Origin: Thalassotalea psychrophila
GTDB lineage: Bacteria > Pseudomonadota > Gammaproteobacteria > Enterobacterales > Alteromonadaceae
Assembly: GCF_031583595.1 (NCBI RefSeq)
Contig: NZ_CP134145.1
Coordinates: 2,976,001-3,040,000, forward strand
Reading direction: 5' to 3'
Length of the DNA stretch: 64,000 nt
Made by a program: the position numbers and the translations under genes. This document shows, in pieces, positions 1 to 64,000 of the stretch. Numbering within the stretch: the first letter of the stretch is position 1; each line of letters starts with the position of its first letter. The notes beneath the pieces are model-generated. The model made no database searches. It worked only from the letters and a program-made list of their open reading frames with translations, and was not told where the DNA came from.

Positions 1-1831
1 ATTTTTCACCCAATTTTTCAATAATATCTTTGGCTATTGAATTAAAACTAAACTCATTTAACGGCTTAAGCTGCGGCACTGGAGGCATTAAAGCCACGCT
101 TCCTAAACACACTGAACAATGACCACAAGGCTGCTGTAAACGGTGATCTGAAAAGTAATGAGCAAGCTGTAAACTTAAACAACTATTTGAAGCAAAAAAC
201 GCTAAGAGATGCTCTATACGCTTTATTTCACTAAGTTCCTTTTGCTCAAAACGAGAGTACATATCGTTATTAAGCAAAGCTAAATCCATAGGGTTTGAGT
301 TAACTTGATACACCTCTGTCATTTGTTTACTTTGCAATTCTAACAAATTCTTTTCATCAAAATATTCAATAGCAGTAATCACCCTACTGCGATCACTTGG
401 ATATTGCACCGCCATACGTTCAAAATTTAGGGCATACCAGATTTTAGCTTTATCTGAAGAGTCGAGTATCGCCTGAATAAAGGTTTGTCTTTCACCATCA
501 AATTTATTAATCAACTCACTTTCACTGCATTTAAGCTTGAACTTATACTCAGCAAAATAACTGTAGGCTGGTTTGATTAACCCCGCCAGTTCAAGATATA
601 CCAACAATGTTTTCAAGCTAAGTAAGCGAATATTAGATTGGCTAGACAAACTATTAAGCACTACTTCCCATTGAAAGTTATGCTGTTTAGCTTGTTCAAT
701 AATTTCATTTATCACATAGCTTATCGCGCTTGCTTCAGGCGTATCTGCGTAGACAAAATTTTCTAAAATATTTAAATTGTCATAATTGGCTAACACTAAA
801 CATTCAGAAGGGCTTCCATCTCGACCTGCCCGGCCAATTTCTTGAGCATAATTCTCAATAGATTTAGGTAAATCGTAATGAACAACAAAACGAATGTCAC
901 TTTTATCTATGCCCATACCAAAAGCAATGGTAGCAACGATCAGTTTAATGTTGCCATTCATAAAGTTCTGTTGAATATTTTGTCTTAATTCGCTGTCCAT
1001 GCCAGCATGATAAGCTGTAGCTGCTACACCTTTAGCCGATAAACTGCTAGCAACCTGTTCAGCTGTTTGCTGTAAGGTGACGTAAACGATACCTGATGAT
1101 TGTGTTTTATCATTTAGCCATTGGGCTAAATAATTATCTTTTTCTGTTTGCTTGATACCTTGCACATGCAAATTTAAATTAGCACGATAAAAACCGGTTA
1201 GAACGATGTTATTGTGCTCTATCGCAAATTTTTCACCCATATCGCTAACTACTTTTTCGGTCGCCGTTGCTGTAAGCAGAAGGGTTTGCGCAATATTAAA
1301 TTGTTCTTTATATTTCGGCAGTTTTAAATAATCAGGACGAAAGTTATGGCCCCACTCTGATATACAGTGCGCTTCATCAACCACTAACAATGAAATAGGA
1401 ATGTGTGCTAAAAACTGTCTAAAACGTTCATTGTTTAAACGCTCCACTGAGATCATTAATATTTTTATATGCCCAGATTTAACCCCTGCCATTACTTGCT
1501 GAGATTGTTCCTTAGATTGCATAGAATCGATACTTGCAGCGCTAATACCTTTACTTGCTAAGAATTCTAATTGGTCTTGCATAAGTGCCAATAGCGGCGA
1601 AATAACTAAGGTTAAATGCGGCAGAACTAGCGCGGGTAACTGATAGCAAAGTGACTTTCCGGAGCCCGTTGGAAATATAGCCGCTGAGCTTTGGCCATTC
1701 AATATTGTGTCAACGACCTGTTGTTGACCATCTCTAAAATGAGAAAAACCGAAGTGTTGCTGTAGTATTTGAGTAGATGATTGCACGTCTGTATTCGATT
1801 TTAAGTTTGAGTCTGAGCTTGAATTTTGCAT
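1..1831 (-). CDS. RecQ-family ATP-dependent DNA helicase (3' end cut by window)
   Basis: The minus-strand frame opens at an ATG at 1831 and stays open to the window edge, giving 610 codons without a stop. Early residues contain the Walker A box FPTGSGKS, then the DEAH-type Walker B VVDEAHCISEWGHNF and a RecQ-type C-terminal helicase domain ending in IGRAGRDG. Four cysteines around residues 543-568 (NSC, then CGHCSVC) look like the RecQ zinc site. They lie some 150 residues later than in E. coli RecQ, so this is probably a RecQ-like paralogue and not RecQ itself. Such enzymes unwind DNA 3'-5' in recombination and repair. It is divergent from the HutD-like gene across about 110 bp. The missing C-terminus is the main uncertainty. 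Confidence 0.88.
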   Translation of the reverse strand, partial: MQNSSSDSNLKSNTDVQSSTQILQQHFGFSHFRDGQQQVVDTILNGQSSAAIFPTGSGKSLCYQLPALVLPHLTLVISPLLALMQDQLEFLASKGISAASIDSMQSKEQSQQVMAGVKSGHIKILMISVERLNNERFRQFLAHIPISLLVVDEAHCISEWGHNFRPDYLKLPKYKEQFNIAQTLLLTATATEKVVSDMGEKFAIEHNNIVLTGFYRANLNLHVQGIKQTEKDNYLAQWLNDKTQSSGIVYVTLQQTAEQVASSLSAKGVAATAYHAGMDSELRQNIQQNFMNGNIKLIVATIAFGMGIDKSDIRFVVHYDLPKSIENYAQEIGRAGRDGSPSECLVLANYDNLNILENFVYADTPEASAISYVINEIIEQAKQHNFQWEVVLNSLSSQSNIRLLSLKTLLVYLELAGLIKPAYSYFAEYKFKLKCSESELINKFDGERQTFIQAILDSSDKAKIWYALNFERMAVQYPSDRSRVITAIEYFDEKNLLELQSKQMTEVYQVNSNPMDLALLNNDMYSRFEQKELSEIKRIEHLLAFFASNSCLSLQLAHYFSDHRLQQPCGHCSVCLGSVALMPPVPQLKPLNEFSFNSIAKDIIEKLGEK

Positions 1832-1943
1832 ATTACATCCTTGTAGTTAGCGAGTGGTAAAGCTTAGCACGTTTAAATGAAAATTCATTATAAAAGCCAT
1901 GAGCTGAAACTGCTATAATCAATCCAGTTTTTAATAAAAATAT

Positions 1944-2546
1944 ATGAGATCCGAATTGATAGAAATTATATCGCCTGATACATTTACCACTACGCTATGG
2001 AAAAACGGTAAAGGCGAAACAACAGAGTTAGCAATTAGCCCAAACAGCACGATAAATGAGTTTAAATGGCGGTTAAGCATCGCGAGTGTTAGTGAAGATG
2101 GCGTGTTTTCTGACTTTAGTGGTTATTGCCGCAACCTTATTCTTTTGACAGGTAATGGCATAACATTAAGCCATACCAATGCTCTTACTAAAGAAACGAA
2201 AACAGATTGTTTAGCTCAAGTGCTTAACTTTTCAACTTTTGATGGTGGTTGTAAAACATTTGGTGTACTTACAGATGGGGCTATAACAGACTTTAACTTA
2301 ATGCATAACCCGAACTACTTTACGGCATTAGTTAAGCCACTGAGTTCACAACAAACAATCGATATCGAACCTGCTGATATTTGTTTTATTTACCCTTTAA
2401 GTAAACCGGCTTTAGTCATCAATAAAAACGATAATCAAGAATTTATATTGCCACAAGGGCATTTAATAAAACTGATTTCTACTGAAACGTTTAACTATTC
2501 TCTTAATGGCGAACAGTTAATTGTAATTTATTTGAATAAGCTATAA
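1944..2546 (+). CDS. HutD/Ves family protein
   Basis: This 200-residue protein starts with the HutD/Ves pattern: a TTTLWKNGKGETTELAI segment, then WRLSIASVSEDGVFSDFSGYCRNLILLTGNG. The family has a bicupin fold. HutD is linked to histidine utilisation and Ves to cold response in E. coli, but no reaction has been settled. No hut genes lie nearby, so the specific role cannot be assigned. It is read rightwards from a short intergenic gap shared with the divergent RecQ-like gene. Length fits the family. Confidence 0.8.
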   Translation: MRSELIEIISPDTFTTTLWKNGKGETTELAISPNSTINEFKWRLSIASVSEDGVFSDFSGYCRNLILLTGNGITLSHTNALTKETKTDCLAQVLNFSTFDGGCKTFGVLTDGAITDFNLMHNPNYFTALVKPLSSQQTIDIEPADICFIYPLSKPALVINKNDNQEFILPQGHLIKLISTETFNYSLNGEQLIVIYLNKL

Positions 2547-2632
2547 GTGAATTGCATTGGTATTATTAAACGTTTTCAGTATGATAGTAAAATCAACACT
2601 AATCCTATAAATAGCCTGAATAAGCGAACCCT

Positions 2633-3109
2633 ATGAGTAAACCACAAAGAGACTTAACGTTAAGATTTTTAGCTGAGCCACAAGATGTTAATTTTGGCGG
2701 CAAGGTTCATGGTGGCGCCGTAATGAAATGGATAGATTTAGCTGCTTATGCCTGTTCTGCCGGTTGGAGTAGTTGCTACTGTGTAACAGCATATGCAGGT
2801 GGCATTCAGTTTGTTGCACCGATTCATGTGGGTAACTTAGTTGAAGTTGATGCGAAGGTCATTTACACAGGCAATTCTTCAATGCATATTGCACTTGAGG
2901 TTAATGCCTGTGATCCTAAATCATTAAATCGTCGTCTAACAACTCATTGTATTGTTATTATGGTGGCAGTAGATGAATCAGGACACCCTGTTGATATTCC
3001 ACAATGGATACCTGAAACTGAGGCCGATATTAAACAAAATGAAACGGCGATAAAATTAATGGAAATGCGTAAGCAAATCAAAGGTGAGATGCAAATTTAT
3101 ACCCAGTAG
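2633..3109 (+). CDS. acyl-CoA thioesterase (hotdog fold, YciA-like)
   Basis: A 158-residue single hotdog domain. Residues 22-37 read GGKVHGGAVMKWIDLA, the helix-loop with the HGG turn (26-28) and acidic Asp35 typical of YciA-type acyl-CoA thioesterases. These hydrolyse acyl-CoA to free CoA and fatty acid in the cytoplasm. The C-terminal tail is charged and helical, as in hexameric family members. The gene follows the HutD-like gene on the same strand by 86 bp and may have its own promoter in that gap. Family call is firm; substrate chain length cannot be seen. Confidence 0.87.
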   Translation: MSKPQRDLTLRFLAEPQDVNFGGKVHGGAVMKWIDLAAYACSAGWSSCYCVTAYAGGIQFVAPIHVGNLVEVDAKVIYTGNSSMHIALEVNACDPKSLNRRLTTHCIVIMVAVDESGHPVDIPQWIPETEADIKQNETAIKLMEMRKQIKGEMQIYTQ

Positions 3110-3164
3110 ATTTGAGTTAGCGCTGTTATTTAGAACCTGTGCTGCTTAACCCAATTTCAGCTTA

Positions 3165-3653
3165 TTAGTTAAACCGAGCAATAAAAGCATTACAGTCTCC
3201 TGGATAAGTATTATCAATTAAATAATGTATTTTCCAGCCCAGATCAGTTTTCACTAACTGGAAACTGTTCACCCCACAATGGCTCAATTTTTTGTCTAGA
3301 TAAAAAGCAAATGGCGTCCACACGGACGCCATATTTCCTTGTTGGTGAGTCTCAATTTTTAACAATTTTTCATCCAAATATTTCGTCGATTTTGCAATCG
3401 ACTCAGCAAAACCGTTTAGATCTGACTGGATAACCTCTCCGTTGGGCTGTATTCGTTGTAACATCGCATTAGCAGTAAACTGGGCTAATAATTGTTCACT
3501 GCTATGACTGCGCATGGCGGCAAATAATTGTTTGATTGGTTTGGTTATTTCTGCATTATTATTTTCGCTAGCGCTTGCCAACAGACTAACCGCATACGTT
3601 GTAATAATTACAAATTTAAGCCCCAAAAAAATAGCTATTTTCATTTTTACCAC
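3165..3653 (-). CDS. exported NTF2-like (SnoaL-type) protein
   Basis: 162 residues with an N-terminal hydrophobic signal (roughly residues 5-28) and then a single NTF2-like domain: a helix with IKQLFAAMRSHSSEQLLAQFTANAMLQ, an all-beta second half, and the closing GWKIHYLIDNTYPGDC strand. Such small exported domains often bind a hydrophobic ligand or act as enzymes; no catalytic residues can be named. It lies 20 bp downstream of the CocE-type hydrolase on the same strand, so the pair is probably cotranscribed. It converges on the thioesterase gene. Confidence 0.6.
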   Translation of the reverse strand: MVKMKIAIFLGLKFVIITTYAVSLLASASENNNAEITKPIKQLFAAMRSHSSEQLLAQFTANAMLQRIQPNGEVIQSDLNGFAESIAKSTKYLDEKLLKIETHQQGNMASVWTPFAFYLDKKLSHCGVNSFQLVKTDLGWKIHYLIDNTYPGDCNAFIARFN

Positions 3654-3673
3654 CGTTTTGTATCACCAGTTGA

Positions 3674-5572
3674 TTAATCAATGGTTTTGAATTTAATTGC
3701 ACTTTGATATTGCTCGTTGTGAAAAATTTTATGCGTTGCTTTTACAAAATCCTGCTTAGTAGCATTGAAAATATTATCGACATACTTTTGCGGGTTAATA
3801 TCGATAAATGGAAACATACTGCTTTGAATTTGAATTTGTAACTTATGACCACGTTTAATGGTATGTAATACATCATAAAGCTCAAATTTCACCGCCGTTG
3901 GTTCATTAGCTTTAAACGGTTTTGGCTCACTCATACTATCGCGAAAACGACCACGCAATACTCCCCAGCGAACCAACTCATGACGATTACCCTTATCGCC
4001 ATCGACTTCGTCTGTGTTGACATTTGTTCCTGGAAATACATCAACCAATTTAACTACAATATCAGCTGAGCTTTGTGTAGTTGAAAACCAAAGATCTAAG
4101 TCAATTGCCCCAGCAATGGTGAGATCATCACTCATTACCTCGGTTTCAAATACTAATACATCAGGTCGACGTGCACTAAAACGCTGGTCTTCAATCATAT
4201 AAGGCTTGTCCCAGCCTTTACTTATTTTAGCTGAATGCGGTACTGGTTTATTTGGGTCACTGATAAAATCACTAAACTCATCAGTTTTTTGTGGTTCAGT
4301 CGATAAGGTTTCATTAGCAGCTAAAAATAAGGTTGTCTTGGTAGACTTTTTAGGTGGCCATTGCTCAAACTGGCGCCAGCGATTACTACCAGTTTCGAAC
4401 ATAGTAGCTTTTGCTAAGTTTGGCTCATCCGCATCTTTTAAGTGATGATTGAAAAAAGGTAATAAAACTTCTTTTTGAAACCAACTACTGGTATTAAAAC
4501 CAAAGTCACCCTCGCCCAGATTTTTGCCTTCACCAGTGCTCCATTGCCCATGTGACCATGGACCAATAACTAAACTGATGTGATCTTCGTCATTGTTATG
4601 ACTCATGGTTTGATAAGTCGCTAAGGGACCATACAAGTCTTCAGTATCGTACCAACCTCCGACTACCAAGGTTGCTGGTTTTACTTTTTTAAGATGCGGT
4701 AAAATATTTCGTTGTTGCCAGTAATCATCATAATTAGGATGTTCTGTTAGCTCATTCCAAAATGGCCGAGAGCCATGAAAATAATGCTTATTAACGTTTG
4801 ATAAAGGTCCTAAATTTTTAAAGAATTCATAACCATCCGGTGTTACCTGCTTCATTTCTTCAGGCCAGGCTGCATGCGGTTGTTTAGGGTGTTTGTCGAA
4901 AATATCAAAAAAGATGAATGCCATTGGCACCACAAAAGCGCCATTTCGGTGAAAATCATCAAAAAACCAGTCAGCAATAGGTGCTTGCGGTGAAATTGCT
5001 TTTAACGCTTTATGACTATTTATGCCAGCCACTGAAGTATAATAGCCAGGGTAAGAGGTGCCCCACATACCTACTTTGCCATTATTATGTTTTACATTTT
5101 TTACTAACCAATCAATAGTGTCATAGGTATCAGTGGCATCATCTACCGCGCCCTTGCCCTTCTTGTAAGCATCCTGTGGGCGCATATTAACGTAATCGCC
5201 CTCGGACATAAATTTACCTCGGACATCTTGAAAAACGAAAATAAATCCATCTTTCTCAAACTGTTGATCAGGTCCCAATTTGGTTTTGTATTTATCACTG
5301 CCATACGGGGCAACTCGATACGGAGTGCGAACCATTAACATTGGATATTCTTTAGAGGTATCGTTTGGTACATATACCGCTGTAAACAACTTTATGCCAT
5401 CGCGCACTTCAATTTTGTATTCAAACTTTGTATAGTTGGCGCGAATATATTCCGCTCGCTCATCTACTTTCTCTTCGACTTTAGCTTCTTCTGCATTTGC
5501 TATGCTCGGTATCGCAGAGATACTTAGAATAGTGAAAAAACAACTTAATCTTTTAAATTGCCTAAACGTCAT
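3674..5572 (-). CDS. CocE/NonD family (X-Pro dipeptidyl-peptidase-like) hydrolase, exported
   Basis: 632 residues. A signal peptide ends near IANA at residues 24-27. The catalytic alpha/beta-hydrolase domain follows, with the nucleophile elbow GTSYPG (Ser173), the oxyanion-type motif RTPYR and a helical cap. The C-terminal third is the jelly-roll domain of the X-Pro dipeptidyl-peptidase class (LDLWFSTTQSSADIVVKLVDVFP). Related enzymes are serine hydrolases that cleave esters, peptides or acyl groups, here probably in the periplasm. Likely in an operon with the small NTF2-like gene downstream. Substrate unknown. Confidence 0.87.
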   Translation of the reverse strand: MTFRQFKRLSCFFTILSISAIPSIANAEEAKVEEKVDERAEYIRANYTKFEYKIEVRDGIKLFTAVYVPNDTSKEYPMLMVRTPYRVAPYGSDKYKTKLGPDQQFEKDGFIFVFQDVRGKFMSEGDYVNMRPQDAYKKGKGAVDDATDTYDTIDWLVKNVKHNNGKVGMWGTSYPGYYTSVAGINSHKALKAISPQAPIADWFFDDFHRNGAFVVPMAFIFFDIFDKHPKQPHAAWPEEMKQVTPDGYEFFKNLGPLSNVNKHYFHGSRPFWNELTEHPNYDDYWQQRNILPHLKKVKPATLVVGGWYDTEDLYGPLATYQTMSHNNDEDHISLVIGPWSHGQWSTGEGKNLGEGDFGFNTSSWFQKEVLLPFFNHHLKDADEPNLAKATMFETGSNRWRQFEQWPPKKSTKTTLFLAANETLSTEPQKTDEFSDFISDPNKPVPHSAKISKGWDKPYMIEDQRFSARRPDVLVFETEVMSDDLTIAGAIDLDLWFSTTQSSADIVVKLVDVFPGTNVNTDEVDGDKGNRHELVRWGVLRGRFRDSMSEPKPFKANEPTAVKFELYDVLHTIKRGHKLQIQIQSSMFPFIDINPQKYVDNIFNATKQDFVKATHKIFHNEQYQSAIKFKTID

Positions 5573-5666
5573 TGATAAATCCTTTTTTTATAATTTTTTA
5601 ATTACTAATTTACAAATCACCTATCATTGCTACTCAATGCTCAGGTGTTTATTCCGATTGATATAA

Positions 5667-6050
5667 CTATTCACAAAGTGGCAACTCGGCCATTAAGCCG
5701 ACTAAGTTTTCATCAGGGTCTCTTAAAAAACCAATCCATAATTCGTGTTCAGGCATTTTTGCAACAAGCTGAGGCTCTCGTTCAAACGCCACACCTTTAG
5801 CGAGTAAATGCTTTGTTGTTTCTTCTATGTTGTTAACTTTGTAATAAATCACTGAGGTTTTATGGTCTTTTGCATTCCCTTGCTCTGTAGTGAGCATTAA
5901 CCGCGTACCACCACAGTCAAAGAAAGAAAGCTCCGGACCAGCATCAAATAGTAATGGTAAGCCTAAGGTGTTTTTATAGAATTCTCGTGCTTCTTCTATT
6001 TTTGTTACTGCAATTGCAATTTGGCCAACCGATTCAATTTCAATACTCAT
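5667..6050 (-). CDS. VOC family (glyoxalase/bleomycin-resistance fold) protein
   Basis: 127 residues with the paired beta-alpha-beta-beta-beta units of the vicinal oxygen chelate fold: VGQIAIAVTKIEEAREFYKNTLGLPL at the start and LRDPDENLVGLM at the end. VOC proteins bind a metal and catalyse lyase, isomerase or dioxygenase steps, or sequester drugs. The terminal metal Glu position is visible as PDENLVGLM, but the substrate cannot be told. It lies 23 bp downstream of the cysteine desulfurase gene in the same direction, so it is probably cotranscribed. Confidence 0.85.
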   Translation of the reverse strand: MSIEIESVGQIAIAVTKIEEAREFYKNTLGLPLLFDAGPELSFFDCGGTRLMLTTEQGNAKDHKTSVIYYKVNNIEETTKHLLAKGVAFEREPQLVAKMPEHELWIGFLRDPDENLVGLMAELPLCE

Positions 6051-6073
6051 CGTTACTATTCTTAAATGTTATG

Positions 6074-7756
6074 TTATTGATAGTTATATGCTATTTCTTT
6101 AATCCGTTCAACAATGGCTTTAATACCGTTACCCCTTGATGGGCTTAAATGCTGCATAAGCCCTAGTACTTGGAAATACTCTTCAATATCAAAGTCGTGT
6201 ATTTGTGCCGCCGTTTTATGCTGATAAACACTTAAAATTATTACCATTAAACCGCGAATAACTTTTGCATTACTGTCTGCTTGAAAAGAAAGTTTAGATG
6301 TAGTGGTATTAAAGTTTACTACAAGCCATGCATCACTTTCACAACCACTAATTAAATCTTGTGGTTGGCGATGTTCTTTGTTTAAGCGAGTTAATTGCTT
6401 GGAAAGCAACATTATTTCTCGATGCTTTAGATCCCAAGATGTCGCTTTACTGAATAAAGTTAGTACTTGCTCTTGAGTAATAAACTTCGAATATTGTTCA
6501 TTTTCTATATGAGTATTTGTTGATGATTGCGGTGCTGACTCGCCAAGGCACAAAGCTTGTAGCTGTTTTACAAGAACATCAACTTCGTTGAAAGTATTAT
6601 ATGCTGCAAGTGACACTCGAATTGAACCATCAAGGCCTAATCCTTCAAGTAATGGCATTGCACAATGATGCCCAGCTCTTACTGCAATACCTTTACTATC
6701 TAAATGTGATGCTACGTCTTGATGATGAAAACCCGAAAACGTAAATGAAAATACCGGAATATCAGGACAACCTTTAACTAAGAACTGTACCTGCTCTATT
6801 TTACTTAGTTGTTGGTAAAGGTAATGGCAAAGTTGCTGCTCATAATCAATCATAGGTAAAATTGGTTTTTCGATAAAAATATCTAGACATGTCCCTAGAC
6901 CAACTACACCAGCTATATTTGGAGTACCAGCTTCAAACCTATGAGGAAGTTCATTGTAAGTAGTCCCAGTAAAGCTTACTTTTTTGATCATTTCCCCACC
7001 AAACTGATACGGCGGCATAGATTCAAGTAATGCTTGTTTCCCGTAAAGTACACCAACACCTGTCGGGCCATACATTTTATGGGCAGAGAATACATAGAAA
7101 TCGCAATCAAGCTCTTGTACATCAACAGCAATATGAGCAACTGCTTGTGCACCATCAATTAAGGTTTTCGCGCTGTATTTTTGGGCTAAAGTAATGAGCT
7201 GTTTAACCGGATTAATTTTACCTATTACGTTAGATATATGATTTACAGCAACTAACTTACACTTAGCGGTAATAAGTCGCTCTGCTTCAGATAAATCTAT
7301 AATACCATTATCATCTAAAGGTAAAATAATTAGTTTAGCACCAGTTTGCTGCGCAACATGCTGCCAGGGTACGATATTGGCATGATGTTCGCCCATGGAT
7401 ATAACAATCTCATCTTCTGCTTTAATGAAATTTAAACCATATGATTGTGCGACCAAATTTATTGATTCGGTAGTACCTTTAGTCCAAATGATCTCATTTT
7501 CAAACTTTGCCTTAATTAAGCTCTGAACTTTAGCCCTAACAACCTCATATGATTTTGTCGCTTTTGCACTTAGAAAGTGGGACGCTCTGTGGACATTGGC
7601 ATTATTATTTAAATAAAAGTCATGTAAAGCATTAATTACAGCCACAGGTTTTTGCGAGGTAGCCGCATTATCAAAGTAAATAATATTATCGCTATCACTA
7701 ACTGTTTGTAATATTGGAAATTGTTTACGAAACTCAGTTGCAGAAAATGTTTTCAT
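6074..7756 (-). CDS. cysteine desulfurase fused to a SufE/CsdE sulfur-acceptor domain
   Basis: 560 residues, about 150 longer than SufS/CsdA. Residues 1-405 are a class-V aminotransferase-type cysteine desulfurase: GEHHANIVPW, the PLP lysine Lys227 in SAHKMYG, and the persulfide cysteine Cys365 in RAGHHCAMPLL. After a Ser/Thr-rich linker (about 406-430) comes a SufE-like domain with its acceptor cysteine in ISGCESDAWLV (Cys472). The pair normally passes sulfur from cysteine to Fe-S assembly, so fusion would channel the persulfide within one chain. The rest of a suf or csd operon is not adjacent. Domain calls are firm; SufS versus CsdA origin is open. Confidence 0.92.
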   Translation of the reverse strand: MKTFSATEFRKQFPILQTVSDSDNIIYFDNAATSQKPVAVINALHDFYLNNNANVHRASHFLSAKATKSYEVVRAKVQSLIKAKFENEIIWTKGTTESINLVAQSYGLNFIKAEDEIVISMGEHHANIVPWQHVAQQTGAKLIILPLDDNGIIDLSEAERLITAKCKLVAVNHISNVIGKINPVKQLITLAQKYSAKTLIDGAQAVAHIAVDVQELDCDFYVFSAHKMYGPTGVGVLYGKQALLESMPPYQFGGEMIKKVSFTGTTYNELPHRFEAGTPNIAGVVGLGTCLDIFIEKPILPMIDYEQQLCHYLYQQLSKIEQVQFLVKGCPDIPVFSFTFSGFHHQDVASHLDSKGIAVRAGHHCAMPLLEGLGLDGSIRVSLAAYNTFNEVDVLVKQLQALCLGESAPQSSTNTHIENEQYSKFITQEQVLTLFSKATSWDLKHREIMLLSKQLTRLNKEHRQPQDLISGCESDAWLVVNFNTTTSKLSFQADSNAKVIRGLMVIILSVYQHKTAAQIHDFDIEEYFQVLGLMQHLSPSRGNGIKAIVERIKEIAYNYQ

Positions 7757-7896
7757 TTATTTATTTTTTAAGGCTACAGATATTAAATTAGCATAATTAT
7801 AACCTACAAAGAGTATCTAGATGGAGATAAACGCTAGGTTTTGTTACATTTTATTTTCGCAAAATGCTGAATTTTTACTATAACTATAGATCCAAG

Positions 7897-7914
7897 CCGA
7901 TCGGATTTGATCGG
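7897..7914. promoter_or_regulatory. inverted repeat upstream of the 70-residue gene
   Basis: CCGATC and GATCGG form a perfect 6-bp inverted repeat with a 6-bp spacer, ending 24 bp before the ATG at 7939. It could be an operator or a short 5'UTR hairpin. No regulator can be named. Confidence 0.3.
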
Positions 7915-7938
7915 TAATAACCAACTTGAGGAAACACA

Positions 7939-8151
7939 ATGACGTTATTTTCCTGGTTTAGTCATAATAATAAAGAGCCTGAAACAACTTTACGTTTAAG
8001 TGAGCGTAAAAACAAAAACCGTCTAACTTTAAAAGCTAAATCTATGTGGCCAGTTGCTAAAGTTAGACAGATGCCTGAATCCTTAATTAATAGTAATAAA
8101 AGTGTTGAGTCTAACCTTGACTCTGATGATTTCATCAAAGAGGCTGATTAA
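7939..8151 (+). CDS. small protein of unknown function (70 aa)
   Basis: A short frame with a good Shine-Dalgarno (TTGAGGAAACACAATG) and its own intergenic region. It is hydrophilic and basic in the middle (LRLSERKNKNRLTLKAKSMWPVAKVRQMP) and acidic at the C-terminus, with no signal peptide or membrane segment. No family is recognised. It ends 2 bp before the stop of the convergent metalloprotease-like gene. The strong ribosome site supports it being real. Confidence 0.55.
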   Translation: MTLFSWFSHNNKEPETTLRLSERKNKNRLTLKAKSMWPVAKVRQMPESLINSNKSVESNLDSDDFIKEAD

Positions 8152-8153
8152 GT

Positions 8154-9629
8154 TTACCGAGCTTTAGTTAAGCCAAATGTGTTAATTTTAACTGAAGATT
8201 GAACCCCTGCCGACTTTTCAAACCAGTAGTTTGCTTGCTCAAAATCACCTTGTTGTTTGTACTTTTTTCCAATATTAGAATGATAAGATGGCATATCAAA
8301 TTGGTCACTCATTTGCTTTACCAGTTTTTCATAGGCTAATGGTAACTGTTCTTCAAAGTACTGTAATTGCGTCACTGTATTTATCGGTTTAAATGTTTCA
8401 TTTTCAAAGCCATCGGTTAGATAGTTTTTACACGTATTGGCAACAAACAACCCCACTTCATTAGAATATCCTTTAGGTGTACCCAAGCGATACCCTGTAG
8501 GCGTTTTGTGGCTGATTGGTGTGGTTGACTTAATTAAACCTTTCCATGGCAGCTGATGCATAACCTTAGCTCTGGCATCTAGCTCTGATGAATAAATTGT
8601 CTGTTTAAGGTTAACAATATTTTTAGCTATAGCGCCTTGGTGCTGACAAGCAGTGTTTAATTCATTTAGTGGATATTCATCGATAAAACCTACTAAATGC
8701 AATAATTCATGTTCAAGCACTAAATGCGAATCTAAATGATCAATATAAACAACACCATTATCAACATTAGCAATGCCTTGGGGCGCCATCACGCCAATAT
8801 ATTTAATGTCGTCACTAAGCTCTTGCTCGACTAACTTCTCTACATCACAATTAACTCTCTCATTACTCTGATGACTACATTGAAGATTTTCTTGGGCAAT
8901 ATATTTTGGAGTTTCAAAACAAAACTGCTGGTTAAAGAAGTCTTTATTTTGCATTTTGCTAAATAAGCCGGTAAGCCTGTTTAAATCAGTTAAATTAGTA
9001 GCAAAAAACTGCAAACGATTACTACAGTTAACTGTTGGTGCAGCTTCGCCGGAAGTGAGACTTCCATTAGTTAAACGTGGTAACACCTGATAGGTAAGCA
9101 ACTCTTTTAAAAGGGTTTGCTCATTTAACGAGGTTAATTTTGGTATCAAAGTTTGAAGGAGGGTAATGTCGGCAAACTTAACGGCAAGCGTTACTTGCAA
9201 CATACGGCTTTCTTCGTTATCAATGGCTTGTAGTAATGCTTTGGCTTGTTGGTAATTCTCAGTTGTAGTGGCTAGCTGCTTAGCCCTATCAATAATTGCC
9301 GACTCTGACCCTAGTTGAAAAGCATGATTGGTCCAATATAATCGCTCCCTTACTCGTTTTTTTTGTTGATAGTACAACACAAGTTGCCAGGCAATATCTT
9401 GATCTTTTCTGGCTAAGGTTTTAGCTAAATTAAGCCACTGTAAACTATATTGTGTACTTTTTTTAAAAACGATATATTTTGCAGATAAATTACTGAGACT
9501 TAAGGCAAGTTGTAATTGATCTTGATTGTAAGTACCCGCGGTTAAGCGAACAGTTAAATAATCGTTTAACGAAAAAGAGCTTGTGGTTAGACACAAGCTC
9601 AATATTAACATTTGAATGAAACGTAGCAA
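8154..9629 (-). CDS. putative exported HExxH metallopeptidase-like protein
   Basis: 491 residues. The N-terminal hydrophobic segment (1-21) looks like a signal peptide. Residues 25-190 are helical and TPR-like. A cysteine-rich central part (Cys202, 237, 251, 261) leads to HELLHLVGFIDEY at 307-319, a zinc-protease HExxH motif with a downstream DEY, resembling the HExxH...DEY arrangement of M64-type peptidases. A further TPR-like unit closes the protein (KKYKQQGDFEQANYWFEKSAG). It starts 12 bp after the nlpI stop and is probably cotranscribed. Protease activity is inferred from the motif only; a third zinc ligand is not certain. Confidence 0.6.
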   Translation of the reverse strand: MLRFIQMLILSLCLTTSSFSLNDYLTVRLTAGTYNQDQLQLALSLSNLSAKYIVFKKSTQYSLQWLNLAKTLARKDQDIAWQLVLYYQQKKRVRERLYWTNHAFQLGSESAIIDRAKQLATTTENYQQAKALLQAIDNEESRMLQVTLAVKFADITLLQTLIPKLTSLNEQTLLKELLTYQVLPRLTNGSLTSGEAAPTVNCSNRLQFFATNLTDLNRLTGLFSKMQNKDFFNQQFCFETPKYIAQENLQCSHQSNERVNCDVEKLVEQELSDDIKYIGVMAPQGIANVDNGVVYIDHLDSHLVLEHELLHLVGFIDEYPLNELNTACQHQGAIAKNIVNLKQTIYSSELDARAKVMHQLPWKGLIKSTTPISHKTPTGYRLGTPKGYSNEVGLFVANTCKNYLTDGFENETFKPINTVTQLQYFEEQLPLAYEKLVKQMSDQFDMPSYHSNIGKKYKQQGDFEQANYWFEKSAGVQSSVKINTFGLTKAR

Positions 9630-9641
9630 TGTTATTGCCGT

Positions 9642-10529
9642 CTAATTTGGGATAGGCGCAACATTAGCTTGAATCAAGTCTAGCTCAAGTTTCGCATATC
9701 TATGTTCAATAAATTCATATACATTAGTGCTAAGCGCCAATTTAAAATAATCAGAAGATGTATTTATTGAATTATTTAAAAGTTTATATTTACCTAAGTA
9801 AAAGTAACCTTCACATAATCGGTCAACTAATTCTTTATGGTTTTTAACCCCGACAGTTAACGAGGCAACAAAATCTTGTTCGCTAATATCACCTAGAAAC
9901 AGACGCAGAATATTATTGGCCCAGCTATTATGGTCAATACTGTTTAAGTTAAGCCTTAAATTGTTTTTTGCAGTAACAGGGTCAATTTCATTTTCAATGA
10001 TATACAACCACGAAATTCGGTAAGGATCATTTTGTTGCTCTAACTGAAAGCGGCGCATATCTTGTAGGGCAAGTTGTGGGCGTCCACCATAATAAAGAGC
10101 AATACCACGGTTTAAATAGGCATATTGATGCTGCTCGTCAAGCTCAATAGCTGAATCAAACGCTTCATACGCTTGTAAAAACTCTTGCCTTTGAGTGTGA
10201 TGTATACCAATAAAATTATACGCATCGACTAAGTCTGGTTGTAATCTTAACGCTCGTTGAAAATCATAACTCGCTAGTCCTCTAAGACCGACACTGTCAT
10301 AAATAACACCTCGGTCATAAAACAATTTAGCTTTTTGTTCTTGTGAAACTTCAACCCTGTTTAAAATTTCAGTTAGACGCGCAATGGCCACTTCGCTTTG
10401 TTGGTTAACGGGTAATGGCTCTGCAATAACAACCTTAGCCACACTAGAAGACTGAGTGTTAGAAGACGTTGCACAACCTGAAAGTATAGAGAGCAGTAAA
10501 ATGGTAATAAAGGATAATTTAAATTTCAC
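9642..10529 (-). CDS. nlpI: lipoprotein NlpI-like TPR protein
   Basis: 295 residues with a lipoprotein signal (SILSGCATSS, Cys at about residue 19) and tandem TPR units from residue 60 (AKLFYDRGVIYDSVGLRGLASYDFQRAL, then ALRLQPDLVDAYNFIGIHH). Length and position directly downstream of pnp match E. coli nlpI. There the outer-membrane lipoprotein acts as an adaptor that brings peptidoglycan hydrolases to the protease Prc. Separated from pnp by a terminator, so it may use its own promoter or read-through. It is followed closely by the HExxH protein. Confidence 0.85.
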   Translation of the reverse strand: MKFKLSFITILLLSILSGCATSSNTQSSSVAKVVIAEPLPVNQQSEVAIARLTEILNRVEVSQEQKAKLFYDRGVIYDSVGLRGLASYDFQRALRLQPDLVDAYNFIGIHHTQRQEFLQAYEAFDSAIELDEQHQYAYLNRGIALYYGGRPQLALQDMRRFQLEQQNDPYRISWLYIIENEIDPVTAKNNLRLNLNSIDHNSWANNILRLFLGDISEQDFVASLTVGVKNHKELVDRLCEGYFYLGKYKLLNNSINTSSDYFKLALSTNVYEFIEHRYAKLELDLIQANVAPIPN

Positions 10530-10594
10530 AGAGAGTCCTAAAACGCCTTAACGGTTTGAAAATAACTTTGTATATTAATTATATACATAAGTAT

Positions 10595-10622
10595 ATAAAA
10601 AAGGAGCCTTTCGGCTCCTTAT
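10595..10622 (-). terminator. pnp terminator
   Basis: Perfect 8-bp stem AAGGAGCC/GGCTCCTT (10601-10608 and 10613-10620) with a 4-nt loop. On the minus strand it is followed by a T run, just after the pnp stop at 10653. Confidence 0.85.
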
Positions 10623-10652
10623 TTTCAAGTAAATTAAAAGTTTACACTTTAA

Positions 10653-12773
10653 TTACTCAGCAGCAGGTGCTTCGCCAGTTGATTCAGCTGGTTTTTCAAC
10701 CGCTTCTTTCATGCTTAGACGTACACGGCCTTGACGGTCAACTTCAAGAACTTTAACAACAACTTCTTGACCTTCAGTTAAGAAATCAGACACGTTGTTC
10801 ACACGCTCTTCAGCAATTTGTGAAATGTGAACTAAACCATCTTTACCAGGTAATACATTTACGAACGCACCAAAATCAACGATACGTACAACTTTACCAG
10901 TGTAAACAGTACCAACTTCGATTTCAGCCGTTAATGCTTTAATGCGATTGATTGCATCTTCAGCTTGTTCGCCTGATGTAGCTGCAATTTTAACAGTACC
11001 GTCATCTTCGATTTCAATCGTAGTACCAGTTTCTTCAGTAAGTTGACGAATTGTTGCGCCGCCTTTACCAATGATGTCACGGATTTTATCTTGGCTAACT
11101 TTCATCGTATGGATACGAGGAGCAAATTGAGAGATATCATCACGAGCAGAGTTAATCGCTGCATCCATTGTACCTAAGATATGAATACGTGCGCCCTTTG
11201 CTTGTACAAGTGCAGTTTGCATAATATCTTTAGTGATACCTTCAATTTTGATATCCATTTGTAAAGCAGTGATACCGTCTTTAGTACCCGCAACTTTAAA
11301 GTCCATGTCGCCTAAGTGATCTTCATCACCTAAGATGTCAGAAAGAACAACGTGGCTGTCACCTTCTTTAACTAGACCCATTGCAATACCGGCAACAGAA
11401 GCTTTAATTGGAACACCAGCATCCATAAGTGCTAATGAAGTACCACAAACAGAAGCCATTGAAGACGAGCCATTTGATTCAGTAATTTCAGAAACAACAC
11501 GTATTGAATACGGGAATTCTTCAATAGTTGGCATAACAGCTAACATACCGCGTTTAGCTAAACGACCGTGACCAATTTCACGACGCTTTGGAGAACCAAC
11601 AAAACCAGTTTCACCTACACTGTATGGAGGGAAGTTGTAATGCAACATAAAGGTGTCAGTTTTTTCACCTAAAATTGTTTCAATACGTTGTGCGTCACGT
11701 TGTGTACCAAGAGTAGCAGCAACTAATGCTTGAGTTTCACCACGTGTAAACACAGCTGAACCATGAGTACGAGGAAGAACACCAGTCATAACGTCTAATG
11801 CACGGATCATTTCAGGATCACGACCATCAATACGAGGGTGACCTTGAGTAATACGACCACGAACAACTGTTTTTTCTAAGTCATGGAATAAGTCTTTAGC
11901 TTCTTGAACGTTAAGTTCAGCATCATCGCTAAGAAGTTGCTCAACAACTGAGTTTCTAATTACAGAAACTTTTTCGTAACGTTCAGCTTTTTCAGTAATT
12001 TGGTATGCTTCGTTTACTTGCTCTGTTGCAAGTTCAGCAATTTTAGCTGTTAGCTCTTCGTTTTTCGCTGGTGCTTCCCATTCCCATGAAGGAGTGTTTA
12101 CTTCAGCAGCAAATTCTTTAATAGCATTAATTGCAGTTTGAGATTGCTCATGGCCATAAACTACAGCGCCAAGCATAACTTCTTCTGAAAGAACGTCAGC
12201 TTCTGATTCAACCATTAATACAGCAGCTTCAGTACCAGCAACAACAAGATCTAACTTACTTTCTGCAAGTTCAGATTGAAGCGGGTTTAAAATGTAAGCA
12301 TCGTTTAAGTAACCAACACGTGCAGCGCCAACTGGACCACTAAATGGCATACCAGAAATAGCTAATGCAGCAGAAGTACCTAACAATGAGATAATGTCTG
12401 GATTAATTTCAGGGTTAGCTGAAACAACAGTAATAATTACTTGAACTTCGTTAGTGAAAGCGTCAGGGAACAATGGGCGAATAGGACGGTCAATTAGTCG
12501 ACATATTAATGTTTCTTCTTCTGAAGGACGGCCTTCACGCTTGAAGAAACCACCAGGTATTTTACCTGCGGCATATGTTTTTTCTTGGTAGTTAACTGTT
12601 AATGGAAAAAAGTCTTGGCCTACTTTGGCTTCTTTTTTACCTACTACAGATACTAATACGCATGTATCATCCATGCTTGCCATTACGGCTGCTGTTGCTT
12701 GACGAGCGATAACACCTGTTTCTAGTGTTACTGTGTGCTGTCCGTACTCAAATGTTTTAGTAATTGGAGTCAC
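10653..12773 (-). CDS. pnp: polyribonucleotide nucleotidyltransferase (PNPase)
   Basis: 706 residues, the normal length. Two RNase PH-like cores are visible; the second carries the catalytic acidic cluster [18 protein letters not shown] domain ([15 protein letters not shown]) and an S1 domain ([33 protein letters not shown]) follow. It degrades RNA 3'-5' phosphorolytically, also within the degradosome. It lies downstream of rpsO, as in E. coli, with a terminator and a probable own promoter between them. Frame and start ([20 protein letters not shown]) agree with the family. Confidence 0.98.
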
Positions 12774-12836
12774 TGTTTTTTCCTTTATTTTATAGGACCC
12801 ATGCCCTATTTTATTTCATCTATAATTTCGCGACTA

Positions 12837-12842
12837 ATTATA
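12837..12842 (-). promoter_or_regulatory. candidate -10 box for pnp
   Basis: A perfect TATAAT on the minus strand, 64 bp upstream of the pnp start, lying after the rpsO terminator. No good -35 is seen 16-18 bp upstream, so this is a tentative call. Confidence 0.4.
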
Positions 12843-12902
12843 CGCAATTACAGCGGGAATACTAGTATTTACATGTAGTTAAATGTAATACCAAGTCATA
12901 TA

Positions 12903-12918
12903 CCAATAGTTGTATTGG
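12903..12918. repeat. short inverted repeat in the rpsO-pnp gap
   Basis: CCAATA/TATTGG with a 4-bp loop. It lies upstream of the candidate pnp -10 and so may fall outside the pnp mRNA. Function not evident. Confidence 0.25.
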
Positions 12919-12980
12919 GATCGATAAGGTAAGTGCTTGTAGTTTGTAAATTTTTATTGAAAAATCAAAATTTAAAGCAA

Positions 12981-13010
12981 AAAAAAGAGCCATAAGGCTC
13001 TTTTTTTTTT
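12981..13010 (-). terminator. rpsO terminator
   Basis: AGAGCC-ATAA-GGCTCT extended by A/T pairs, with a long T run on either strand, directly after the rpsO stop at 13026. It should uncouple much of rpsO transcription from pnp. Confidence 0.88.
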
Positions 13011-13025
13011 AAATTTGATTCAGTC

Positions 13026-13295
13026 TTAACGACGTAAACCTAATTTAGCGATTACAGCTGTGTAACGATCTGCATTTTTACGCTTAAGGTAGTCTAGTAA
13101 TTTACGACGTTGAGAAACCATGCGTAATAAACCACGACGTGAATGGTGATCATGGATGTGCTCTTTGAAGTGACCTTGTAAATGGTTGATTTGTGTAGTT
13201 AACAAAGCAACTTGTACTTCAGGAGAACCAGTGTCACCTTCTTGTTGTGCGTATTCTGCAACGATTGCAGCTTTTTCAGTAGCATTTAAAGACAT
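13026..13295 (-). CDS. rpsO: 30S ribosomal protein S15
   Basis: 89 residues, the standard S15 length, with the family sequence [17 protein letters not shown] and the rRNA-binding [17 protein letters not shown] segment. S15 binds 16S rRNA helices 20-22 early in 30S assembly. It has its own good sigma70 promoter upstream and a terminator downstream. In E. coli it follows truB directly; here a GGDEF gene sits between. Confidence 0.98.
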
Positions 13296-13370
13296 AATGT
13301 ATCCTTAGTGTTTAAGTTTAAAATCCCGCCAGGCCAAACACTAATTCAGCTAGGCGACAAAAGAGCGCGT

Positions 13371-13398
13371 ATTCTAACAATATAACTACAGATAGCAA
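13371..13398 (-). promoter_or_regulatory. sigma70 promoter for rpsO
   Basis: On the minus strand, TTGCTA (13398-13393), 16-bp spacer, TAGAAT (13376-13371), followed by a GC-rich discriminator (ACGCGC). That discriminator is typical of growth-rate-regulated ribosomal promoters. The start would lie about 70 nt before the rpsO ATG. Confidence 0.65.
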
Positions 13399-13434
13399 GC
13401 GTTTTATAGGGATGAGGCAAACATTGCTTCCAAT

Positions 13435-14805
13435 TTAGAATACTTTACTTTCAACAATCCTGCGTTTACCCGTTTTTTTAACCTGATATAGGCTGTTATC
13501 CAAAAGTTTATATTGTTCATTTAAACCAAGTGAATCACTTAAAACTAAGTACGAACCACTCACACTTACTTCTCCAACCGTATCAAAATGATTATTTAAA
13601 ATTTGTTGCTGTAATTTTTCAGCAACTTTTTTTATACCTGTCACGCATGTATTTGGAAGAATAATTAAAAACTCTTCCCCGCCCCAACGGATAACTACAT
13701 CAGTATTTCTCAAGCTGGCTTTCAAGAACTCGACAAACTCTATCAACAGTTTGTCTCCAATATCATGGCCAAAGTGATCATTTACTTTCTTAAAATCATC
13801 AATATCAATAAACAGCAAAGCACACTGTTGCCCTTTGTACTTTTTTAGTTTCTTCTGTTTGGCAATGAATTTTTTAGAATATTGCCTGTTAAAAGCATTT
13901 GTTAACGGATCTGTGAATGCGGCTATTTTTAAGTTTCTATGGATAAACTTCAATATCACTAAGTAAATAATGATTAAGGTTAATATGCACAAGCAGACTA
14001 TAACAGCCATCACAAGGTACTTATTCTTTTTTTCTGGAGGAGCATTATAAAGCCATTTTTTTAGCAACTTTTGATGTTCAATTTTACTGATACCATCGAT
14101 AGCTTTATTTATTTCAGGTAATAAATGCTTTGCCTTATCGCTAAGTACAACTCTAATATTAATTTTATTTGACGATATGCCGCCAATTTTAATGTTTGAA
14201 TAACCATCGCTAACTATTTTTGTGCTTAATACCGGTAATATATCAATTGCACCATCAATCTCCCCATAAGAGAGTAACTCTAATGCATGATAGGTATCCC
14301 TTACCTTAACAATTTTAATTAACGGGTAATTTCGCTCAATAAAATCACGAGCACTCTTGTTCTCACCAATCGCAATTTTTTTTCCAGCGAGAAAGGAAAA
14401 ATCTGAAACAAAAGGAGAGTTGGTATTAACTGCCAAAGCTAATGGAAATGAAGTTATTTCTTTCGAATAGTTTAAGTTTTTAAATTCACTATCATCAGTA
14501 CTTGCTCCGCCCAAAGAAAAGTCAGATTCATTATTATTTAATTTAGTTAAGACTTGACGCCAATTATCGGTTTTGACGAGATGATATTCGAGGTTTGCCT
14601 TAGAAAACATCAGCTCAAGATAATCTAACTTAATGCCAACTAGGTTTCCTTGCGGATCACTCATGTTAAGTGGCGCCCAATTATCGTTGATAATCGCTTC
14701 GTACGAATCTACCGTCGGCTGTGCATGCAAGCCTAAAGAGAGAGAAAAAAGTGATAAAAACATTAAGTATTTTAACATAACGAACAAGTAATAAAATTGG
14801 AACAA
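13435..14805 (-). CDS. periplasmic-sensor diguanylate cyclase (SBP_bac_3 + GGDEF)
   Basis: 456 residues. A signal peptide (to about residue 28) is followed by a type-3 solute-binding domain (about 33-252), a membrane segment at 262-287 and a GGDEF domain at 295-456. The active-site loop is intact as GGEEF at 375-379, with an RxxD product-inhibition site (RNTD, 366-369). It should therefore make cyclic di-GMP in response to a periplasmic small ligand. An alternative start is Met10, which gives a cleaner signal peptide. It sits alone between rpsO and truB, where the gammaproteobacterial operon normally has no gene. Confidence 0.9.
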   Translation of the reverse strand: MFQFYYLFVMLKYLMFLSLFSLSLGLHAQPTVDSYEAIINDNWAPLNMSDPQGNLVGIKLDYLELMFSKANLEYHLVKTDNWRQVLTKLNNNESDFSLGGASTDDSEFKNLNYSKEITSFPLALAVNTNSPFVSDFSFLAGKKIAIGENKSARDFIERNYPLIKIVKVRDTYHALELLSYGEIDGAIDILPVLSTKIVSDGYSNIKIGGISSNKINIRVVLSDKAKHLLPEINKAIDGISKIEHQKLLKKWLYNAPPEKKNKYLVMAVIVCLCILTLIIIYLVILKFIHRNLKIAAFTDPLTNAFNRQYSKKFIAKQKKLKKYKGQQCALLFIDIDDFKKVNDHFGHDIGDKLLIEFVEFLKASLRNTDVVIRWGGEEFLIILPNTCVTGIKKVAEKLQQQILNNHFDTVGEVSVSGSYLVLSDSLGLNEQYKLLDNSLYQVKKTGKRRIVESKVF

Positions 14806-14933
14806 TGTTCAATATACAGAATGTATCAAGTTGAATATAGAGGATAAATGTATTGGGAATGTAACAATTAAGTAGGTTAAGTAATAGTCAGTAATCAAAG
14901 AAAATTTAATTACCTCCTATCACTTAATACTAA

Positions 14934-15875
14934 TTATTGATGATCAACTACTATGCGCTTAGGTGCTAACATTCCATCATCATTGATAATACCTACACCT
15001 ATAAACTCTTGTTCTTCGCCAATATATACTTTTAATAACGTATCTGTTGCCGGTGCAGAATTTATTGATACTGGATTACCAAAACGTAAGAAACGCGCCG
15101 ATTCAGCATCAATGGTAACCGAGTCTAAAATATAAACTGCAGAGTCCATAGGTAATAATAACGAGTCTAAAGCGTCATACGGGCTTATGTCCTGCGCTTT
15201 AGCATCAGCTAAAATCGTATCTAAATGCTCCATTGTGACCATTTTATCTATTGGGTAATTACCAACAGCAGTACGGCGCAGCATACTTACATGAGCACCG
15301 CAGCCTAATAGTTCACCTAAATCGTCAACAATAGTGCGTATGTATGTGCCTTTTGATACATGAATTTCCAAATCAACTTCATCGCCTTCAAAGCGCAGTA
15401 AGTCTAGGCGAAAGACAGTAATATCTCGGGCTTCACGTTCAATGGTAATGCCTTCACGGGCGTATTTATATAAAGGTTGGCCTTTATGTTTTAACGCTGA
15501 ATACATTGATGGCACTTGCTTTGTGTCACCACGAAATGACTCTAACGCAGGTAATAACTCAGCATCCGTAACATTAACGGGCTTTTCAGCAACAACTTCA
15601 CCATCGGCATCACTAGTAGTAGTACGAATACCAAGCTTAGCAGTAACGATATAAGTTTTATCAATATCTAAAAGAAACTGAGAAAACTTAGTACCTTCGC
15701 CAAAACAAATAGGTAGCATGCCAGTGGCTAATGGATCTAACGCACCGGTATGACCTGCTTTATTAGCAAAGAATATTCGTTTAGTGGCCTGCAGTGCAGA
15801 ATTTGAAGACATTTCATAAGGCTTATCAAGTAACAAAACGCCGTCTATTTGACGACCTTTTCTGCGTTTGGCCAT
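14934..15875 (-). CDS. truB: tRNA pseudouridine-55 synthase TruB
   Basis: 313 residues. The N-terminal [15 protein letters not shown] motif and [15 protein letters not shown] with catalytic Asp47 identify TruB. It converts U55 to pseudouridine in the T loop of tRNAs. The C-terminal part is the PUA-like domain. It follows rbfA with a 3-bp gap, clearly in one operon with infB and nusA upstream. Confidence 0.97.
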
Positions 15876-15878
15876 TAA

Positions 15879-16295
15879 TTAATCTTCCTGCTTATCAGTT
15901 GATGATTCGTCTTGTTCATCAGTTGATTGTGCCTTTCGCTCATCTTCAGCGATAACTTGATTAACAATGTTAGTCATGCGTACACCTTCAACCAATGATT
16001 TGTCATATTCAAATCTAAGGTGCGGCATAATACGAGCACGTAATGTTTTTGCTAATAATGAACGAATAAAACCAGCCGCATCGTTTAATATGGCCAGTGA
16101 CTCTTTCACTTTTGATTGATCATCATTAAAAAAAGTTACAAATACTTTGGCATAAGCCAAGTCGCGGGTAACTTCAACCGCTGAAACTGTCAGCATGCCT
16201 AAACGTGGATCTTTGATTTCACGCTGTAAGATAAAAGCAATTTCTTTTTGGATTTGTTGTCCAACTCGATCAGTACGAGCATATTCTCTAGCCAT
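15879..16295 (-). CDS. rbfA: ribosome-binding factor A
   Basis: 138 residues with the RbfA KH-like core ([44 protein letters not shown], read in parts) and an acidic C-terminal tail. It helps 16S rRNA processing and 30S maturation, especially in the cold. Shine-Dalgarno CTGGAG lies just before the ATG. Separated from infB by about 150 bp that hold two RNA hairpins. Confidence 0.96.
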
Positions 16296-16311
16296 TTTGA
16301 CTCCAGAAACA

Positions 16312-16332
16312 AAAATAGGGGCTAAGCCCCCA
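16312..16332 (-). terminator. hairpin just upstream of rbfA
   Basis: GGGGC-TTA-GCCCC followed by TATTTTT on the minus strand, ending about 17 nt before the rbfA start. The short stem makes it a weak terminator or attenuator candidate inside the operon. Confidence 0.4.
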
Positions 16333-16362
16333 CTTTATTATTAAATAATTAATATCAATGGG

Positions 16363-16435
16363 CCTAATAAATGGTCAACTGAGTAGTTGGCAAATACCGC
16401 AGGTATTTACCAACTACACAAAAATCATTATTAGG
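16363..16435 (-). other. structured intercistronic region between infB and rbfA
   Basis: An inner hairpin pairs GTAGTTGG (16383-16390) with CCAACTAC (16410-16417) and AAATACC with GGTATTT around a 3-nt loop. An outer pair CCTAATAA (16363-16370) with TTATTAGG (16428-16435) closes the whole region. Two nested perfect stems are unlikely by chance. It could be an mRNA processing or stability element. There is no T run, so it is not a plain terminator. Confidence 0.6.
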
Positions 16436-16445
16436 TTCGTTGGTA

Positions 16446-19094
16446 TTATAATGTTCGTTCGATTTGAACCGTTTCGAATACTTCGATTTGGTCACCAACT
16501 CTAACATCATTATAGTTCTTAACACCGATACCACACTCAGTACCGTTACGAACTTCTTGTACGTCATCTTTAAAGCGACGTAAAGACTCTAGCTCACCTT
16601 CGTAAATTACTACGTTTTCACGTAATACACGAATTGGTGCGCTACGTTTGATGGTACCTTCAGTAACCATACAACCAGCGATAGAACCAATTTTTGGTGA
16701 TTTAAATACGTCACGTACTTGTGCAAGACCAATGATTTCTTGTTTAAACTCAGGAGCAAGCATACCGCTCATTGCTGCTTTAACTTCATCAATCAATGCA
16801 TAGATAACGCTGTAGTAACGCAAGTCTAAGTTTTCAGACTCTATTACTTTGCGTGCTGAAGCATCAGCACGAACGTTAAAGCCAACCACGATGGCGTTAG
16901 ATGCCGCAGCAAGTGATGCATCTGTTTCAGTGATACCACCAACACCAGAGCCAACGATCTTAACTTTAACTTCGTCAGTAGATAACTTAATTAATGAATC
17001 AGAAATCGCTTCAAGTGAACCTTGAACGTCAGACTTAATAACTACGTTCACTTCAGAAACATCGCCTTCTTCCATGCTAGCAAACATGTTTTCAAGCTTC
17101 GCTTTTTGTTGACGAGCAAGTTTCACATCACGGAACTTGCCTTGACGGAATAACGCAACTTCACGTGCTTTCTTCTCATCTTTAACAACTGTTGCTTCAT
17201 CACCTGATTGTGGCACACCTGAAAGACCTAAGATCTCAACAGGAATTGCTGGACCAGCAGTAGTGATGGTTTTGCCGTTTTCATCGCGCATTGCACGAAC
17301 ACGGCCATATTCTAAACCACATAGTACGATATCGCCTTGGTTCAAAGTACCTTCTTGAACAAGAACAGTAGCAACTGGGCCACGGCCTTTATCAAGTTTA
17401 GATTCAACCACAACACCAGTTGCCATTTTATCAACAACAGCAGTAAGCTCTAGAACTTCCGCTTGTAGTAATATTGCATCGAGTAATTCATCAATACCTA
17501 AACCTGTTTTCGCTGATACTGGACAGAATTGAACGTCACCGCCCCACTCTTCAGAAAGTACGTCGTGTTGTGATAATTCACTACGAACACGTTCAACATC
17601 GATTCCTTCTTTATCCATTTTGTTTACAGCGATAATGATAGGCGCATCAGATGCTTTAGCATGCTGAATTGCTTCAACCGTTTGTGGCATTACACCATCA
17701 TCTGCAGCAACTACGATAATTACGATATCTGTAGCTTTTGCACCACGAGAACGCATTGCAGTAAACGCGGCATGGCCTGGTGTATCTAAGAATGTGATCA
17801 TACCGTGACCAGTTTCTACGTGATAAGCACCAATGTGTTGAGTAATACCACCAGCTTCGCCGTCAGCAACTTTTGCTTTACGGATGTGATCTAGTAATGA
17901 TGTTTTACCATGATCTACGTGACCCATGATAGTAACTACCGGAGCACGAGTAATTGAATCACCAACATGTCCTCGGTCTTCAAGTACTGCGTCTTCAAGT
18001 GCATTTTCATTTACTAGTACAACGTTATGACCCATTTCTTCTACAACTAACGATGCTGTTTCTTGGTCAATTACTTGGTTAATGGTTGCCATAGCACCCA
18101 TTTTGAACATTACTTTAACTACTTCTGCGCCTTTAACTGCCATTTTATCGGCAAGTTCGGCAACAGAAATTGTTTCACCAATACGGATTTCACGTTCAAC
18201 TGCTTTTGCAGGTTTAGTGAAACCGTGCTGTAAAGATGTTGGAGCATTTAAAGACATTTTGCCTTTTCTGCCACCTTTACCACCACGTCCGCCACGTGCA
18301 GGAGCCGCTTTTTTCTTCTTGCGACGACGGCCACTAGACTCATCTTGTTGGTCAACTTTATCTTCAGCTTCTTGTGCGTAAACAGACGATGTTACATGAA
18401 CAACTTCTTTTTCTTTCTTCTTACGCTCAGCTTCCTGCTCTTTCCAACGAGCTTCGTTTTCTTCAGCAAGTTTTTTAGCCGCTTCAGCAGATTTCAGAGC
18501 TTCTTCTTCAGCTTTAGCTGCTAACTCACGCTCTTGTGCTAAACGAATTTTCTTTTCTTCTTCGTTTTCAACTTTAGGAGCTGGTGCAGGCTCAGCAGCT
18601 TTAGCCGCTTTAGCTTTTTCTTTAGCAATGGCATCAGCTTCTGCTTTAGCAGCAGCTTTCGCTTTATTTTCTGCATCTAACTTAGCTTTTGCTTCTGCAG
18701 CCACTTTAGCGGCAGCTTCTGCTTCAACTTTAGCTTGTTCCGCAGCTTCTGCTGCTGCTTTTGCTTCGGCTTCGGCTTGCGCTTTAAGCTCTATATCGCT
18801 AGCTTTTACGTAAGTACGCTTTTTACGAACTTCCACTTGCACTTGCTTAGCTTTAGAGCCTGAGCCAATTGAAAGTGTTGATTTAGTTTTACGGTTTAAC
18901 GTCATGCGAGTAGGCTCTGCATCTGACGTATCACCATGTGATTTTTTCAAGTGCTCAAGTAACGTTTCTTTTTCTTGATCGGTTACCTTATCACCTGTTG
19001 ATTTTTTAATACCAGCATCAGCTAATTGGCTTACAAGACGTGCTTCGTCGGTGCCAATTTCACTAGCAAGTTGTTTTATTGTTACATCTGTCAT
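16446..19094 (-). CDS. infB: translation initiation factor IF-2
   Basis: 882 residues. An IF2 N-terminal domain ([20 protein letters not shown]) is followed by a long Ala/Lys/Glu-rich helical linker (about 100-230) and an [13 protein letters not shown] basic stretch. The GTPase domain begins at GHVDHGKT (391-398) with DTPGH and NKMD motifs, then come domains II-IV. It delivers fMet-tRNA to the 30S subunit. The start is 23 bp after the nusA stop; one operon. Confidence 0.98.
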
Positions 19095-19117
19095 TAAATT
19101 CTATCTCCTGCTAGGGC

Positions 19118-20611
19118 TTATTCTTCGTTAAACCAGCATATGTTACGTGCAGCCATAATTAATTCGCCAGCTTTAGCTTCATCAAGCTCTTCAATGTCGG
19201 CAATCTCGTCAACGCCTTGTTCGGCTAAGTCTTCAAGGGTAATAACACCACGACTTGCTAAAACAAATGCTAAGTGTTTTTCCATACCTTCAAGAGCTAA
19301 TAGATCAGCAGCAGGTTCTGCGTCTTCTAGTGATTCTTCTGAAGCTAAGGCAGCTGTCGTAATCGCTGCTTTAGCGCGCTCACGTAACTCTTCAACTGTA
19401 TCTTCGTCAAGACCATCAATTTCTAATAATTCACCTACTGGAACGTAAGCAATTTCTTCTAATGAAGTGAAACCTTCGTCAACTAACATAGTGGCAAAGT
19501 CTTCATCCAAGTCTAACTTTTCAGTAAATAAGTTAAGTACTTTGTCATTTTCAGCTTCATGCTTGGCTTTCATGTCTTCAACAGTCATTACGTTTAATTC
19601 CCAACCAGTTAACTGGCTAGCTAAACGAATGTTTTGACCACTTTTACCAATTGCCATAGCAAGGTTGCCCTCTTCTACAGCGATATCCATTGTGTTGTTA
19701 TCTTCATCAACAATAATTGATGCAACTTCAGCCGGAGCCATAGCATTGATAACATATTGAGCTGAGTTGTCGTCATATAATACGATATCAACACGCTCAC
19801 CACCTAACTCACCAGATACGGCTTGCACACGTGAACCACGCATACCAACACAAGCACCAACTGGGTCTATACGACGGTCGTTAGATTTAACAGAAATTTT
19901 CGCGCGTGAACCAGGATCACGAGCTGCGCCTTTTATTTCCAACATTTCTTCACCAATTTCTGGTACTTCAACGCGGAATAACTCAATTAACATTTCAGGG
20001 TTAGCGCGACTAACAAATAATTGTGCGCCACGTGCTTCAGGTTTAATTTCGAATAATAAACCACGAACACGATCACCTGGACGGAACACTTCACGAGGAA
20101 GCATTTCATCACGGAAGATTACCGCTTCAGCATTATTACCTAAATCTAGAATTACACTTTCACGACTTGCTTTTTTAACTACACCAGTGATGATTTCACC
20201 AACTTGGTCTTCGTATTCAGCAATTACTTTAGCGCGTTCTGCTTCTCTAATTTTTTGAACAATTACTTGTTTAGCCGTTTGCGTAGTTATACGGTCAAAT
20301 TTAACTGACTCAATTTGATCTTCAACAAAACCACCAAGGTCTAGAGTCTCATCATCATATTGTGCAGCAGCTAAACCCATTTGTGCGTAAGGGTTTTCCA
20401 TTTCTACATCATCAGCAATTACTTCCCAACGACGGAAAGTATCAAACTCACCTGTTTCACGGTCAATTTCAACGCGAACTAAAATTTCGCCTTCGTATTT
20501 TTTCTTGGTTGCTGTTTCTAAGGCTGTTTCCATCGCCTCAAAAATGCTTTCACGGGATAATGCTTTTTCATTTGAAACAGCATCTACAACCAGTAATATT
20601 TCCTTACTCAT
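19118..20611 (-). CDS. nusA: transcription termination/antitermination factor NusA
   Basis: 497 residues, the E. coli size. N-terminal RNA-polymerase-binding domain ([19 protein letters not shown]), an S1 domain ([27 protein letters not shown], in parts), two KH domains ([25 protein letters not shown]) and two C-terminal acidic repeats. It modulates pausing, termination and rRNA antitermination. Lies between rimP and infB in the conserved operon order. Confidence 0.98.
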
Positions 20612-20660
20612 TCTACTTAGCCTCTCTTAATATTCTTTATTACTACTAATTCTTAATATT

Positions 20661-21116
20661 TTAAAACTTTGCGATTAAGTTGCCTTTGTCAATATTTGAC
20701 ACAGGTAATTCATAATCTTGGCCATCAACAACAACAATTAAATTGTCGCCTTCAATGGCTTCTAATATTCCTTTAAACTTGCGACGGCCATTTAGAGGCA
20801 TGCCAAGTTTAACTTCTACCGTTTCTCCAATTACTTGCTCGTAATGAGCTGTAGTAAATAATGGACGGTCAACACCTGGAGATGAAACTTCCAAGTTATA
20901 TTCGCTACTTATTGGGTCTTCAACATCTAAAATGGCGCTCACTTGGCGTGAAGCTTCGGCGCAATTGTCAACATCAATACCGTTTTCATGATCGATATAC
21001 AAACGTAAAACTGAATTATTACCAGCACTAATAAATTCTAAGCCTAATAATTCCAAGCCTGCTATTTCAACAGCCGGACGTAACATCTCAGTTAATTTTT
21101 GTTCAAAATTACTCAA
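20661..21116 (-). CDS. rimP: ribosome maturation factor RimP
   Basis: 151 residues with the RimP signature SSPGVDRPLFTTAHYE and an N-terminal LEFISAGNNSVLRLYIDHENGID domain. It assists 30S assembly. It is the first gene of the operon, 49 bp before nusA. The 5' leader carries hairpins and a terminator-like stem (see the leader entry). No tRNA-fMet (metY) is seen just upstream, unlike E. coli. Confidence 0.96.
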   Translation of the reverse strand: MSNFEQKLTEMLRPAVEIAGLELLGLEFISAGNNSVLRLYIDHENGIDVDNCAEASRQVSAILDVEDPISSEYNLEVSSPGVDRPLFTTAHYEQVIGETVEVKLGMPLNGRRKFKGILEAIEGDNLIVVVDGQDYELPVSNIDKGNLIAKF

Positions 21117-21128
21117 TCATTTTCTCCA

Positions 21129-21184
21129 AAAACAAAAAATGGGCATATAGCCCAGTATCAGTACCAACCTTGTTGATACTACAT
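21129..21184 (-). other. hairpins in the rimP 5' leader
   Basis: Just upstream of the rimP ATG the minus strand can fold AGTATCA/TGATACT (7 bp) and then GGGC/GCCC around TATAT. These would lie in the untranslated leader close to the ribosome site. Confidence 0.5.
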
Positions 21185-21250
21185 TTTAAAAGCGAATTTG
21201 TAATTGCAGCTTATAATCGACTTCTTAAACGAAAGACTAAACGGCAGATA

Positions 21251-21417
21251 CAAAAAAGCCCCTATTCACGCGGGGCTTAAAATTACAACCCTTTGTGTAC
21301 AAGTAATAGAAATGGGTAGGTATCTACCGTGATTTATCTAATACAGGCACGTGAAACTTAGGGAATTTAACCTTAGAGTTGTAGGGGAAAAAACCATTCC
21401 ACGTCAAAGCTGTGCAA
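21251..21417 (-). ncRNA. attenuator-type leader upstream of rimP (rimP-leader-like)
   Basis: A transcript starting near 21411 would run about 160 nt into a terminator, AAGCCCC/GGGGCTT (21256-21262 with 21272-21278) plus a T run, and only then reach rimP. Inside it, TACAACTCT can pair with AGGGTTGTA over 9 bp, and GGTAG/CTACC forms a small hairpin. The layout matches a premature-termination leader; a rimP-leader attenuator family is known in gammaproteobacteria. A free-standing small RNA with the same ends is the alternative. Confidence 0.55.
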
Positions 21418-21446
21418 AGTATATAACCGATAAAGGGAATTGGCAA
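21418..21446 (-). promoter_or_regulatory. sigma70 promoter of the rimP-nusA-infB operon leader
   Basis: TTGCCA (21446-21441), exactly 17 bp spacer, TATACT (21423-21418) on the minus strand. It is one of the best promoter matches in the window and points straight at the leader and rimP. Confidence 0.75.
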
Positions 21447-21490
21447 TATAAAGCTGCGACAAAACGAAGTTAAGTACTGAAAAGTTCAAT

Positions 21491-22378
21491 TTAATTGCTA
21501 GAAATATTTATTTTTTTATAGCGCTGCATGAAATCAACAAGCAGTTGTTGATTACCAACATCGTTAAATGTAGCAATATGACCACCATTATAACTTAATA
21601 ACGCTTTTGGTTGTTTTGCCTTGGCTAACAATACTTGCGAATGCTGATATGAAATAATGTTATCTTGTTTACCATGGATAATTAATAACGGGGTCGGTGA
21701 TATTTTATCAACTACATCAATTAAATCGTAATTATCTGGCATAGACCAAGCAACAGGATATTGAAACAACCAAGTGATCCAACTTTGACTGGCAACATGT
21801 TGGCTAGCATCGGCGTAAGAACTAAAAGCTGCATCTAATATAACAGCACTTAATTTGTCACGCATTTGTGGTTGACTGCCAACTAAATACCCTGACATAG
21901 ATGCCCCTAGGCTTTGCCCTAATAAGTATAACGGTTTATTCTGTGTTTTCGGGTGGTTAGAAATATATTCAAAGCCGGAATTTATATCGGTTAACACGTC
22001 GCTAAGTAATGGCGTGCCTGCAGAATTACCGTAACCTCTATAATCAAGCAAAAATACTTGATAGCCCTGTTCAGGCAGCCAATAAACGGATGCTAAATGA
22101 TGCGAAATATTTTGCGCATTGCCATGAAGGAAATAAACAGTACCTTTTATTTCTACATCTTTTTCTACCATTAAAAACCAACCGTTGAGCTTTGTGCCAT
22201 CAAGCGACTCTAAATAAATATCGTCATAAGTTAAGTCTACATCTGCAGGTGTTCGTACCATTTCCTTACTTGGATAAAACAATAATCCTTGGCAACCAGA
22301 TATAAAAAGGGTCGTCACTAGTAATATGTATTTTAAACTCTTAGAAGAAGCCACGCCATGAAACTCCAAATTCGTCAT
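21491..22378 (-). CDS. alpha/beta hydrolase lipoprotein
   Basis: 295 residues. A lipoprotein signal ends at FISGC (Cys29). The hydrolase fold shows HGNAQN as oxyanion loop, the nucleophile elbow GQSLGA (Ser156), HGKQDNII with an acid residue and NGGH as the catalytic histidine region. Substrate unknown; related proteins are esterase-like. The start overlaps the end of the DUF4105 gene by 38 bp. A GTG nine codons in (22354) would shorten the overlap and keep the signal peptide. Confidence 0.82.
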   Translation of the reverse strand: MTNLEFHGVASSKSLKYILLVTTLFISGCQGLLFYPSKEMVRTPADVDLTYDDIYLESLDGTKLNGWFLMVEKDVEIKGTVYFLHGNAQNISHHLASVYWLPEQGYQVFLLDYRGYGNSAGTPLLSDVLTDINSGFEYISNHPKTQNKPLYLLGQSLGASMSGYLVGSQPQMRDKLSAVILDAAFSSYADASQHVASQSWITWLFQYPVAWSMPDNYDLIDVVDKISPTPLLIIHGKQDNIISYQHSQVLLAKAKQPKALLSYNGGHIATFNDVGNQQLLVDFMQRYKKINISSN

Positions 22379-24206
22379 AATCTACATCATCATTAACACT
22401 TCGCTTCGCATGCAGTCGCAACGAATGATTCTTCGATAATGACCAGTTATGCTCAAAGTTATAAACAGTTCTACTTTGATCATCAATAAACTCGTAATGA
22501 GAAACAGAAAGTATCGACTTACTGTTTTGCCAAGTTCGTAAATAACCGGTAGTAACACCTGGAGCCACAGAAAAATTATTCTCTAAGCCCTGATTATATT
22601 CCAATCGGCCAGTAAGCATAAGAAACACCCGATCAAACTTAACCGGTTCATAACTTACCCCTGCGCCACCGCTAACTCTCGCAACTAATTTATCATCACC
22701 ATGAGTCCATTGTCGCTGTGCGCCAACGTTGGCCATCCATGACATAGGAGTCATAAAATCATTTCGAACAGAAAGCGATGTAATATCAATAAATTCAGCT
22801 TTTTGCAGTTGAATTGTATCTTCACTCGCTCTTAATACAATCTCGCCCATATTCAACGACATACCGTTGCCATACCCAGGAATATTATCAATTAAATCGT
22901 GATAACTTGCCCTGTATGTAAAGTCTGCAAATGCATGTTCATTACTTTCACCCAGCTGTATCGAATACATGGTTGTATCATGGCCTAAATCAGGTCTAAG
23001 AGGCCGCTTTGGTTTTACAGATTTGATGTCTGATTCTTTACGGATCATTTTCAACAATTGAAAACTACGCGAAGCCACAGCTTTAGAGCGTTCATCTTTA
23101 TTGTGTAAAAAGCGAATTAGCCGATAAGCAGCATGTACAATCGCTTGTTTCTCTTCTCTAGCTAACTGAGTAAATTCATCTGACTCTCTAACATTAATAT
23201 CATTAGATAAATGTATTGCTAAAGCTCTATGCTCTTTAGGCAGACTATCCAGTTGATTTTCTAGATCAGTTCTAATAGATGGTCGATAATGCACCTCACT
23301 TATTAAGCTTGCATCTCTTACAGCTCTCACGGTGTCTATTGGAATGGTTACACCAGGAAATTGTTTAACGAGTTTGCTACCGGGCTTGGCAACGTCAATT
23401 AACTCTAACAAACGGAATGAACAGTTTTCATCGAAAAAATAGTAATCAAAGTTTATACCCTGCAGCTCCCATACATGGGTGAGCATTCTATCGACTTCAT
23501 CAGCCGTTAAGTTTAGTTTGTATTCCCATAAATCTCGGTTTTCAGCGCGATTGTATTCTTTAATTTTTTCAAAATATGGGTTAGTTGCGAACCTACCTGG
23601 ATAACCTCCAGCCAAGCCTCTTAATGCATAACTAAAGTTACTGGCATTTTCAGGCACACTCGCGCCAAAATTTATTGCATGTGACAAATAAGTAGAGTGC
23701 TTTTCAACATCATAAGGGTCAAAGCGAATAAACGTATGGCCATACATAGATGATGGACTATTAAGCTGACTTGCGGCATATACTAAAACAACAGATTCAG
23801 TATTAAGCTTTTCACGCCATTCATTATATTTACTACACTCAACTTGTGGAAATTGCGCAGCAATATTTGGCAAATGCTTAACTAACCACTTTGTTCTCGC
23901 TGGGAAAGTACATTGAAATTCCGGTTTTTCGATAAAGGTATCAATATTGGCCTGTAATTCGGTAACAGGATTAAATTTACCATCAGTTGCAAAGAAAAAC
24001 CTGTCATCATCAACAAAGCTTTCATATGAATCAGTGTAATCACTCTTTTGATAGTAAAGTAGGGTTAACCAGTAATCATCAAAAGCAAGTTGACGTTGCT
24101 CGTTATTTAGCTGATATTTTGATTTGGGACTTAATTGATTTATTTCAGCATGCGATTGGAAAATAGAGCACGATAAAAAAGCCAAAATAATTAATGGGTT
24201 GCGCAT
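22341..24206 (-). CDS. DUF4105 (Lnb-type N-terminal periplasmic domain) protein
   Basis: 621 residues with a signal peptide (about 1-20). The DUF4105 core holds LVYAASQLNSPSSMYGHTFIRF and the NCSFRLLELID segment with conserved His and Cys in a papain-like arrangement. The last 200 residues are alternating beta strands ending in an aromatic residue (WRGFF), suggesting an outer-membrane barrel-like part. Function is not established. It forms a group with the DUF3015 gene upstream and the hydrolase downstream. Confidence 0.82.
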   Translation of the reverse strand: MRNPLIILAFLSCSIFQSHAEINQLSPKSKYQLNNEQRQLAFDDYWLTLLYYQKSDYTDSYESFVDDDRFFFATDGKFNPVTELQANIDTFIEKPEFQCTFPARTKWLVKHLPNIAAQFPQVECSKYNEWREKLNTESVVLVYAASQLNSPSSMYGHTFIRFDPYDVEKHSTYLSHAINFGASVPENASNFSYALRGLAGGYPGRFATNPYFEKIKEYNRAENRDLWEYKLNLTADEVDRMLTHVWELQGINFDYYFFDENCSFRLLELIDVAKPGSKLVKQFPGVTIPIDTVRAVRDASLISEVHYRPSIRTDLENQLDSLPKEHRALAIHLSNDINVRESDEFTQLAREEKQAIVHAAYRLIRFLHNKDERSKAVASRSFQLLKMIRKESDIKSVKPKRPLRPDLGHDTTMYSIQLGESNEHAFADFTYRASYHDLIDNIPGYGNGMSLNMGEIVLRASEDTIQLQKAEFIDITSLSVRNDFMTPMSWMANVGAQRQWTHGDDKLVARVSGGAGVSYEPVKFDRVFLMLTGRLEYNQGLENNFSVAPGVTTGYLRTWQNSKSILSVSHYEFIDDQSRTVYNFEHNWSLSKNHSLRLHAKRSVNDDVDYDEFGVSWRGFF

Positions 24207-24280
24207 ATAACTAATTACTACTTTTATTATTTTTGTTAAAAAACCTGTATCAGTTATTTATACATTTTTTGTGGAAAAAT

Positions 24281-24312
24281 AAAAGGGACTAATTTTGCAA
24301 TCAGCCCCTTTC
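24281..24312 (-). terminator. terminator after the DUF3015 gene
   Basis: A 12-bp stem with two G-T pairs (GGGGCTGATT against AATTAGTCCC) and a T-rich tail on the minus strand, 16 bp after the stop at 24328. Confidence 0.7.
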
Positions 24313-24327
24313 AATGTTTATAAATAA

Positions 24328-24816
24328 TTATTCTGCAACAGTATACTTGGCAAGTTGCTCATCACTTTCCATAACTTCGAACATTGTTTGTACAACATGC
24401 TCTGTAGTTACGTCTTCAGACGGAAACATTTTATCGAAGTTATCATGCATTGAACGTTTAAAGTTTGCACGGTCTTGCTCTTCAACACCTATTGATACAG
24501 CAACAGCGGTAATTGCTTCACCATCACCACGAGCAACATCTTCGGTAAACTCATCCATGATCAAACTAACGTCGATCATCTCTTTACCACCGTACGTTAA
24601 TGTACCTTGAGTAGAACAACCGTTAGTACCAAAAGTCATACCAAATGTATTGTTAAACGTTGAACCGTTTGTAAATGAAGCGACAATATGTGGTGCAGTA
24701 CCTGATTGACCTTCAAATAACATATTACCCCAACCACAATTCGCACCACCAGGAGCGACGGCCATTGCTGAAGAAGAGGCGGTTAAAAGTACTGCTGAAA
24801 TTAAAATCTTTTTCAT
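24328..24816 (-). CDS. DUF3015 family exported protein
   Basis: 162 residues. A clear signal peptide (MKKILISAVLLTASSSAMA) is followed by the DUF3015 opening GGANCGWGNMLFEGQSG and the GTNGCSTQGTLTYG cysteine motif. The family is common in marine gammaproteobacteria and of unknown role. Own promoter region upstream and terminator downstream, so it can be expressed alone; the DUF4105 gene follows on the same strand. Confidence 0.85.
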   Translation of the reverse strand: MKKILISAVLLTASSSAMAVAPGGANCGWGNMLFEGQSGTAPHIVASFTNGSTFNNTFGMTFGTNGCSTQGTLTYGGKEMIDVSLIMDEFTEDVARGDGEAITAVAVSIGVEEQDRANFKRSMHDNFDKMFPSEDVTTEHVVQTMFEVMESDEQLAKYTVAE

Positions 24817-25061
24817 AATTATTCCCTGTTAACTTTGGGTTGTCGTTAAGTTTTTACTTTACAAGCATATGATTCTCATCATAAAAACTACTTTCCGGTA
24901 AGCAGTTAAATTAACTGTAGTACAAATTTTCAATTTGTGTAAAAAATAACTTAAAATCAATAACATTTATTGATTATCAAACTCATTAAATTTGATGCAT
25001 TTACACAGAATAAAATTGGGACACTATACTTAAAGAATTAACATATATTTAAGGAGATTTT

Positions 25062-25286
25062 ATGGACGTTCAACTTTTAGTTACCCAAACTGATTTTTGT
25101 ATTCCCAACCTCGAATGCGAGTTACAAAATGTTGGAGTCGATTATCATATTGATTATGTTGAGTCTCACCCCGAACTCGTTAATGAATACAACATCAAAC
25201 ATTCCCCAAATATATTTGTAGACGGCAAACTTGTATTTCGACATCAACCAACCATAAATGAATTACAAGATTATTTTGGTAATTAA
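25062..25286 (+). CDS. small thioredoxin/glutaredoxin-fold protein
   Basis: 74 residues with an ideal ribosome site (AAGGAGATTTT-ATG). The order is beta (VQLLVTQTDFC), helix (IPNLECELQNVGV), beta, then a cis-proline strand HSPNIFVDGKLVF and a last helix, i.e. a minimal thioredoxin fold. The active site reads CIPN, so the second cysteine of CxxC is missing; a further Cys lies three residues later (LEC). It may be a monothiol redox protein or a non-redox relative. Confidence 0.65.
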   Translation: MDVQLLVTQTDFCIPNLECELQNVGVDYHIDYVESHPELVNEYNIKHSPNIFVDGKLVFRHQPTINELQDYFGN

Positions 25287-25439
25287 TGTATTAAAACAGT
25301 TTCAAAGGTATTTTATAGACTGTAAAAGCGAGTCATCTAGATGAGTCACACTAACAAGTTTTAATATTATATTGGTAGCTTAGCTAGCTGAATTTTGAGA
25401 AATCATCAGATGACGCAGAAATGACGCCGCTCGCCGTGC

Positions 25440-25472
25440 AAATAATTAACTTAAGTAATAAGTTAATTATTT
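25440..25472. repeat. long AT-rich hairpin between the convergent genes
   Basis: AAATAATTAACTTA (25440-25453) and its perfect complement (25459-25472) form a 14-bp stem with a 5-nt loop. It lies between the rightward thioredoxin-fold gene and the leftward RCC1 lipoprotein gene, so a bidirectional terminator is the simplest reading. There is no G/C core, hence moderate confidence. Confidence 0.5.
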
Positions 25473-25576
25473 TCTGTCTATTGCTAAACATTTCTGCTTT
25501 GCTTTGTGAATCACTTACTGTTTCCTGACATTCTCAAGTACTAGCTGACATATATTAATGCTATAAATTGTTGTCT

Positions 25577-28288
25577 TTATCGTAAATCTACATAAGGCAA
25601 GTTAACGCCCATTTCTGGGTTAGGTAAACCATCACCTAAATAATCACTTTCAAATGCAGGCTGACCCATTTCACCATATTCGTTGTATCCCCAACATTTA
25701 ACGCCACCGCTTTCAAAGATGACACAACTTTGATAACCGCCCATAGTAATATCGACCACTTTATCTATGGTTCCAAAATCAATGTAATCTGCTAGGGCAA
25801 CAGATCGTTCTGGCGCATCACCGATATTAAAAGCACTGTCAGCTCCACCTGTTTTAGAATAACCCCAGCACTTTACTTTGCCGATATTTACTAACGCACA
25901 AGCATTATAATAATTAGCGGCTAGCTTAATAACCTCTTCATTAACGCCTAAATCAACAGTTGGTAAGCCATTGCCCATTTCGGCATAGTCATTACCGTAT
26001 AATCCGTAGGCCATTTTTATTCTACTATTGCCCTCGTAACTTAAGTCTTGTTCCACATAGGCGATAAGTTCATCGGTATCACAGACGAGCTCAGTTGTGA
26101 TTATTTCGCCATCTTCTAGGATGCCATTATCGGCAATACCTGAGGGAGCACCATCATCTTGGCCATATGCTAACTGAAAGCCTTTATTAGCCAGTGATGT
26201 TGGACAAAGGGTTAAGCCATCGTTACCAGTATTTAATGATTTGATGTCATATACCGATTCATTGGCAATATACACACTACGCGCATAGGCATCTTCATGG
26301 CCATTACCTCTAGATTCAGTATCACTTATACCTAATTGACCATCAATATTTTGGCCCCAGCACTTTATCCGATTATCATTAGATAAGGCACATTGAAAAT
26401 GATAACCAGTCGCCACGGCTATCGCATGAAAATCGCCTAATAAAACAAAACCTAAGTTGTCGCCCATTTCACCGTCATCATCACCAAAAACCTGTTCAGG
26501 ATATCGCTCTCCCTCACCCAAGCCTAAACCGCCATAATTATTTGCGCCCCAACATTTCACGCCACCATTATCTAGTACCGCACAGCCATTGCGAGAATTA
26601 AATGCCATAGTCGTTGCTTTGTAAGGTTCTAACGTATCCGGATTAGTGCCTAAATCTATAGGTAATAAATTATTCCCCATACTCTCTGCTGTTAAACCAA
26701 TATCGGTGTCGGTAGCAAAACCAAGGGAGGTTGCATTATGATTTCCCCAACATTTGATGCGCCCATTATTTAATAGTGCACAGGCACTTGATGAGTCTGC
26801 TAGGTGTATCTCGGTTGCATATAGGCCATCGCCAAAGTCCACAGGTATTAAAGCGTCGCCTAATTCACCTTCAGTCAACACATCTCCAGGGGCGCCTTTA
26901 CCCAATTGGCCATTATTATTACTTCCCCAACAGCGCGTTGTCTGGTCAGCAAAGATTCCGCAGCCAAAGCTATCTGCGACATCAAATGCGAGTAATTCAC
27001 TATTGGGCAATATTGCAGGTAGTAGCGCAGCGCCCATTTCATTTGTGCTTAAGTCGCTATCATCATTGCTATCTTCGCCCCAATAAAAGGCGTAAGCACC
27101 CTCATTACAATTTTCTGACTCTTCTACTTTAGTGGTTGTTATTATTTGATCATGTTTGCTCGGGCAATATGTATCGCTACCGAGGGCTGTATCATTTCCT
27201 TGCTCAAACCATTCAACGATTTTAGGAGCATAATAGTCGCCACACGGGCTTAACGGATCATCAGAAACGACAAAAGTGATCACCTGTTCAGTACTACTTT
27301 TACAAACCTCAAAACGTTGCTTCGCTTCACCAAAGCTTTCGCCAATTTCTTCAAGTAAGCCATTACCATGAGCACCATCGTTATAGCCAAAACAACGTAG
27401 TTTTCTATCATCTCCAGTATAAGCACAGGTATCATATAAGCCTGCAGCAAGCTTAAAGATAGCAGGCGAAACACTCACTGTACGCGTGCTAGAAACAGCG
27501 ACATTGCCAGCGCTATCAGAAACCTCATAGGTCAGTAAATAATCTCCTGCCACTGTGGTATTAACATTACCAGTTACTGTCGCGGTTAAGCCAATATCAA
27601 CATTATCAAATACCCTACTACCTGGATCGACAAAGTTATCACCAAAGGGGTGAGTAATAGAATCATCGCCAATTAGCGTGATCTCAGGTGCAGTCATATC
27701 AGCGACAGTCACGGTACGTGTTAAAGTCTTTGCCGAGTTGCCTGAGGTATCAGAGACCGAATAAGTTAGAATGTAGTCGCCAACAGTCAAGGTATCTATA
27801 GTACCAGTAACGACAGCAGTTAAACCGGTATCGACATTATCTGTGACCGTCACCCCAAGGTCAGTAAAGGTTTCGCCCTGAGCCACTAATGTAGCATTAT
27901 CGCCAATAAGAGAAATAACAGGTGCTGTCATATCAACAACGGACACAGTACGTGTAATCGCTTCTGCCGCATTTCCTGCAGCATCTGTGACATTATAAGT
28001 AAGGGTGTAATCTGCAACGTCTAAAGAATCTACTGTTCCAGTAACAATAGCGCTTAAGCCCGTATCGACATTATCAGTTACCGTCGCCCCTGGATCATTG
28101 AAACTCGCTCCGTGAGCAACAATCATAGGGTTATCACCAACTAGCGTGATTAAAGGGGCTGTCGTATCCGTGGTAGTTCCACTGTTCTTGTTTTTACTAT
28201 CCTCGTTTCCACTGCTATCACCACCACAGGCAGTCAGAGACAATAGGAATAAAGATACGATGAATTTAGTTCTCAAGCCATAAGGCAT
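25577..28288 (-). CDS. lipoprotein with DUF5011-type Ig-like repeats and RCC1-like repeats
   Basis: About 903 residues from the chosen start. That start (ATG at 28288, MPYGLRTKFIV) is preferred to the upstream ATG at 28324 because it has a CTGGAG ribosome site and aligns with the start of the neighbouring lipoprotein. The lipobox is LTACGG. Three tandem Ig-like DUF5011-type repeats (each with TAPxIxLxGD and ExFTDxG cores) occupy about the first 280 residues. Then come seven RCC1-like blades, each ending in C(W/F)G, with extra cysteine-bearing loops resembling DUF7151 insertions. Probably outer-membrane surface exposed and a binding protein. It shares its operator and promoter with the next gene upstream. 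Confidence 0.8.
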   Translation of the reverse strand: MPYGLRTKFIVSLFLLSLTACGGDSSGNEDSKNKNSGTTTDTTAPLITLVGDNPMIVAHGASFNDPGATVTDNVDTGLSAIVTGTVDSLDVADYTLTYNVTDAAGNAAEAITRTVSVVDMTAPVISLIGDNATLVAQGETFTDLGVTVTDNVDTGLTAVVTGTIDTLTVGDYILTYSVSDTSGNSAKTLTRTVTVADMTAPEITLIGDDSITHPFGDNFVDPGSRVFDNVDIGLTATVTGNVNTTVAGDYLLTYEVSDSAGNVAVSSTRTVSVSPAIFKLAAGLYDTCAYTGDDRKLRCFGYNDGAHGNGLLEEIGESFGEAKQRFEVCKSSTEQVITFVVSDDPLSPCGDYYAPKIVEWFEQGNDTALGSDTYCPSKHDQIITTTKVEESENCNEGAYAFYWGEDSNDDSDLSTNEMGAALLPAILPNSELLAFDVADSFGCGIFADQTTRCWGSNNNGQLGKGAPGDVLTEGELGDALIPVDFGDGLYATEIHLADSSSACALLNNGRIKCWGNHNATSLGFATDTDIGLTAESMGNNLLPIDLGTNPDTLEPYKATTMAFNSRNGCAVLDNGGVKCWGANNYGGLGLGEGERYPEQVFGDDDGEMGDNLGFVLLGDFHAIAVATGYHFQCALSNDNRIKCWGQNIDGQLGISDTESRGNGHEDAYARSVYIANESVYDIKSLNTGNDGLTLCPTSLANKGFQLAYGQDDGAPSGIADNGILEDGEIITTELVCDTDELIAYVEQDLSYEGNSRIKMAYGLYGNDYAEMGNGLPTVDLGVNEEVIKLAANYYNACALVNIGKVKCWGYSKTGGADSAFNIGDAPERSVALADYIDFGTIDKVVDITMGGYQSCVIFESGGVKCWGYNEYGEMGQPAFESDYLGDGLPNPEMGVNLPYVDLR

Positions 28289-28315
28289 AAATAACTCCAG
28301 ATTTTGCTTATAATT

Positions 28316-28321
28316 TTTATA
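28316..28321 (-). promoter_or_regulatory. -10 box for the RCC1 lipoprotein gene
   Basis: TATAAA on the minus strand inside TTTGTATAAA. The equivalent box (TATAAG, 31252-31247) lies at the same distance from the operator of the neighbouring lipoprotein gene. The matching -35 would touch the operator, as expected for an activator-dependent promoter. Confidence 0.55.
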
Positions 28322-28342
28322 CAAACTGTATTCGAGGGATAT

Positions 28343-28379
28343 AAATATTAAAGCAAGGAAATATGCAGGAAATATGCAG
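28343..28379 (-). promoter_or_regulatory. operator copy 1: 11-bp direct repeats
   Basis: On the minus strand two perfect TGCATATTTCC units in tandem are followed by TTGCTTTAATATTT. The centre lies about 50 bp upstream of the predicted start site of the RCC1 lipoprotein gene. 11-bp tandem repeats are how OmpR/PhoB-type regulators bind. The 37 bp are identical to copy 3 at 31724-31760. Confidence 0.75.
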
Positions 28380-28454
28380 TTTCAATAAAACCTTAATTAA
28401 AACGATTAGTTAAGGCTAGTATCCAGCACCATTCCAATTCTGATTGGGCCATAA

Positions 28455-28486
28455 AATGCGGTTGATGAATCAACATCAGCCGCATT
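28455..28486 (-). terminator. possible terminator after the Ig-repeat lipoprotein gene
   Basis: Hairpin AATGCGG/CCGCATT with an inner TGATG/CATCA stem, about 110 bp after the stop at 28599. The T run is short, so this is a tentative terminator. Confidence 0.45.
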
Positions 28487-28598
28487 GTTAATACCAAGTG
28501 CATATAGGGTGTCGTGAATAGCAGACAGTTAAATGGACTGTTTTTTCTCGATGCTGTGTCCCTAACGAAAGTCTCTAATTGACTCTGATGGCTTTAAG

Positions 28599-31217
28599 TT
28601 AATCAATATCTGGAAAATAAGTATCTGTCCATTCATCATTTGTACATACGCCATAGGGTTCATTAACCAGTCCTAAGCCATTACTACTGTATTCTTCTGG
28701 ATGATAAACACTGATAATTACCGGTACATACCCTACTTGGTATTTTTCCTCTGGTTGTACTAATTGTGCAGGATCTATTTTTGCTAGGTGAAATGATTTA
28801 TTGTCGGAATCACCAATGTCGCTGTAGTTTATGACCACTGGATTTTCTGGGTTTTTAGTAGAACTGCCATTAACGCTCACATGCAGTTGCTCAATATAAG
28901 ATTGAAGTTCATCTAAATACTCATCGGTATAAGTATCTGGAAAATTTTGCTGTGCAGTTTTCATCGCGGGTTGTTCATTAAACTTAAACCACACGTAGGT
29001 AGCTATGGCGCCATTTTGCAGCACTGTTTGGTAGCGTTTTTTGCCCGTTACATCCCAGTTTTTAAAGTCCGGATGACTGGTATCGCGCTCTTTATAGTTG
29101 TTAAACTTATGGCTTACTTTTGGCGCTCTTACAATATTGTCTGGCGACTCCACAATCTCTGTCTTATAGCTATGGGGGTGATTTTTGTATTCATCACCAG
29201 CATAATCTTCAACTTCCCATTTATCAGAGAGTTTTCTAACATATAGGTAGCCATTTTCGCTTCGTTGTTTTGCCTCAATAGCTGCATCTGAAAAATCCCA
29301 GTCAACAAAGCCTAAGGAGTTTTCATAGCCAACTTCATATGAAGGCTCAATCATATGGAAATGCTCTTCACCATTAATTTCCTCAACTAGCTTTAACTGA
29401 TTATGGGTACTTTTGTAAATAGAAGAGAAATCCTTCGCTACGGTCGGTATTAAGGTGTTGGTTAATGAACCTTGCTTTAGCGCAATGGAATAATCTTCCA
29501 TGGTCGTTTGTTTAATACTCTGTGGATAAGCAAGTAAATACTCGCGCTCTTTATGGTTAGGTAAATTAGCAACAGGAACGTAATAAGTATCATTCCCTAG
29601 TGCCAGTGCAGACAAGCCTATTCTTTCATTGCCATTACCAAAATTAGGTTTTGAGCCCATGGTTGCAAACGTACCAAACTGGTCCCCGGCTTCATTTCTT
29701 CGCCAGGCATAACTGCCTTCAGCAATTTTCTCGGGGTCTATCCAATTAAAATGTTCTGGTATATAGCCATTGATTGGTCCTTGGTAGTCGTAAGACTCAA
29801 TAAAACTCAGCCAAAATTTAAAGTCCCGAGGGTGGTCTAAATTAAGATAAGACCAACCTGAGCCAATCCAAATACCATTGTCATCATGATATGGCGATTG
29901 TTCTTTATCAAAACCAATATTCATTCCTGGTACTGTTAACACTTTGTTTGAAATTTGCAGTAGCGTTAACCATTTGTCGCCTAACACAACATCGTAAAGG
30001 CCGCCTCCCATACTAACGTCATTACACGCGTAATAAGTATCGCCAATGCCTGCTAAGTGAAGGGTTGGATAATAATGGGCGCCAGAAGTTTTTGGATTAA
30101 CCCATAAGCCACCTTCAATAGAATTGTTGTCATAAGAATGTAACCACGAGCCAAATATGCCAAATTGTTGCCCATTTTCTAAACCATGTTTGAAAGCATG
30201 ATATACACGATTAAAAACAAATTTCCCCGCCCCCTGCTCTTCAGTAGGTTCGTGACCTAAGCCTTCTAATTGCCCGACAACTGAAGTTGTCGACTCAAAA
30301 TATTCAACATTCTCAGGGGCCTCAGGTGTTGAAGAAGGAACTTTGCTACCATGGTAAGCATCAATTGAATAGGTAGAAACATTTACATCAACTGAGCCTG
30401 TAGCCTCTCCCCGCTCTCCTTGGCAAGTTAAGTTATAAGTTCTTTCACCAAGGGTTGGCTCACTGATTGATGCCGTACCAGATGTTGCTTTAGTGCCACT
30501 CCAATCACCACTAGCAGTACAAGATATAACCTCTGTCGAAGACCAAATTAAAAAGTATGTCACTCCAGCAGGAGCTGATTCTGTGGAAGACTCTACGGTT
30601 ACTGATAGAGGTGGAATTGTTAACACCACTTCAACACTTTCTGAAGCATTTCCGCCAGAGCCTGAGCACTCTAGAGTATATTTTTTCTCACCCGCCATTG
30701 CATCGGTAAAAGACTCGGTACCTGATGCGGCTTTAATGCCAGACCAATCACCACTAGCAGTACAAGAAGTTGCATCTGTTGAAGACCAAGTAAGGGTGTA
30801 AGTATCGCCTGTTAATGCTGAATAAACCGAAGATTCTACTGTTACGGTTGGCAAAGGGCTTATTACTATTACATCAACACTTTTTGAAGTACTTCCGCCA
30901 GAGCCAGAGCAGTCTAGAATATAATTTTTTTCACCTGTCATTGCTTCGCTTAAAGTCTCAGCACCTGACGTTGACTTAATGCCAGACCAATCACCGCTGG
31001 CAGTACAGGATGTTGCATCTATTGAAGACCAAGTAAGGGTAAATTCTGTTGATTTATAAACATCGTTCGTCGAGGATGACAAAGTAATCGAAGGTTTTGA
31101 AACAGTAGGCGGTTGAACGGTTTTATCGGTTGAATCTGAACCACTCCCCCCACCACAAGCAGTAAGGAAAAGTATCGAAAGATAGGCGATGAATTTAGCT
31201 CTCAAGCAATTAATCAT
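28599..31217 (-). CDS. lipoprotein with three cysteine-paired Ig-like repeats and an unknown large C-terminal domain
   Basis: 872 residues. Lipoprotein signal MINCLRAKFIAYLSILFLTACGG, then three repeats of about 85 residues, each with a TWSSxxATSCTASGDWSG core and a second Cys (CSGSGG or CQGERG), at roughly 45-290. The remaining 580 residues are rich in Trp, Tyr and Gly with no recognised family. The last part is acidic and ends with FPDID. Ig-like repeats suggest a surface-exposed stalk carrying a ligand- or substrate-binding head. The promoter, ribosome site and first 25 codons match the RCC1 lipoprotein gene, although the mature proteins differ. Confidence 0.75.
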   Translation of the reverse strand: MINCLRAKFIAYLSILFLTACGGGSGSDSTDKTVQPPTVSKPSITLSSSTNDVYKSTEFTLTWSSIDATSCTASGDWSGIKSTSGAETLSEAMTGEKNYILDCSGSGGSTSKSVDVIVISPLPTVTVESSVYSALTGDTYTLTWSSTDATSCTASGDWSGIKAASGTESFTDAMAGEKKYTLECSGSGGNASESVEVVLTIPPLSVTVESSTESAPAGVTYFLIWSSTEVISCTASGDWSGTKATSGTASISEPTLGERTYNLTCQGERGEATGSVDVNVSTYSIDAYHGSKVPSSTPEAPENVEYFESTTSVVGQLEGLGHEPTEEQGAGKFVFNRVYHAFKHGLENGQQFGIFGSWLHSYDNNSIEGGLWVNPKTSGAHYYPTLHLAGIGDTYYACNDVSMGGGLYDVVLGDKWLTLLQISNKVLTVPGMNIGFDKEQSPYHDDNGIWIGSGWSYLNLDHPRDFKFWLSFIESYDYQGPINGYIPEHFNWIDPEKIAEGSYAWRRNEAGDQFGTFATMGSKPNFGNGNERIGLSALALGNDTYYVPVANLPNHKEREYLLAYPQSIKQTTMEDYSIALKQGSLTNTLIPTVAKDFSSIYKSTHNQLKLVEEINGEEHFHMIEPSYEVGYENSLGFVDWDFSDAAIEAKQRSENGYLYVRKLSDKWEVEDYAGDEYKNHPHSYKTEIVESPDNIVRAPKVSHKFNNYKERDTSHPDFKNWDVTGKKRYQTVLQNGAIATYVWFKFNEQPAMKTAQQNFPDTYTDEYLDELQSYIEQLHVSVNGSSTKNPENPVVINYSDIGDSDNKSFHLAKIDPAQLVQPEEKYQVGYVPVIISVYHPEEYSSNGLGLVNEPYGVCTNDEWTDTYFPDID

Positions 31218-31246
31218 AAAATAGTTCCAGAAATTAAATTATTTTT

Positions 31247-31252
31247 CTTATA
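31247..31252 (-). promoter_or_regulatory. -10 box for the Ig-repeat lipoprotein gene
   Basis: TATAAG within CTTGTATAAG on the minus strand, 21 bp downstream of operator copy 2 and equivalent to the box of the RCC1 lipoprotein gene. Confidence 0.5.
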
Positions 31253-31272
31253 CAAGCGGTATTGGAGGTATG

Positions 31273-31309
31273 AAATATTAAAGCAGTAAAATGTGCAGGA
31301 ATTATGCAG
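31273..31309 (-). promoter_or_regulatory. operator copy 2: 11-bp direct repeats
   Basis: A diverged copy of the same operator: TGCATAATTCC and TGCACATTTTA in tandem, then CTGCTTTAATATTT. It sits upstream of the Ig-repeat lipoprotein at the same distance from the -10 and start codon as copy 1. Confidence 0.7.
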
Positions 31310-31405
31310 GCGTTTGATCAAAGGCAGGATAAAATCAACTCATCCCTGTTTGTAGGGATAGTGAATAGAATCATCGAAAGACTTCATTTATCTTCCTTAA
31401 CATAT

Positions 31406-31681
31406 CTATTTAGCTTTAGTCATTTTATCCATTAAACGTTCAAACTCTGCAAACTTTTCCCTAAGCTGCTGAAACGCCCGATCGTTATTTTCATACATCC
31501 CGTCTTCTATTGCTTCTATTTGCATTTTTATAACAGATAAGGGGGTGCGTAATTCGTGAGCTACTTTATTAAGAAACTGAATTTTCGCTAACTCAAATTG
31601 CTCATTGTTTTTAGAGGATTTCTCCTTTTTATTCACCTGAGTGCTTTGACTACTACTTGCCCGTGTCTTATTTTTTTGCAT
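31406..31681 (-). CDS. stand-alone HisKA (DHp) mini-protein
   Basis: 91 residues. After a Lys/Ser/Asn-rich, probably unstructured first 27 residues it is only a histidine-kinase dimerisation domain, with H-box VAHELRTPLSVIKMQ (His42) and its partner helix AFQQLREKFAEFERLMDKM. No ATPase domain, sensor or membrane segment follows; the stop is genuine. The domain closely matches that of the kinase at 32512-33855 (LRTPL..IKMQ.EA.EDG is shared). It has its own operator copy 43 bp upstream. A kinase remnant is possible, but the intact frame and promoter argue for a functional partner, phosphotransfer or inhibitor protein. Confidence 0.7.
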   Translation of the reverse strand: MQKNKTRASSSQSTQVNKKEKSSKNNEQFELAKIQFLNKVAHELRTPLSVIKMQIEAIEDGMYENNDRAFQQLREKFAEFERLMDKMTKAK

Positions 31682-31723
31682 GAAAGTTAATGTTTAAAAT
31701 AACGCATTGAATTAAAAGATAGT

Positions 31724-31760
31724 AAATATTAAAGCAAGGAAATATGCAGGAAATATGCAG
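31724..31760 (-). promoter_or_regulatory. operator copy 3: 11-bp direct repeats
   Basis: Identical over 37 bp to copy 1, upstream of the HisKA mini-protein gene and just downstream of the response-regulator stop (31809). Identity over 37 bp in otherwise unrelated intergenic DNA shows selection or recent duplication. Confidence 0.75.
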
Positions 31761-31808
31761 GTTTAATAAAAAGTCTTTAGGGTATGTTGCAAGATCAACA
31801 GCCCCTAA

Positions 31809-32483
31809 TTAAACGATGGGTTCGAATTTATATCCAGCCCCATAAATAGAGCGGATTAAGTCATGTTCTAGGGGAAGTTCTTTCAATTTTTTGCGTAGAT
31901 TTCGAATGTGGCTATCTACGGTTCGGTCGTTCACATCTCGATAATCTTGATAGACTAGGTCCATAATGAGAGCACGGGAATATATACGGTTGGCATTCGA
32001 GTAAAGTAGGTTAAGTAAAGTAAATTCTAAAGCGGTTAACTGAATTTTTTCATGCTTATAACTGACGGTAAAATCTTCTGAATTAACCTGTAAACCTTCA
32101 GGTATAAATGGTTGTTTTGTCACTCGCCGCAAGTTAGCTTTTACCCGGGCGATTAACTCTTTAACACTATATGGCTTACAAACATAGTCATCTGCACCTA
32201 GTTCAAGCCCTACCAGGCGATCGACCTCTTCAACTTTTGCGGTAGTCATAATAATAGGAATATCAGAAAAACCTCTGACTTCCTTACAAACATCGACACC
32301 GCTTTTAGTCGGAAGATCTAAGTCCAATAAAATCAGTGCGGGTTCATTTTCTTGAACCCATTGCACAACCTCTTTGCCATCAGCAAACCATTGGGTTAGA
32401 AAATTTGCGGCTTGTAGATACATGATAACTATTTCAGCAATTTCACTATCATCTTCTACAACGACCACCGTTTGCTTATTCAT
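31809..32483 (-). CDS. OmpR-family response regulator
   Basis: 224 residues. Receiver domain with acidic pair DD (11-12), phospho-acceptor Asp54 in LILLDLDLP and Lys in TTAKVEE. The C-terminal winged helix ends with DRTVDSHIRNLRKKLKE and IRSIYGAGYKFE, as in OmpR/PhoB regulators. Lies 28 bp after the kinase gene, so they form one operon. It is the obvious candidate to bind the nearby 11-bp direct repeats. Confidence 0.93.
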   Translation of the reverse strand: MNKQTVVVVEDDSEIAEIVIMYLQAANFLTQWFADGKEVVQWVQENEPALILLDLDLPTKSGVDVCKEVRGFSDIPIIMTTAKVEEVDRLVGLELGADDYVCKPYSVKELIARVKANLRRVTKQPFIPEGLQVNSEDFTVSYKHEKIQLTALEFTLLNLLYSNANRIYSRALIMDLVYQDYRDVNDRTVDSHIRNLRKKLKELPLEHDLIRSIYGAGYKFEPIV

Positions 32484-32511
32484 TATTTACGATTATCCAA
32501 AAAGCCGATCA

Positions 32512-33855
32512 CTAAAAGGTTACTTTCGGCAGTTTAACAATAACGCTCAAACCGCCCAAATTAGAATGCCCCGCACTAACTGTACCGCCATGGGCTGTGA
32601 TAATAGAGTTTACAATATAAAGGCCTAACCCTGAACCACTCTTAGCAAGGTTTTTGCTATTTTCCGCTCGATATAAACGATCAAATAAATGCTCTAAATC
32701 TTTATCGAGAACCCCTGGAGAAGTGTCCTCGAAAACGATTGTCACATCATCATTGTCAGCGGACATTGAAACATTAATCTTTCCATGCGGGTCGGTATAA
32801 CGTATTGAATTTTTGAGCAAATTATTAAATGTTTGAAATAGTCGCCCCGCATCAGCATTGACGGTGACTTTTTCTTCTGTGCTATCAATATAATTAATAG
32901 AAAGCTGCGCTTTACTGGCTAACGGCTGAAATGACTCTATTGACTCTCTCATTAAAGAATTAATTATAATATCTTGCTTATTGAGTACCAATGACCCCGA
33001 TTCAACCAGCGAAAGCTGATAGAGATCACCGACCATATGGTTAAGGTTTCCAAGTTTGTTTTGCAATGAATTATAGGACTTTTCACTATGCTCTAACGCA
33101 CCATCTTCTAGTGCTTCAAGTTGCATTTTGATATTTGCTAATGGCGTGCGTAAGTCGTGGGTTACATTGGCCAGCATGCTGTTTTTTTGAGCCATCAGCT
33201 GGCTAAGTTTTTCTGAAAGATCTGAAGACAACATAAATACTACAAATAAGCCCATGGCAATAAAGGCTGCTGGTAAAGTAACAAAATTCACCATAATGTA
33301 CATTTCTTTTAAACTTTCATGATTGTTTTCACCTTGCATTAAAGCAAGAGTACCTGCTAATGCTTGCATTAAAGCCAGTAATATATAGGAGGCAGAGGCT
33401 CCCATTTCAGCGGGCATGGTCTTTTTGGGTTGTTTTAAAATAATCATCCCACATAAAAATAAAATAACTGAATTATAAAATACATAAATTGACATGCTTA
33501 AGCCTACATGATGCTCAATTTTAGTGAAATAAAAAGTCATTAATATGGCAATGAAGCAACTACCAAATAAATAATTAAGGTTGAACTTAGTTTGACTACG
33601 AAGAATATGACCCCAGGTACCTAAAACAACAGATAGAACAGATAGACTACATACGATCATCCAATATAGGGTATGTGAATCAAAAGAGACTTTATTAAGA
33701 TTGAAAATACGTTGTAATACTATGACTAAAAAAGTAATAGTCCAAATCAATGAGTACTTTTGTTTCCCCATTGTGCGCCAAGCGGTATAAAATATAATAG
33801 CCAAGGTCGAACTAGTTATAAGTAGGGTAAGCTCGATAAAAAATATTGCATCCAT
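32512..33855 (-). CDS. membrane sensor histidine kinase
   Basis: 447 residues. The first 210 residues hold about seven hydrophobic segments with little periplasmic loop, so the sensor is the membrane bundle itself. HisKA follows with His233 in NVTHDLRTPLANIK, then a HATPase domain with NLLKNSIRYTD (N box), DTSPGV (G1) and GSGLGLYIV (G2). All catalytic boxes are intact. First gene of a kinase-regulator operon, with a 5' region of more than 100 bp. The signal cannot be told. Confidence 0.9.
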   Translation of the reverse strand: MDAIFFIELTLLITSSTLAIIFYTAWRTMGKQKYSLIWTITFLVIVLQRIFNLNKVSFDSHTLYWMIVCSLSVLSVVLGTWGHILRSQTKFNLNYLFGSCFIAILMTFYFTKIEHHVGLSMSIYVFYNSVILFLCGMIILKQPKKTMPAEMGASASYILLALMQALAGTLALMQGENNHESLKEMYIMVNFVTLPAAFIAMGLFVVFMLSSDLSEKLSQLMAQKNSMLANVTHDLRTPLANIKMQLEALEDGALEHSEKSYNSLQNKLGNLNHMVGDLYQLSLVESGSLVLNKQDIIINSLMRESIESFQPLASKAQLSINYIDSTEEKVTVNADAGRLFQTFNNLLKNSIRYTDPHGKINVSMSADNDDVTIVFEDTSPGVLDKDLEHLFDRLYRAENSKNLAKSGSGLGLYIVNSIITAHGGTVSAGHSNLGGLSVIVKLPKVTF

Positions 33856-34157
33856 AAAAACTCTTTCCCTTTTACCTGTCTTGTATGTTTTATTAAAATA
33901 AATAGCAGCAGGCTTAAGTACAACTTCTTTTCAGTTACAGTCATTATCATTACTTTATCGAGATAAAACAACAGGGTAGAAGATAAATAATAATTATACG
34001 CATTTGCTTAAAAACAACTGCAAAAAATTTAGTAAGTAGTTATACGTTTTAACCATTAGAAATGGGCATATATTTGTTCAACTTGCTATTAGATACAGAA
34101 AGTAAAAGAAGTAACAATATCTTGAATATCACACTGTTTAGGCAAGTTACAGACATA
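33856..34157. other. non-coding region upstream of the kinase operon
   Basis: No credible gene is seen. A minus-strand TATAAT at 33998-33993 may be the -10 of the kinase operon, but no good -35 accompanies it. No copy of the 11-bp-repeat operator is found here, so the kinase operon does not look autoregulated through it. Confidence 0.4.
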
Positions 34158-34183
34158 AAAAAACCTGCTTAAAAGCAGGTTTT
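34158..34183 (-). terminator. terminator, probably the original one of tRNA-Leu
   Basis: AAACCTGCTT/AAGCAGGTTT with a T run on the minus strand. It directly follows the tRNA 3'-end copy at 34188-34210, as the native tRNA-Leu terminator would have before the island separated them. Confidence 0.7.
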
Positions 34184-34187
34184 ATAA

Positions 34188-34210
34188 TTTTGGTGCTATG
34201 GAGAGACTCG
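34188..34210 (-). repeat. attL: displaced 3' end of tRNA-Leu
   Basis: TTTGGTGC plus TATGGAGAGACTCGA repeats the 3' end of the tRNA gene at 45006-45029 apart from one missing G (tRNA sense: one C lost from the acceptor stem). Similarity stops right after. It is the leftover target end created by site-specific integration. Confidence 0.85.
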
Positions 34211-34265
34211 ACTTAAAGAGCTAACGCACTGTTAAATAAATATTTAACAAGTTACAATTCAAACC

Positions 34266-34290
34266 AGTACTACTTATAGTACTACTAAAA
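34266..34290. repeat. left-end integrase arm-type repeats
   Basis: AGTACTACT (34266-34274) and AGTACTACTAAAA (34278-34290) in direct orientation. The same 13-mer occurs at 44886-44898 near the other end of the island, which is expected for integrase arm-binding sites. Confidence 0.6.
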
Positions 34291-34378
34291 AAAAAAGTCA
34301 TCTGCATTTTGTAGTCATTGATCATCGTCAGCGAATGTTTACATATTCAGAATTTAAACGATACTTCGAATAGATTAC

Positions 34379-35932
34379 TTATCGCTTAGCGCACCTTTTT
34401 ACTGCCACAATAAAATGCCAGGTAAATATTAGAAAAAACAAATGAAATAATAGCGTAACAAACTCCATACCTTCTTTTAAAAATCGCCCATAAGGCGGTA
34501 TACCGCTAGCGAATTTATTCAACTGAGATGATAGTTTCTCAATAAAAGCAATGTTGTTATTACTTAAATATTTGTAAAGCAAATTACTTTCATAACCCAA
34601 AACTAATAGATAATAAATGAACGCACAAGCTAACAACAAAGAAAAAGGCCTCCCTATACTTGAGCCAAAGTTAGATACTTTTTCATTGAACCATAAAATA
34701 AACCATTCACTAGATTCAACTTTAAAAGCTTTTAACTCTTCTTTATATTTACGCATTTCATGTGAATAGTATTTATTTGCCTCAATCTGATTGCCTATTT
34801 TATCAAATGAATGTTTAATTATTCGATATGTTTCACGATCAGTATTTTCATCACCGATTACAGCATTTAAGAAGTTAGGAGACTCTTTTAGGTTGGTATG
34901 CTCAAGAGAAAGTCCATTAAAAAAGGTTGCTTTTCTAAAATTTGTAAAGCTCATAAAGGTTACATATTCAAATTCAACCTTAGCAATAGTTTTATCTTTT
35001 TGATCTCCAAAGATGCACTTTTCAAACCCTGTGAAATCATCAAAAATACTTTTTGAGGCTTTAAATAAAGTGTAGGAGCTCTCATACGCATCAAACAAAC
35101 CTTCAAAATTAGTATTCGTTATTCTTGTTTCTCTAATAATATTATGTTTTAACTCTACTTTCTTTTTAAAGATGGAATCTTCAATCAATAGTGAACTCAA
35201 TGAGTACTGATTGAATTTAAAATTAACATTAATAACGCTATCTTTTATATACAACGCCAATACTTTGACTATAGGCTTTCGAGGATGGTCATAGTCTATG
35301 AAGATTTGACTTTCTATTTGTACCTTTTCAATATGAATGGGCCTCCTAAACTTACAATCCCCAAAAATAGGGCTACGATAAATGGCTCTCGGCTTATCAA
35401 AAGCAGTTTTAATAAATACAACATCACTCAAAAACTCACAGTTTTGGTAAAGCACATCTGATTCACCCTCTAAAAGTTCAGCATGATTTGAAATGGTGTA
35501 TTCTTCATGAAACAAACATTCAAAAAATTGAACTCTAATATTCTTTAGATCAACCTGTTGTGTTGTAAAATCACATTTTCCAAATTGAACTCTCTTAAGT
35601 CTATTTAATAGATGCAAAAAATGAGAAGAATCTTGAACGCTATATTCAGGAAAAAATACCCCATTAATAATAGTTATTGAATTTTCTAGTCTATTTTCTA
35701 TTATTTCATTATCTTGTCCGGCTAAATACTCTCTAAACTGATCAAAACTCACACCTGAACTACGATAATTACTTTGAAAATCAGCAAAGAGATATTGAAT
35801 AAGGATAATATAAAAATCATCTAAAACACCACTGATTTTATCGTCTTGATATTTTCCCTTAATACAATGTAATGCACATTTATCATCATAAGCTCCTTCT
35901 AAGTTACAACTATCAATCAAGCACTGACCCAT
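34379..35932 (-). CDS. pentapeptide-repeat-like protein with two C-terminal membrane segments
   Basis: 517 residues. The middle (about 110-370) has degenerate pentapeptide-type coils, many of the form NxxF or CxF (GKCDF, ECLF, QNCEF, GDCKF, TNTNF, EKCIF), predicting a right-handed beta helix. A charged helical segment follows (DRETYRIIKHSFDKIGNQIEANKYYSHEM, in parts). Two hydrophobic stretches lie near 428-447 and 488-508. The N-terminus is Cys-rich (CLIDSC, CALHC). AT-rich cargo gene at the left end of the island. A membrane-acting effector is one possibility; no function is known to me. Confidence 0.6.
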   Translation of the reverse strand: MGQCLIDSCNLEGAYDDKCALHCIKGKYQDDKISGVLDDFYIILIQYLFADFQSNYRSSGVSFDQFREYLAGQDNEIIENRLENSITIINGVFFPEYSVQDSSHFLHLLNRLKRVQFGKCDFTTQQVDLKNIRVQFFECLFHEEYTISNHAELLEGESDVLYQNCEFLSDVVFIKTAFDKPRAIYRSPIFGDCKFRRPIHIEKVQIESQIFIDYDHPRKPIVKVLALYIKDSVINVNFKFNQYSLSSLLIEDSIFKKKVELKHNIIRETRITNTNFEGLFDAYESSYTLFKASKSIFDDFTGFEKCIFGDQKDKTIAKVEFEYVTFMSFTNFRKATFFNGLSLEHTNLKESPNFLNAVIGDENTDRETYRIIKHSFDKIGNQIEANKYYSHEMRKYKEELKAFKVESSEWFILWFNEKVSNFGSSIGRPFSLLLACAFIYYLLVLGYESNLLYKYLSNNNIAFIEKLSSQLNKFASGIPPYGRFLKEGMEFVTLLFHLFFLIFTWHFIVAVKRCAKR

Positions 35933-35985
35933 TTCAATTAATCCATATATTAAAAAAACCTTTTCAAGATATTAAATGAATTCAA

Positions 35986-37080
35986 TTATTTATCCATCAT
36001 TTTTTTAATTGTTGCTTCAATTGCAGCCTGCACTTCGCAGCTTTGATCTACTTTAGGCATACTTAGATTTTTAATCAATTCAGCTTGTCGATAATCAGGA
36101 ACATCACCATAGCTATTAAAAGTTGTTAGAACCCCTTCATGCCCTAAGTTCTGACTCCATGCTTTAAACTGTTCAGGTGTTCGGCAAATGTTCTCTCCTA
36201 ACCTTACCAAAGTATTACGAAAACTATGAGGATTATAATTTGGCAAATCAACATGTTGAAAAGCTTGTTTGAATATTTTTCGTATCGGGTCAGCTGTTTT
36301 CCAATGTTCGCGCAATAAACCTGTAGCTTCAAATTTACGGTTTTTATTATTTTCAATTTTGGTTTTTGGAAAAAGAGGATCGTCTGCACTGAATAATAAC
36401 TCATTGGTTAAATACTCAATCCATTCTTTTAAAATAGTTAACGGTAATTCGCCTACGGGAAAAAAATACGTAGTAAACGTTTTGCTGTACTTGGTGTTAA
36501 CTTCTCTTGCGTCTTGATAAATACTACCCTCGGCTATGCTCACGTGTTTTATTTTTAATGAAGCTATTGCACTATCTCTTGCACCGGTTAATAAAGTAAG
36601 TGCTATAACCGCCCTATTTCGTTTTTCAATATCAGTACGTGCTGGCATGTTTTCAAGTACATGAGTAATTTGCTCTATGCTTGGTACTGGCTTTTTTCGT
36701 TTAGCATTGGCGATACGAGCATCTTTTTCAGATAAATTAAAGTATTCCATATCACTGTAATTAATCTGTGATTTATAACCAGGTTGTAACGCTAGCCATT
36801 GAAAGAAGTTCTTCAAATGTCGCAGTGTTGTATTTAAGGTTGCCTTGCTTAATGGTTTTCCCGTAAATTCATTTTTTTGCTTAATGAGGTTATTTTTAAA
36901 GCCTACCGCTTGTTGGTAATGAAATTGTTTAAAATCTTTATATTTAGTGTACTGCTCAAGTCTATTTATAGCTTTTACCACACCATCAATTGAAGCTACA
37001 TTTTGACGTTTCGCCTCTTTTAAAAAAATACAATACTTATGGCTAATTCTTACATTGTTTGGGTTGTGTGTTTTCATCAT
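35986..37080 (-). CDS. site-specific tyrosine recombinase (second integrase)
   Basis: 365 residues from the chosen start. The first ATG of the frame (37125) lacks a ribosome site, while AAGGTGA precedes the double ATG at 37080/37077. A SAM-like core-binding domain is followed by the catalytic domain with Arg in LTGARDSAI, the HSFRN box, LGHEG and the tyrosine in TFNSYG. It is not P4-like and has no DUF4102 arm, so it differs from the integrase at the right end. It follows the HTH/zinc protein in an AlpA-led operon. It may move an inner element or act on its own sites. Confidence 0.85.
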   Translation of the reverse strand: MMKTHNPNNVRISHKYCIFLKEAKRQNVASIDGVVKAINRLEQYTKYKDFKQFHYQQAVGFKNNLIKQKNEFTGKPLSKATLNTTLRHLKNFFQWLALQPGYKSQINYSDMEYFNLSEKDARIANAKRKKPVPSIEQITHVLENMPARTDIEKRNRAVIALTLLTGARDSAIASLKIKHVSIAEGSIYQDAREVNTKYSKTFTTYFFPVGELPLTILKEWIEYLTNELLFSADDPLFPKTKIENNKNRKFEATGLLREHWKTADPIRKIFKQAFQHVDLPNYNPHSFRNTLVRLGENICRTPEQFKAWSQNLGHEGVLTTFNSYGDVPDYRQAELIKNLSMPKVDQSCEVQAAIEATIKKMMDK

Positions 37081-37125
37081 TTCACCTTGTCTATTTAAAG
37101 TACAATTCAGGAAGGGTTTAGCCAT

Positions 37126-37557
37126 CTAGCTTATGTGTTTTTGTTGTATCGGCAATATCACAGACAGATCACGCTGAATTGACGTAATATTTTCCAATTT
37201 GAAATATTTATTCATCATTGATGTACACACAGAACAGGCGGCAATCACCCTCCCTCTAGTATCTGTTTCTTCTAAAAATTCAATGGTACTTTGCTCGGGT
37301 AACCTCGGCTCTCGACATTTAAAACAATAAAGCTCATATGGCTTACATGTGCGCTTATTCATTCCCCTTTGATGTATTGCAAATTGTTTTAATTCAGTAC
37401 CTAAAATAAGTATTGGTCGTTTGTTATCACAAACCTTTAGCCCCTTAACAATCCAGTTTCTGATAGTGCGCTTATGAACACCTAGAAGTATCGCAGCTTC
37501 TTCAACGGTGTAACTTCGGTGAATTTTGCATATATTTGGGTTAATACGCTTACTCAT
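37126..37557 (-). CDS. HTH plus zinc-ribbon small DNA-binding protein
   Basis: 143 residues. An excisionase/MerR-like helix-turn-helix (YTVEEAAILLGVHKRTIRNWI) fills residues 16-36. A zinc ribbon has CxxC pairs Cys78/81 and Cys108/111. It overlaps the alpA-like gene by 4 bp (ATGA) and leads into the recombinase gene, so the three are one operon. Probably a directionality or regulatory factor of the recombinase. Confidence 0.7.
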   Translation of the reverse strand: MSKRINPNICKIHRSYTVEEAAILLGVHKRTIRNWIVKGLKVCDNKRPILILGTELKQFAIHQRGMNKRTCKPYELYCFKCREPRLPEQSTIEFLEETDTRGRVIAACSVCTSMMNKYFKLENITSIQRDLSVILPIQQKHIS

Positions 37558-37754
37558 ACTAGCCCCCTACTTTTACTTGCTACTATGCATCGTTCAAGCC
37601 ACTGATTAATGTCTTCTTCTAACCAGCCTACAGCTCTATCACCTAAAGATATTGATTGAGGAAATATTTGATTTTTCATACGTAGATAAATACTGCTTCG
37701 TGATAAACCAGTAAGTTCGATAACAGCAGGTAGGCGTAATATTTTGTGAGCCAT
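37554..37754 (-). CDS. AlpA-family regulatory/excisionase-like protein
   Basis: 66 residues, a single winged-helix HTH: ILRLPAVIELTGLSRSSIYLRM, then FPQSISLGDRAVGWLEEDINQWLE, the AlpA signature. AlpA activates excision or gene expression in P4-like and satellite elements. An 11-bp perfect inverted repeat lies just upstream and overlaps the likely promoter. Confidence 0.88.
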   Translation of the reverse strand: MAHKILRLPAVIELTGLSRSSIYLRMKNQIFPQSISLGDRAVGWLEEDINQWLERCIVASKSRGLV

Positions 37755-37760
37755 AATGAG

Positions 37761-37795
37761 ATCTCTTAGTTGCTTAGTGAATGTAACTAAGAGAT
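37761..37795. promoter_or_regulatory. palindromic operator before alpA
   Basis: ATCTCTTAGTT (37761-37771) and AACTAAGAGAT (37785-37795) are a perfect 11-bp inverted repeat ending 6 bp upstream of the alpA ATG. Likely a regulator site or a recombination site of the inner module. Confidence 0.6.
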
Positions 37796-37938
37796 TAAAT
37801 GGGCGAATTTTAATTTAAAATAGTGATTTACGTACCAGCAAAAACAAGTAACCAATTGATTTACCATTGTTTTATATTTTGGTTGAATTGATTGTTAAAT
37901 CTATGAATTGCTTAAAAGGCAGATAAATAAGGGGCTAG

Positions 37939-37964
37939 AGTTGGGCGTTCTTTTGCGCCCAACT
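37939..37964. terminator. hairpin after the 262-residue gene
   Basis: AGTTGGGCG/CGCCCAACT (9 bp, 8-nt loop) just beyond the stop at 37968. The better T run is on the plus strand, so terminator polarity is uncertain. Confidence 0.5.
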
Positions 37965-37967
37965 ATT

Positions 37968-38756
37968 TTATTTTTTCATGTTTTTTCGAATAGTTTCTGA
38001 ACTTGCACCGTCGGCGATAGGCATTAACGCTATCTTTCTAGAGATCCAAGAGTCATTTTGTTTAGGATGTTGCCGGTGTAAAATTATATATTCATCATGC
38101 CATGATTTGTATTTGGCTAGCTTGTTCGCTCGTTGTAGTTCTCTTTTACTGACTTTAGGTTTATAAGAATCATCCACATTTGCTGGATTATTTAACGAAT
38201 ATTTTAATCTATCGTTATCAAGTGTCAGCTTATCGCCATCAAAATATAAAATGTCTGCTATAGGTAAAATATGCTGGTTAACTTCTAATGATAGTGGCTC
38301 TATAATTAAGTTAATCCATTTACGACCGGTGTCACTTTTGAGCATACCTAGACTAAGTACTTTATTATCTTTTGAGTAACGTATATCTGTTGTAAGAGCT
38401 AATAAATGTCTGATAACTTTCGCTAATTGTCCTATGCTAATTTGCCATTGTTTTAGCTGCTCATTAGGGATAGTTAGCCGCCCCATTTGTTCATGCATAA
38501 TTGGATGATCACAAATAGCGTAATACTTGGTCTTATTTGGGTACACATGCGGTATCACATCAACATTACAATGATGTTCACAACCTTGGCATTGAATGGC
38601 TGCTGCGTTTGAAATTGGCGTTATTAACCTACAATCAAGCATTAGCTTAAATGCTTCTTTTTGCCACAAATTAACCGCTAGCCAGCTTAAAACTACTTTA
38701 TGATTTTTTATCGATAAAGCGCTTAATAACAATAATAAAACCTGATCTACACGCAT
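37968..38756 (-). CDS. unrecognised protein with cysteine cluster and C-terminal HTH-like segment (262 aa)
   Basis: A cysteine/histidine cluster CQGCEHHC (56-63) plus ICDHP (Cys82) suggests a metal site. The C-terminus, KQNDSWISRKIALMPIADGASSETIRKNM, resembles a helix-turn-helix. No family name can be given. It overlaps the 394-residue gene by 10 bp, so the two are translationally coupled and likely work together. Position beside the AlpA-recombinase module suggests a role in the element's replication, maintenance or defence; this is inference. Confidence 0.6.
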   Translation of the reverse strand: MRVDQVLLLLLSALSIKNHKVVLSWLAVNLWQKEAFKLMLDCRLITPISNAAAIQCQGCEHHCNVDVIPHVYPNKTKYYAICDHPIMHEQMGRLTIPNEQLKQWQISIGQLAKVIRHLLALTTDIRYSKDNKVLSLGMLKSDTGRKWINLIIEPLSLEVNQHILPIADILYFDGDKLTLDNDRLKYSLNNPANVDDSYKPKVSKRELQRANKLAKYKSWHDEYIILHRQHPKQNDSWISRKIALMPIADGASSETIRKNMKK

Positions 38757-39931
38757 GGTAAACTCATATTTACCGGTTGTGGTTCGATGCCTGAAGCAGT
38801 TAGCATTTCACGAATAAGTAATTCATCACCAAAATTACCTAAATTGCATTTATCTGGCATTGATAATGTAAAGGTACGAGTTTGATGTGCCCTATTTGGT
38901 TTAGGAAAAAATGAAACTTTAAGTGTTACCTCACTAGTGTATCTATTAGATAAATTTAATTCTGCTAATCGTTCATGAATGGCATTTTTATTTTTATCAG
39001 GACATTCTATTATCGCAATGTGACTTTTAGGATCAATGCAACTAGTAGCATGTACTTTTAATATTTGAACATTAAAAATATCTGTATTTTCAGGAATAAC
39101 AAAATTAAAATCGGCGGTAACTAACGGTTCTAAATCATATACTTTATCTTCAACAAATGGAGTGAAATTTTTAAGCTTAGATTTTAAAATATTTTGAACA
39201 AAAAGTTGTTGTAACTTGGGAACGTTTCTAGCGTTATTTTTGGCATAAACGTCTAATGTGGCTAGTCTTTCACAATAAACAAAAATAATTTCAAATGCCA
39301 TTGTGTGAGGTAAATCTTGTAAGCCATCTTGTACCCACTCAACCTCTGTTTTGGCAAAGTCTTCTGGAAATGCACAGAAGTAGTCAAGTTCACCGCGTTT
39401 GTAATATTCTATTTTACAACGTTTTCCACGGCCTTCCTTAATAAAGAAATACTCACCAATAGTTTGAGCTAATAGCTCTATGTCTATTTCTTCAAATGGT
39501 TTATCAAATGCCGGTAAGTTTTTTATTTTCCTCCAATATGATGACGGGATATTAGCTGTTTGAAAGAAAATAGAAGCGCCTTGCCAATACTCAGGGCTAT
39601 CAAGAAAAGCCCACATAGCTTTATTATGTAAGCCATAAATTTCTGCTATCTGTTCAACAAAGTTAGCATTATCAAACTCTTTAGCTTCATCTGTTAAAGC
39701 AATAATACCGCCATCTGTAGCTAGAGCATTTATTCTTTGAAAATCAGATTCTATTCTATGCCTAGTTAGATCGTCCAACTTTAAAAATGCTTCAAAAATA
39801 AGGTCAACTTCATGATCATAAATTGAATCAAGATCTAAATCGAAATCTATATCTTTGATCTTAAAGTAATCAATTAATAATTTATTAGAAACTTTGCGAA
39901 AAAATTGTTTTGGGGAATATTGTGCATTCAC
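38747..39931 (-). CDS. unrecognised protein paired with the 262-residue gene (394 aa)
   Basis: Opens with SPKQFFRKVSNKLLIDYFKIKDIDF and a helical N-terminal half, then a mixed C-terminal half with strands (VTLKVSFFPKPNRAHQTRTF). No signal peptide, membrane segment or known catalytic motif. First gene of a two-gene coupled unit, divergent from the 1073-residue gene over 283 bp. Intact long frames in an AT-rich island suggest a functional pair. No function claimed. Confidence 0.6.
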   Translation of the reverse strand: MNAQYSPKQFFRKVSNKLLIDYFKIKDIDFDLDLDSIYDHEVDLIFEAFLKLDDLTRHRIESDFQRINALATDGGIIALTDEAKEFDNANFVEQIAEIYGLHNKAMWAFLDSPEYWQGASIFFQTANIPSSYWRKIKNLPAFDKPFEEIDIELLAQTIGEYFFIKEGRGKRCKIEYYKRGELDYFCAFPEDFAKTEVEWVQDGLQDLPHTMAFEIIFVYCERLATLDVYAKNNARNVPKLQQLFVQNILKSKLKNFTPFVEDKVYDLEPLVTADFNFVIPENTDIFNVQILKVHATSCIDPKSHIAIIECPDKNKNAIHERLAELNLSNRYTSEVTLKVSFFPKPNRAHQTRTFTLSMPDKCNLGNFGDELLIREMLTASGIEPQPVNMSLPCV

Positions 39932-40214
39932 TATCTATAATACTATTTTTATTCTTAATATATTAAACCTAGCATAGTACAAAAAACATACAAATATTAA
40001 TGATAAGTAATTTAATAGAAAATCAAATTTAACCCCATGTTACTGAATTAAAGCCTTCGTACAGGTATTAATTGGAAAAGCAAGTACATTTATACCATAA
40101 TTAACTATCCATCTAACATTAAATTTAGAGTAACCAAACAGAATCAAAAAAAATAATTAAATTGTTTTGTATTGAAATAAGTTTATATCACTTTTTTATA
40201 CAAGGATTTTAATT
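39932..40214. other. divergent promoter region
   Basis: 283 bp of about 75 percent A+T between two divergent cargo genes. The 1073-residue gene has an AAGGAT ribosome site just before its ATG. No repeat or clear operator is visible. Confidence 0.35.
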
Positions 40215-43200
40215 ATGAAACAATTCAAATTAATCATTTCGTTTTTGATCATTTCTATTTTCCAAGCACAAGCCAACAACGATGACTTCAATAAAAAGGA
40301 AGTGACTCGAGCCATATTAATTGAAAAATTTGTAAATGATCCTAAAGCAATGGCTATTTCACAGACTAGAGCTTGGGGTATTAATAAAGGACTCGCTGGA
40401 GAAAAATTGAATGATTTCGTAGACAATTATGCTCAAATTTATGATGAACAGATAGAAATCTATGAAACTGGTGAATTACCACTTTCAAATGATGATAAAT
40501 TAATCCGAGATATTTCTAAGTGGTCTTTGCAAACTTTAATAGGCTCCTATGCTAAAGGTACAGAGGGATTAACTGGCCTACTAGTAGATGCTGGATATGA
40601 GGAACTCGATGATTATATTTCTACAGACGCTGTAGATTTCTCTGGTGATTTTATTGCCGAAAGAGCTTATCAAAGTGCTGTTAATGTTGAAAAAATTACA
40701 GATATAATCCTTAACACGGAAAATATAAGAGACGGGCTTATCTCGGACATAGGAGTAGATATAGATGCTGACGTGGATACTCAGTTGGCTCGTTTCCCTA
40801 ATATTGGTGCCATGTTAACGGCTCAAGACAATAGTAGATCACTTTTAGATATTACAAATGAATTATCAAGCTTAGATATCAATTTAGCGGAAAACCAAGT
40901 TAGAATTGAAGAGGTTAGAAGTGAAATCAAGCTCATATTGAATGAACGATTTGATAATTTAAACGATAATTTAGGACTGGAATTTGATTCTTTGGGAGAA
41001 CTAATTTCGGAGCAAAGGGATGAAGTAATACAACGGGCACTTATTTTAGAAGGAAATATTGGAAGAAATAGAGAGTTACTAACATCCTATATTTTATCAC
41101 AACAAGAAAGGGAAGATAGAAAAACAATTGAGCTTCAAAAAGAAATTGAGAGAAAGCAAAAAGTGGCTACAGAAAGAGCAACTGTAGGTCTTGCCGCAAT
41201 GCTACTTGATAGAATCGAGAAGGGAGCAGGACAAAAAATAATTGGAATGTACAATAGTCTAAAACAAATAGAGTCTGCAATAAAAATATTTAAAGCAACA
41301 AAAAACATCGATTTTGCTAGTTTTGCACAATTATCTAGTGGAATTGCAAATCCGGCAATGGCTATTTTCAGTTTAGTCCAAGCATCAGGACCAAGTGTTG
41401 ATGACATTATTCTAAGTCAACTAGCTGACATATCGAAAAAAATTGATAACCTTAGAGTTGAAATGCATGAACGTTTTGATGCTGTTGATACAAAGCTAGA
41501 TAGGATCTTTATTGAAGTTAGTTCCGGTTTTGACTTATTAGCATTAAAACAAAATTTAAACATTGACATCACTATAAAAAATATTCAGGTAGGTATTGAT
41601 ACTCAATCGCTGATTATTAGCGAAACTAAGAAGTTAAGTGATGCGATAAGAGATACTGTACTTGTACCGTGTATAAAAAGAGCTTCAACGCTTCCATTAC
41701 CCGATGAGGATTTTATTGATTGTGTTTCACATTTAAATAACAACGCAATTGTTTTCATAGCTCGTGAACAAGCAAAATATGACCCTTCGTCTGATTATGA
41801 CAGCTTATCCACTTTATTATTACAAGAAGGAGATAACAATACAGAATTAATACAAACAATGTATGAATTAAAAAGTAATACAACTATATCTGACGAAATT
41901 TTACCCTCTAGAACAGCATGGCTGACAGCGTCTAATTGGTATAACGATTTTTTACTAAAAGATATTGAACAAACTGTTCGATCTAAAATAACACCTAATA
42001 TAGGAGTAATCATAAATACAGGAACTCAAATTAATGATTTTCATAAAAAGGTACTGTTAAGTTTAAATTATCCAAATAATCCTGCTGATTTTAGCCCCAT
42101 CGAGTCTTATCTCGATAGAGGGGACCTATTACTAGAGGATATAGATAAATTAAAAAATGATGTTAAAGAAACATATTTTACGGATAAGGCATATTACCTC
42201 AATAATATTCATGATGAATTTGATGCTATTACATCAGAAGGAGATATAGATTGGACGTTAGCTGGAAATGACCCTTATTTAACTGACGACGGTGCTAAAT
42301 ATTTATTCTCTAAACTCCCCCCCCATTTACGTAAAATATTACTAAATGGAATGGGAAACGCGGAAATTACAGTCAACTTTACAGGCACACGGTTTCATTA
42401 CCATAGTTGTGGAACCTTTGGAGAAAGAACTTATACAATTGCTGATTGGGATAACTACACTCTGAGTATTGAAATAACACCGCCAGAAGAAATTGGTTTT
42501 AATTCTAAAACTATCACTACACTAAATTTCAGAATTCCATGGGATGGCAGTGGAGAAGTTCGGTTAGGATGTGGTGGATTTATCACAAAAGGTAGAAAGT
42601 TTAAAAATACAGATGGGGAATTAGCTAAAGCAATTATTGCAACGGTTGAGAACAATCCTAATACGTTAAATATTGATGAAATCCCTTTACAAGAAGTGAA
42701 AAGCGTTTGGGATAATCATAGAAATATTATTGGACTTCAATTACTAACCCACCTAGAGTTTCCTGTATACAATGACCCGTTAGAATTTGAAAATGCTTTC
42801 ATTTCTGCATTATTAAGATACGCTTTTCAAGACAAATTGATGGAAAATGATCCTTTATTCTTTATATCAAGTGGCAAGGCAGGCTTGCCAAGTTTGATAT
42901 TATTTTCAGATATCGTAAATGAAGTAATGGTTTCAAAAGGTGAGCAAGTAGCAGTAAATATGGTCTGGCAAGTCGACAAATACATTACTGACGAAATTTC
43001 GTCACTACATCAATTTTTTAACTCGGGTTCCTTCAAAGAGTTTTTAAACATCCAACAAAAATTATTGAACCTAGATTATTCCAGTAAAAAATTAGAGAAT
43101 ACTAAGTTACTTCTTGAGATAGAGGCAGAAAACTACTTTAAGGATTCCGATGGTGATGGGATTAGAGATAACGAAGATGCATTCCCAAATGACCCTAATG

Positions 43201-43436
43201 AAACAAAAGACTCAGATGGCGATGGTATTGGCGATAACGAAGATGCATTCCCAAATGACTCTAATGAAACAAAAGACTCCGATGGCGATGGTATTGGCGA
43301 TAACGCTGACTCTACCCCTAATGGTGGTAATAGTGATCCTAAAGATAATAGTTCAGGAGGCGGAGGTGGGTCCTTAGCATGGGTACTGTTATTACTGGTA
43401 ATAATATCAAGTTATCGTATTAGGATCATACGATAA
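40215..43436 (+). CDS. large exported protein with coiled coil, calcium-type repeats and GlyGly-CTERM tail
   Basis: 1073 residues. Signal peptide at 1-20 (ends QAQA). Residues 210-330 and around 400-450 are heptad-rich, including MHERFDAVDTKLDRIF, so coiled coils are likely. Residues 330-400 have an Ala/Ile/Phe-rich stretch that could insert in a membrane. Three tandem thrombospondin type-3-like repeats (DSDGDGIxDNEDAFPND) run from 977 to about 1036. A Gly-rich run, a 14-residue hydrophobic segment and RIRIIR follow: a GlyGly-CTERM sorting signal, processed by rhombosortase in known cases. The body matches no family I know. Surface-anchored adhesin or toxin-like protein is inference. Confidence 0.75.
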   Translation: MKQFKLIISFLIISIFQAQANNDDFNKKEVTRAILIEKFVNDPKAMAISQTRAWGINKGLAGEKLNDFVDNYAQIYDEQIEIYETGELPLSNDDKLIRDISKWSLQTLIGSYAKGTEGLTGLLVDAGYEELDDYISTDAVDFSGDFIAERAYQSAVNVEKITDIILNTENIRDGLISDIGVDIDADVDTQLARFPNIGAMLTAQDNSRSLLDITNELSSLDINLAENQVRIEEVRSEIKLILNERFDNLNDNLGLEFDSLGELISEQRDEVIQRALILEGNIGRNRELLTSYILSQQEREDRKTIELQKEIERKQKVATERATVGLAAMLLDRIEKGAGQKIIGMYNSLKQIESAIKIFKATKNIDFASFAQLSSGIANPAMAIFSLVQASGPSVDDIILSQLADISKKIDNLRVEMHERFDAVDTKLDRIFIEVSSGFDLLALKQNLNIDITIKNIQVGIDTQSLIISETKKLSDAIRDTVLVPCIKRASTLPLPDEDFIDCVSHLNNNAIVFIAREQAKYDPSSDYDSLSTLLLQEGDNNTELIQTMYELKSNTTISDEILPSRTAWLTASNWYNDFLLKDIEQTVRSKITPNIGVIINTGTQINDFHKKVLLSLNYPNNPADFSPIESYLDRGDLLLEDIDKLKNDVKETYFTDKAYYLNNIHDEFDAITSEGDIDWTLAGNDPYLTDDGAKYLFSKLPPHLRKILLNGMGNAEITVNFTGTRFHYHSCGTFGERTYTIADWDNYTLSIEITPPEEIGFNSKTITTLNFRIPWDGSGEVRLGCGGFITKGRKFKNTDGELAKAIIATVENNPNTLNIDEIPLQEVKSVWDNHRNIIGLQLLTHLEFPVYNDPLEFENAFISALLRYAFQDKLMENDPLFFISSGKAGLPSLILFSDIVNEVMVSKGEQVAVNMVWQVDKYITDEISSLHQFFNSGSFKEFLNIQQKLLNLDYSSKKLENTKLLLEIEAENYFKDSDGDGIRDNEDAFPNDPNETKDSDGDGIGDNEDAFPNDSNETKDSDGDGIGDNADSTPNGGNSDPKDNSSGGGGGSLAWVLLLLVIISSYRIRIIR
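43141..43330 (+). repeat. 66-bp tandem repeats in the 1073-residue gene
   Basis: Two and a half near-identical 66-bp units encode the DSDGDGI calcium-binding repeats. High identity at the third codon positions suggests recent expansion and likely copy-number variation. Confidence 0.8.
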
Positions 43437-43447
43437 TGAAGTATCGG

Positions 43448-43475
43448 ATCCGGCATAAACAATGCGGGATTTTTT
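43448..43475 (+). terminator. terminator of the 1073-residue gene
   Basis: ATCCGGCAT/ATGCGGGAT with one mismatch and then a T run, 12 bp after the stop. Confidence 0.7.
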
Positions 43476-43599
43476 AAAAACAAAAACTTTATTTAAATCT
43501 GGCCAATAAATAGGCTGGATATGCAGGATCAATCAAATTAATACTTAGAAAGTTGTTTTATTAAGAACCCTAGAATATGAGTCGATTGCTAGGCGATTT

Positions 43600-44841
43600 T
43601 TAAACCGCTTTTAAATGTTTGTTATTTTTAAGTGTTTTTAATTTACCTGTTGCAGCCTCTTCAATACGTCCAGACCACCAAGTCATTAATATCTTTCTAC
43701 GTTCTAAATACTGCGCTCGGTTATAAGCTTTTCTCGCTTCATTTTGATCCTGGTGGGCTAAGGCTGATTCAATTACATCCCCATCAAAACCTTGTTCATT
43801 TAAAGTTGTACTAGCAATAGAACGCATGCCATGAGCCACTAATCGCCCTTTAAAACCCATACGTTGTAATGCTTTGTTTGCTGTTTCTGCATTACTAGGT
43901 TTAGTTGGTTGCCTATCAGATGGAAATATATGCTCTCGATTCCCACTAACAGCTTTAATAACTTCTAAAATAGATAAGGCTTGAGGCGTTAACGGTATTG
44001 TGTGTGCTATTTTCATCTTCATACGTTCTGCAGGAATATTCCATAGCTTATTTTCAAGGTCTATTTCACACCACTTAGCTTCTGCCGCTTCCCTTGGCCT
44101 AACCATAGTATGTAATTGCCATTCAATTAAACAACGAGTTGTGAGTTTAATACTAGCGTAATTTATCGCCTTCATTAACTCTGGTAGCTCTTCAGGCTTT
44201 AGTGATGGCATATGAGTCACTTTCGGCGTTTCAAATGCACTTCGAATACCAGCAAGTGAGTTATGATGTAATAAGCCTGTATTAACTGCATGGCGCATAA
44301 CTTCATTTATATGCCCTATCACTTTACTTGTGGTTTCAAGGCTTCCTTTGGCTGCTAAGGGCTTTAATACGCTAATTACTTCAGGGGCTAATAATTTATC
44401 TATAGGTCTATGCCCTATTTTTGGAAATACATGGTTTTCAAAATTGCGCCATAAGCTTCTTGCGGTGGTTTCTGCGATCTTAGTTTTTTTAATAGCAAGC
44501 CAATCTATAGCAACGCTTTTTAATGTGTTGCTAGCAGCTAGTTGTTTTTCACGAAGTTGATCTTCTTTAAATTCCTTAGGGTCGATATCTTGCGCCAGCA
44601 ATTCACGTGCTTGAGCTCTTTTCTTTCTTGCATCAGCTAACGTTACCTCGGGGTAAGTACCAAAGCCCATTGAACTTCTTTTTTTGGTGACTGGTTTTAC
44701 ATAATCAAATAACCAAGATTTAGCGCCAGACGGTTTAATTCGTAGCTGTAAACCGCTACCATCAGATAGCTTGTATTGTTTGTCTTTTGGTTTTGCTTGT
44801 TTTACCTGAGTATTGGTAAGCGGAGTAACGCCTCTAGCCAT
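43600..44841 (-). CDS. P4-type tyrosine integrase of the island
   Basis: 413 residues. DUF4102 arm-binding domain at about 8-90 (LSDGSGLQLRIKPSGAKSWLFDY, GFGTYPEVTLADARKKR), core-binding domain, then the catalytic domain with Arg248 (VRPREA), HGMRSIAST (His337, Arg340), His363 and the tyrosine in KAYNRAQYLERR (Tyr373). Family members recombine at tRNA 3' ends, and this one lies 165 bp from the tRNA-Leu 3' end. An inverted arm-type repeat overlaps its start, suggesting self-repression. Confidence 0.95.
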   Translation of the reverse strand: MARGVTPLTNTQVKQAKPKDKQYKLSDGSGLQLRIKPSGAKSWLFDYVKPVTKKRSSMGFGTYPEVTLADARKKRAQARELLAQDIDPKEFKEDQLREKQLAASNTLKSVAIDWLAIKKTKIAETTARSLWRNFENHVFPKIGHRPIDKLLAPEVISVLKPLAAKGSLETTSKVIGHINEVMRHAVNTGLLHHNSLAGIRSAFETPKVTHMPSLKPEELPELMKAINYASIKLTTRCLIEWQLHTMVRPREAAEAKWCEIDLENKLWNIPAERMKMKIAHTIPLTPQALSILEVIKAVSGNREHIFPSDRQPTKPSNAETANKALQRMGFKGRLVAHGMRSIASTTLNEQGFDGDVIESALAHQDQNEARKAYNRAQYLERRKILMTWWSGRIEEAATGKLKTLKNNKHLKAV

Positions 44842-44898
44842 TTTAGTAGTACCACTAAGTTATTATTTGAGCTGGTACTACTAACAGTACTACTAAAA
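44841..44898. repeat. right-end integrase arm-type repeats
   Basis: GTACTACTAAAA in inverted form at 44841-44852, GGTACTACTAA at 44874-44884 and AGTACTACTAAAA at 44886-44898. They match the copies at the left end and overlap the integrase ribosome site and promoter region. Confidence 0.65.
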
Positions 44899-44943
44899 AC
44901 CGTGGATTACAAAAAACGCTATGAAATAGCTATAGACATAAAA

Positions 44944-44982
44944 AAGCCAGAAAACCTTATTTATAAAGGACTTTCTGGCTCT
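44944..44982 (-). terminator. terminator between tRNA-Leu and the integrase gene
   Basis: AGCCAGAAA/TTTCTGGCT with a T run on the minus strand. It lies just after the tRNA on the island side and would stop tRNA transcription from running into the integrase. Confidence 0.7.
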
Positions 44983-45005
44983 TGTAGGTTCTAGTTGGAC
45001 CTGTA

Positions 45006-45029
45006 TTTGGTGCGTATGGAGAGACTCGA
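45006..45029 (-). repeat. attR inside the intact tRNA-Leu
   Basis: TTTGGTGCGTATGGAGAGAC and CGA beyond it, the functional counterpart of the attL copy. It spans the CCA end, the acceptor 3' strand and part of the T arm of the tRNA. Confidence 0.8.
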
Positions 45030-45092
45030 ACTCTCACGCCGTGAAGCACAGCCCCCTCAAGGCTGCGTGTCTACCAATTCCACCACATACGC
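45008..45092 (-). tRNA. leuU: tRNA-Leu (anticodon GAG)
   Basis: 85 nt with encoded CCA. Acceptor stem GCGTATG/CATACGC, D arm with GGTAGAC, anticodon stem CAGCC/GGCTG with loop TTGAGGG (anticodon GAG), a long variable arm and T stem GAGAG/CTCTC with TTCGAGT. It lies 23 bp after secG, as leuU does in E. coli, so it is probably cotranscribed with secG. Its 3' end is the island's integration site. Confidence 0.93.
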
Positions 45093-45115
45093 TAAATTTT
45101 TAGAGGAGCGATGGT

Positions 45116-45466
45116 TTATTTTGGTACGTCGCTTTCTTTTTGATCTTCGCTTACTGGTACGTCAGTAGCAGGAGCAATACTTTCTGTTTGCTCTGCGCCA
45201 CCTAAGTTACTCCACTCATCAGTCGCTTTAGTGCGCTGTGCAGTAAGGTTACCTAAAAATAAGCTTAATACGAAAAACAGTGTGGCAAGGATACCTGTAG
45301 TTTTAGTCATGAAGTTACCAGAACCACTTGAACCAAAGATAGTTGCTGATGAACCAGCGCCAAATGAAGCGCCCATGTCTGCACCTTTACCCTGCTGGAT
45401 TAAGATAAAACCAACTAAGATAAGTGCGATAATTAAATAACCAACGATTAATACTTGATACAACAT
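45116..45466 (-). CDS. secG: preprotein translocase subunit SecG
   Basis: 116 residues with the two SecG membrane segments (about 3-23 and 53-73), the conserved QQGKGADMGASFGAG linker and an acidic C-terminal tail. It assists SecYE in export. Start 12 bp after tpiA, with tRNA-Leu just downstream. Confidence 0.95.
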   Translation of the reverse strand: MLYQVLIVGYLIIALILVGFILIQQGKGADMGASFGAGSSATIFGSSGSGNFMTKTTGILATLFFVLSLFLGNLTAQRTKATDEWSNLGGAEQTESIAPATDVPVSEDQKESDVPK

Positions 45467-45478
45467 TATTTTTAAATC

Positions 45479-46228
45479 CTATACTGCTTGGCAGATTTTT
45501 TTAAATTCTTCAACGTTTAAACTCGCACCGCCTATCAGACCACCGTCGATATCAGCTTGAGCAAATAATTCTTCACAGTTTTTCGCATTAACACTACCAC
45601 CATATAATAATGGTACTTGTTGTGCTACATCAGCATCAAAACTTGCTAAGTAGCTACGAATAAACTCATGAGTTTGCTGAGCGATCTCAGCAGATGCAGT
45701 TTTACCAGTTCCAATAGCCCAAACAGGCTCGTAGGCAACAACTACATCTTTAAAACTTTTAATGCCAATTTTAGCAATTACCGGAGCAAGTTGATAACTA
45801 AGTCTAGACTCGGTTTCACCATCTTCTCGCTCTTCAAGCGTTTCACCAATACATAATATTGGCGTTAAACCACTTGCCAAAGCATAAGCAACTTTTTCAG
45901 CAACTAATTCTGTACTGTCATGAAACATAGCACGACGTTCAGAATGGCCAAGAATCACGTATTGTACCTGTAAATCATTCAGCATTAAAGCTGAAATCTC
46001 ACCAGTAAAGGCACCTTTTTCATTTTCATTAATATTTTGGGCACCACATGCAACTTGGCTATTGCTAATATTAGCTTTTAACAAAGCTAAATAAGGGGCT
46101 GGTGGGCAAATAATTACTTGCTGGTTAGCATTAAATTTTTCATCATTTAGGCCACGACACATTTGTGCTGCAAGCTCAGCATTACCGTTCATTTTCCAAT
46201 TAGCGGCAACTATTGTTTGTCTACTCAT
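45479..46228 (-). CDS. tpiA: triosephosphate isomerase
   Basis: 249 residues from ATG at 46228, chosen over the ATG at 46270 because it has an AAGGG ribosome site and starts MSRQTIVAANWKMNG as the family does. Catalytic residues are Lys12 (NWKMNG), His95 (LGHSERR) and Glu167 (AYEPVWAIGTG). It interconverts dihydroxyacetone phosphate and glyceraldehyde 3-phosphate in glycolysis. Between glmM and secG on one strand. Confidence 0.97.
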   Translation of the reverse strand: MSRQTIVAANWKMNGNAELAAQMCRGLNDEKFNANQQVIICPPAPYLALLKANISNSQVACGAQNINENEKGAFTGEISALMLNDLQVQYVILGHSERRAMFHDSTELVAEKVAYALASGLTPILCIGETLEEREDGETESRLSYQLAPVIAKIGIKSFKDVVVAYEPVWAIGTGKTASAEIAQQTHEFIRSYLASFDADVAQQVPLLYGGSVNAKNCEELFAQADIDGGLIGGASLNVEEFKKICQAV

Positions 46229-46346
46229 AGTTTTTCCCTTAATAAAACGCCGAGATATTATCGAACTCAAAGCTAAGTTACAAGAGTTTAAATAGCCAAG
46301 CCGTTTTTTTGCTTATTTTTACAACAAAAGCATAACAAATGTTAAA

Positions 46347-47690
46347 TTAATGTTCTGCGTCTACGGCTTTCACTTGATCAGCAATAACATTTGCTAAACG
46401 GGTTACTTCAGCTAAATCTGGACCTTCAACCATCACGCGAATAAGAGGCTCTGTACCTGATTTACGAAGTAATACTCGACCCGTACCTGCCAACTCTTTT
46501 TCAACATCGATAACGCTTTGTTTAACAGCATCATCATTAAGTGGATCGGTTTTACCACTAAAGCGAACATTAACAAGGATTTGTGGCAGCATAGTCATGC
46601 CTGCTCTAAGTTGGGTAAGTGACTTGCCTGATTGGCAAAGTGCTTCAAGAACATTTAATGCGGCAATAATACCATCACCTGTAGAGGTACAATTTAAATT
46701 GATAACATGACCTGAGTTTTCAGCGCCTAATTGCCAGCCTTTAGCTTTTAATTGCTCCATAACATAGCGGTCACCAACTTTGGCTCTAGCAAAATCGATA
46801 CCTAAGTCTTTTAATGCTATCTCTAAACCCATGTTGCTCATTAATGTACCAACAACACCGCCTTTAAGTTTACCTTGCTGTTGTGCATTTTTAGCGATGA
46901 TGAAGATAATTTCATCACCATCAATGACATCACCATTTTGATCAACCATCATTAATCGGTCGCCATCACCATCTAATGCGATACCTAAATCTGCTTGTTC
47001 TTTTAATACAAGTTTAGAAATATTTGCCATTGATGTGGCACCACAATCGTCATTGATGTTGATGCCATTTGGAGTACTAGCAAACTCAATAACTTCTGCA
47101 CCTAACTCGCGAAATACACTTGGCGCTATATGGTAAGTTGCGCCATTGGCACAATCGACCACAATTTTCATGCCATTGAGAGAGTATTCAGATGGGAAGT
47201 TGCTCTTACAAAACTCAATGTAACGCCCTGCTGCATCATCGATGCGCACTGCTTTACCTAATTTAGCTGAATGAACACAATCCATTTCTTCATCGATCAT
47301 TGCTTCTATCGCAAGTTCCACGTCATCAGGAAGTTTTTCACCTGTTGTTGAGAAAAACTTAATGCCGTTATCATAAAAAGGATTATGTGATGCGCTGATC
47401 ACAATACCAGCTTCTGCACGGAAAGTTTTAGTTAAGTATGCAACAGCAGGTGTTGGCATAGGCCCCATTAAGCCAATATCAATACCCGCGGCAGAAAAAC
47501 CGGCTTCTAAAGCTGATTCAAGCATATAGCCAGATATACGAGTATCTTTACCAATTAATACTTTTTTGGTGCCGCGAGTGGCTAACACCTTACCGGCAGC
47601 CCAACCAAGTTTCATTACAAATTTAGGCGAAATTGGATCTTTACCAACTAAACCTCGTATACCGTCTGTTCCAAAGTATTTTCTAGACAC
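46347..47690 (-). CDS. glmM: phosphoglucosamine mutase
   Basis: 447 residues. The phosphoserine loop is ISASHNP (Ser101), the metal loop DGDGDR, and the sugar loop with GAENSGH. It converts glucosamine-6-phosphate to glucosamine-1-phosphate for peptidoglycan and lipopolysaccharide. Directly downstream of folP, as in E. coli. Confidence 0.97.
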
Positions 47691-47726
47691 TTAAATAAAC
47701 TCCCTTAAGTATTTATCGTAAATTAT

Positions 47727-48560
47727 TTAATTATTTGTTTGAGCAACCATTGCATTAAAAACTTTAATGGCATCAACAGTTTCTTTTACATCATGAACTC
47801 GTATTATTTTAGCACCATTTAGTGTGGCAAGCACTGCCGCAGATAAACTACCAGCTAAGCGTTCATCTACAGAGTTATTAAGTAAATTGCCAATCATTGA
47901 CTTTCTTGATAATCCGGCAAGAACTGGTAAACCTAGTTGCAAAAGCTTACTTTGATTAGCCAATAATTGATAATTCTGTTCTAAAGTTTTACCAAAGCCA
48001 TAACCTGGATCTAATATGATTCTATTTTTTTGAATACCAGCTTGTTCACATACTTGTATGCGTTGTTCGAAAAACTTAATAACATCTTTTACTACATCTG
48101 TGTATTGCGGCTCAGCTTGCATGGTTCTAGGCATGCCTTGCATATGCATTAAACAAACAGGTAAATCACAACTAGCAACAACATCAACACAGCCGTCATT
48201 TTGTAGTGCACGTACGTCATTGATCAAACCAGCACCACTATTAATCGCAGCCAGCATCACCTGTGCTTTGCTAGTATCTATTGACACAACTGTGTCAAAG
48301 CGCTGAGTTATTGCCTCAATGACTGGAATGACTCTATCTAACTCTTCTTGCAATTCAACATCAGCAGCGCCAGGTCGAGTTGATTCACCGCCAACATCAA
48401 TTATGGTTGCGCCATCTTCGATCATCAAATGCACTTGTTTAATCGCATGTTCGATATTATTAAAGTTGCCACCGTCCGAAAAAGAGTCTGGGGTTACGTT
48501 TAAAATCCCCATTACTTGTGGAACAGTTAAGTCGAGTTGCTGGTTAGCAAATTTCATCAT
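47727..48560 (-). CDS. folP: dihydropteroate synthase
   Basis: 277 residues with the family motifs MGILNVTPDSFSDGG, IDVGGESTRPGA and DPGYGFGKT. It joins p-aminobenzoate to dihydropterin pyrophosphate in folate synthesis and is the sulfonamide target. Same strand as glmM, 36 bp upstream. Separated from ftsH by 431 bp holding a repeat element and the ftsH terminator. Confidence 0.97.
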   Translation of the reverse strand: MMKFANQQLDLTVPQVMGILNVTPDSFSDGGNFNNIEHAIKQVHLMIEDGATIIDVGGESTRPGAADVELQEELDRVIPVIEAITQRFDTVVSIDTSKAQVMLAAINSGAGLINDVRALQNDGCVDVVASCDLPVCLMHMQGMPRTMQAEPQYTDVVKDVIKFFEQRIQVCEQAGIQKNRIILDPGYGFGKTLEQNYQLLANQSKLLQLGLPVLAGLSRKSMIGNLLNNSVDERLAGSLSAAVLATLNGAKIIRVHDVKETVDAIKVFNAMVAQTNN

Positions 48561-48735
48561 TTATGTTTTTAGAAATTATAATTGCTTGGATTATAAAGCT
48601 TATTTACTGAGTAATAAATAATAAGATGTGGCGTTGTCGAAATAAAAACAGATCCTGAAATAAATTCAGGAAGTGGTTAGGTTATTATATCCGGTGTGGA
48701 TTAAATGGAAGTGGGGTCATCTTGTTTTGCAAGAT

Positions 48736-48886
48736 CACTGTCAAACATGGAGGTCCCCCCCAAAAGCACGGTGGGATGACGGCGTAAGTTAAGTAAAAAT
48801 GCGGATATTCAAATATATTTAGAATAAGTATGACGTCATCCTATCACGAGCACTAGCGAGGTGCGGGACCTCCCAAATTGACAGTG
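48736..48886. repeat. palindromic MITE-like element
   Basis: 151 bp ending in inverted CACTGTCAA/TTGACAGTG, with nested matched pairs GGAGGTCC/GGACCTCC and GGATGACG/CGTCATCC. It makes one long imperfect hairpin with no coding frame. It fills most of the folP-ftsH gap and looks like a non-autonomous dispersed repeat. Confidence 0.65.
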
Positions 48887-48932
48887 TGCATAGGAAACAA
48901 TAACTCTTCGTTTTTTCTTCCCCTTCTAATAA

Positions 48933-48961
48933 CAAGAAACCCGCATTAAGCGGGTTTCTTA
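48933..48961 (-). terminator. ftsH terminator
   Basis: Perfect 11-bp stem AAGAAACCCGC/GCGGGTTTCTT with a 5-nt loop, 31 bp after the ftsH stop. The T run is weak. Confidence 0.7.
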
Positions 48962-48991
48962 CAAGTTTACTAATAACTTTATCAGCTCGAA

Positions 48992-50905
48992 TTAATTTGT
49001 CGCTTCATCTGCTGGCTTGTTCACATCTGGAGTAGATGGTGTTGAACTTGGTGGCGTGCCAGTAGGCTTTTCATCACCGTAACCTTTTGGTGCACGAACT
49101 GTCGTTCGAGCCATCAGATCATCAATTTGCCATGCGTCAATTGTTTCATAAGTCATTAACGCATCTTTCATTGCGTGTAAGATATCCATATTGTTTTTCA
49201 AGATATCTTCTGCACGTTTATAGTTGCGCTCAATGAAAGTACGAACTTCTTCATCAATTTCTTTGGCAGTATCGTCAGACATATGCTTCTGTTTAGCAGC
49301 ACTTCGGCCTAAGAACACTTCACCTTCTTCGTCAGCGTAAAGCATAGGACCCATTTTTTCAGACAAGCCCCATTGAGTTACCATTTTACGAGCGATTTCA
49401 GTAGCACGTTCAATATCATTTGAAGCACCCGTTGATACTCTATCAGCACCGTAAATTACTTCTTCTGCAACACGACCACCGTAAAGTGATGAGATCATGC
49501 TTTCTAAATGCAATTTAGAATGGCTAACGCGATCTTTTTCAGGCAAGTACATTGTTACACCTAAAGCACGGCCACGAGGAATGATACTTACTTTGTATAC
49601 TGGATCATGCTCAGGAACTAATCGACCAACAATGGCGTGTCCTGCTTCATGATAAGCTGTCATTTCTTTTTCTTCTTCGCTCATTACCATAGAGCGACGT
49701 TCAGCGCCCATCATGATTTTATCTTTGGCTTTATCAAATTCAACCATAGATACAGTGCGACGACTTGTACGAGCTGCAAATAATGCTGCTTCGTTTACAA
49801 GGTTTGCTAAATCAGCACCAGAGAAACCTGGAGTACCACGAGCAATTACAGCAGCATCAACATCATCGCCTAAAGGTACTTTACGCATATGAACTTTAAG
49901 AATTTGTTCACGACCACGAATATCAGGTAAGCCAACAGTTACTTGACGGTCAAAACGACCTGGACGAAGTAATGCTGGGTCTAACACGTCTGGACGGTTA
50001 GTTGCAGCAATAACAATAACGCCTTCATTACCTTCAAAACCATCCATTTCAACTAGCATTTGGTTAAGAGTTTGCTCACGTTCATCATGACCACCACCTA
50101 AACCTGCACCACGTTGGCGACCTACGGCATCAATTTCATCGATAAAGATAATACATGGAGATGATTTTTTCGCTTGTTCAAACATGTCACGTACACGTGA
50201 TGCACCAACACCAACAAACATTTCAACAAAGTCAGAGCCTGAAATTGCGAAGAAAGGAACTTTCGCTTCACCAGCAATAGCTTTAGCAAGTAAGGTTTTA
50301 CCTGTACCTGGTTGGCCAACCATTAATATACCTGATGGGATACGACCACCAAGTTTCTGGAATTTTGACGGGTCACGTAAATAATCAACTAATTCGGCAA
50401 CTTCTTCTTTCGCTTCGTCACAACCAGCAACATCAGCAAACGTTGTTTTAATTTGATCATCAGATAAAAGACGGGCTTTAGATTTACCAAAGCTCATTGC
50501 ACCTTTACCACCACCGCCTTGCATTTGGCGCATGAAGAAAATCCAAATACCAATAAGCAGTAGCATTGGGAACCAGTTAACAAAGATGCTAGCTAATAAG
50601 CTTGGCTCTTCTTGTGGTACACCTTCAACTTTAACGTTGTTCGAAATTAAATCGCTTAATAGATCTTTATCGTATTGCGTTGGAATTAATGTAGTAAATG
50701 TTTGACCATTACGTTTGGTACCATTAATAACGCCGTCAGTTTCAATTCTAACTTCAGCAACTTGTCCATTGTGGATTTCGTTAATAAATTTAGTGTAATC
50801 GAGTTTTCCATCCACGGCAGTGCCTGGAGTGAAACTTTGAAATACTGACATTAAAACAATGGCTATTACTAACCATAAAATAAGATTCTTTACCATATCG
50901 CTCAA
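48992..50905 (-). CDS. ftsH: ATP-dependent zinc metalloprotease FtsH
   Basis: 637 residues. Two membrane segments (about 7-25 and 103-124) flank a periplasmic loop. The AAA+ domain has Walker A GQPGTGKT (197-204), Walker [10 protein letters not shown] and the SRH RPGRFDR; the protease site is HEAGH (419-423). It degrades membrane and some cytosolic proteins, including LpxC in E. coli. Follows rlmE on the same strand. Confidence 0.98.
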
Positions 50906-50990
50906 CTTGAGGACCTCTTGTTAAAAAAATGCTTCGATGACTTATATAAGTACTAGACCTCTATTATAGGCCTTTTCTTACGGAACTCTA

Positions 50991-51626
50991 CTACAGTTTG
51001 TAACCAGTAGCTACAATATACACTTCTCTTGAACGTGCTCGAGAAGATTCTGGTTTACGGGTTTTTACTACATTAAAGCAAGCACGAACATCTTTCATGT
51101 ATTGTTCGAACCCTGCCCCTTGAAAAACTTTAACAACAAAGCTGCCATTTTTCTTTAAAACTTGATGACACATGTCTAATGCCAATTCAACTAAATACAT
51201 ATTTTTAGGTTGGTCAGTAGACTCATTACCACTAAAATTTTGCGCCATATCCGACATTACAACATCGACGTTTCGGCCATCAATTTTAGCAAGTAAAGTA
51301 TCTAATACGGCTTCTTCACGAAAATCGCCTTGTAAAAAGGCCACGCCAGGCAATGATTCCATTGGCAAAATATCACAAGCAATCACTTGGCCATTGTCGC
51401 CAACTACTTTTACCGCATATTCAGACCAGCCGCCAGGAGCAGCACCTAAATCTACAACATTCATGCTTTTTTTAATCAGCTTGTCTTTGTTATTAATTTC
51501 TTCAATTTTAAATACTGCGCGCGAGCGTAAACCTAGCTTTTGAGCTTTCTTTACATACTCGTCGTCAAAATGCTCTTTCATCCAGCGTTGAGAGCTTACT
51601 GTTCTTGATTTATTTGCTTTACTCAT
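50991..51626 (-). CDS. rlmE: 23S rRNA (U2552) 2'-O-methyltransferase
   Basis: 211 residues with the SAM motif [13 protein letters not shown] (58-70) and the K-D-K catalytic triad Lys40, Asp126 and Lys166. It methylates U2552 in the A loop of the 50S subunit. Upstream of ftsH as in E. coli and divergent from yhbY across 83 bp. Confidence 0.96.
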
Positions 51627-51709
51627 AAAAGTTCAGATATAAATTAGTATTAATGACAAGATGGCGTTAAAATATAGATAATTCAAGTAACTTAACAGAA
51701 ATTTTTTAA

Positions 51710-52006
51710 ATGAATCTATCAAACAAACAAATTCAACACCTTAAAGGTCTTGCTCACTCTATAAAACCAGTGGTGTTAATAGGAAATAATGGCCTTACAG
51801 AAGCTGTAGTTGCAGAGATCGACTACGCCTTAGGTCACCACGAGCTTATCAAAGTGAAAATAAACACTTCTGATCGTGAAGTTAAACAATTAATCATTGA
51901 CGCTATTATTAGAGAAACTAACTCAATTAAAGTTCAAGCCATTGGTAAAACACTGGCTATTTACCGTCAATCAGATGCAAAGAAAATTGTAATACCGAAA
52001 ATATAG
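51710..52006 (+). CDS. yhbY: CRM-domain ribosome assembly RNA-binding protein YhbY
   Basis: 98 residues, a single CRM domain: LSNKQIQHLKGLAHSIKPVVLIGNNGLTEAVVAEI (in parts), with the GxxG-type turn IGNNG. It binds pre-50S particles. Divergent from rlmE and converging on greA, a conserved arrangement. Confidence 0.93.
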   Translation: MNLSNKQIQHLKGLAHSIKPVVLIGNNGLTEAVVAEIDYALGHHELIKVKINTSDREVKQLIIDAIIRETNSIKVQAIGKTLAIYRQSDAKKIVIPKI

Positions 52007-52081
52007 CTTCTAGCTTCTAAAAGTATAAATAACAGAATTCAAGCCATCCCTGCCAATTCTAAGTTATTTCTTCCCTGAAAT

Positions 52082-52108
52082 AAAAAAACCTGCAGTTGCA
52101 GGTTTTTT
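52082..52108. terminator. bidirectional terminator between yhbY and greA
   Basis: AAAAACCTGC-AGTT-GCAGGTTTTT with A and T runs on both sides, between two convergent genes. Confidence 0.85.
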
Positions 52109-52129
52109 ATGTTTCAAAATATGTTTTTA

Positions 52130-52606
52130 CTACTTATGTTCAACCGAGATAATCTCGTATTCAACAACGCCACCAGGAGTTTTTACTTCAACTTCTGAGT
52201 CAACCGTTTTACCGATAAGACCTCTGGCAATTGGTGAGTTAACACTAATACGATTATTCTTAATGTCCGCTTCGTCATCACCAACAATTTGGTAAGTCAC
52301 TTCCGCATCAGTATCAATGTTAAGTAAGGTTACCGTCACACCAAAAATCACTTTATGGGTGTTTGGTATTTTGGTTACGTCAATAATTTGAGCATTACCA
52401 AGTTTACCTTCGATATCTTGAATGCGACCTTCACAAAAACCCTGTTCTTCACGAGCGGCGTGATATTCAGCGTTTTCTTTTAAATCGCCATGCTCACGAG
52501 CTTCAGCAATAGAAGCAACAATTTCAGGACGTTTAGTTTGCTTTAAGTAAACCAGTTCTTCTCTAAGGGCATCTGCTCCTTGAACTGTCATCGGATACAT
52601 AGACAT
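52130..52606 (-). CDS. greA: transcription elongation factor GreA
   Basis: 158 residues from ATG at 52606. That start overlaps the carB stop by one base (TAATG) and matches the family start MSMYPMT better than the GTG at 52615. N-terminal coiled coil with [30 protein letters not shown] (in parts), then the FKBP-like domain ending in [16 protein letters not shown]. It rescues backtracked RNA polymerase by stimulating transcript cleavage. Translationally coupled to carB. Confidence 0.97.
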
Positions 52607-55600
52607 TATTGACACCTTTTGTGTAATTCTTGAATAGAGTTAACTTTGTTTCTGTCATCAGCAGAATGCGCCATACATACAGCAAAGCCAGCATTCAACG
52701 TGGTTGTATACGTAGCTTTATAACGTAAAGCTGCACCACGAATTTGCTTAGAATCTTCAATAGCCTTACGACCTTCAGTGGTGTTAATAATATAACTGTA
52801 TTCACTGTTTTTGATTCTATCGACAATGTGTGGACGACCTTCGTGTACTTTATTCACTAAGCGTACCGGAATATCGGCCTCACCTAAAATAACAGCAGTG
52901 CCGTGCGTTGCGTCTAAGCTAAAGCCTAAATCAACTAATTGACGAGCTAAATCTACAACACGCTCTTTATCACTGTTACGAACAGAGATTAAAGCACGAC
53001 CTGTTTTAGGCAAGGTTACACCTGCACCTAAGTTAGCTTTGGCATAAGCTTCTTCAAAAGTATCACCTGTACCCATCACTTCACCAGTTGAGCGCATTTC
53101 AGGGCCAACTAAAGGATCACTACCGTGGAATTTATTAAATGGAATCACAACTTCTTTAACTGAGAAATACTCAGGAATAACTTCAGTTGTTACACCTTGT
53201 TCTTTTAACGATGTACCAGCCATAACACGAGCCGCTACTTTCGCTAAAGGAATACTTGTTGCTTTAGATACAAAAGGAACGGTACGAGCAGCACGAGGGT
53301 TAACTTCAATTAAGTAAACTTCGTTATCTTTAACTGCCATTTGCGTATTCATTAAACCAATTACGCCAAGTTCAAACGCTAATGCTGTAACTTGCTTTCG
53401 CATAACATCTTGAATTTCAGCTGTTAGGCTATACGGAGGTAATGAACATGCAGAGTCACCAGAGTGAACACCGGCTTGTTCGATGTGTTGCATAATACCG
53501 CCAATAACAACATCAGTACCGTCACAAATAACGTCGATATCAACTTCAATCGCATCATCAAGGAAGTGATCAAGTAATACTGGCGAGTCATTTGATACGC
53601 TTACTGCTTCTGTCATATAACGACGTAAATCAGCTAAGTCATATACAATTTCCATCGCGCGTCCACCAAGTACGTACGATGGACGTACAACTAATGGGAA
53701 ACCAATTACTTCAGCTTTAACCATTGCTTCTTCAAGAGAAGTTACTGTCGCGTTTTCTGGTTGTAATAAACCTAAACGGTCTACCGCTTGTTGGAAACGC
53801 TCACGGTCTTCCGCTCTATCGATTGCATCTGGAGACGTACCAATAATTGGCACACCAGCAGCTTCTAAAGCACGTGCTAATTTAAGTGGTGTTTGACCAC
53901 CATATTGCACAATAACGCCTTTAGGCTTCTCAACACGTACAATTTCTAATACGTCTTCAAAAGTTACAGACTCAAAGTATAATCTGTCTGATGTATCGTA
54001 ATCGGTAGAAACCGTTTCAGGGTTACAGTTAACCATGATAGTTTCATAACCATCTTCGCGTAATGCAAGAGCTGCGTGTACACAACAATAATCAAATTCA
54101 ATACCTTGGCCGATACGGTTAGGACCGCCACCAATTATCATGATTTTGTCGTTATCTGTTGGGTTAGCTTCACATTCTTCATCATACGTTGAATACATGT
54201 AAGCCGTGTCTGAGCTGAACTCAGCAGCACAAGTATCAACACGCTTATAAACTGGGAATATTTCAGCGTTGTGACGTTTTTTGCGTATTTCGCTTTCTGC
54301 AACACCAATAACATCGGCTAAACGGCTATCTGAGAAGCCTTTACGTTTCAGCTTACGTAAGTAGTCTGTAGTTAAACCAGACATACCACCAGCAGCAACA
54401 TTTTGTTCTTCTTTAATGATGTCTTCGATTTGTACTAAGAACCAACGATCTACCATGGTTAAACGGAATATGTCATCAACGGTTAAACCTAAACGGAAAG
54501 CGTCAGCTATGTACCAAATACGATCTGCACCAGCTTCTTGCAACTCGTGCATGATTTTTGTTTTGGCACCCGGCTTGGTTACATCAACAATAGGGTCAAA
54601 ACCATTCACGCCAACTTCTAAACCACGTAAAGCTTTCTGCAATGATTCTTGTTGGTTACGGCCAATTGCCATAACTTCACCAACTGATTTCATTTGCGTA
54701 GTAAGACGGTCTTCTGCGCCGGCAAATTTCTCGAAGTTAAAACGAGGAATTTTAGTTACTACATAATCGATTGTTGGTTCAAATGATGCTGGAGTTGCAC
54801 CGCCTGTAATGTCGTTGCTTAATTCATCAAGCGTATAACCTACTGCTAATTTTGCAGCGATTTTAGCAATTGGGAAACCCGTTGCTTTTGATGCTAATGC
54901 TGATGAACGTGAAACACGTGGGTTCATCTCGATAATAACCATACGGCCAGTATCAGGACATATACCAAATTGTACGTTTGAACCACCTGTTTCAACACCA
55001 ATCTCACGTAATACCGCAACTGATGCGTTACGCATGATTTGGTATTCTTTATCAGTTAATGTTTGCGCTGGTGCTACAGTAATTGAGTCACCAGTGTGAA
55101 TACCCATAGGGTCGAAGTTCTCGATTGAACAAATAATGATACAGTTATCATTTTTGTCGCGAACCACTTCCATTTCGTATTCTTTCCAACCGATTAATGA
55201 TTCATCAATCAATAATTCTGACGTTGGTGATAAATCTAGACCACGTATACAAATGGTTTCAAATTCTTCACGGTTATACGCGATACCACCACCGGTACCA
55301 CCCATAGTGAATGATGGGCGAATGATACATGGGAAACCTAGGTGTTCCGATGCAGCAATTGCTTCATCCATAGTGTGAACGATTTTAGCTCGTGGAGTAT
55401 CTAAGCCAATTTTTTTCATTGCTACATCAAAACGGCTACGATCTTCAGCTTTATCAATTGCGTCAGCTGTAGCACCAATCATTTCAACGTTAAATTCAGC
55501 AAGTACGCCTTTAGCTTCTAGTTCTAATGCACAATTAAGCGCCGTTTGGCCACCCATTGTTGGTAATACAGCGTCAGGACGTTCTTTTTCAATGATGTTA

Positions 55601-55824
55601 CGCACAACTTCCCAGTGAATTGGTTCGATGTAAGTTGCATCGGCCATTTCTGGGTCAGTCATGATAGTTGCAGGGTTCGAGTTAACAAGAATTACTCGGT
55701 AACCTTCTTCGCGTAAAGCTTTACACGCTTGTGCACCCGAATAGTCAAATTCACAGGCTTGACCAATTACAATTGGACCTGCACCTAATATAAGAATACT
55801 TTTTATGTCAGTACGTTTTGGCAT
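52606..55824 (-). CDS. carB: carbamoyl-phosphate synthase large subunit
   Basis: 1072 residues with two homologous ATP-grasp halves ([13 protein letters not shown], then [14 protein letters not shown]) and the C-terminal MGS-like allosteric domain. With CarA it makes carbamoyl phosphate from glutamine, bicarbonate and ATP for arginine and pyrimidines. The start lies 23 bp after carA, and greA follows with a one-base overlap. Confidence 0.98.
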
Positions 55825-55847
55825 TATATCTACTCTATTTAATCAGT

Positions 55848-56993
55848 CTATTGGGCTTTACGTGTGTTAATCAAATCGATAAAATGATTGAACAAAGGCG
55901 CTGCATCGTGTGGTCCAGGACTTGCTTCAGGGTGACCCTGGAAGCTAAACGCTGGCTTGTCAGTACGATGAATACCTTGTAATGAACCATCAAATAATGA
56001 TTTATGCGTAGCCGTTAAATTACCCGGCAAGTTGCTTTCATCAACAGCAAAACCGTGATTTTGCGAAGTGATCATCACAACGTCTCGCTCAAGTTCTTTA
56101 ACGGGATGGTTTGCACCGTGATGACCAAACTTCATTTTAATCGTTTGAGCGCCACTAGCTAAGCCTAGTAATTGGTGACCTAAACAAATACCAAATACTG
56201 GAATATCTGTTTCAAGGAATGTTTTGATTGCTTTAATCGCGTAATCACATGGCTCTGGATCACCAGGTCCATTTGATAAGAAAATTCCATCAGGATTCAT
56301 CGCTAACACTTCTTCTGCAGAAGTTTGTGCTGGTACCACAGTAAGTTTACAACCACGGTCAGCTAACATACGCAATATATTGCGTTTTGCGCCAAAATCA
56401 TAAGCTACGACATGATGAGGGAATTCATCAGGAGTTACGTGACCTTTGCCTAACTGCCAGCTGCCTTCAGTCCACTCGTAAGCTTCTTTGGCTGAAACAA
56501 CTTTCGCTAAATCCATACCTTTTAGGCCAGGGAATGCTTTTGCTTTTGCTAAGGCTTCATCAACATTTAAGTTATCACCAGCAAGAATACACCCGTTTTG
56601 TGCGCCCTTCTCTCGTAAAATACGAGTAAGTTTACGGGTATCAATATCAGCGATACCCAAAATATTATTGGCGATGAGGTATTCACTCAAGCTTTGTTCA
56701 TTTCTGAAGTTACTTGCTAAAAGTGGTAAATCACGAATGATTAGACCTTTAGCCCAAACATTTGCAGATTCTGCATCTTCAGCGTTGGTACCGGTGTTAC
56801 CGATATGGGGATAAGTCAAAGTGACGATTTGTTCAGCGTAAGATGGGTCCGTTAGGATCTCTTGGTAGCCAGTCATTGCCGTATTGAAAACAACTTCACC
56901 AACTGATGAGCCTTCTGCGCCAATGGCAGTGCCTTTAAAAATAGTACCGTCTTCCAGTACCAAGATGGCAGATTTAGTCAATTTAACCTCCAT
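55848..56993 (-). CDS. carA: carbamoyl-phosphate synthase small subunit
   Basis: 381 residues. N-terminal CPSase domain ([14 protein letters not shown]) and a class-I glutamine amidotransferase domain with nucleophile Cys270 (GICLGHQ) and His354/Glu356 (GHPEAS). It supplies ammonia to CarB. First gene of carAB-greA; the upstream 216 bp carry palindromes that may be operators. Confidence 0.98.
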
Positions 56994-57028
56994 AATGAGT
57001 CAAAGTATTAATAATCACTAAAGGTTAA

Positions 57029-57042
57029 TGACTTATGAGTCA
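57029..57042. promoter_or_regulatory. palindrome upstream of carA
   Basis: TGACT-TATG-AGTCA, a perfect inverted repeat 36 bp before the carA start. It does not fit the ArgR box well, so the regulator is unknown. Confidence 0.35.
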
Positions 57043-57069
57043 ATATTTAGCAATTATTATGTGTATTCG

Positions 57070-57093
57070 TTGCCAAAATTTATTTTTTGGCAA
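57070..57093. promoter_or_regulatory. inverted repeat in the carA leader region
   Basis: TTGCCAAAA/TTTTGGCAA, a perfect 9-bp inverted repeat with a 6-bp spacer, 77 bp upstream of carA. Operator or hairpin; it may also mark the end of the dapB transcript. Confidence 0.4.
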
Positions 57094-57209
57094 AATCGGC
57101 GTATTTTACGCGTTACAGCTCAATTCGTCCATAACAATTTAAAAGATTTTTGCAGTTTTATTGCAACTTAAAGTAAAAAGGCATTCAAACCTGCAAAACA
57201 TGTAGTTAT

Positions 57210-58010
57210 CTACTTCAATCCAAGTACATCTTGCATGTCAAAAAATCCAATTGGTGCATTTTTAAGCCATGCTGCTGCTCTCATTGCACCAAGAGCAAAT
57301 GTCATTCTAGAGGTCGCTTTATGAGTTATTTCTAAGCGTTCACCAAGATCAGCAAAAAATGCCGTATGCTCACCAATAATATCGCCAGCTCGTACTGTAG
57401 CAAAACCGATAGTATCTTTTGCTCGCTCTTCCGTTATGCCTTCGCGACCATAGACAGCAACTTTATTTAAATCACGGTTTAACGTATCAGCAATTACCTG
57501 GCCCATTTTCATTGCGGTGCCAGACGGAGCATCTTTTTTAAAGCGATGGTGCGCTTCAAAAATTTCAATATCGCTGTCATTACCAATTGCTTTCGAAGTA
57601 ATTTCTAATAACTTAAATAATAAGTTAACACCTACGCTGGTATTAGGAGCTAAAACAACAGGTATGTCTTTCCCAAGCTGTTGCAGTTCACTAACTTCAT
57701 TGTCACTGAACCCTGTTGTGCCAATAACTATTGCTTTATTGTTATCGTTACACCATTTAACGTGTGCTTTAGTTGACTCAATAGAAGTGAAGTCGATAAA
57801 CACATCGGCAGCAACTAAATCATTAAGTTCTGAAGTTACCGGACAGCCTTTTAGCCCAAGACCACAAAGCTCACCAGCATCAACACCATTCAAACTAGAT
57901 GATTGACGAACATAGCCACCAACCAATTCAACTTTCTCGTGTTCAAGTGCAGCTTGTAATAAATTTCGACCCATGCGGCCGCCACAACCTAAAATGGCAA
58001 CTTTTGTCAT
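57210..58010 (-). CDS. dapB: 4-hydroxy-tetrahydrodipicolinate reductase
   Basis: 266 residues. Rossmann start VAILGCGGRMGRNLLQA, the HHRFKKDAPSGTAMKMG catalytic segment and IGTTGFSD. It reduces the product of DapA with NAD(P)H in lysine and diaminopimelate synthesis. Upstream of carA in the usual order. Confidence 0.97.
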   Translation of the reverse strand: MTKVAILGCGGRMGRNLLQAALEHEKVELVGGYVRQSSSLNGVDAGELCGLGLKGCPVTSELNDLVAADVFIDFTSIESTKAHVKWCNDNNKAIVIGTTGFSDNEVSELQQLGKDIPVVLAPNTSVGVNLLFKLLEITSKAIGNDSDIEIFEAHHRFKKDAPSGTAMKMGQVIADTLNRDLNKVAVYGREGITEERAKDTIGFATVRAGDIIGEHTAFFADLGERLEITHKATSRMTFALGAMRAAAWLKNAPIGFFDMQDVLGLK

Positions 58011-58107
58011 TTCTTTACTCTTCTTATTAGTTAATCTTATTTACTATAATTACTTGGCTATATAAAAAGTTAATTATAGTAAATAAAACTAGTGTTTTAA
58101 TTACAAT

Positions 58108-58133
58108 AAAAAGCCGGGAAAACCCGGCTTTAA
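58108..58133 (-). terminator. terminator of the FKBP gene
   Basis: AAAGCCGGG/CCCGGCTTT with a 4-nt loop and a T run on the minus strand, 12 bp after the stop. Confidence 0.85.
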
Positions 58134-58142
58134 ATAATAGAA

Positions 58143-58757
58143 TTAAACGATAGCTAGAAGCTCAACGTCAAATACTAAAGTAGCGTAAGGAGGGATTGCA
58201 CCCTGTGAGCCACGCTCACCGTACGCTAAGTTGTATGGTACATGTAAACGCCATTTTGAACCAACAGCCATCATTTGTAATGCTTCAGTCCAACCAGCGA
58301 TAACGCCACCTACTGGAAACTCAGCCGGTTGGCCACGTTCAACAGATGAATCAAATACGCTACCGTCAGTAAATGTACCGTGGTAGTGACAACTAACAGT
58401 GCTAGCAGCAGTTGGCTTGTCGCCATCGCCAGCTTCAAGTACTTCATATTGAAGACCTGATTCAGTAACAATAACGTCGTCACGCTTAGCATTTTCTGCT
58501 AAGTATGCTTCGCCTGCAGATGAAGCTTCTTTTGCTAATTCAGCTTCTTGTGCTTGAAGTTTTTCAGACACAACAGTGAAAGCAGCTTGTAAGTCTTCTT
58601 GACTTACTTGGCTAGCAGCATCAGCTAAAGCATCAGCAATACCAGCTTGTACAGCGGCAACTTCAAAATCTTTAAATGGGTTGTTACGTAACTGCTCACC
58701 TAATTGGCGGCCAACGCCGTAACTTACGCGTTGTTCAATACTTGTAAAATCAGACAT
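58143..58757 (-). CDS. fklB: FKBP-type peptidyl-prolyl isomerase (FklB-like)
   Basis: 204 residues. Helical dimerisation domain (TSIEQRVSYGVGRQLGEQL) followed by an FKBP domain with VSCHYHGTFTDGSVFDSS, FPVGGVIAGWTEALQMM and IPPYATLVFDVELL. No signal peptide, so cytoplasmic like FklB and unlike FkpA. It speeds proline isomerisation in folding. Own terminator. Confidence 0.9.
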   Translation of the reverse strand: MSDFTSIEQRVSYGVGRQLGEQLRNNPFKDFEVAAVQAGIADALADAASQVSQEDLQAAFTVVSEKLQAQEAELAKEASSAGEAYLAENAKRDDVIVTESGLQYEVLEAGDGDKPTAASTVSCHYHGTFTDGSVFDSSVERGQPAEFPVGGVIAGWTEALQMMAVGSKWRLHVPYNLAYGERGSQGAIPPYATLVFDVELLAIV

Positions 58758-58823
58758 ATTTCTTTCTTGTTCGGAATAAATTCGGCGGCAAGTTTAGCAT
58801 AGTAAAGGCAATTACTGTAGAGG

Positions 58824-58850
58824 TTCCCCCTAAAAAACAGGCTATTTTTT
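58824..58850. terminator. hairpin between the M48 and FKBP genes
   Basis: CCCTAAAAAA/TTTTTTAGGG, 10 bp with a 7-nt loop. It lies just past the M48 stop but also close to the FKBP promoter; the polarity is unclear. A short tandem repeat (AATTAATCTC) lies beside it. Confidence 0.45.
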
Positions 58851-58895
58851 AGGGATTTTAACAATTAATCTCAATTAATCTCAATTAATTAATTT

Positions 58896-59753
58896 TTAAC
58901 CTTTTTTAGAATCATCAACCTCTTTAGTGACCGGCTTTGCTTTGCTTTTAGGTTTAGGAATAACTGGTTTGATACATTCAGGGTTCACGTTACGCTGGGC
59001 GTACAATGGTTCAGAAACCTGCAAATGCTTTGTTAAGTCAGAAATTCGAGTTTGATTGGATGGATGAGTAGAGAAAAATTCTGGTGGCGCATCTTTACTT
59101 AGCTTTGCCATATTCTGCCATAATTTAACACTGGCTCTAGGATCAAAACCTGATTTGGCCATTAAATCTTGTCCAATAATATCGGCTTCGGATTCATGTG
59201 CCCTACCGTACGGCATTAACAAGAGATATTTCATGCCAACGGCAGCACCAGCTACAACTAGCGCTTTATTATCAATATCACTCGAAGCTGCCGCAGCACC
59301 TGCAACAACCAAAGCACCTTTTGATAATTGGTTTGATGATAATCGTTCATTTGAATGCTGGGCTATTACATGCCCTACTTCATGACCAATGATAGCCGCA
59401 AGCTGATCAGCATTTTCAGTAACATTTAAAATACCGGTGTAAACACCAATTTTTCCACCAGGAAGTGCAAAGGCATTAACTTGCTCAGAATCAAAAACAA
59501 CAATTTCCCATTCACCTTTATGAACCGTTGACTTAACATTTGGGGTGATATAATTAGCAACACATTGCACAAATTGATTTACTTTTTTATCTTTACTGAT
59601 GGGTTCTTGCTCTTTCATTTGTTCAAATGATTGCGCTCCCATTTTATCAAGTTCGCTAGATGAATGAAGAAGTACCTGCCTTCTACCCGTAGGCGATGTA
59701 CTACAGGCAATCAATGTGAATACGGTAAGGGTAATTAACAGTGTTTTTTTCAT
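58896..59753 (-). CDS. M48-family zinc metalloprotease lipoprotein
   Basis: 285 residues. Lipoprotein signal TLIACSTSP (Cys17), zinc motif IIGHEVGHVIAQH (His124, Glu125, His128) and third ligand in AHESEAD (Glu189). Related periplasmic M48 proteases such as LoiP or BepA act on misassembled outer-membrane proteins. The C-terminal tail is Lys/Pro-rich. Divergent from the DUF885 gene. Confidence 0.9.
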   Translation of the reverse strand: MKKTLLITLTVFTLIACSTSPTGRRQVLLHSSSELDKMGAQSFEQMKEQEPISKDKKVNQFVQCVANYITPNVKSTVHKGEWEIVVFDSEQVNAFALPGGKIGVYTGILNVTENADQLAAIIGHEVGHVIAQHSNERLSSNQLSKGALVVAGAAAASSDIDNKALVVAGAAVGMKYLLLMPYGRAHESEADIIGQDLMAKSGFDPRASVKLWQNMAKLSKDAPPEFFSTHPSNQTRISDLTKHLQVSEPLYAQRNVNPECIKPVIPKPKSKAKPVTKEVDDSKKG

Positions 59754-59893
59754 AAATATACTTATTTAGTTTTGATAATTAAATTGTAAAAGCTTCACCG
59801 TCCAAAACAAAGCAAAATTATATAACTTATTAAAAATAATACGGTAAACTAAATATAACATCGATTTATTAACGAGTTCAGAGACTACTCAAA

Positions 59894-61777
59894 ATGAAAA
59901 TATCATTATCATTATTGTTCCCTGCAGCCTTATTATGTGTAAGCTGTTCTGATCAGGAGCAAACAATTACCATAGTTGAATCTAAAGTAAAGCCTAAAAT
60001 AGAAGTCATCACCTCTGTTGCCGAACCAGAACAAATATCTCTTTATGAAACGATCGATAAATCAACAAAAGAGTTTCTTAAATACAAACCGCAATTTGCT
60101 TCAATGATTGGCGTTAAAAATTCTGATGCGGGGTTTTATTACCATAACCTTCTCGATAATTACGATATTGAAGCCTCTGCCGAGTTTAGACAGAATTTGG
60201 CAAAAATAGCTCAATTATTAGCAAACCTAGAAAGTAACCACGAAGATATTGATGAAGATAATCGTCAAGTAATGGCAAATTTATATCGTTACTTTGCCGG
60301 TTCACCTGAACATGACATCGGCTTTATTGATTCATACTTTGGTCATCAACCGTTTATTATTAGTCAAATTAATGGTCCATTGGTCGATACACTTTATACC
60401 TTTACCGATGGGAAACAAATAGCTTCTATTAAAGACGCTAATGATTATATTTCTCGTCTGGAAGCCTTTGCCAAGCAAATACAGCAAGTTGAACAAGTAT
60501 TTATTAAAGACAGCCAACAAGGGTGGATTCCGCCGACGGCAATAATTAAATCTAGCGTCGATTACTTAACTGGCTATACTGAAATCCCTGTACAAAAGAA
60601 TACTTTACTCACTCATTTTAGTGACTCATTAGATAACTTATCGCAAATAAACAGCGCAGATAAAGAGTTATTACTTAGTAAAGCAGTAACCATACTAACC
60701 ACAAAAATATATCCAGCATTTATAGAAGTAACACAAGCAGTTAAAAGCGTACAAGACAAGGCTCCTAAAAGTGACGGTATATGGGCGCAACCTGGTGGCG
60801 AACGGTTTTATCAGTACACCATTAAAACTCAAGCTAACTCAAACTTATCTGCTGATGAAATTCATGCATTAGGTCTTAAAGAGGTAGCACGAATTAATGC
60901 CGATATGGATTCAATATTGCAGCAATTGAATTATTCCCAAGGCAGCGTTGCCCAACGATTAATTGCTCTGGCAAAAGAGCCAAGGTTTGCCTATACAGAT
61001 ACAGAACAAGGTAGACAACAAGTTATTATTGATTTAAACGCGCAAATTAAAGCCATAAATAAAATTATGCCTACTCAGTTTAAAACACCAATTAGTTATA
61101 AAGTAGCAGTGAAGGCATTTCCTAAGGAGATTGAGGATGGTACATCTGGAGGTCAATATAACCCTCCCAGTTTAGATGGCTCAAAACCAGGAGTTTTTTG
61201 GATCAATTTAAGAGATATTGAAAACTTGGCAAAATTTGATCTACCAACATTAACATTTCATGAGACTAATCCGGGTCATCATTGGCAAGCCTCGCTAAAT
61301 ATGGCACAAACTAAGCTGCCATTACTGAGAAAATTTGCCGCTTACAATGCATACGTTGAAGGTTGGGCCTTATATGCCGAACAAGTCGCTTATGAAATGG
61401 GTATGTATGATCAAGATCCTTATAGCAACTTAGGTCGTTTAAAAGCTGAAATTTTTAGAGCTGTGCGATTGGTAATCGATACAGGCCTACATCATAAAAA
61501 GTGGACTCGAGAACAAGCTATAACTTATATGACTGAAAATACAGGTGCCCCACACTCAGAAGCAAAGGCAGAAGTAGAACGATATATGGTTTGGCCAGGA
61601 CAAGCCCTTGGGTATAAATTAGGTATGTTGAAAATACTTGAACTTAGAAAGCAGGCTAAAAAGCTTCTAGGTAATCGTTTCGACATAGCAGAATTTCATG
61701 ATGTTGTACTACTTAATGGAGCTTTACCATTAAGTATTTTAGAGCAAAAAGTGAATGACTGGATTGCGGAAAAATAA
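59894..61777 (+). CDS. DUF885-family lipoprotein (putative zinc peptidase)
   Basis: 627 residues. Lipobox CVSC (Cys18). The conserved HETNPGHHWQ motif at 456-465 and the downstream EGWALYAEQ give the zinc-site pattern of DUF885, a group related to metallopeptidases. Probably periplasmic, anchored to the membrane. It reads alone between a divergent M48 gene and a repeat-bearing gap. Confidence 0.85.
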   Translation: MKISLSLLFPAALLCVSCSDQEQTITIVESKVKPKIEVITSVAEPEQISLYETIDKSTKEFLKYKPQFASMIGVKNSDAGFYYHNLLDNYDIEASAEFRQNLAKIAQLLANLESNHEDIDEDNRQVMANLYRYFAGSPEHDIGFIDSYFGHQPFIISQINGPLVDTLYTFTDGKQIASIKDANDYISRLEAFAKQIQQVEQVFIKDSQQGWIPPTAIIKSSVDYLTGYTEIPVQKNTLLTHFSDSLDNLSQINSADKELLLSKAVTILTTKIYPAFIEVTQAVKSVQDKAPKSDGIWAQPGGERFYQYTIKTQANSNLSADEIHALGLKEVARINADMDSILQQLNYSQGSVAQRLIALAKEPRFAYTDTEQGRQQVIIDLNAQIKAINKIMPTQFKTPISYKVAVKAFPKEIEDGTSGGQYNPPSLDGSKPGVFWINLRDIENLAKFDLPTLTFHETNPGHHWQASLNMAQTKLPLLRKFAAYNAYVEGWALYAEQVAYEMGMYDQDPYSNLGRLKAEIFRAVRLVIDTGLHHKKWTREQAITYMTENTGAPHSEAKAEVERYMVWPGQALGYKLGMLKILELRKQAKKLLGNRFDIAEFHDVVLLNGALPLSILEQKVNDWIAEK

Positions 61778-62060
61778 TCAGAGAAGCTAGGGACTAGGAA
61801 CAAGAAACTAAGAGCGCAGAATTCGATCTCTATAGGTATAGTGATTAAAGATAAGTTTTTGAATATAACGTCTGAATAAATTCACGCCAACCGGATGAGG
61901 TAGCAGGTGCAGCTACACGGGGTCAGACCAAAACCTATTTTAAAATAGGGTTTTGCTCTGACCCCAATTCCATGGACCGAAACTAATTAGGGCGCGGATT
62001 TGAAGTAACCCTCCCTTTTCCCCATCCATGGTACAGGAGGATAAGCACTTCCCTGTGCAA
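61778..62060. other. non-coding gap with repeats after the DUF885 gene
   Basis: No credible frame. It contains the 47-bp hairpin at 61919-61965 and a CCATGG-flanked stretch after it. Parts resemble remnants of a REP-type repeat cluster. Confidence 0.5.
61919..61965. repeat. REP-like hairpin with GGGGTCAGA ends
   Basis: GGGGTCAGACCAAAACC pairs with GGGTTTTGCTCTGACCCC around an AT loop, with one mismatch and one bulge. GGGGTCAGAGCAAAA-type repeats are widespread in marine gammaproteobacteria and often lie near Y1-type REP transposases; none is seen here. Confidence 0.65.
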
Positions 62061-62097
62061 AAAAAACGCCGAACACATTAATGTGTTCGGCGTTTTT
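62061..62097 (-). terminator. terminator of the cold-shock gene
   Basis: Perfect 13-bp palindromic stem CGCCGAACACATT/AATGTGTTCGGCG flanked by A and T runs. It ends 31 bp past the csp stop and can act both ways. Confidence 0.88.
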
Positions 62098-62127
62098 AAA
62101 AATACTTAATGTAATCTTTAATTTAAA

Positions 62128-62334
62128 TTAAAGAGGAACCACATTAGTAGCACATGGACCCTTCTGGCCTTCGCCTTCAGTGTACTCAACAGATTGACCG
62201 TCGTTAAGTGTTGCGTAACCGCCGCCACTTTGGATTTCTGAATGGTGAACGAATAAATCTTTGCCGCCATTTTCAGGAGTGATAAATCCGAAGCCTTTAT
62301 CGGCGTTGAACCATTTTACTGTACCTTTACTCAT
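62128..62334 (-). CDS. cold-shock domain protein (CspA family)
   Basis: 68 residues, a single cold-shock domain: TGxVKWF-type start ([10 protein letters not shown]), RNP1 KGFGFI (14-19), RNP2 LFVHH (27-31). It binds single-stranded RNA or DNA and melts mRNA structure. The leader is short if the TATAAT at 62392-62387 is used. Which paralogue it is cannot be told. Confidence 0.95.
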
Positions 62335-62386
62335 ATTCTTCTCTTTAATTTAAATTGTATTAATTTACGCGTTGTACTGAAATTTC

Positions 62387-62392
62387 ATTATA
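62387..62392 (-). promoter_or_regulatory. -10 box for the cold-shock gene
   Basis: Perfect TATAAT on the minus strand, 53 bp upstream of the csp start. The -35 region is poor (CACACT at 17 bp). Confidence 0.5.
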
Positions 62393-62560
62393 GTCGTTAA
62401 AAACGGCTTAGTGTGAAAATTCATGATTTTTGTGCAATAAAATATTTTTTTATCTAAAAAACAATATTTTACCTGCCCAATATTGTAAACATAATGCAGT
62501 ATATAGCAAGTCTAACCCAGATCATATATATTTTATTATCAAATGTACCAATTAACACTA

Positions 62561-63466
62561 TTACCAAATACACCAATGATCAATATTTTGTTTTTTTAAA
62601 AAATCTTCAGCATTTTCACCTTGTAATAACGCTAATGTTGCAATAAAACCTGCTTGAATACAGTTAGGTGCGGCCACAGTTATAGATTTTGGTGCATTTA
62701 GCACCGACCAACCTGTTTTGGGATTTAATATATGGGAGTACCGTTGTCCATTTTTTGATAAGAAACGACGAGCTTCACCACTTGTTGCTATAGCGCCAGC
62801 ACTAATTGAAACAATAAAAGGTTGTTTATCTTCAAAACCAGGATGCTCAATACCAACATGCCATGGCTGTCCTGTTAGTTGCGGGCTTGAGGCAGCAACA
62901 TCACCACCAAAGTTAATTAATATCGGTATATTAGTTAGCTTCTTAGCAAGCAATAAACTGGTATCTACAGCATATTCTTTACCAAGACCACCTAGATCAA
63001 TCTCCATTCCAGACTCAAGAGTAATCGAATCTTGGGTTAAGGAAATTTTATTGAAACCGACTTTAGGCAGCAACGTTGAAATTTGATTTTGTTTAGGAAT
63101 GCGAGCCCTACCATCAAATTTCCAAGCTTGCCGTAATACACCCGAAGTTATATCAAATGCACCATCACTGATCAGAAAACATTGCTTAGCAAAGTCGAGT
63201 AATTTATAAGTTTCAGCATCTATTGGTACAGCTTGGCCGTTACTGGTATTTATTTTTGAGCATATACTCGATGAAAGATAGCGAGAGTATTTATCTTCAA
63301 TACGCCAAGCTTCATTCGAAACTGCTTCACCAACACGTATGGCTATATTTCTATCGGTTGAATTGATCAGTAATTCACATGGGCTAGCCATAGCATTAAA
63401 TTCAACTTTAAAGCCAAATTCAGTTGAACAATAACTAATATTTCTTTTACGTTTAATTTGAGGCAT
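62561..63466 (-). CDS. FAD:protein FMN transferase (ApbE family)
   Basis: 301 residues with the ApbE order: FDITSGVLRQAWKF, then EIDLGGLGKEYAVD (FAD-binding), INFGGDVAASS, ISAGAIATSGEARRF, and HILNPKTGWSV. The family attaches FMN to a Ser or Thr of partner proteins. The protein has no lipoprotein signal, unlike many periplasmic ApbE proteins, and GLGKEYA replaces the usual AKGYA. No flavinylation target lies nearby within the window. Confidence 0.85.
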   Translation of the reverse strand: MPQIKRKRNISYCSTEFGFKVEFNAMASPCELLINSTDRNIAIRVGEAVSNEAWRIEDKYSRYLSSSICSKINTSNGQAVPIDAETYKLLDFAKQCFLISDGAFDITSGVLRQAWKFDGRARIPKQNQISTLLPKVGFNKISLTQDSITLESGMEIDLGGLGKEYAVDTSLLLAKKLTNIPILINFGGDVAASSPQLTGQPWHVGIEHPGFEDKQPFIVSISAGAIATSGEARRFLSKNGQRYSHILNPKTGWSVLNAPKSITVAAPNCIQAGFIATLALLQGENAEDFLKKQNIDHWCIW

Positions 63467-63583
63467 AAAGTATTTAAAGGGAATTAATTAAAATCAAAGG
63501 CTTACTTTAATTGGTATTAAACTTTACTATAAGGAGTATTCGAAAAAAACACTAGTAGATTCATTGCTATCATCGATAGGCAG

Positions 63584-63660
63584 TAATACCAATTCCACTA
63601 ATTATGTGTTCTACTTTTTAGTGAGCAAAAATGAGCAGATAATTAATGGACTTGGTATAA
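63584..63660. repeat. short palindromic intergenic repeat
   Basis: TAATACCAATTCCACTAATT (63584-) and its imperfect complement ATTAATGGACTTGGTAT (to 63660) flank about 33 bp. It resembles the small dispersed palindromes of alteromonad genomes. Lies between apbE-like and the partial gene, possibly near its promoter. Confidence 0.55.
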
Positions 63661-63690
63661 TAACTTGTGTTCATTTATGAAGGATTAATT

Positions 63691-64000
63691 TTGAGCGTTA
63701 AACTCGTTGTGCTACTAAGTACTTTATTAGCTGTATCTATAGGTACTAACATTTATTTACTAAAAAAAATAAATGAACAAACATTTGTTCAGGGTAATCT
63801 TTATAAAAACAAAACAAATAATGTAATTAAGCAAAACGATAATGTTGCGAACAATGAATCACTTACTCCCCTTGTTGCAGATAACAAGTTAGCTGTACTT
63901 GCCAATAATTATCAAGAAAATAATAAGCAATCAGCAGAAATAAATTTATTAATCGCTAAAGCAGAGCAGTTATTTTTTGCCAACCAATTTATTGCTGCAA
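63691..64000 (+). CDS. membrane-anchored protein, 3' end cut by window
   Basis: A frame from TTG at 63691 with ribosome site AAGGA stays open for 103 codons to the window edge. It has one N-terminal hydrophobic segment (KLVVLLSTLLAVSIGTNIYLL), then a polar Asn/Gln-rich stretch and a helix that could open a TPR-like region (LLIAKAEQLFFANQFIAA). The partial sequence is not enough to name a family. No better ATG lies in frame. Confidence 0.5.
   Translation, partial: MSVKLVVLLSTLLAVSIGTNIYLLKKINEQTFVQGNLYKNKTNNVIKQNDNVANNESLTPLVADNKLAVLANNYQENNKQSAEINLLIAKAEQLFFANQFIAA

Follow-up and report, generated by a model that had tools for sequence, protein, structure and literature searches.

A tandem 11-bp box beside a BaeR-like regulator of Thalassotalea psychrophila and its candidate local regulon

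Genes and promoter elements of the locus

The window, a 64-kb stretch of the Thalassotalea psychrophila genome, carries on its minus strand two lipoprotein genes, a gene for a DHp-only mini-protein and a regulator-kinase pair, together with three copies of a repeated element:

25577..28324, minus strand: RCC1/Ig-repeat lipoprotein, 915 aa from a TTG start (ATG at 28288 likely), putative target of copy 1
28347..28352, minus strand: -10 hexamer TTTAAT of copy 1, preceded by TGC (extended -10-like)
28357..28379, minus strand: tandem 11-bp box, copy 1, C plus two TGCATATTTCC units
28599..31217, minus strand: Ig-like-repeat lipoprotein, 872 aa, putative target of copy 2
31277..31282, minus strand: -10 hexamer TTTAAT of copy 2
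31287..31309, minus strand: tandem 11-bp box, copy 2, diverged (TGCATAATTCC TGCACATTTTA)
31406..31681, minus strand: DHp-only mini-protein, 91 aa, HisKA at 2.4e-09 (Pfam), putative target of copy 3
31728..31733, minus strand: -10 hexamer TTTAAT of copy 3
31738..31760, minus strand: tandem 11-bp box, copy 3, same as copy 1
31809..32483, minus strand: BaeR-like OmpR-family response regulator, candidate binder of the boxes
32512..33855, minus strand: BaeS-like sensor histidine kinase with an N-terminal membrane sensor part

Pfam recognized Bact_surface_Ig-like and RCC1_2 in the RCC1/Ig-repeat lipoprotein, whose lipobox (LTACGG) was identified by eye. The second lipoprotein gave no match in a Pfam and NCBIfam search at E 0.01; its Ig-like repeats are those of the preliminary description.

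That description had reported three copies of an operator made of two TGCATATTTCC units followed by TTGCTTTAATATTT. This sequence was found on the minus strand at 28343-28378 and 31724-31759. Copies 1 and 3 are exact; the middle copy (31273-31308) is degenerate, differing from copy 1 at 4 of its 22 box bases, or at 5 when all 36 bases are counted. The identity of copies 1 and 3 extends over 38 bp (28342-28379 and 31723-31760) rather than 37 bp, and no exact same-strand repeat of the window is longer. Chance origin of this repeat can be ruled out, as none of 50 Markov shuffles, scored for repeat lengths of 14, 16, 18, 20 and 22, went beyond the 18 class. The box centre had been placed about 50 bp before the start of the two lipoproteins. 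The computed distances are larger: 79.5 bp for the RCC1 protein with the ATG at 28288 (43.5 bp with the upstream TTG) and 80.5 bp for the Ig protein; for the mini-protein the distance is 67.5 bp.

The second half of the 38-bp repeat had been regarded as part of the operator. In an alignment of 25 sites (see below) two direct half-sites in 11-bp register are followed throughout by a -10 hexamer at fixed spacing, with T in 24/25 sites at position 27, A in 19/25 at position 30 and T in 25/25 at position 32. Because the hexamer stands at a fixed distance from the box, TTGCTTTAATATTT was reassigned as a promoter element. Measured from the C that opens the first CAT of the box, the hexamer of copy 1 is 24 bp away, with the predicted transcription start at about 28340.

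The box is confined to the cluster in this genome and recurs beside related regulators

The preliminary description left to a genome-wide scan the question whether the regulon extends beyond the locus. When the 4.8-Mb genome was searched with the 22-mer allowing up to three mismatches, only the two exact places, copies 1 and 3, were found. A degenerate tandem, TGCAYAWTYNCTGCAYAWTT, was built from the sites of the window and of Alteromonas sp. KUL49, whose 0-mismatch status is therefore by construction. With this pattern the three cluster sites were the only ones at 0 mismatches, none was added at 1 or 2, and 3 mismatches gave 42 matches compared with 33 for the reversed-pattern control. All three tandem sites of the genome thus fall within the cluster, and both scans rule out a motif common genome-wide without a link to this family, a result that the preliminary description had said would refute its reading. 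It is the tandem that is rare: the single 11-mer has 9 exact copies in the genome. With the window left out of the matrix training, its three sites scored 34.9, 34.9 and 26.5. In the matrix scan of the window the next best place reached 7.0, in agreement with the earlier statement that the kinase-regulator operon lacks the site.

The 25 aligned sites come from ten loci with related regulators, spread over nine genomes, and form one box. They lie in front of secreted proteins and in front of either a DHp-only mini-protein or a complete second kinase. The box recurs in other genera and families, beside related regulators and before the same kinds of genes. The table has a single place for each promoter, which had to show no more than 3 mismatches and to be followed by a gene start; places with 4 mismatches or with an 11-bp shift were omitted, whereas L139 9436 and L151 13184, each with 3 mismatches, were retained for their position. 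The 0-mismatch sites in G043 (two), G594, G690, G629, G674, G683 and contig 23 of G631 were left out because the stretch read contained no regulator of the subfamily. At L202, one of the ten, the regulator is followed by a full kinase, and its 20 kb contain no first (propeller) kinase. KUL49 first came up at 3 mismatches in the search with the 22-mer of the window (chance 0.00); there, the interval separating the kinase from the gene ahead of the regulator and the mini-protein contains a site.

Among 394 genomes of the order, 18 sites with 0 mismatches were found in 11 genomes, and none with the reversed control. One of the loci (L203), with the order kinase, regulator, box, mini-protein, box, secreted protein, was new and was discovered from the DNA pattern alone. 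In six genomes picked by their kinase the pattern matched 34 places with no more than 2 mismatches, and the control 3. When the tested locus was omitted from the matrix, the listed sites ranked first in 11/11 loci (lowest 17.3, best unlisted place 8.3); related loci were kept in the training set, except that L155 was removed when L213 was tested. In 393 order genomes other than our own, 8 had the kinase, 10 the box and 5 both (hypergeometric 1.8e-7). Two of these 8 rows, however, match in the sensor only; counting just the 6 with a true kinase, 3 genomes have both (2.3e-4), and as the genomes are related neither value is a true probability.

The exact 22-mer, allowing up to 3 mismatches, matched 22 places in 19 of 395 family genomes, own places excluded; the control matched once in each of 10 genomes (counted from the table). 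These places are mixed, some inside and some before genes, and form no footprint on their own. Among the other kinase-regulator stretches read, L140, L158 and L150 (from G647; its regulator is 44% identical) showed no box at up to 3 mismatches. A single 3-mismatch place is present in L156; in L157, whose regulator is 55% identical, a 1-mismatch place follows the regulator, the mini-protein being absent. In P. xiamenensis a box with 3 mismatches was found; no place in the 0.92-Mb record matched with 2 or fewer mismatches, compared with 3 for the control. Control loci near other BaeS-like kinases reached 19.5, close to the weakest listed site (22.1 with the full matrix). The 70 control loci are kinase or regulator relatives rather than random loci, and one of them, L126, overlaps the window cluster with copy 3 at its unscanned edge. 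Because control loci score near the weakest listed site, the box is not private to the system, and cross-talk is possible.

Two alternatives bear on these data. The repeats might be a byproduct of recent local promoter duplication, with no regulator of their own. The likeness of copies 1 and 2 does extend into the coding 5' ends of their downstream genes, and these two may stem from a single duplication event. Copy 3, however, shares only the segment from the box to the -10 and diverges beyond it, and the same box and spacing precede other secreted proteins in other genera and families, which makes this explanation very improbable. Alternatively, another BaeR-like regulator could be the main binder, the adjacent pair being a mere neighbour. 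The genome contains 36 matches to the regulator, 14 of which (itself included) span the receiver and the DNA-binding parts; the nearest paralogue, 50% identical, is encoded near 140 kb beside a 1061-aa kinase, and BaeR-type boxes are common to several subfamilies. Against this, the boxes adjoin regulators of the window's own subfamily at 10 loci in 9 genomes, and within 20 kb around the paralogue the best matrix score was 8.8 (a CTCCAC/CTCCAT variant) compared with 26.5-34.9. A different principal regulator is thus quite improbable. Since the same box recurs at related regulator loci and is unique locally in the genome, a local regulon is well supported by the sequence data.

Regulator, kinase and mini-protein

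The regulator had been described as OmpR-type. Both Response_reg and Trans_reg_C scored above the gathering score, corresponding to a receiver and a winged-helix output domain, and BaeR was the best NCBIfam model (274.8 bits, cut-off 380 bits). Its recognition helix (DRTVDSHIRNLRKKL) is nearly identical to that of E. coli BaeR (DRTIDSHIKNLRRKL). The BaeS model matched the kinase part alone, with 209.8 of 603 bits. As both proteins stay below the NCBIfam cut-offs, BaeSR proper (the equivalog) can be excluded; the system is best described as a BaeSR-like two-component variant whose box resembles that of BaeR. No RND efflux genes (mdtABC-like) were found among the 7 neighbouring proteins scanned (24328-35932). 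The sensor part of the kinase is present in 13 of 395 family genomes. The 12 proteins other than our own end in GGDEF-type domains instead of kinases (by reading, 11 have GGEEF, and L138 has GSDEF), and relatives were therefore sought via the kinase domain.

The mini-protein, on which Pfam matched no ATPase domain, was predicted by AlphaFold (monomer, mean pLDDT 81.8) to form a helical hairpin of helices 15-59 and 66-89. In the family (n=6) the Thr at +4 is conserved in 6/6 members, the His in 5/6 and the acidic +1 residue in 4/6; the His is replaced by Lys in KUL49 and the acidic residue by Gln in two members. The mini-protein is thereby classed as a rare yet conserved third component of the system. 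According to PMC3510030, Thr/Asn is required for phosphatase activity and the acidic residue for kinase activity only, and the DHp domains of EnvZ and NtrB alone are sufficient for phosphatase activity; for a DHp-only EnvZ in mammalian cells, no phosphatase activity was apparent (PMC8971529). With its 6/6, 5/6 and 4/6 conservation, the residue pattern fits an auto-induced stand-alone phosphatase better than phosphotransfer. Quite possibly, the mini-protein acts on its own as a phosphatase of the regulator and so provides negative feedback.

Phosphotransfer, with the mini-protein as a Spo0B- or HPt-like relay between the kinase and either this regulator or a different one, would agree with the His of five members. 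Such a role would call for an invariant His, which is Lys in KUL49, and the acidic residue is Gln in two of the six; moreover, the window kinase carries its own DHp and Pfam matched no receiver domain on it. We consider this role unlikely. The mini-protein might also be a decoy or heterodimer partner that blocks without catalysis, either by docking to the regulator or by pairing with the DHp of the kinase. This would be consistent with the Lys of KUL49, with the bare hairpin of the AlphaFold monomer and with the reported dimerization of DHp domains (PMC3510030). A pure decoy, however, would not need the catalytic Thr kept in all six members, and we regard blocking as a somewhat doubtful explanation.

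Taken together, we think it probable that the local BaeR-like regulator activates the three box promoters, with possible feedback by the mini-protein. The adjacent kinase would drive phosphorylation of the BaeR-like regulator (31809-32483), which would then bind the box as a head-to-tail dimer and replace the -35 contact. Each element would be an activator-dependent promoter, with CTGCATATTYC twice at about -38 to -17 and then the -10. The bound regulator would switch on the two surface lipoproteins and the DHp-only mini-protein, which as a phosphatase would dephosphorylate the regulator. Binding, activation and its polarity are what we infer from the DNA and protein sequences. More tentatively, the locus could represent a three-component module thinly spread over several families of the order, in which a natural stand-alone DHp protein, expressed from the box of its regulator, serves as that regulator's dedicated phosphatase, and in whose sister loci a full membrane kinase takes its position under the same box.

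Such a regulon would be compact and testable, with one regulator, three promoters and a box absent elsewhere in the genome. It would place a natural DHp-only protein under the regulator on which it probably acts. A suggested route to it is the rewiring of BaeR-type boxes to local surface-protein clusters. Open-access articles, judged by title and the start of the abstract, yielded no description of this gene set. For DHp-only proteins that literature gave nothing relevant by title, which does not imply absence from print.

Comparison with known systems

One close known system is the envelope-stress two-component system BaeSR of E. coli, with its targets spy and mdtA. The regulator and the kinase domain score best against the BaeR and BaeS models, the recognition helices are nearly identical, and half-sites of the form CTNCAT, with the -10 hexamer at a distance of 24 bp, occur in both. 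In E. coli spy and mdtA the half-sites are CTCCAT, with TACACT 24 bp on; the second half-sites (CAA, CTT), however, are poor, and other registers score higher with the matrix (best 12.4 and 10.8). The published BaeR consensus, TTTTTCTCCATDATTGGC, shares CTNCA (PMC3799227). The window system differs in scoring under the equivalog cut-offs, in its sensor and in its putative targets, which are local surface proteins and the DHp mini-protein, not efflux pumps.

In the pho box of PhoB in E. coli phoA, the -35 region likewise contains a pair of 11-bp direct repeats, and the -10 (TATAGT) stands equally far from the first CAT. A pure Pho box can be ruled out, as the half-site is CTGCATA, not CTGTCAT, and the phoA upstream region scored below zero with the matrix.

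In the RetS-GacS system a kinase-derived protein tunes a two-component system; RetS and RocA are larger membrane proteins, compared with the 91-aa DHp hairpin of the window. RocA, reported to tune CsrRS, is likewise derived from a kinase (PMC6635533). Comparable to the mini-protein are the isolated DHp phosphatases of EnvZ and NtrB (PMC3510030), which also lack the ATPase domain and have the H-E/D-x-x-T motif; these are laboratory truncations, in contrast to the natural gene with its own promoter described here. The reports cited above differ on whether a DHp alone works as a phosphatase, and the natural protein makes this question testable. If the proposed role is correct, the mini-protein would be the natural counterpart of the laboratory EnvZ/NtrB DHp phosphatases, providing hard-wired negative feedback on surface-protein genes.

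The tandem box in the window and its genome

The preliminary description had taken a three-copy tandem 11-bp repeat as the operator of a local regulon. The genes following the copies (numbered 1 to 3 from top to bottom) are:

25577-28324, minus strand: RCC1/Ig lipoprotein, preceded by an exact box copy
28599-31217, minus strand: second lipoprotein, preceded by a diverged box copy
31406-31681, minus strand: HisKA-only protein of 91 amino acids (the mini-protein), preceded by an exact box copy

Copies 1 and 3 are indeed exact, being identical over 38 bp, the longest exact same-strand repeat in the window; in 50 Markov shuffles, examined at repeat lengths of 14, 16, 18, 20 and 22, no repeat went beyond the 18 class. 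The middle copy is diverged, with 4 of the 22 box bases changed. When the printed sequences were compared by eye, the likeness of copies 1 and 2 was seen to extend into the coding region, which argues that the two probably arose by duplication. Copy 3 has the stretch from the box to the -10 in common and then diverges.

Searched across the organism's genome, a single contig of 4.81 Mb, the 22-mer with up to three mismatches matched only the two exact copies. A degenerate tandem pattern, built from the sites of the window and of Alteromonas sp. KUL49, was found without mismatch in three places, all of them in the window cluster. No place was found in this genome at one or two mismatches, and at three mismatches there were 42 places vs 33 for the reversed-pattern control. 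The single 11-mer occurs nine times and is of little meaning alone. The repeat is real and the regulon reading essentially right, if restated: the sequence points to three operator-promoters of BaeR type, which form a local regulon confined, in this genome, to the window cluster.

A sibling system of the same genome (locus L252, 10373-14281) pairs a 222-aa regulator with a divergent 1061-aa kinase. Upstream of that kinase is a CTCCAC/CTCCAT tandem (14376), and a gene for a large protein is close by, at 15407. The membrane sensor part of the window kinase (33238-33855, minus strand) had no Pfam or NCBIfam match; it is present in 13 of 395 family genomes, own included, and in the other 12 it is carried by a GGDEF-type protein. 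The region beyond the kinase (35986-37754) contains, as judged by eye, one tyrosine-recombinase-like and two small DNA-binding-like genes. Together with the sparse distribution, these hint that the locus may be a mobile island. In 20000-64000 of the window tRNA-Leu (45008-45092) was the only tRNA gene found.

Related loci in other genomes

A scan of named genomes yielded four loci, one of them in a close relative, KUL49, whose kinase is 66-67% and regulator 66% identical to those of the window, with a DHp mini-protein (40%) directly after. In KUL49 one box separates the kinase from a 100-aa secreted-looking protein that is encoded ahead of the regulator; another stands about 4 kb away, upstream of a 250-aa secreted-looking protein. 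They are the only mismatch-free places in that genome, where they match by construction of the pattern; a one-mismatch place comes shortly after the regulator gene of a different BaeR-like pair, and a two-mismatch place lies inside a reading frame.

An alignment of the two kinases, searched against 394 order genomes (E <= 1e-60), matched nine genomes, own included; in two of the eight others the match was to the sensor only. A plasmid search (at most 5000 records) had Pseudoalteromonas xiamenensis (L139) at the top among the matches listed. Kinase-regulator-mini-protein sets were found in loci L139, L151 and L152, and kinase-regulator-second kinase sets in L153, L154 and L155. In L139 the first kinase combines propeller, Y_Y_Y, HisKA and ATPase domains; in L153 the second kinase carries MASE6 together with HisKA and ATPase domains. 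In all six loci a box precedes the mini-protein or second-kinase gene (3, 2, 0, 2, 1 and 2 mismatches, respectively), and more boxes precede large secreted-looking proteins. Among stretches of the same round, L140, L150 and L158 contained no such box; L156 had one three-mismatch place, and L157 a one-mismatch place and no mini-protein.

In L139 (10035-13392), L151 (5214-8838) and L152 (5303-8606) the mini-protein gene is succeeded by genes for an ECF sigma factor and a Ser/Thr kinase, the families being tested for L139 and assigned by eye for the other two; both are absent among the genes of the window cluster. In L139 the sigma factor and protein kinase genes occur twice (9960-14965), and an ORF between the copies (13692-14165) is an apparent piece of the mini-protein C-terminus.

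Conversely, the mismatch-free pattern found 18 sites in 11 of the 394 order genomes, where the reversed control found none. It exposed a new locus (L203, contig 75 of G707) with the order 729-aa kinase, regulator, box, 94-aa mini-protein, box, 650-aa secreted-looking protein; the regulator belongs to the subfamily of the window regulator (398.7 bits), and a third box precedes a 492-aa secreted-looking protein. A second locus of G480 (L202) had three boxes, a regulator and a full kinase; within its 20 kb no first kinase was seen. With up to two mismatches the six kinase-picked genomes gave 34 places vs 3 for the control, and the P. xiamenensis record 0 vs 3. Other mismatch-free matches were near more distant BaeR-like pairs in G594, G690 and G674 (at about 10 kb in the last) and near a remoter regulator in G629. 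In G631 the match stood on another contig, ahead of a secreted-looking protein; in G683 the genes that followed encode proteins resembling, by eye, relatives of the L154 targets, in a stretch containing no regulator. The two sites of G043 lie away from all of these.

Structure of the element and the mini-protein

Alignment of 25 sites from 10 regulator loci of 9 genomes gave the box consensus C T G C A T A T T Y N C T G C A Y A T T T. A hexamer at positions 27-32 is conserved (T 24/25, A(30) 19/25, T(32) 25/25), and a TG is frequent in front of it (T 17/25, G 16/25); the trailing TTGCTTTAATATTT, previously counted as part of the operator, is therefore an extended -10-like element. At nine of the ten loci a box stands directly before the mini-protein or second-kinase gene; KUL49 is the exception, its box being before the small gene that precedes regulator and mini-protein.

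With the matrix trained without the locus in question, the listed sites ranked first in 11 of 11 loci (lowest listed site 17.3, best unlisted place 8.3). Full-matrix scores of the 25 sites were 22.1 to 36.7. Among 70 further loci (250 kb), retrieved as relatives by kinase or regulator, the top scores were 19.5, 19.4 and 18.3, and several of the top places were CTCCAT repeat runs with 11-bp spacing. These scores and runs argue that the box is a member of a wider BaeR-type class. Runs of 11-bp CTCCAT/CTGCAT-type repeats were seen in other BaeS-like loci (L019 2899-2950, L021 2942-2990, L017 3139-3190). In four genomes of one genus (L060-L063), CTGCATTTTTCTTGCAAATTTCC and more TTTCCT repeats were noticed ~150-210 bp before a gene that is sigma-factor-like by eye.

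Six mini-proteins were aligned (window, KUL49, P. xiamenensis, G480, G485, G707). A profile search of 345 order genomes (E <= 1e-14) matched six, four with true mini-proteins, already in the alignment, and two with longer kinases; the mini-protein is therefore rare. In the H-E/D-x-x-T motif the His is kept in five of six (Lys in KUL49), the acidic +1 residue in four (Gln in P. xiamenensis and G485) and Thr+4 in all. Passages of PMC3510030 describe the acidic residue as needed for kinase only, Thr/Asn for phosphatase only and His variably, and report that for phosphatase the DHp domain is enough in EnvZ and NtrB; a passage of PMC8971529 reports no apparent phosphatase activity for DHp-only EnvZ in mammalian cells. 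AlphaFold (window and KUL49 pair, monomer) predicted a two-helix hairpin (H15-59, H66-89; mean pLDDT 81.8, pTM 0.57), the shape that one half of a DHp four-helix bundle should have. The mini-protein is best regarded as the DHp-only, probably auto-regulated third part that marks out a thinly spread gene set.

Proposed mechanism and comparison with E. coli promoters

The box, its geometry, its uniqueness and its co-occurrence are observed features; the mechanism most likely runs as follows. The membrane kinase would sense a signal and phosphorylate the BaeR-like regulator, which would then bind the tandem box, around -38 to -17, and turn on three promoters, those of two surface lipoproteins and of the mini-protein. 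The latter would strip the phosphate off the regulator; we infer the binding, the activation and the sign of this feedback.

In the E. coli spy (CTCCATAATTG) and mdtA (CTCCATTTTTC) promoters the distance from the C of CAT to TACACT is exactly 24 bp, and phoA has TATAGT equally far on, behind its pho box; these registers were chosen by eye. spy and mdtA have poor second half-sites (CAA, CTT), and in both the matrix itself ranks other places highest, with weak scores (12.4, 10.8). Neither this comparison nor locus L202 is a main support of the regulon reading. A BaeR consensus, TTTTTCTCCATDATTGGC, and a common CTNCA are given in a passage of PMC3799227. The recognition helix of the window regulator (DRTVDSHIRNLRKKL) differs from that of BaeR (DRTIDSHIKNLRRKL) by conservative changes.
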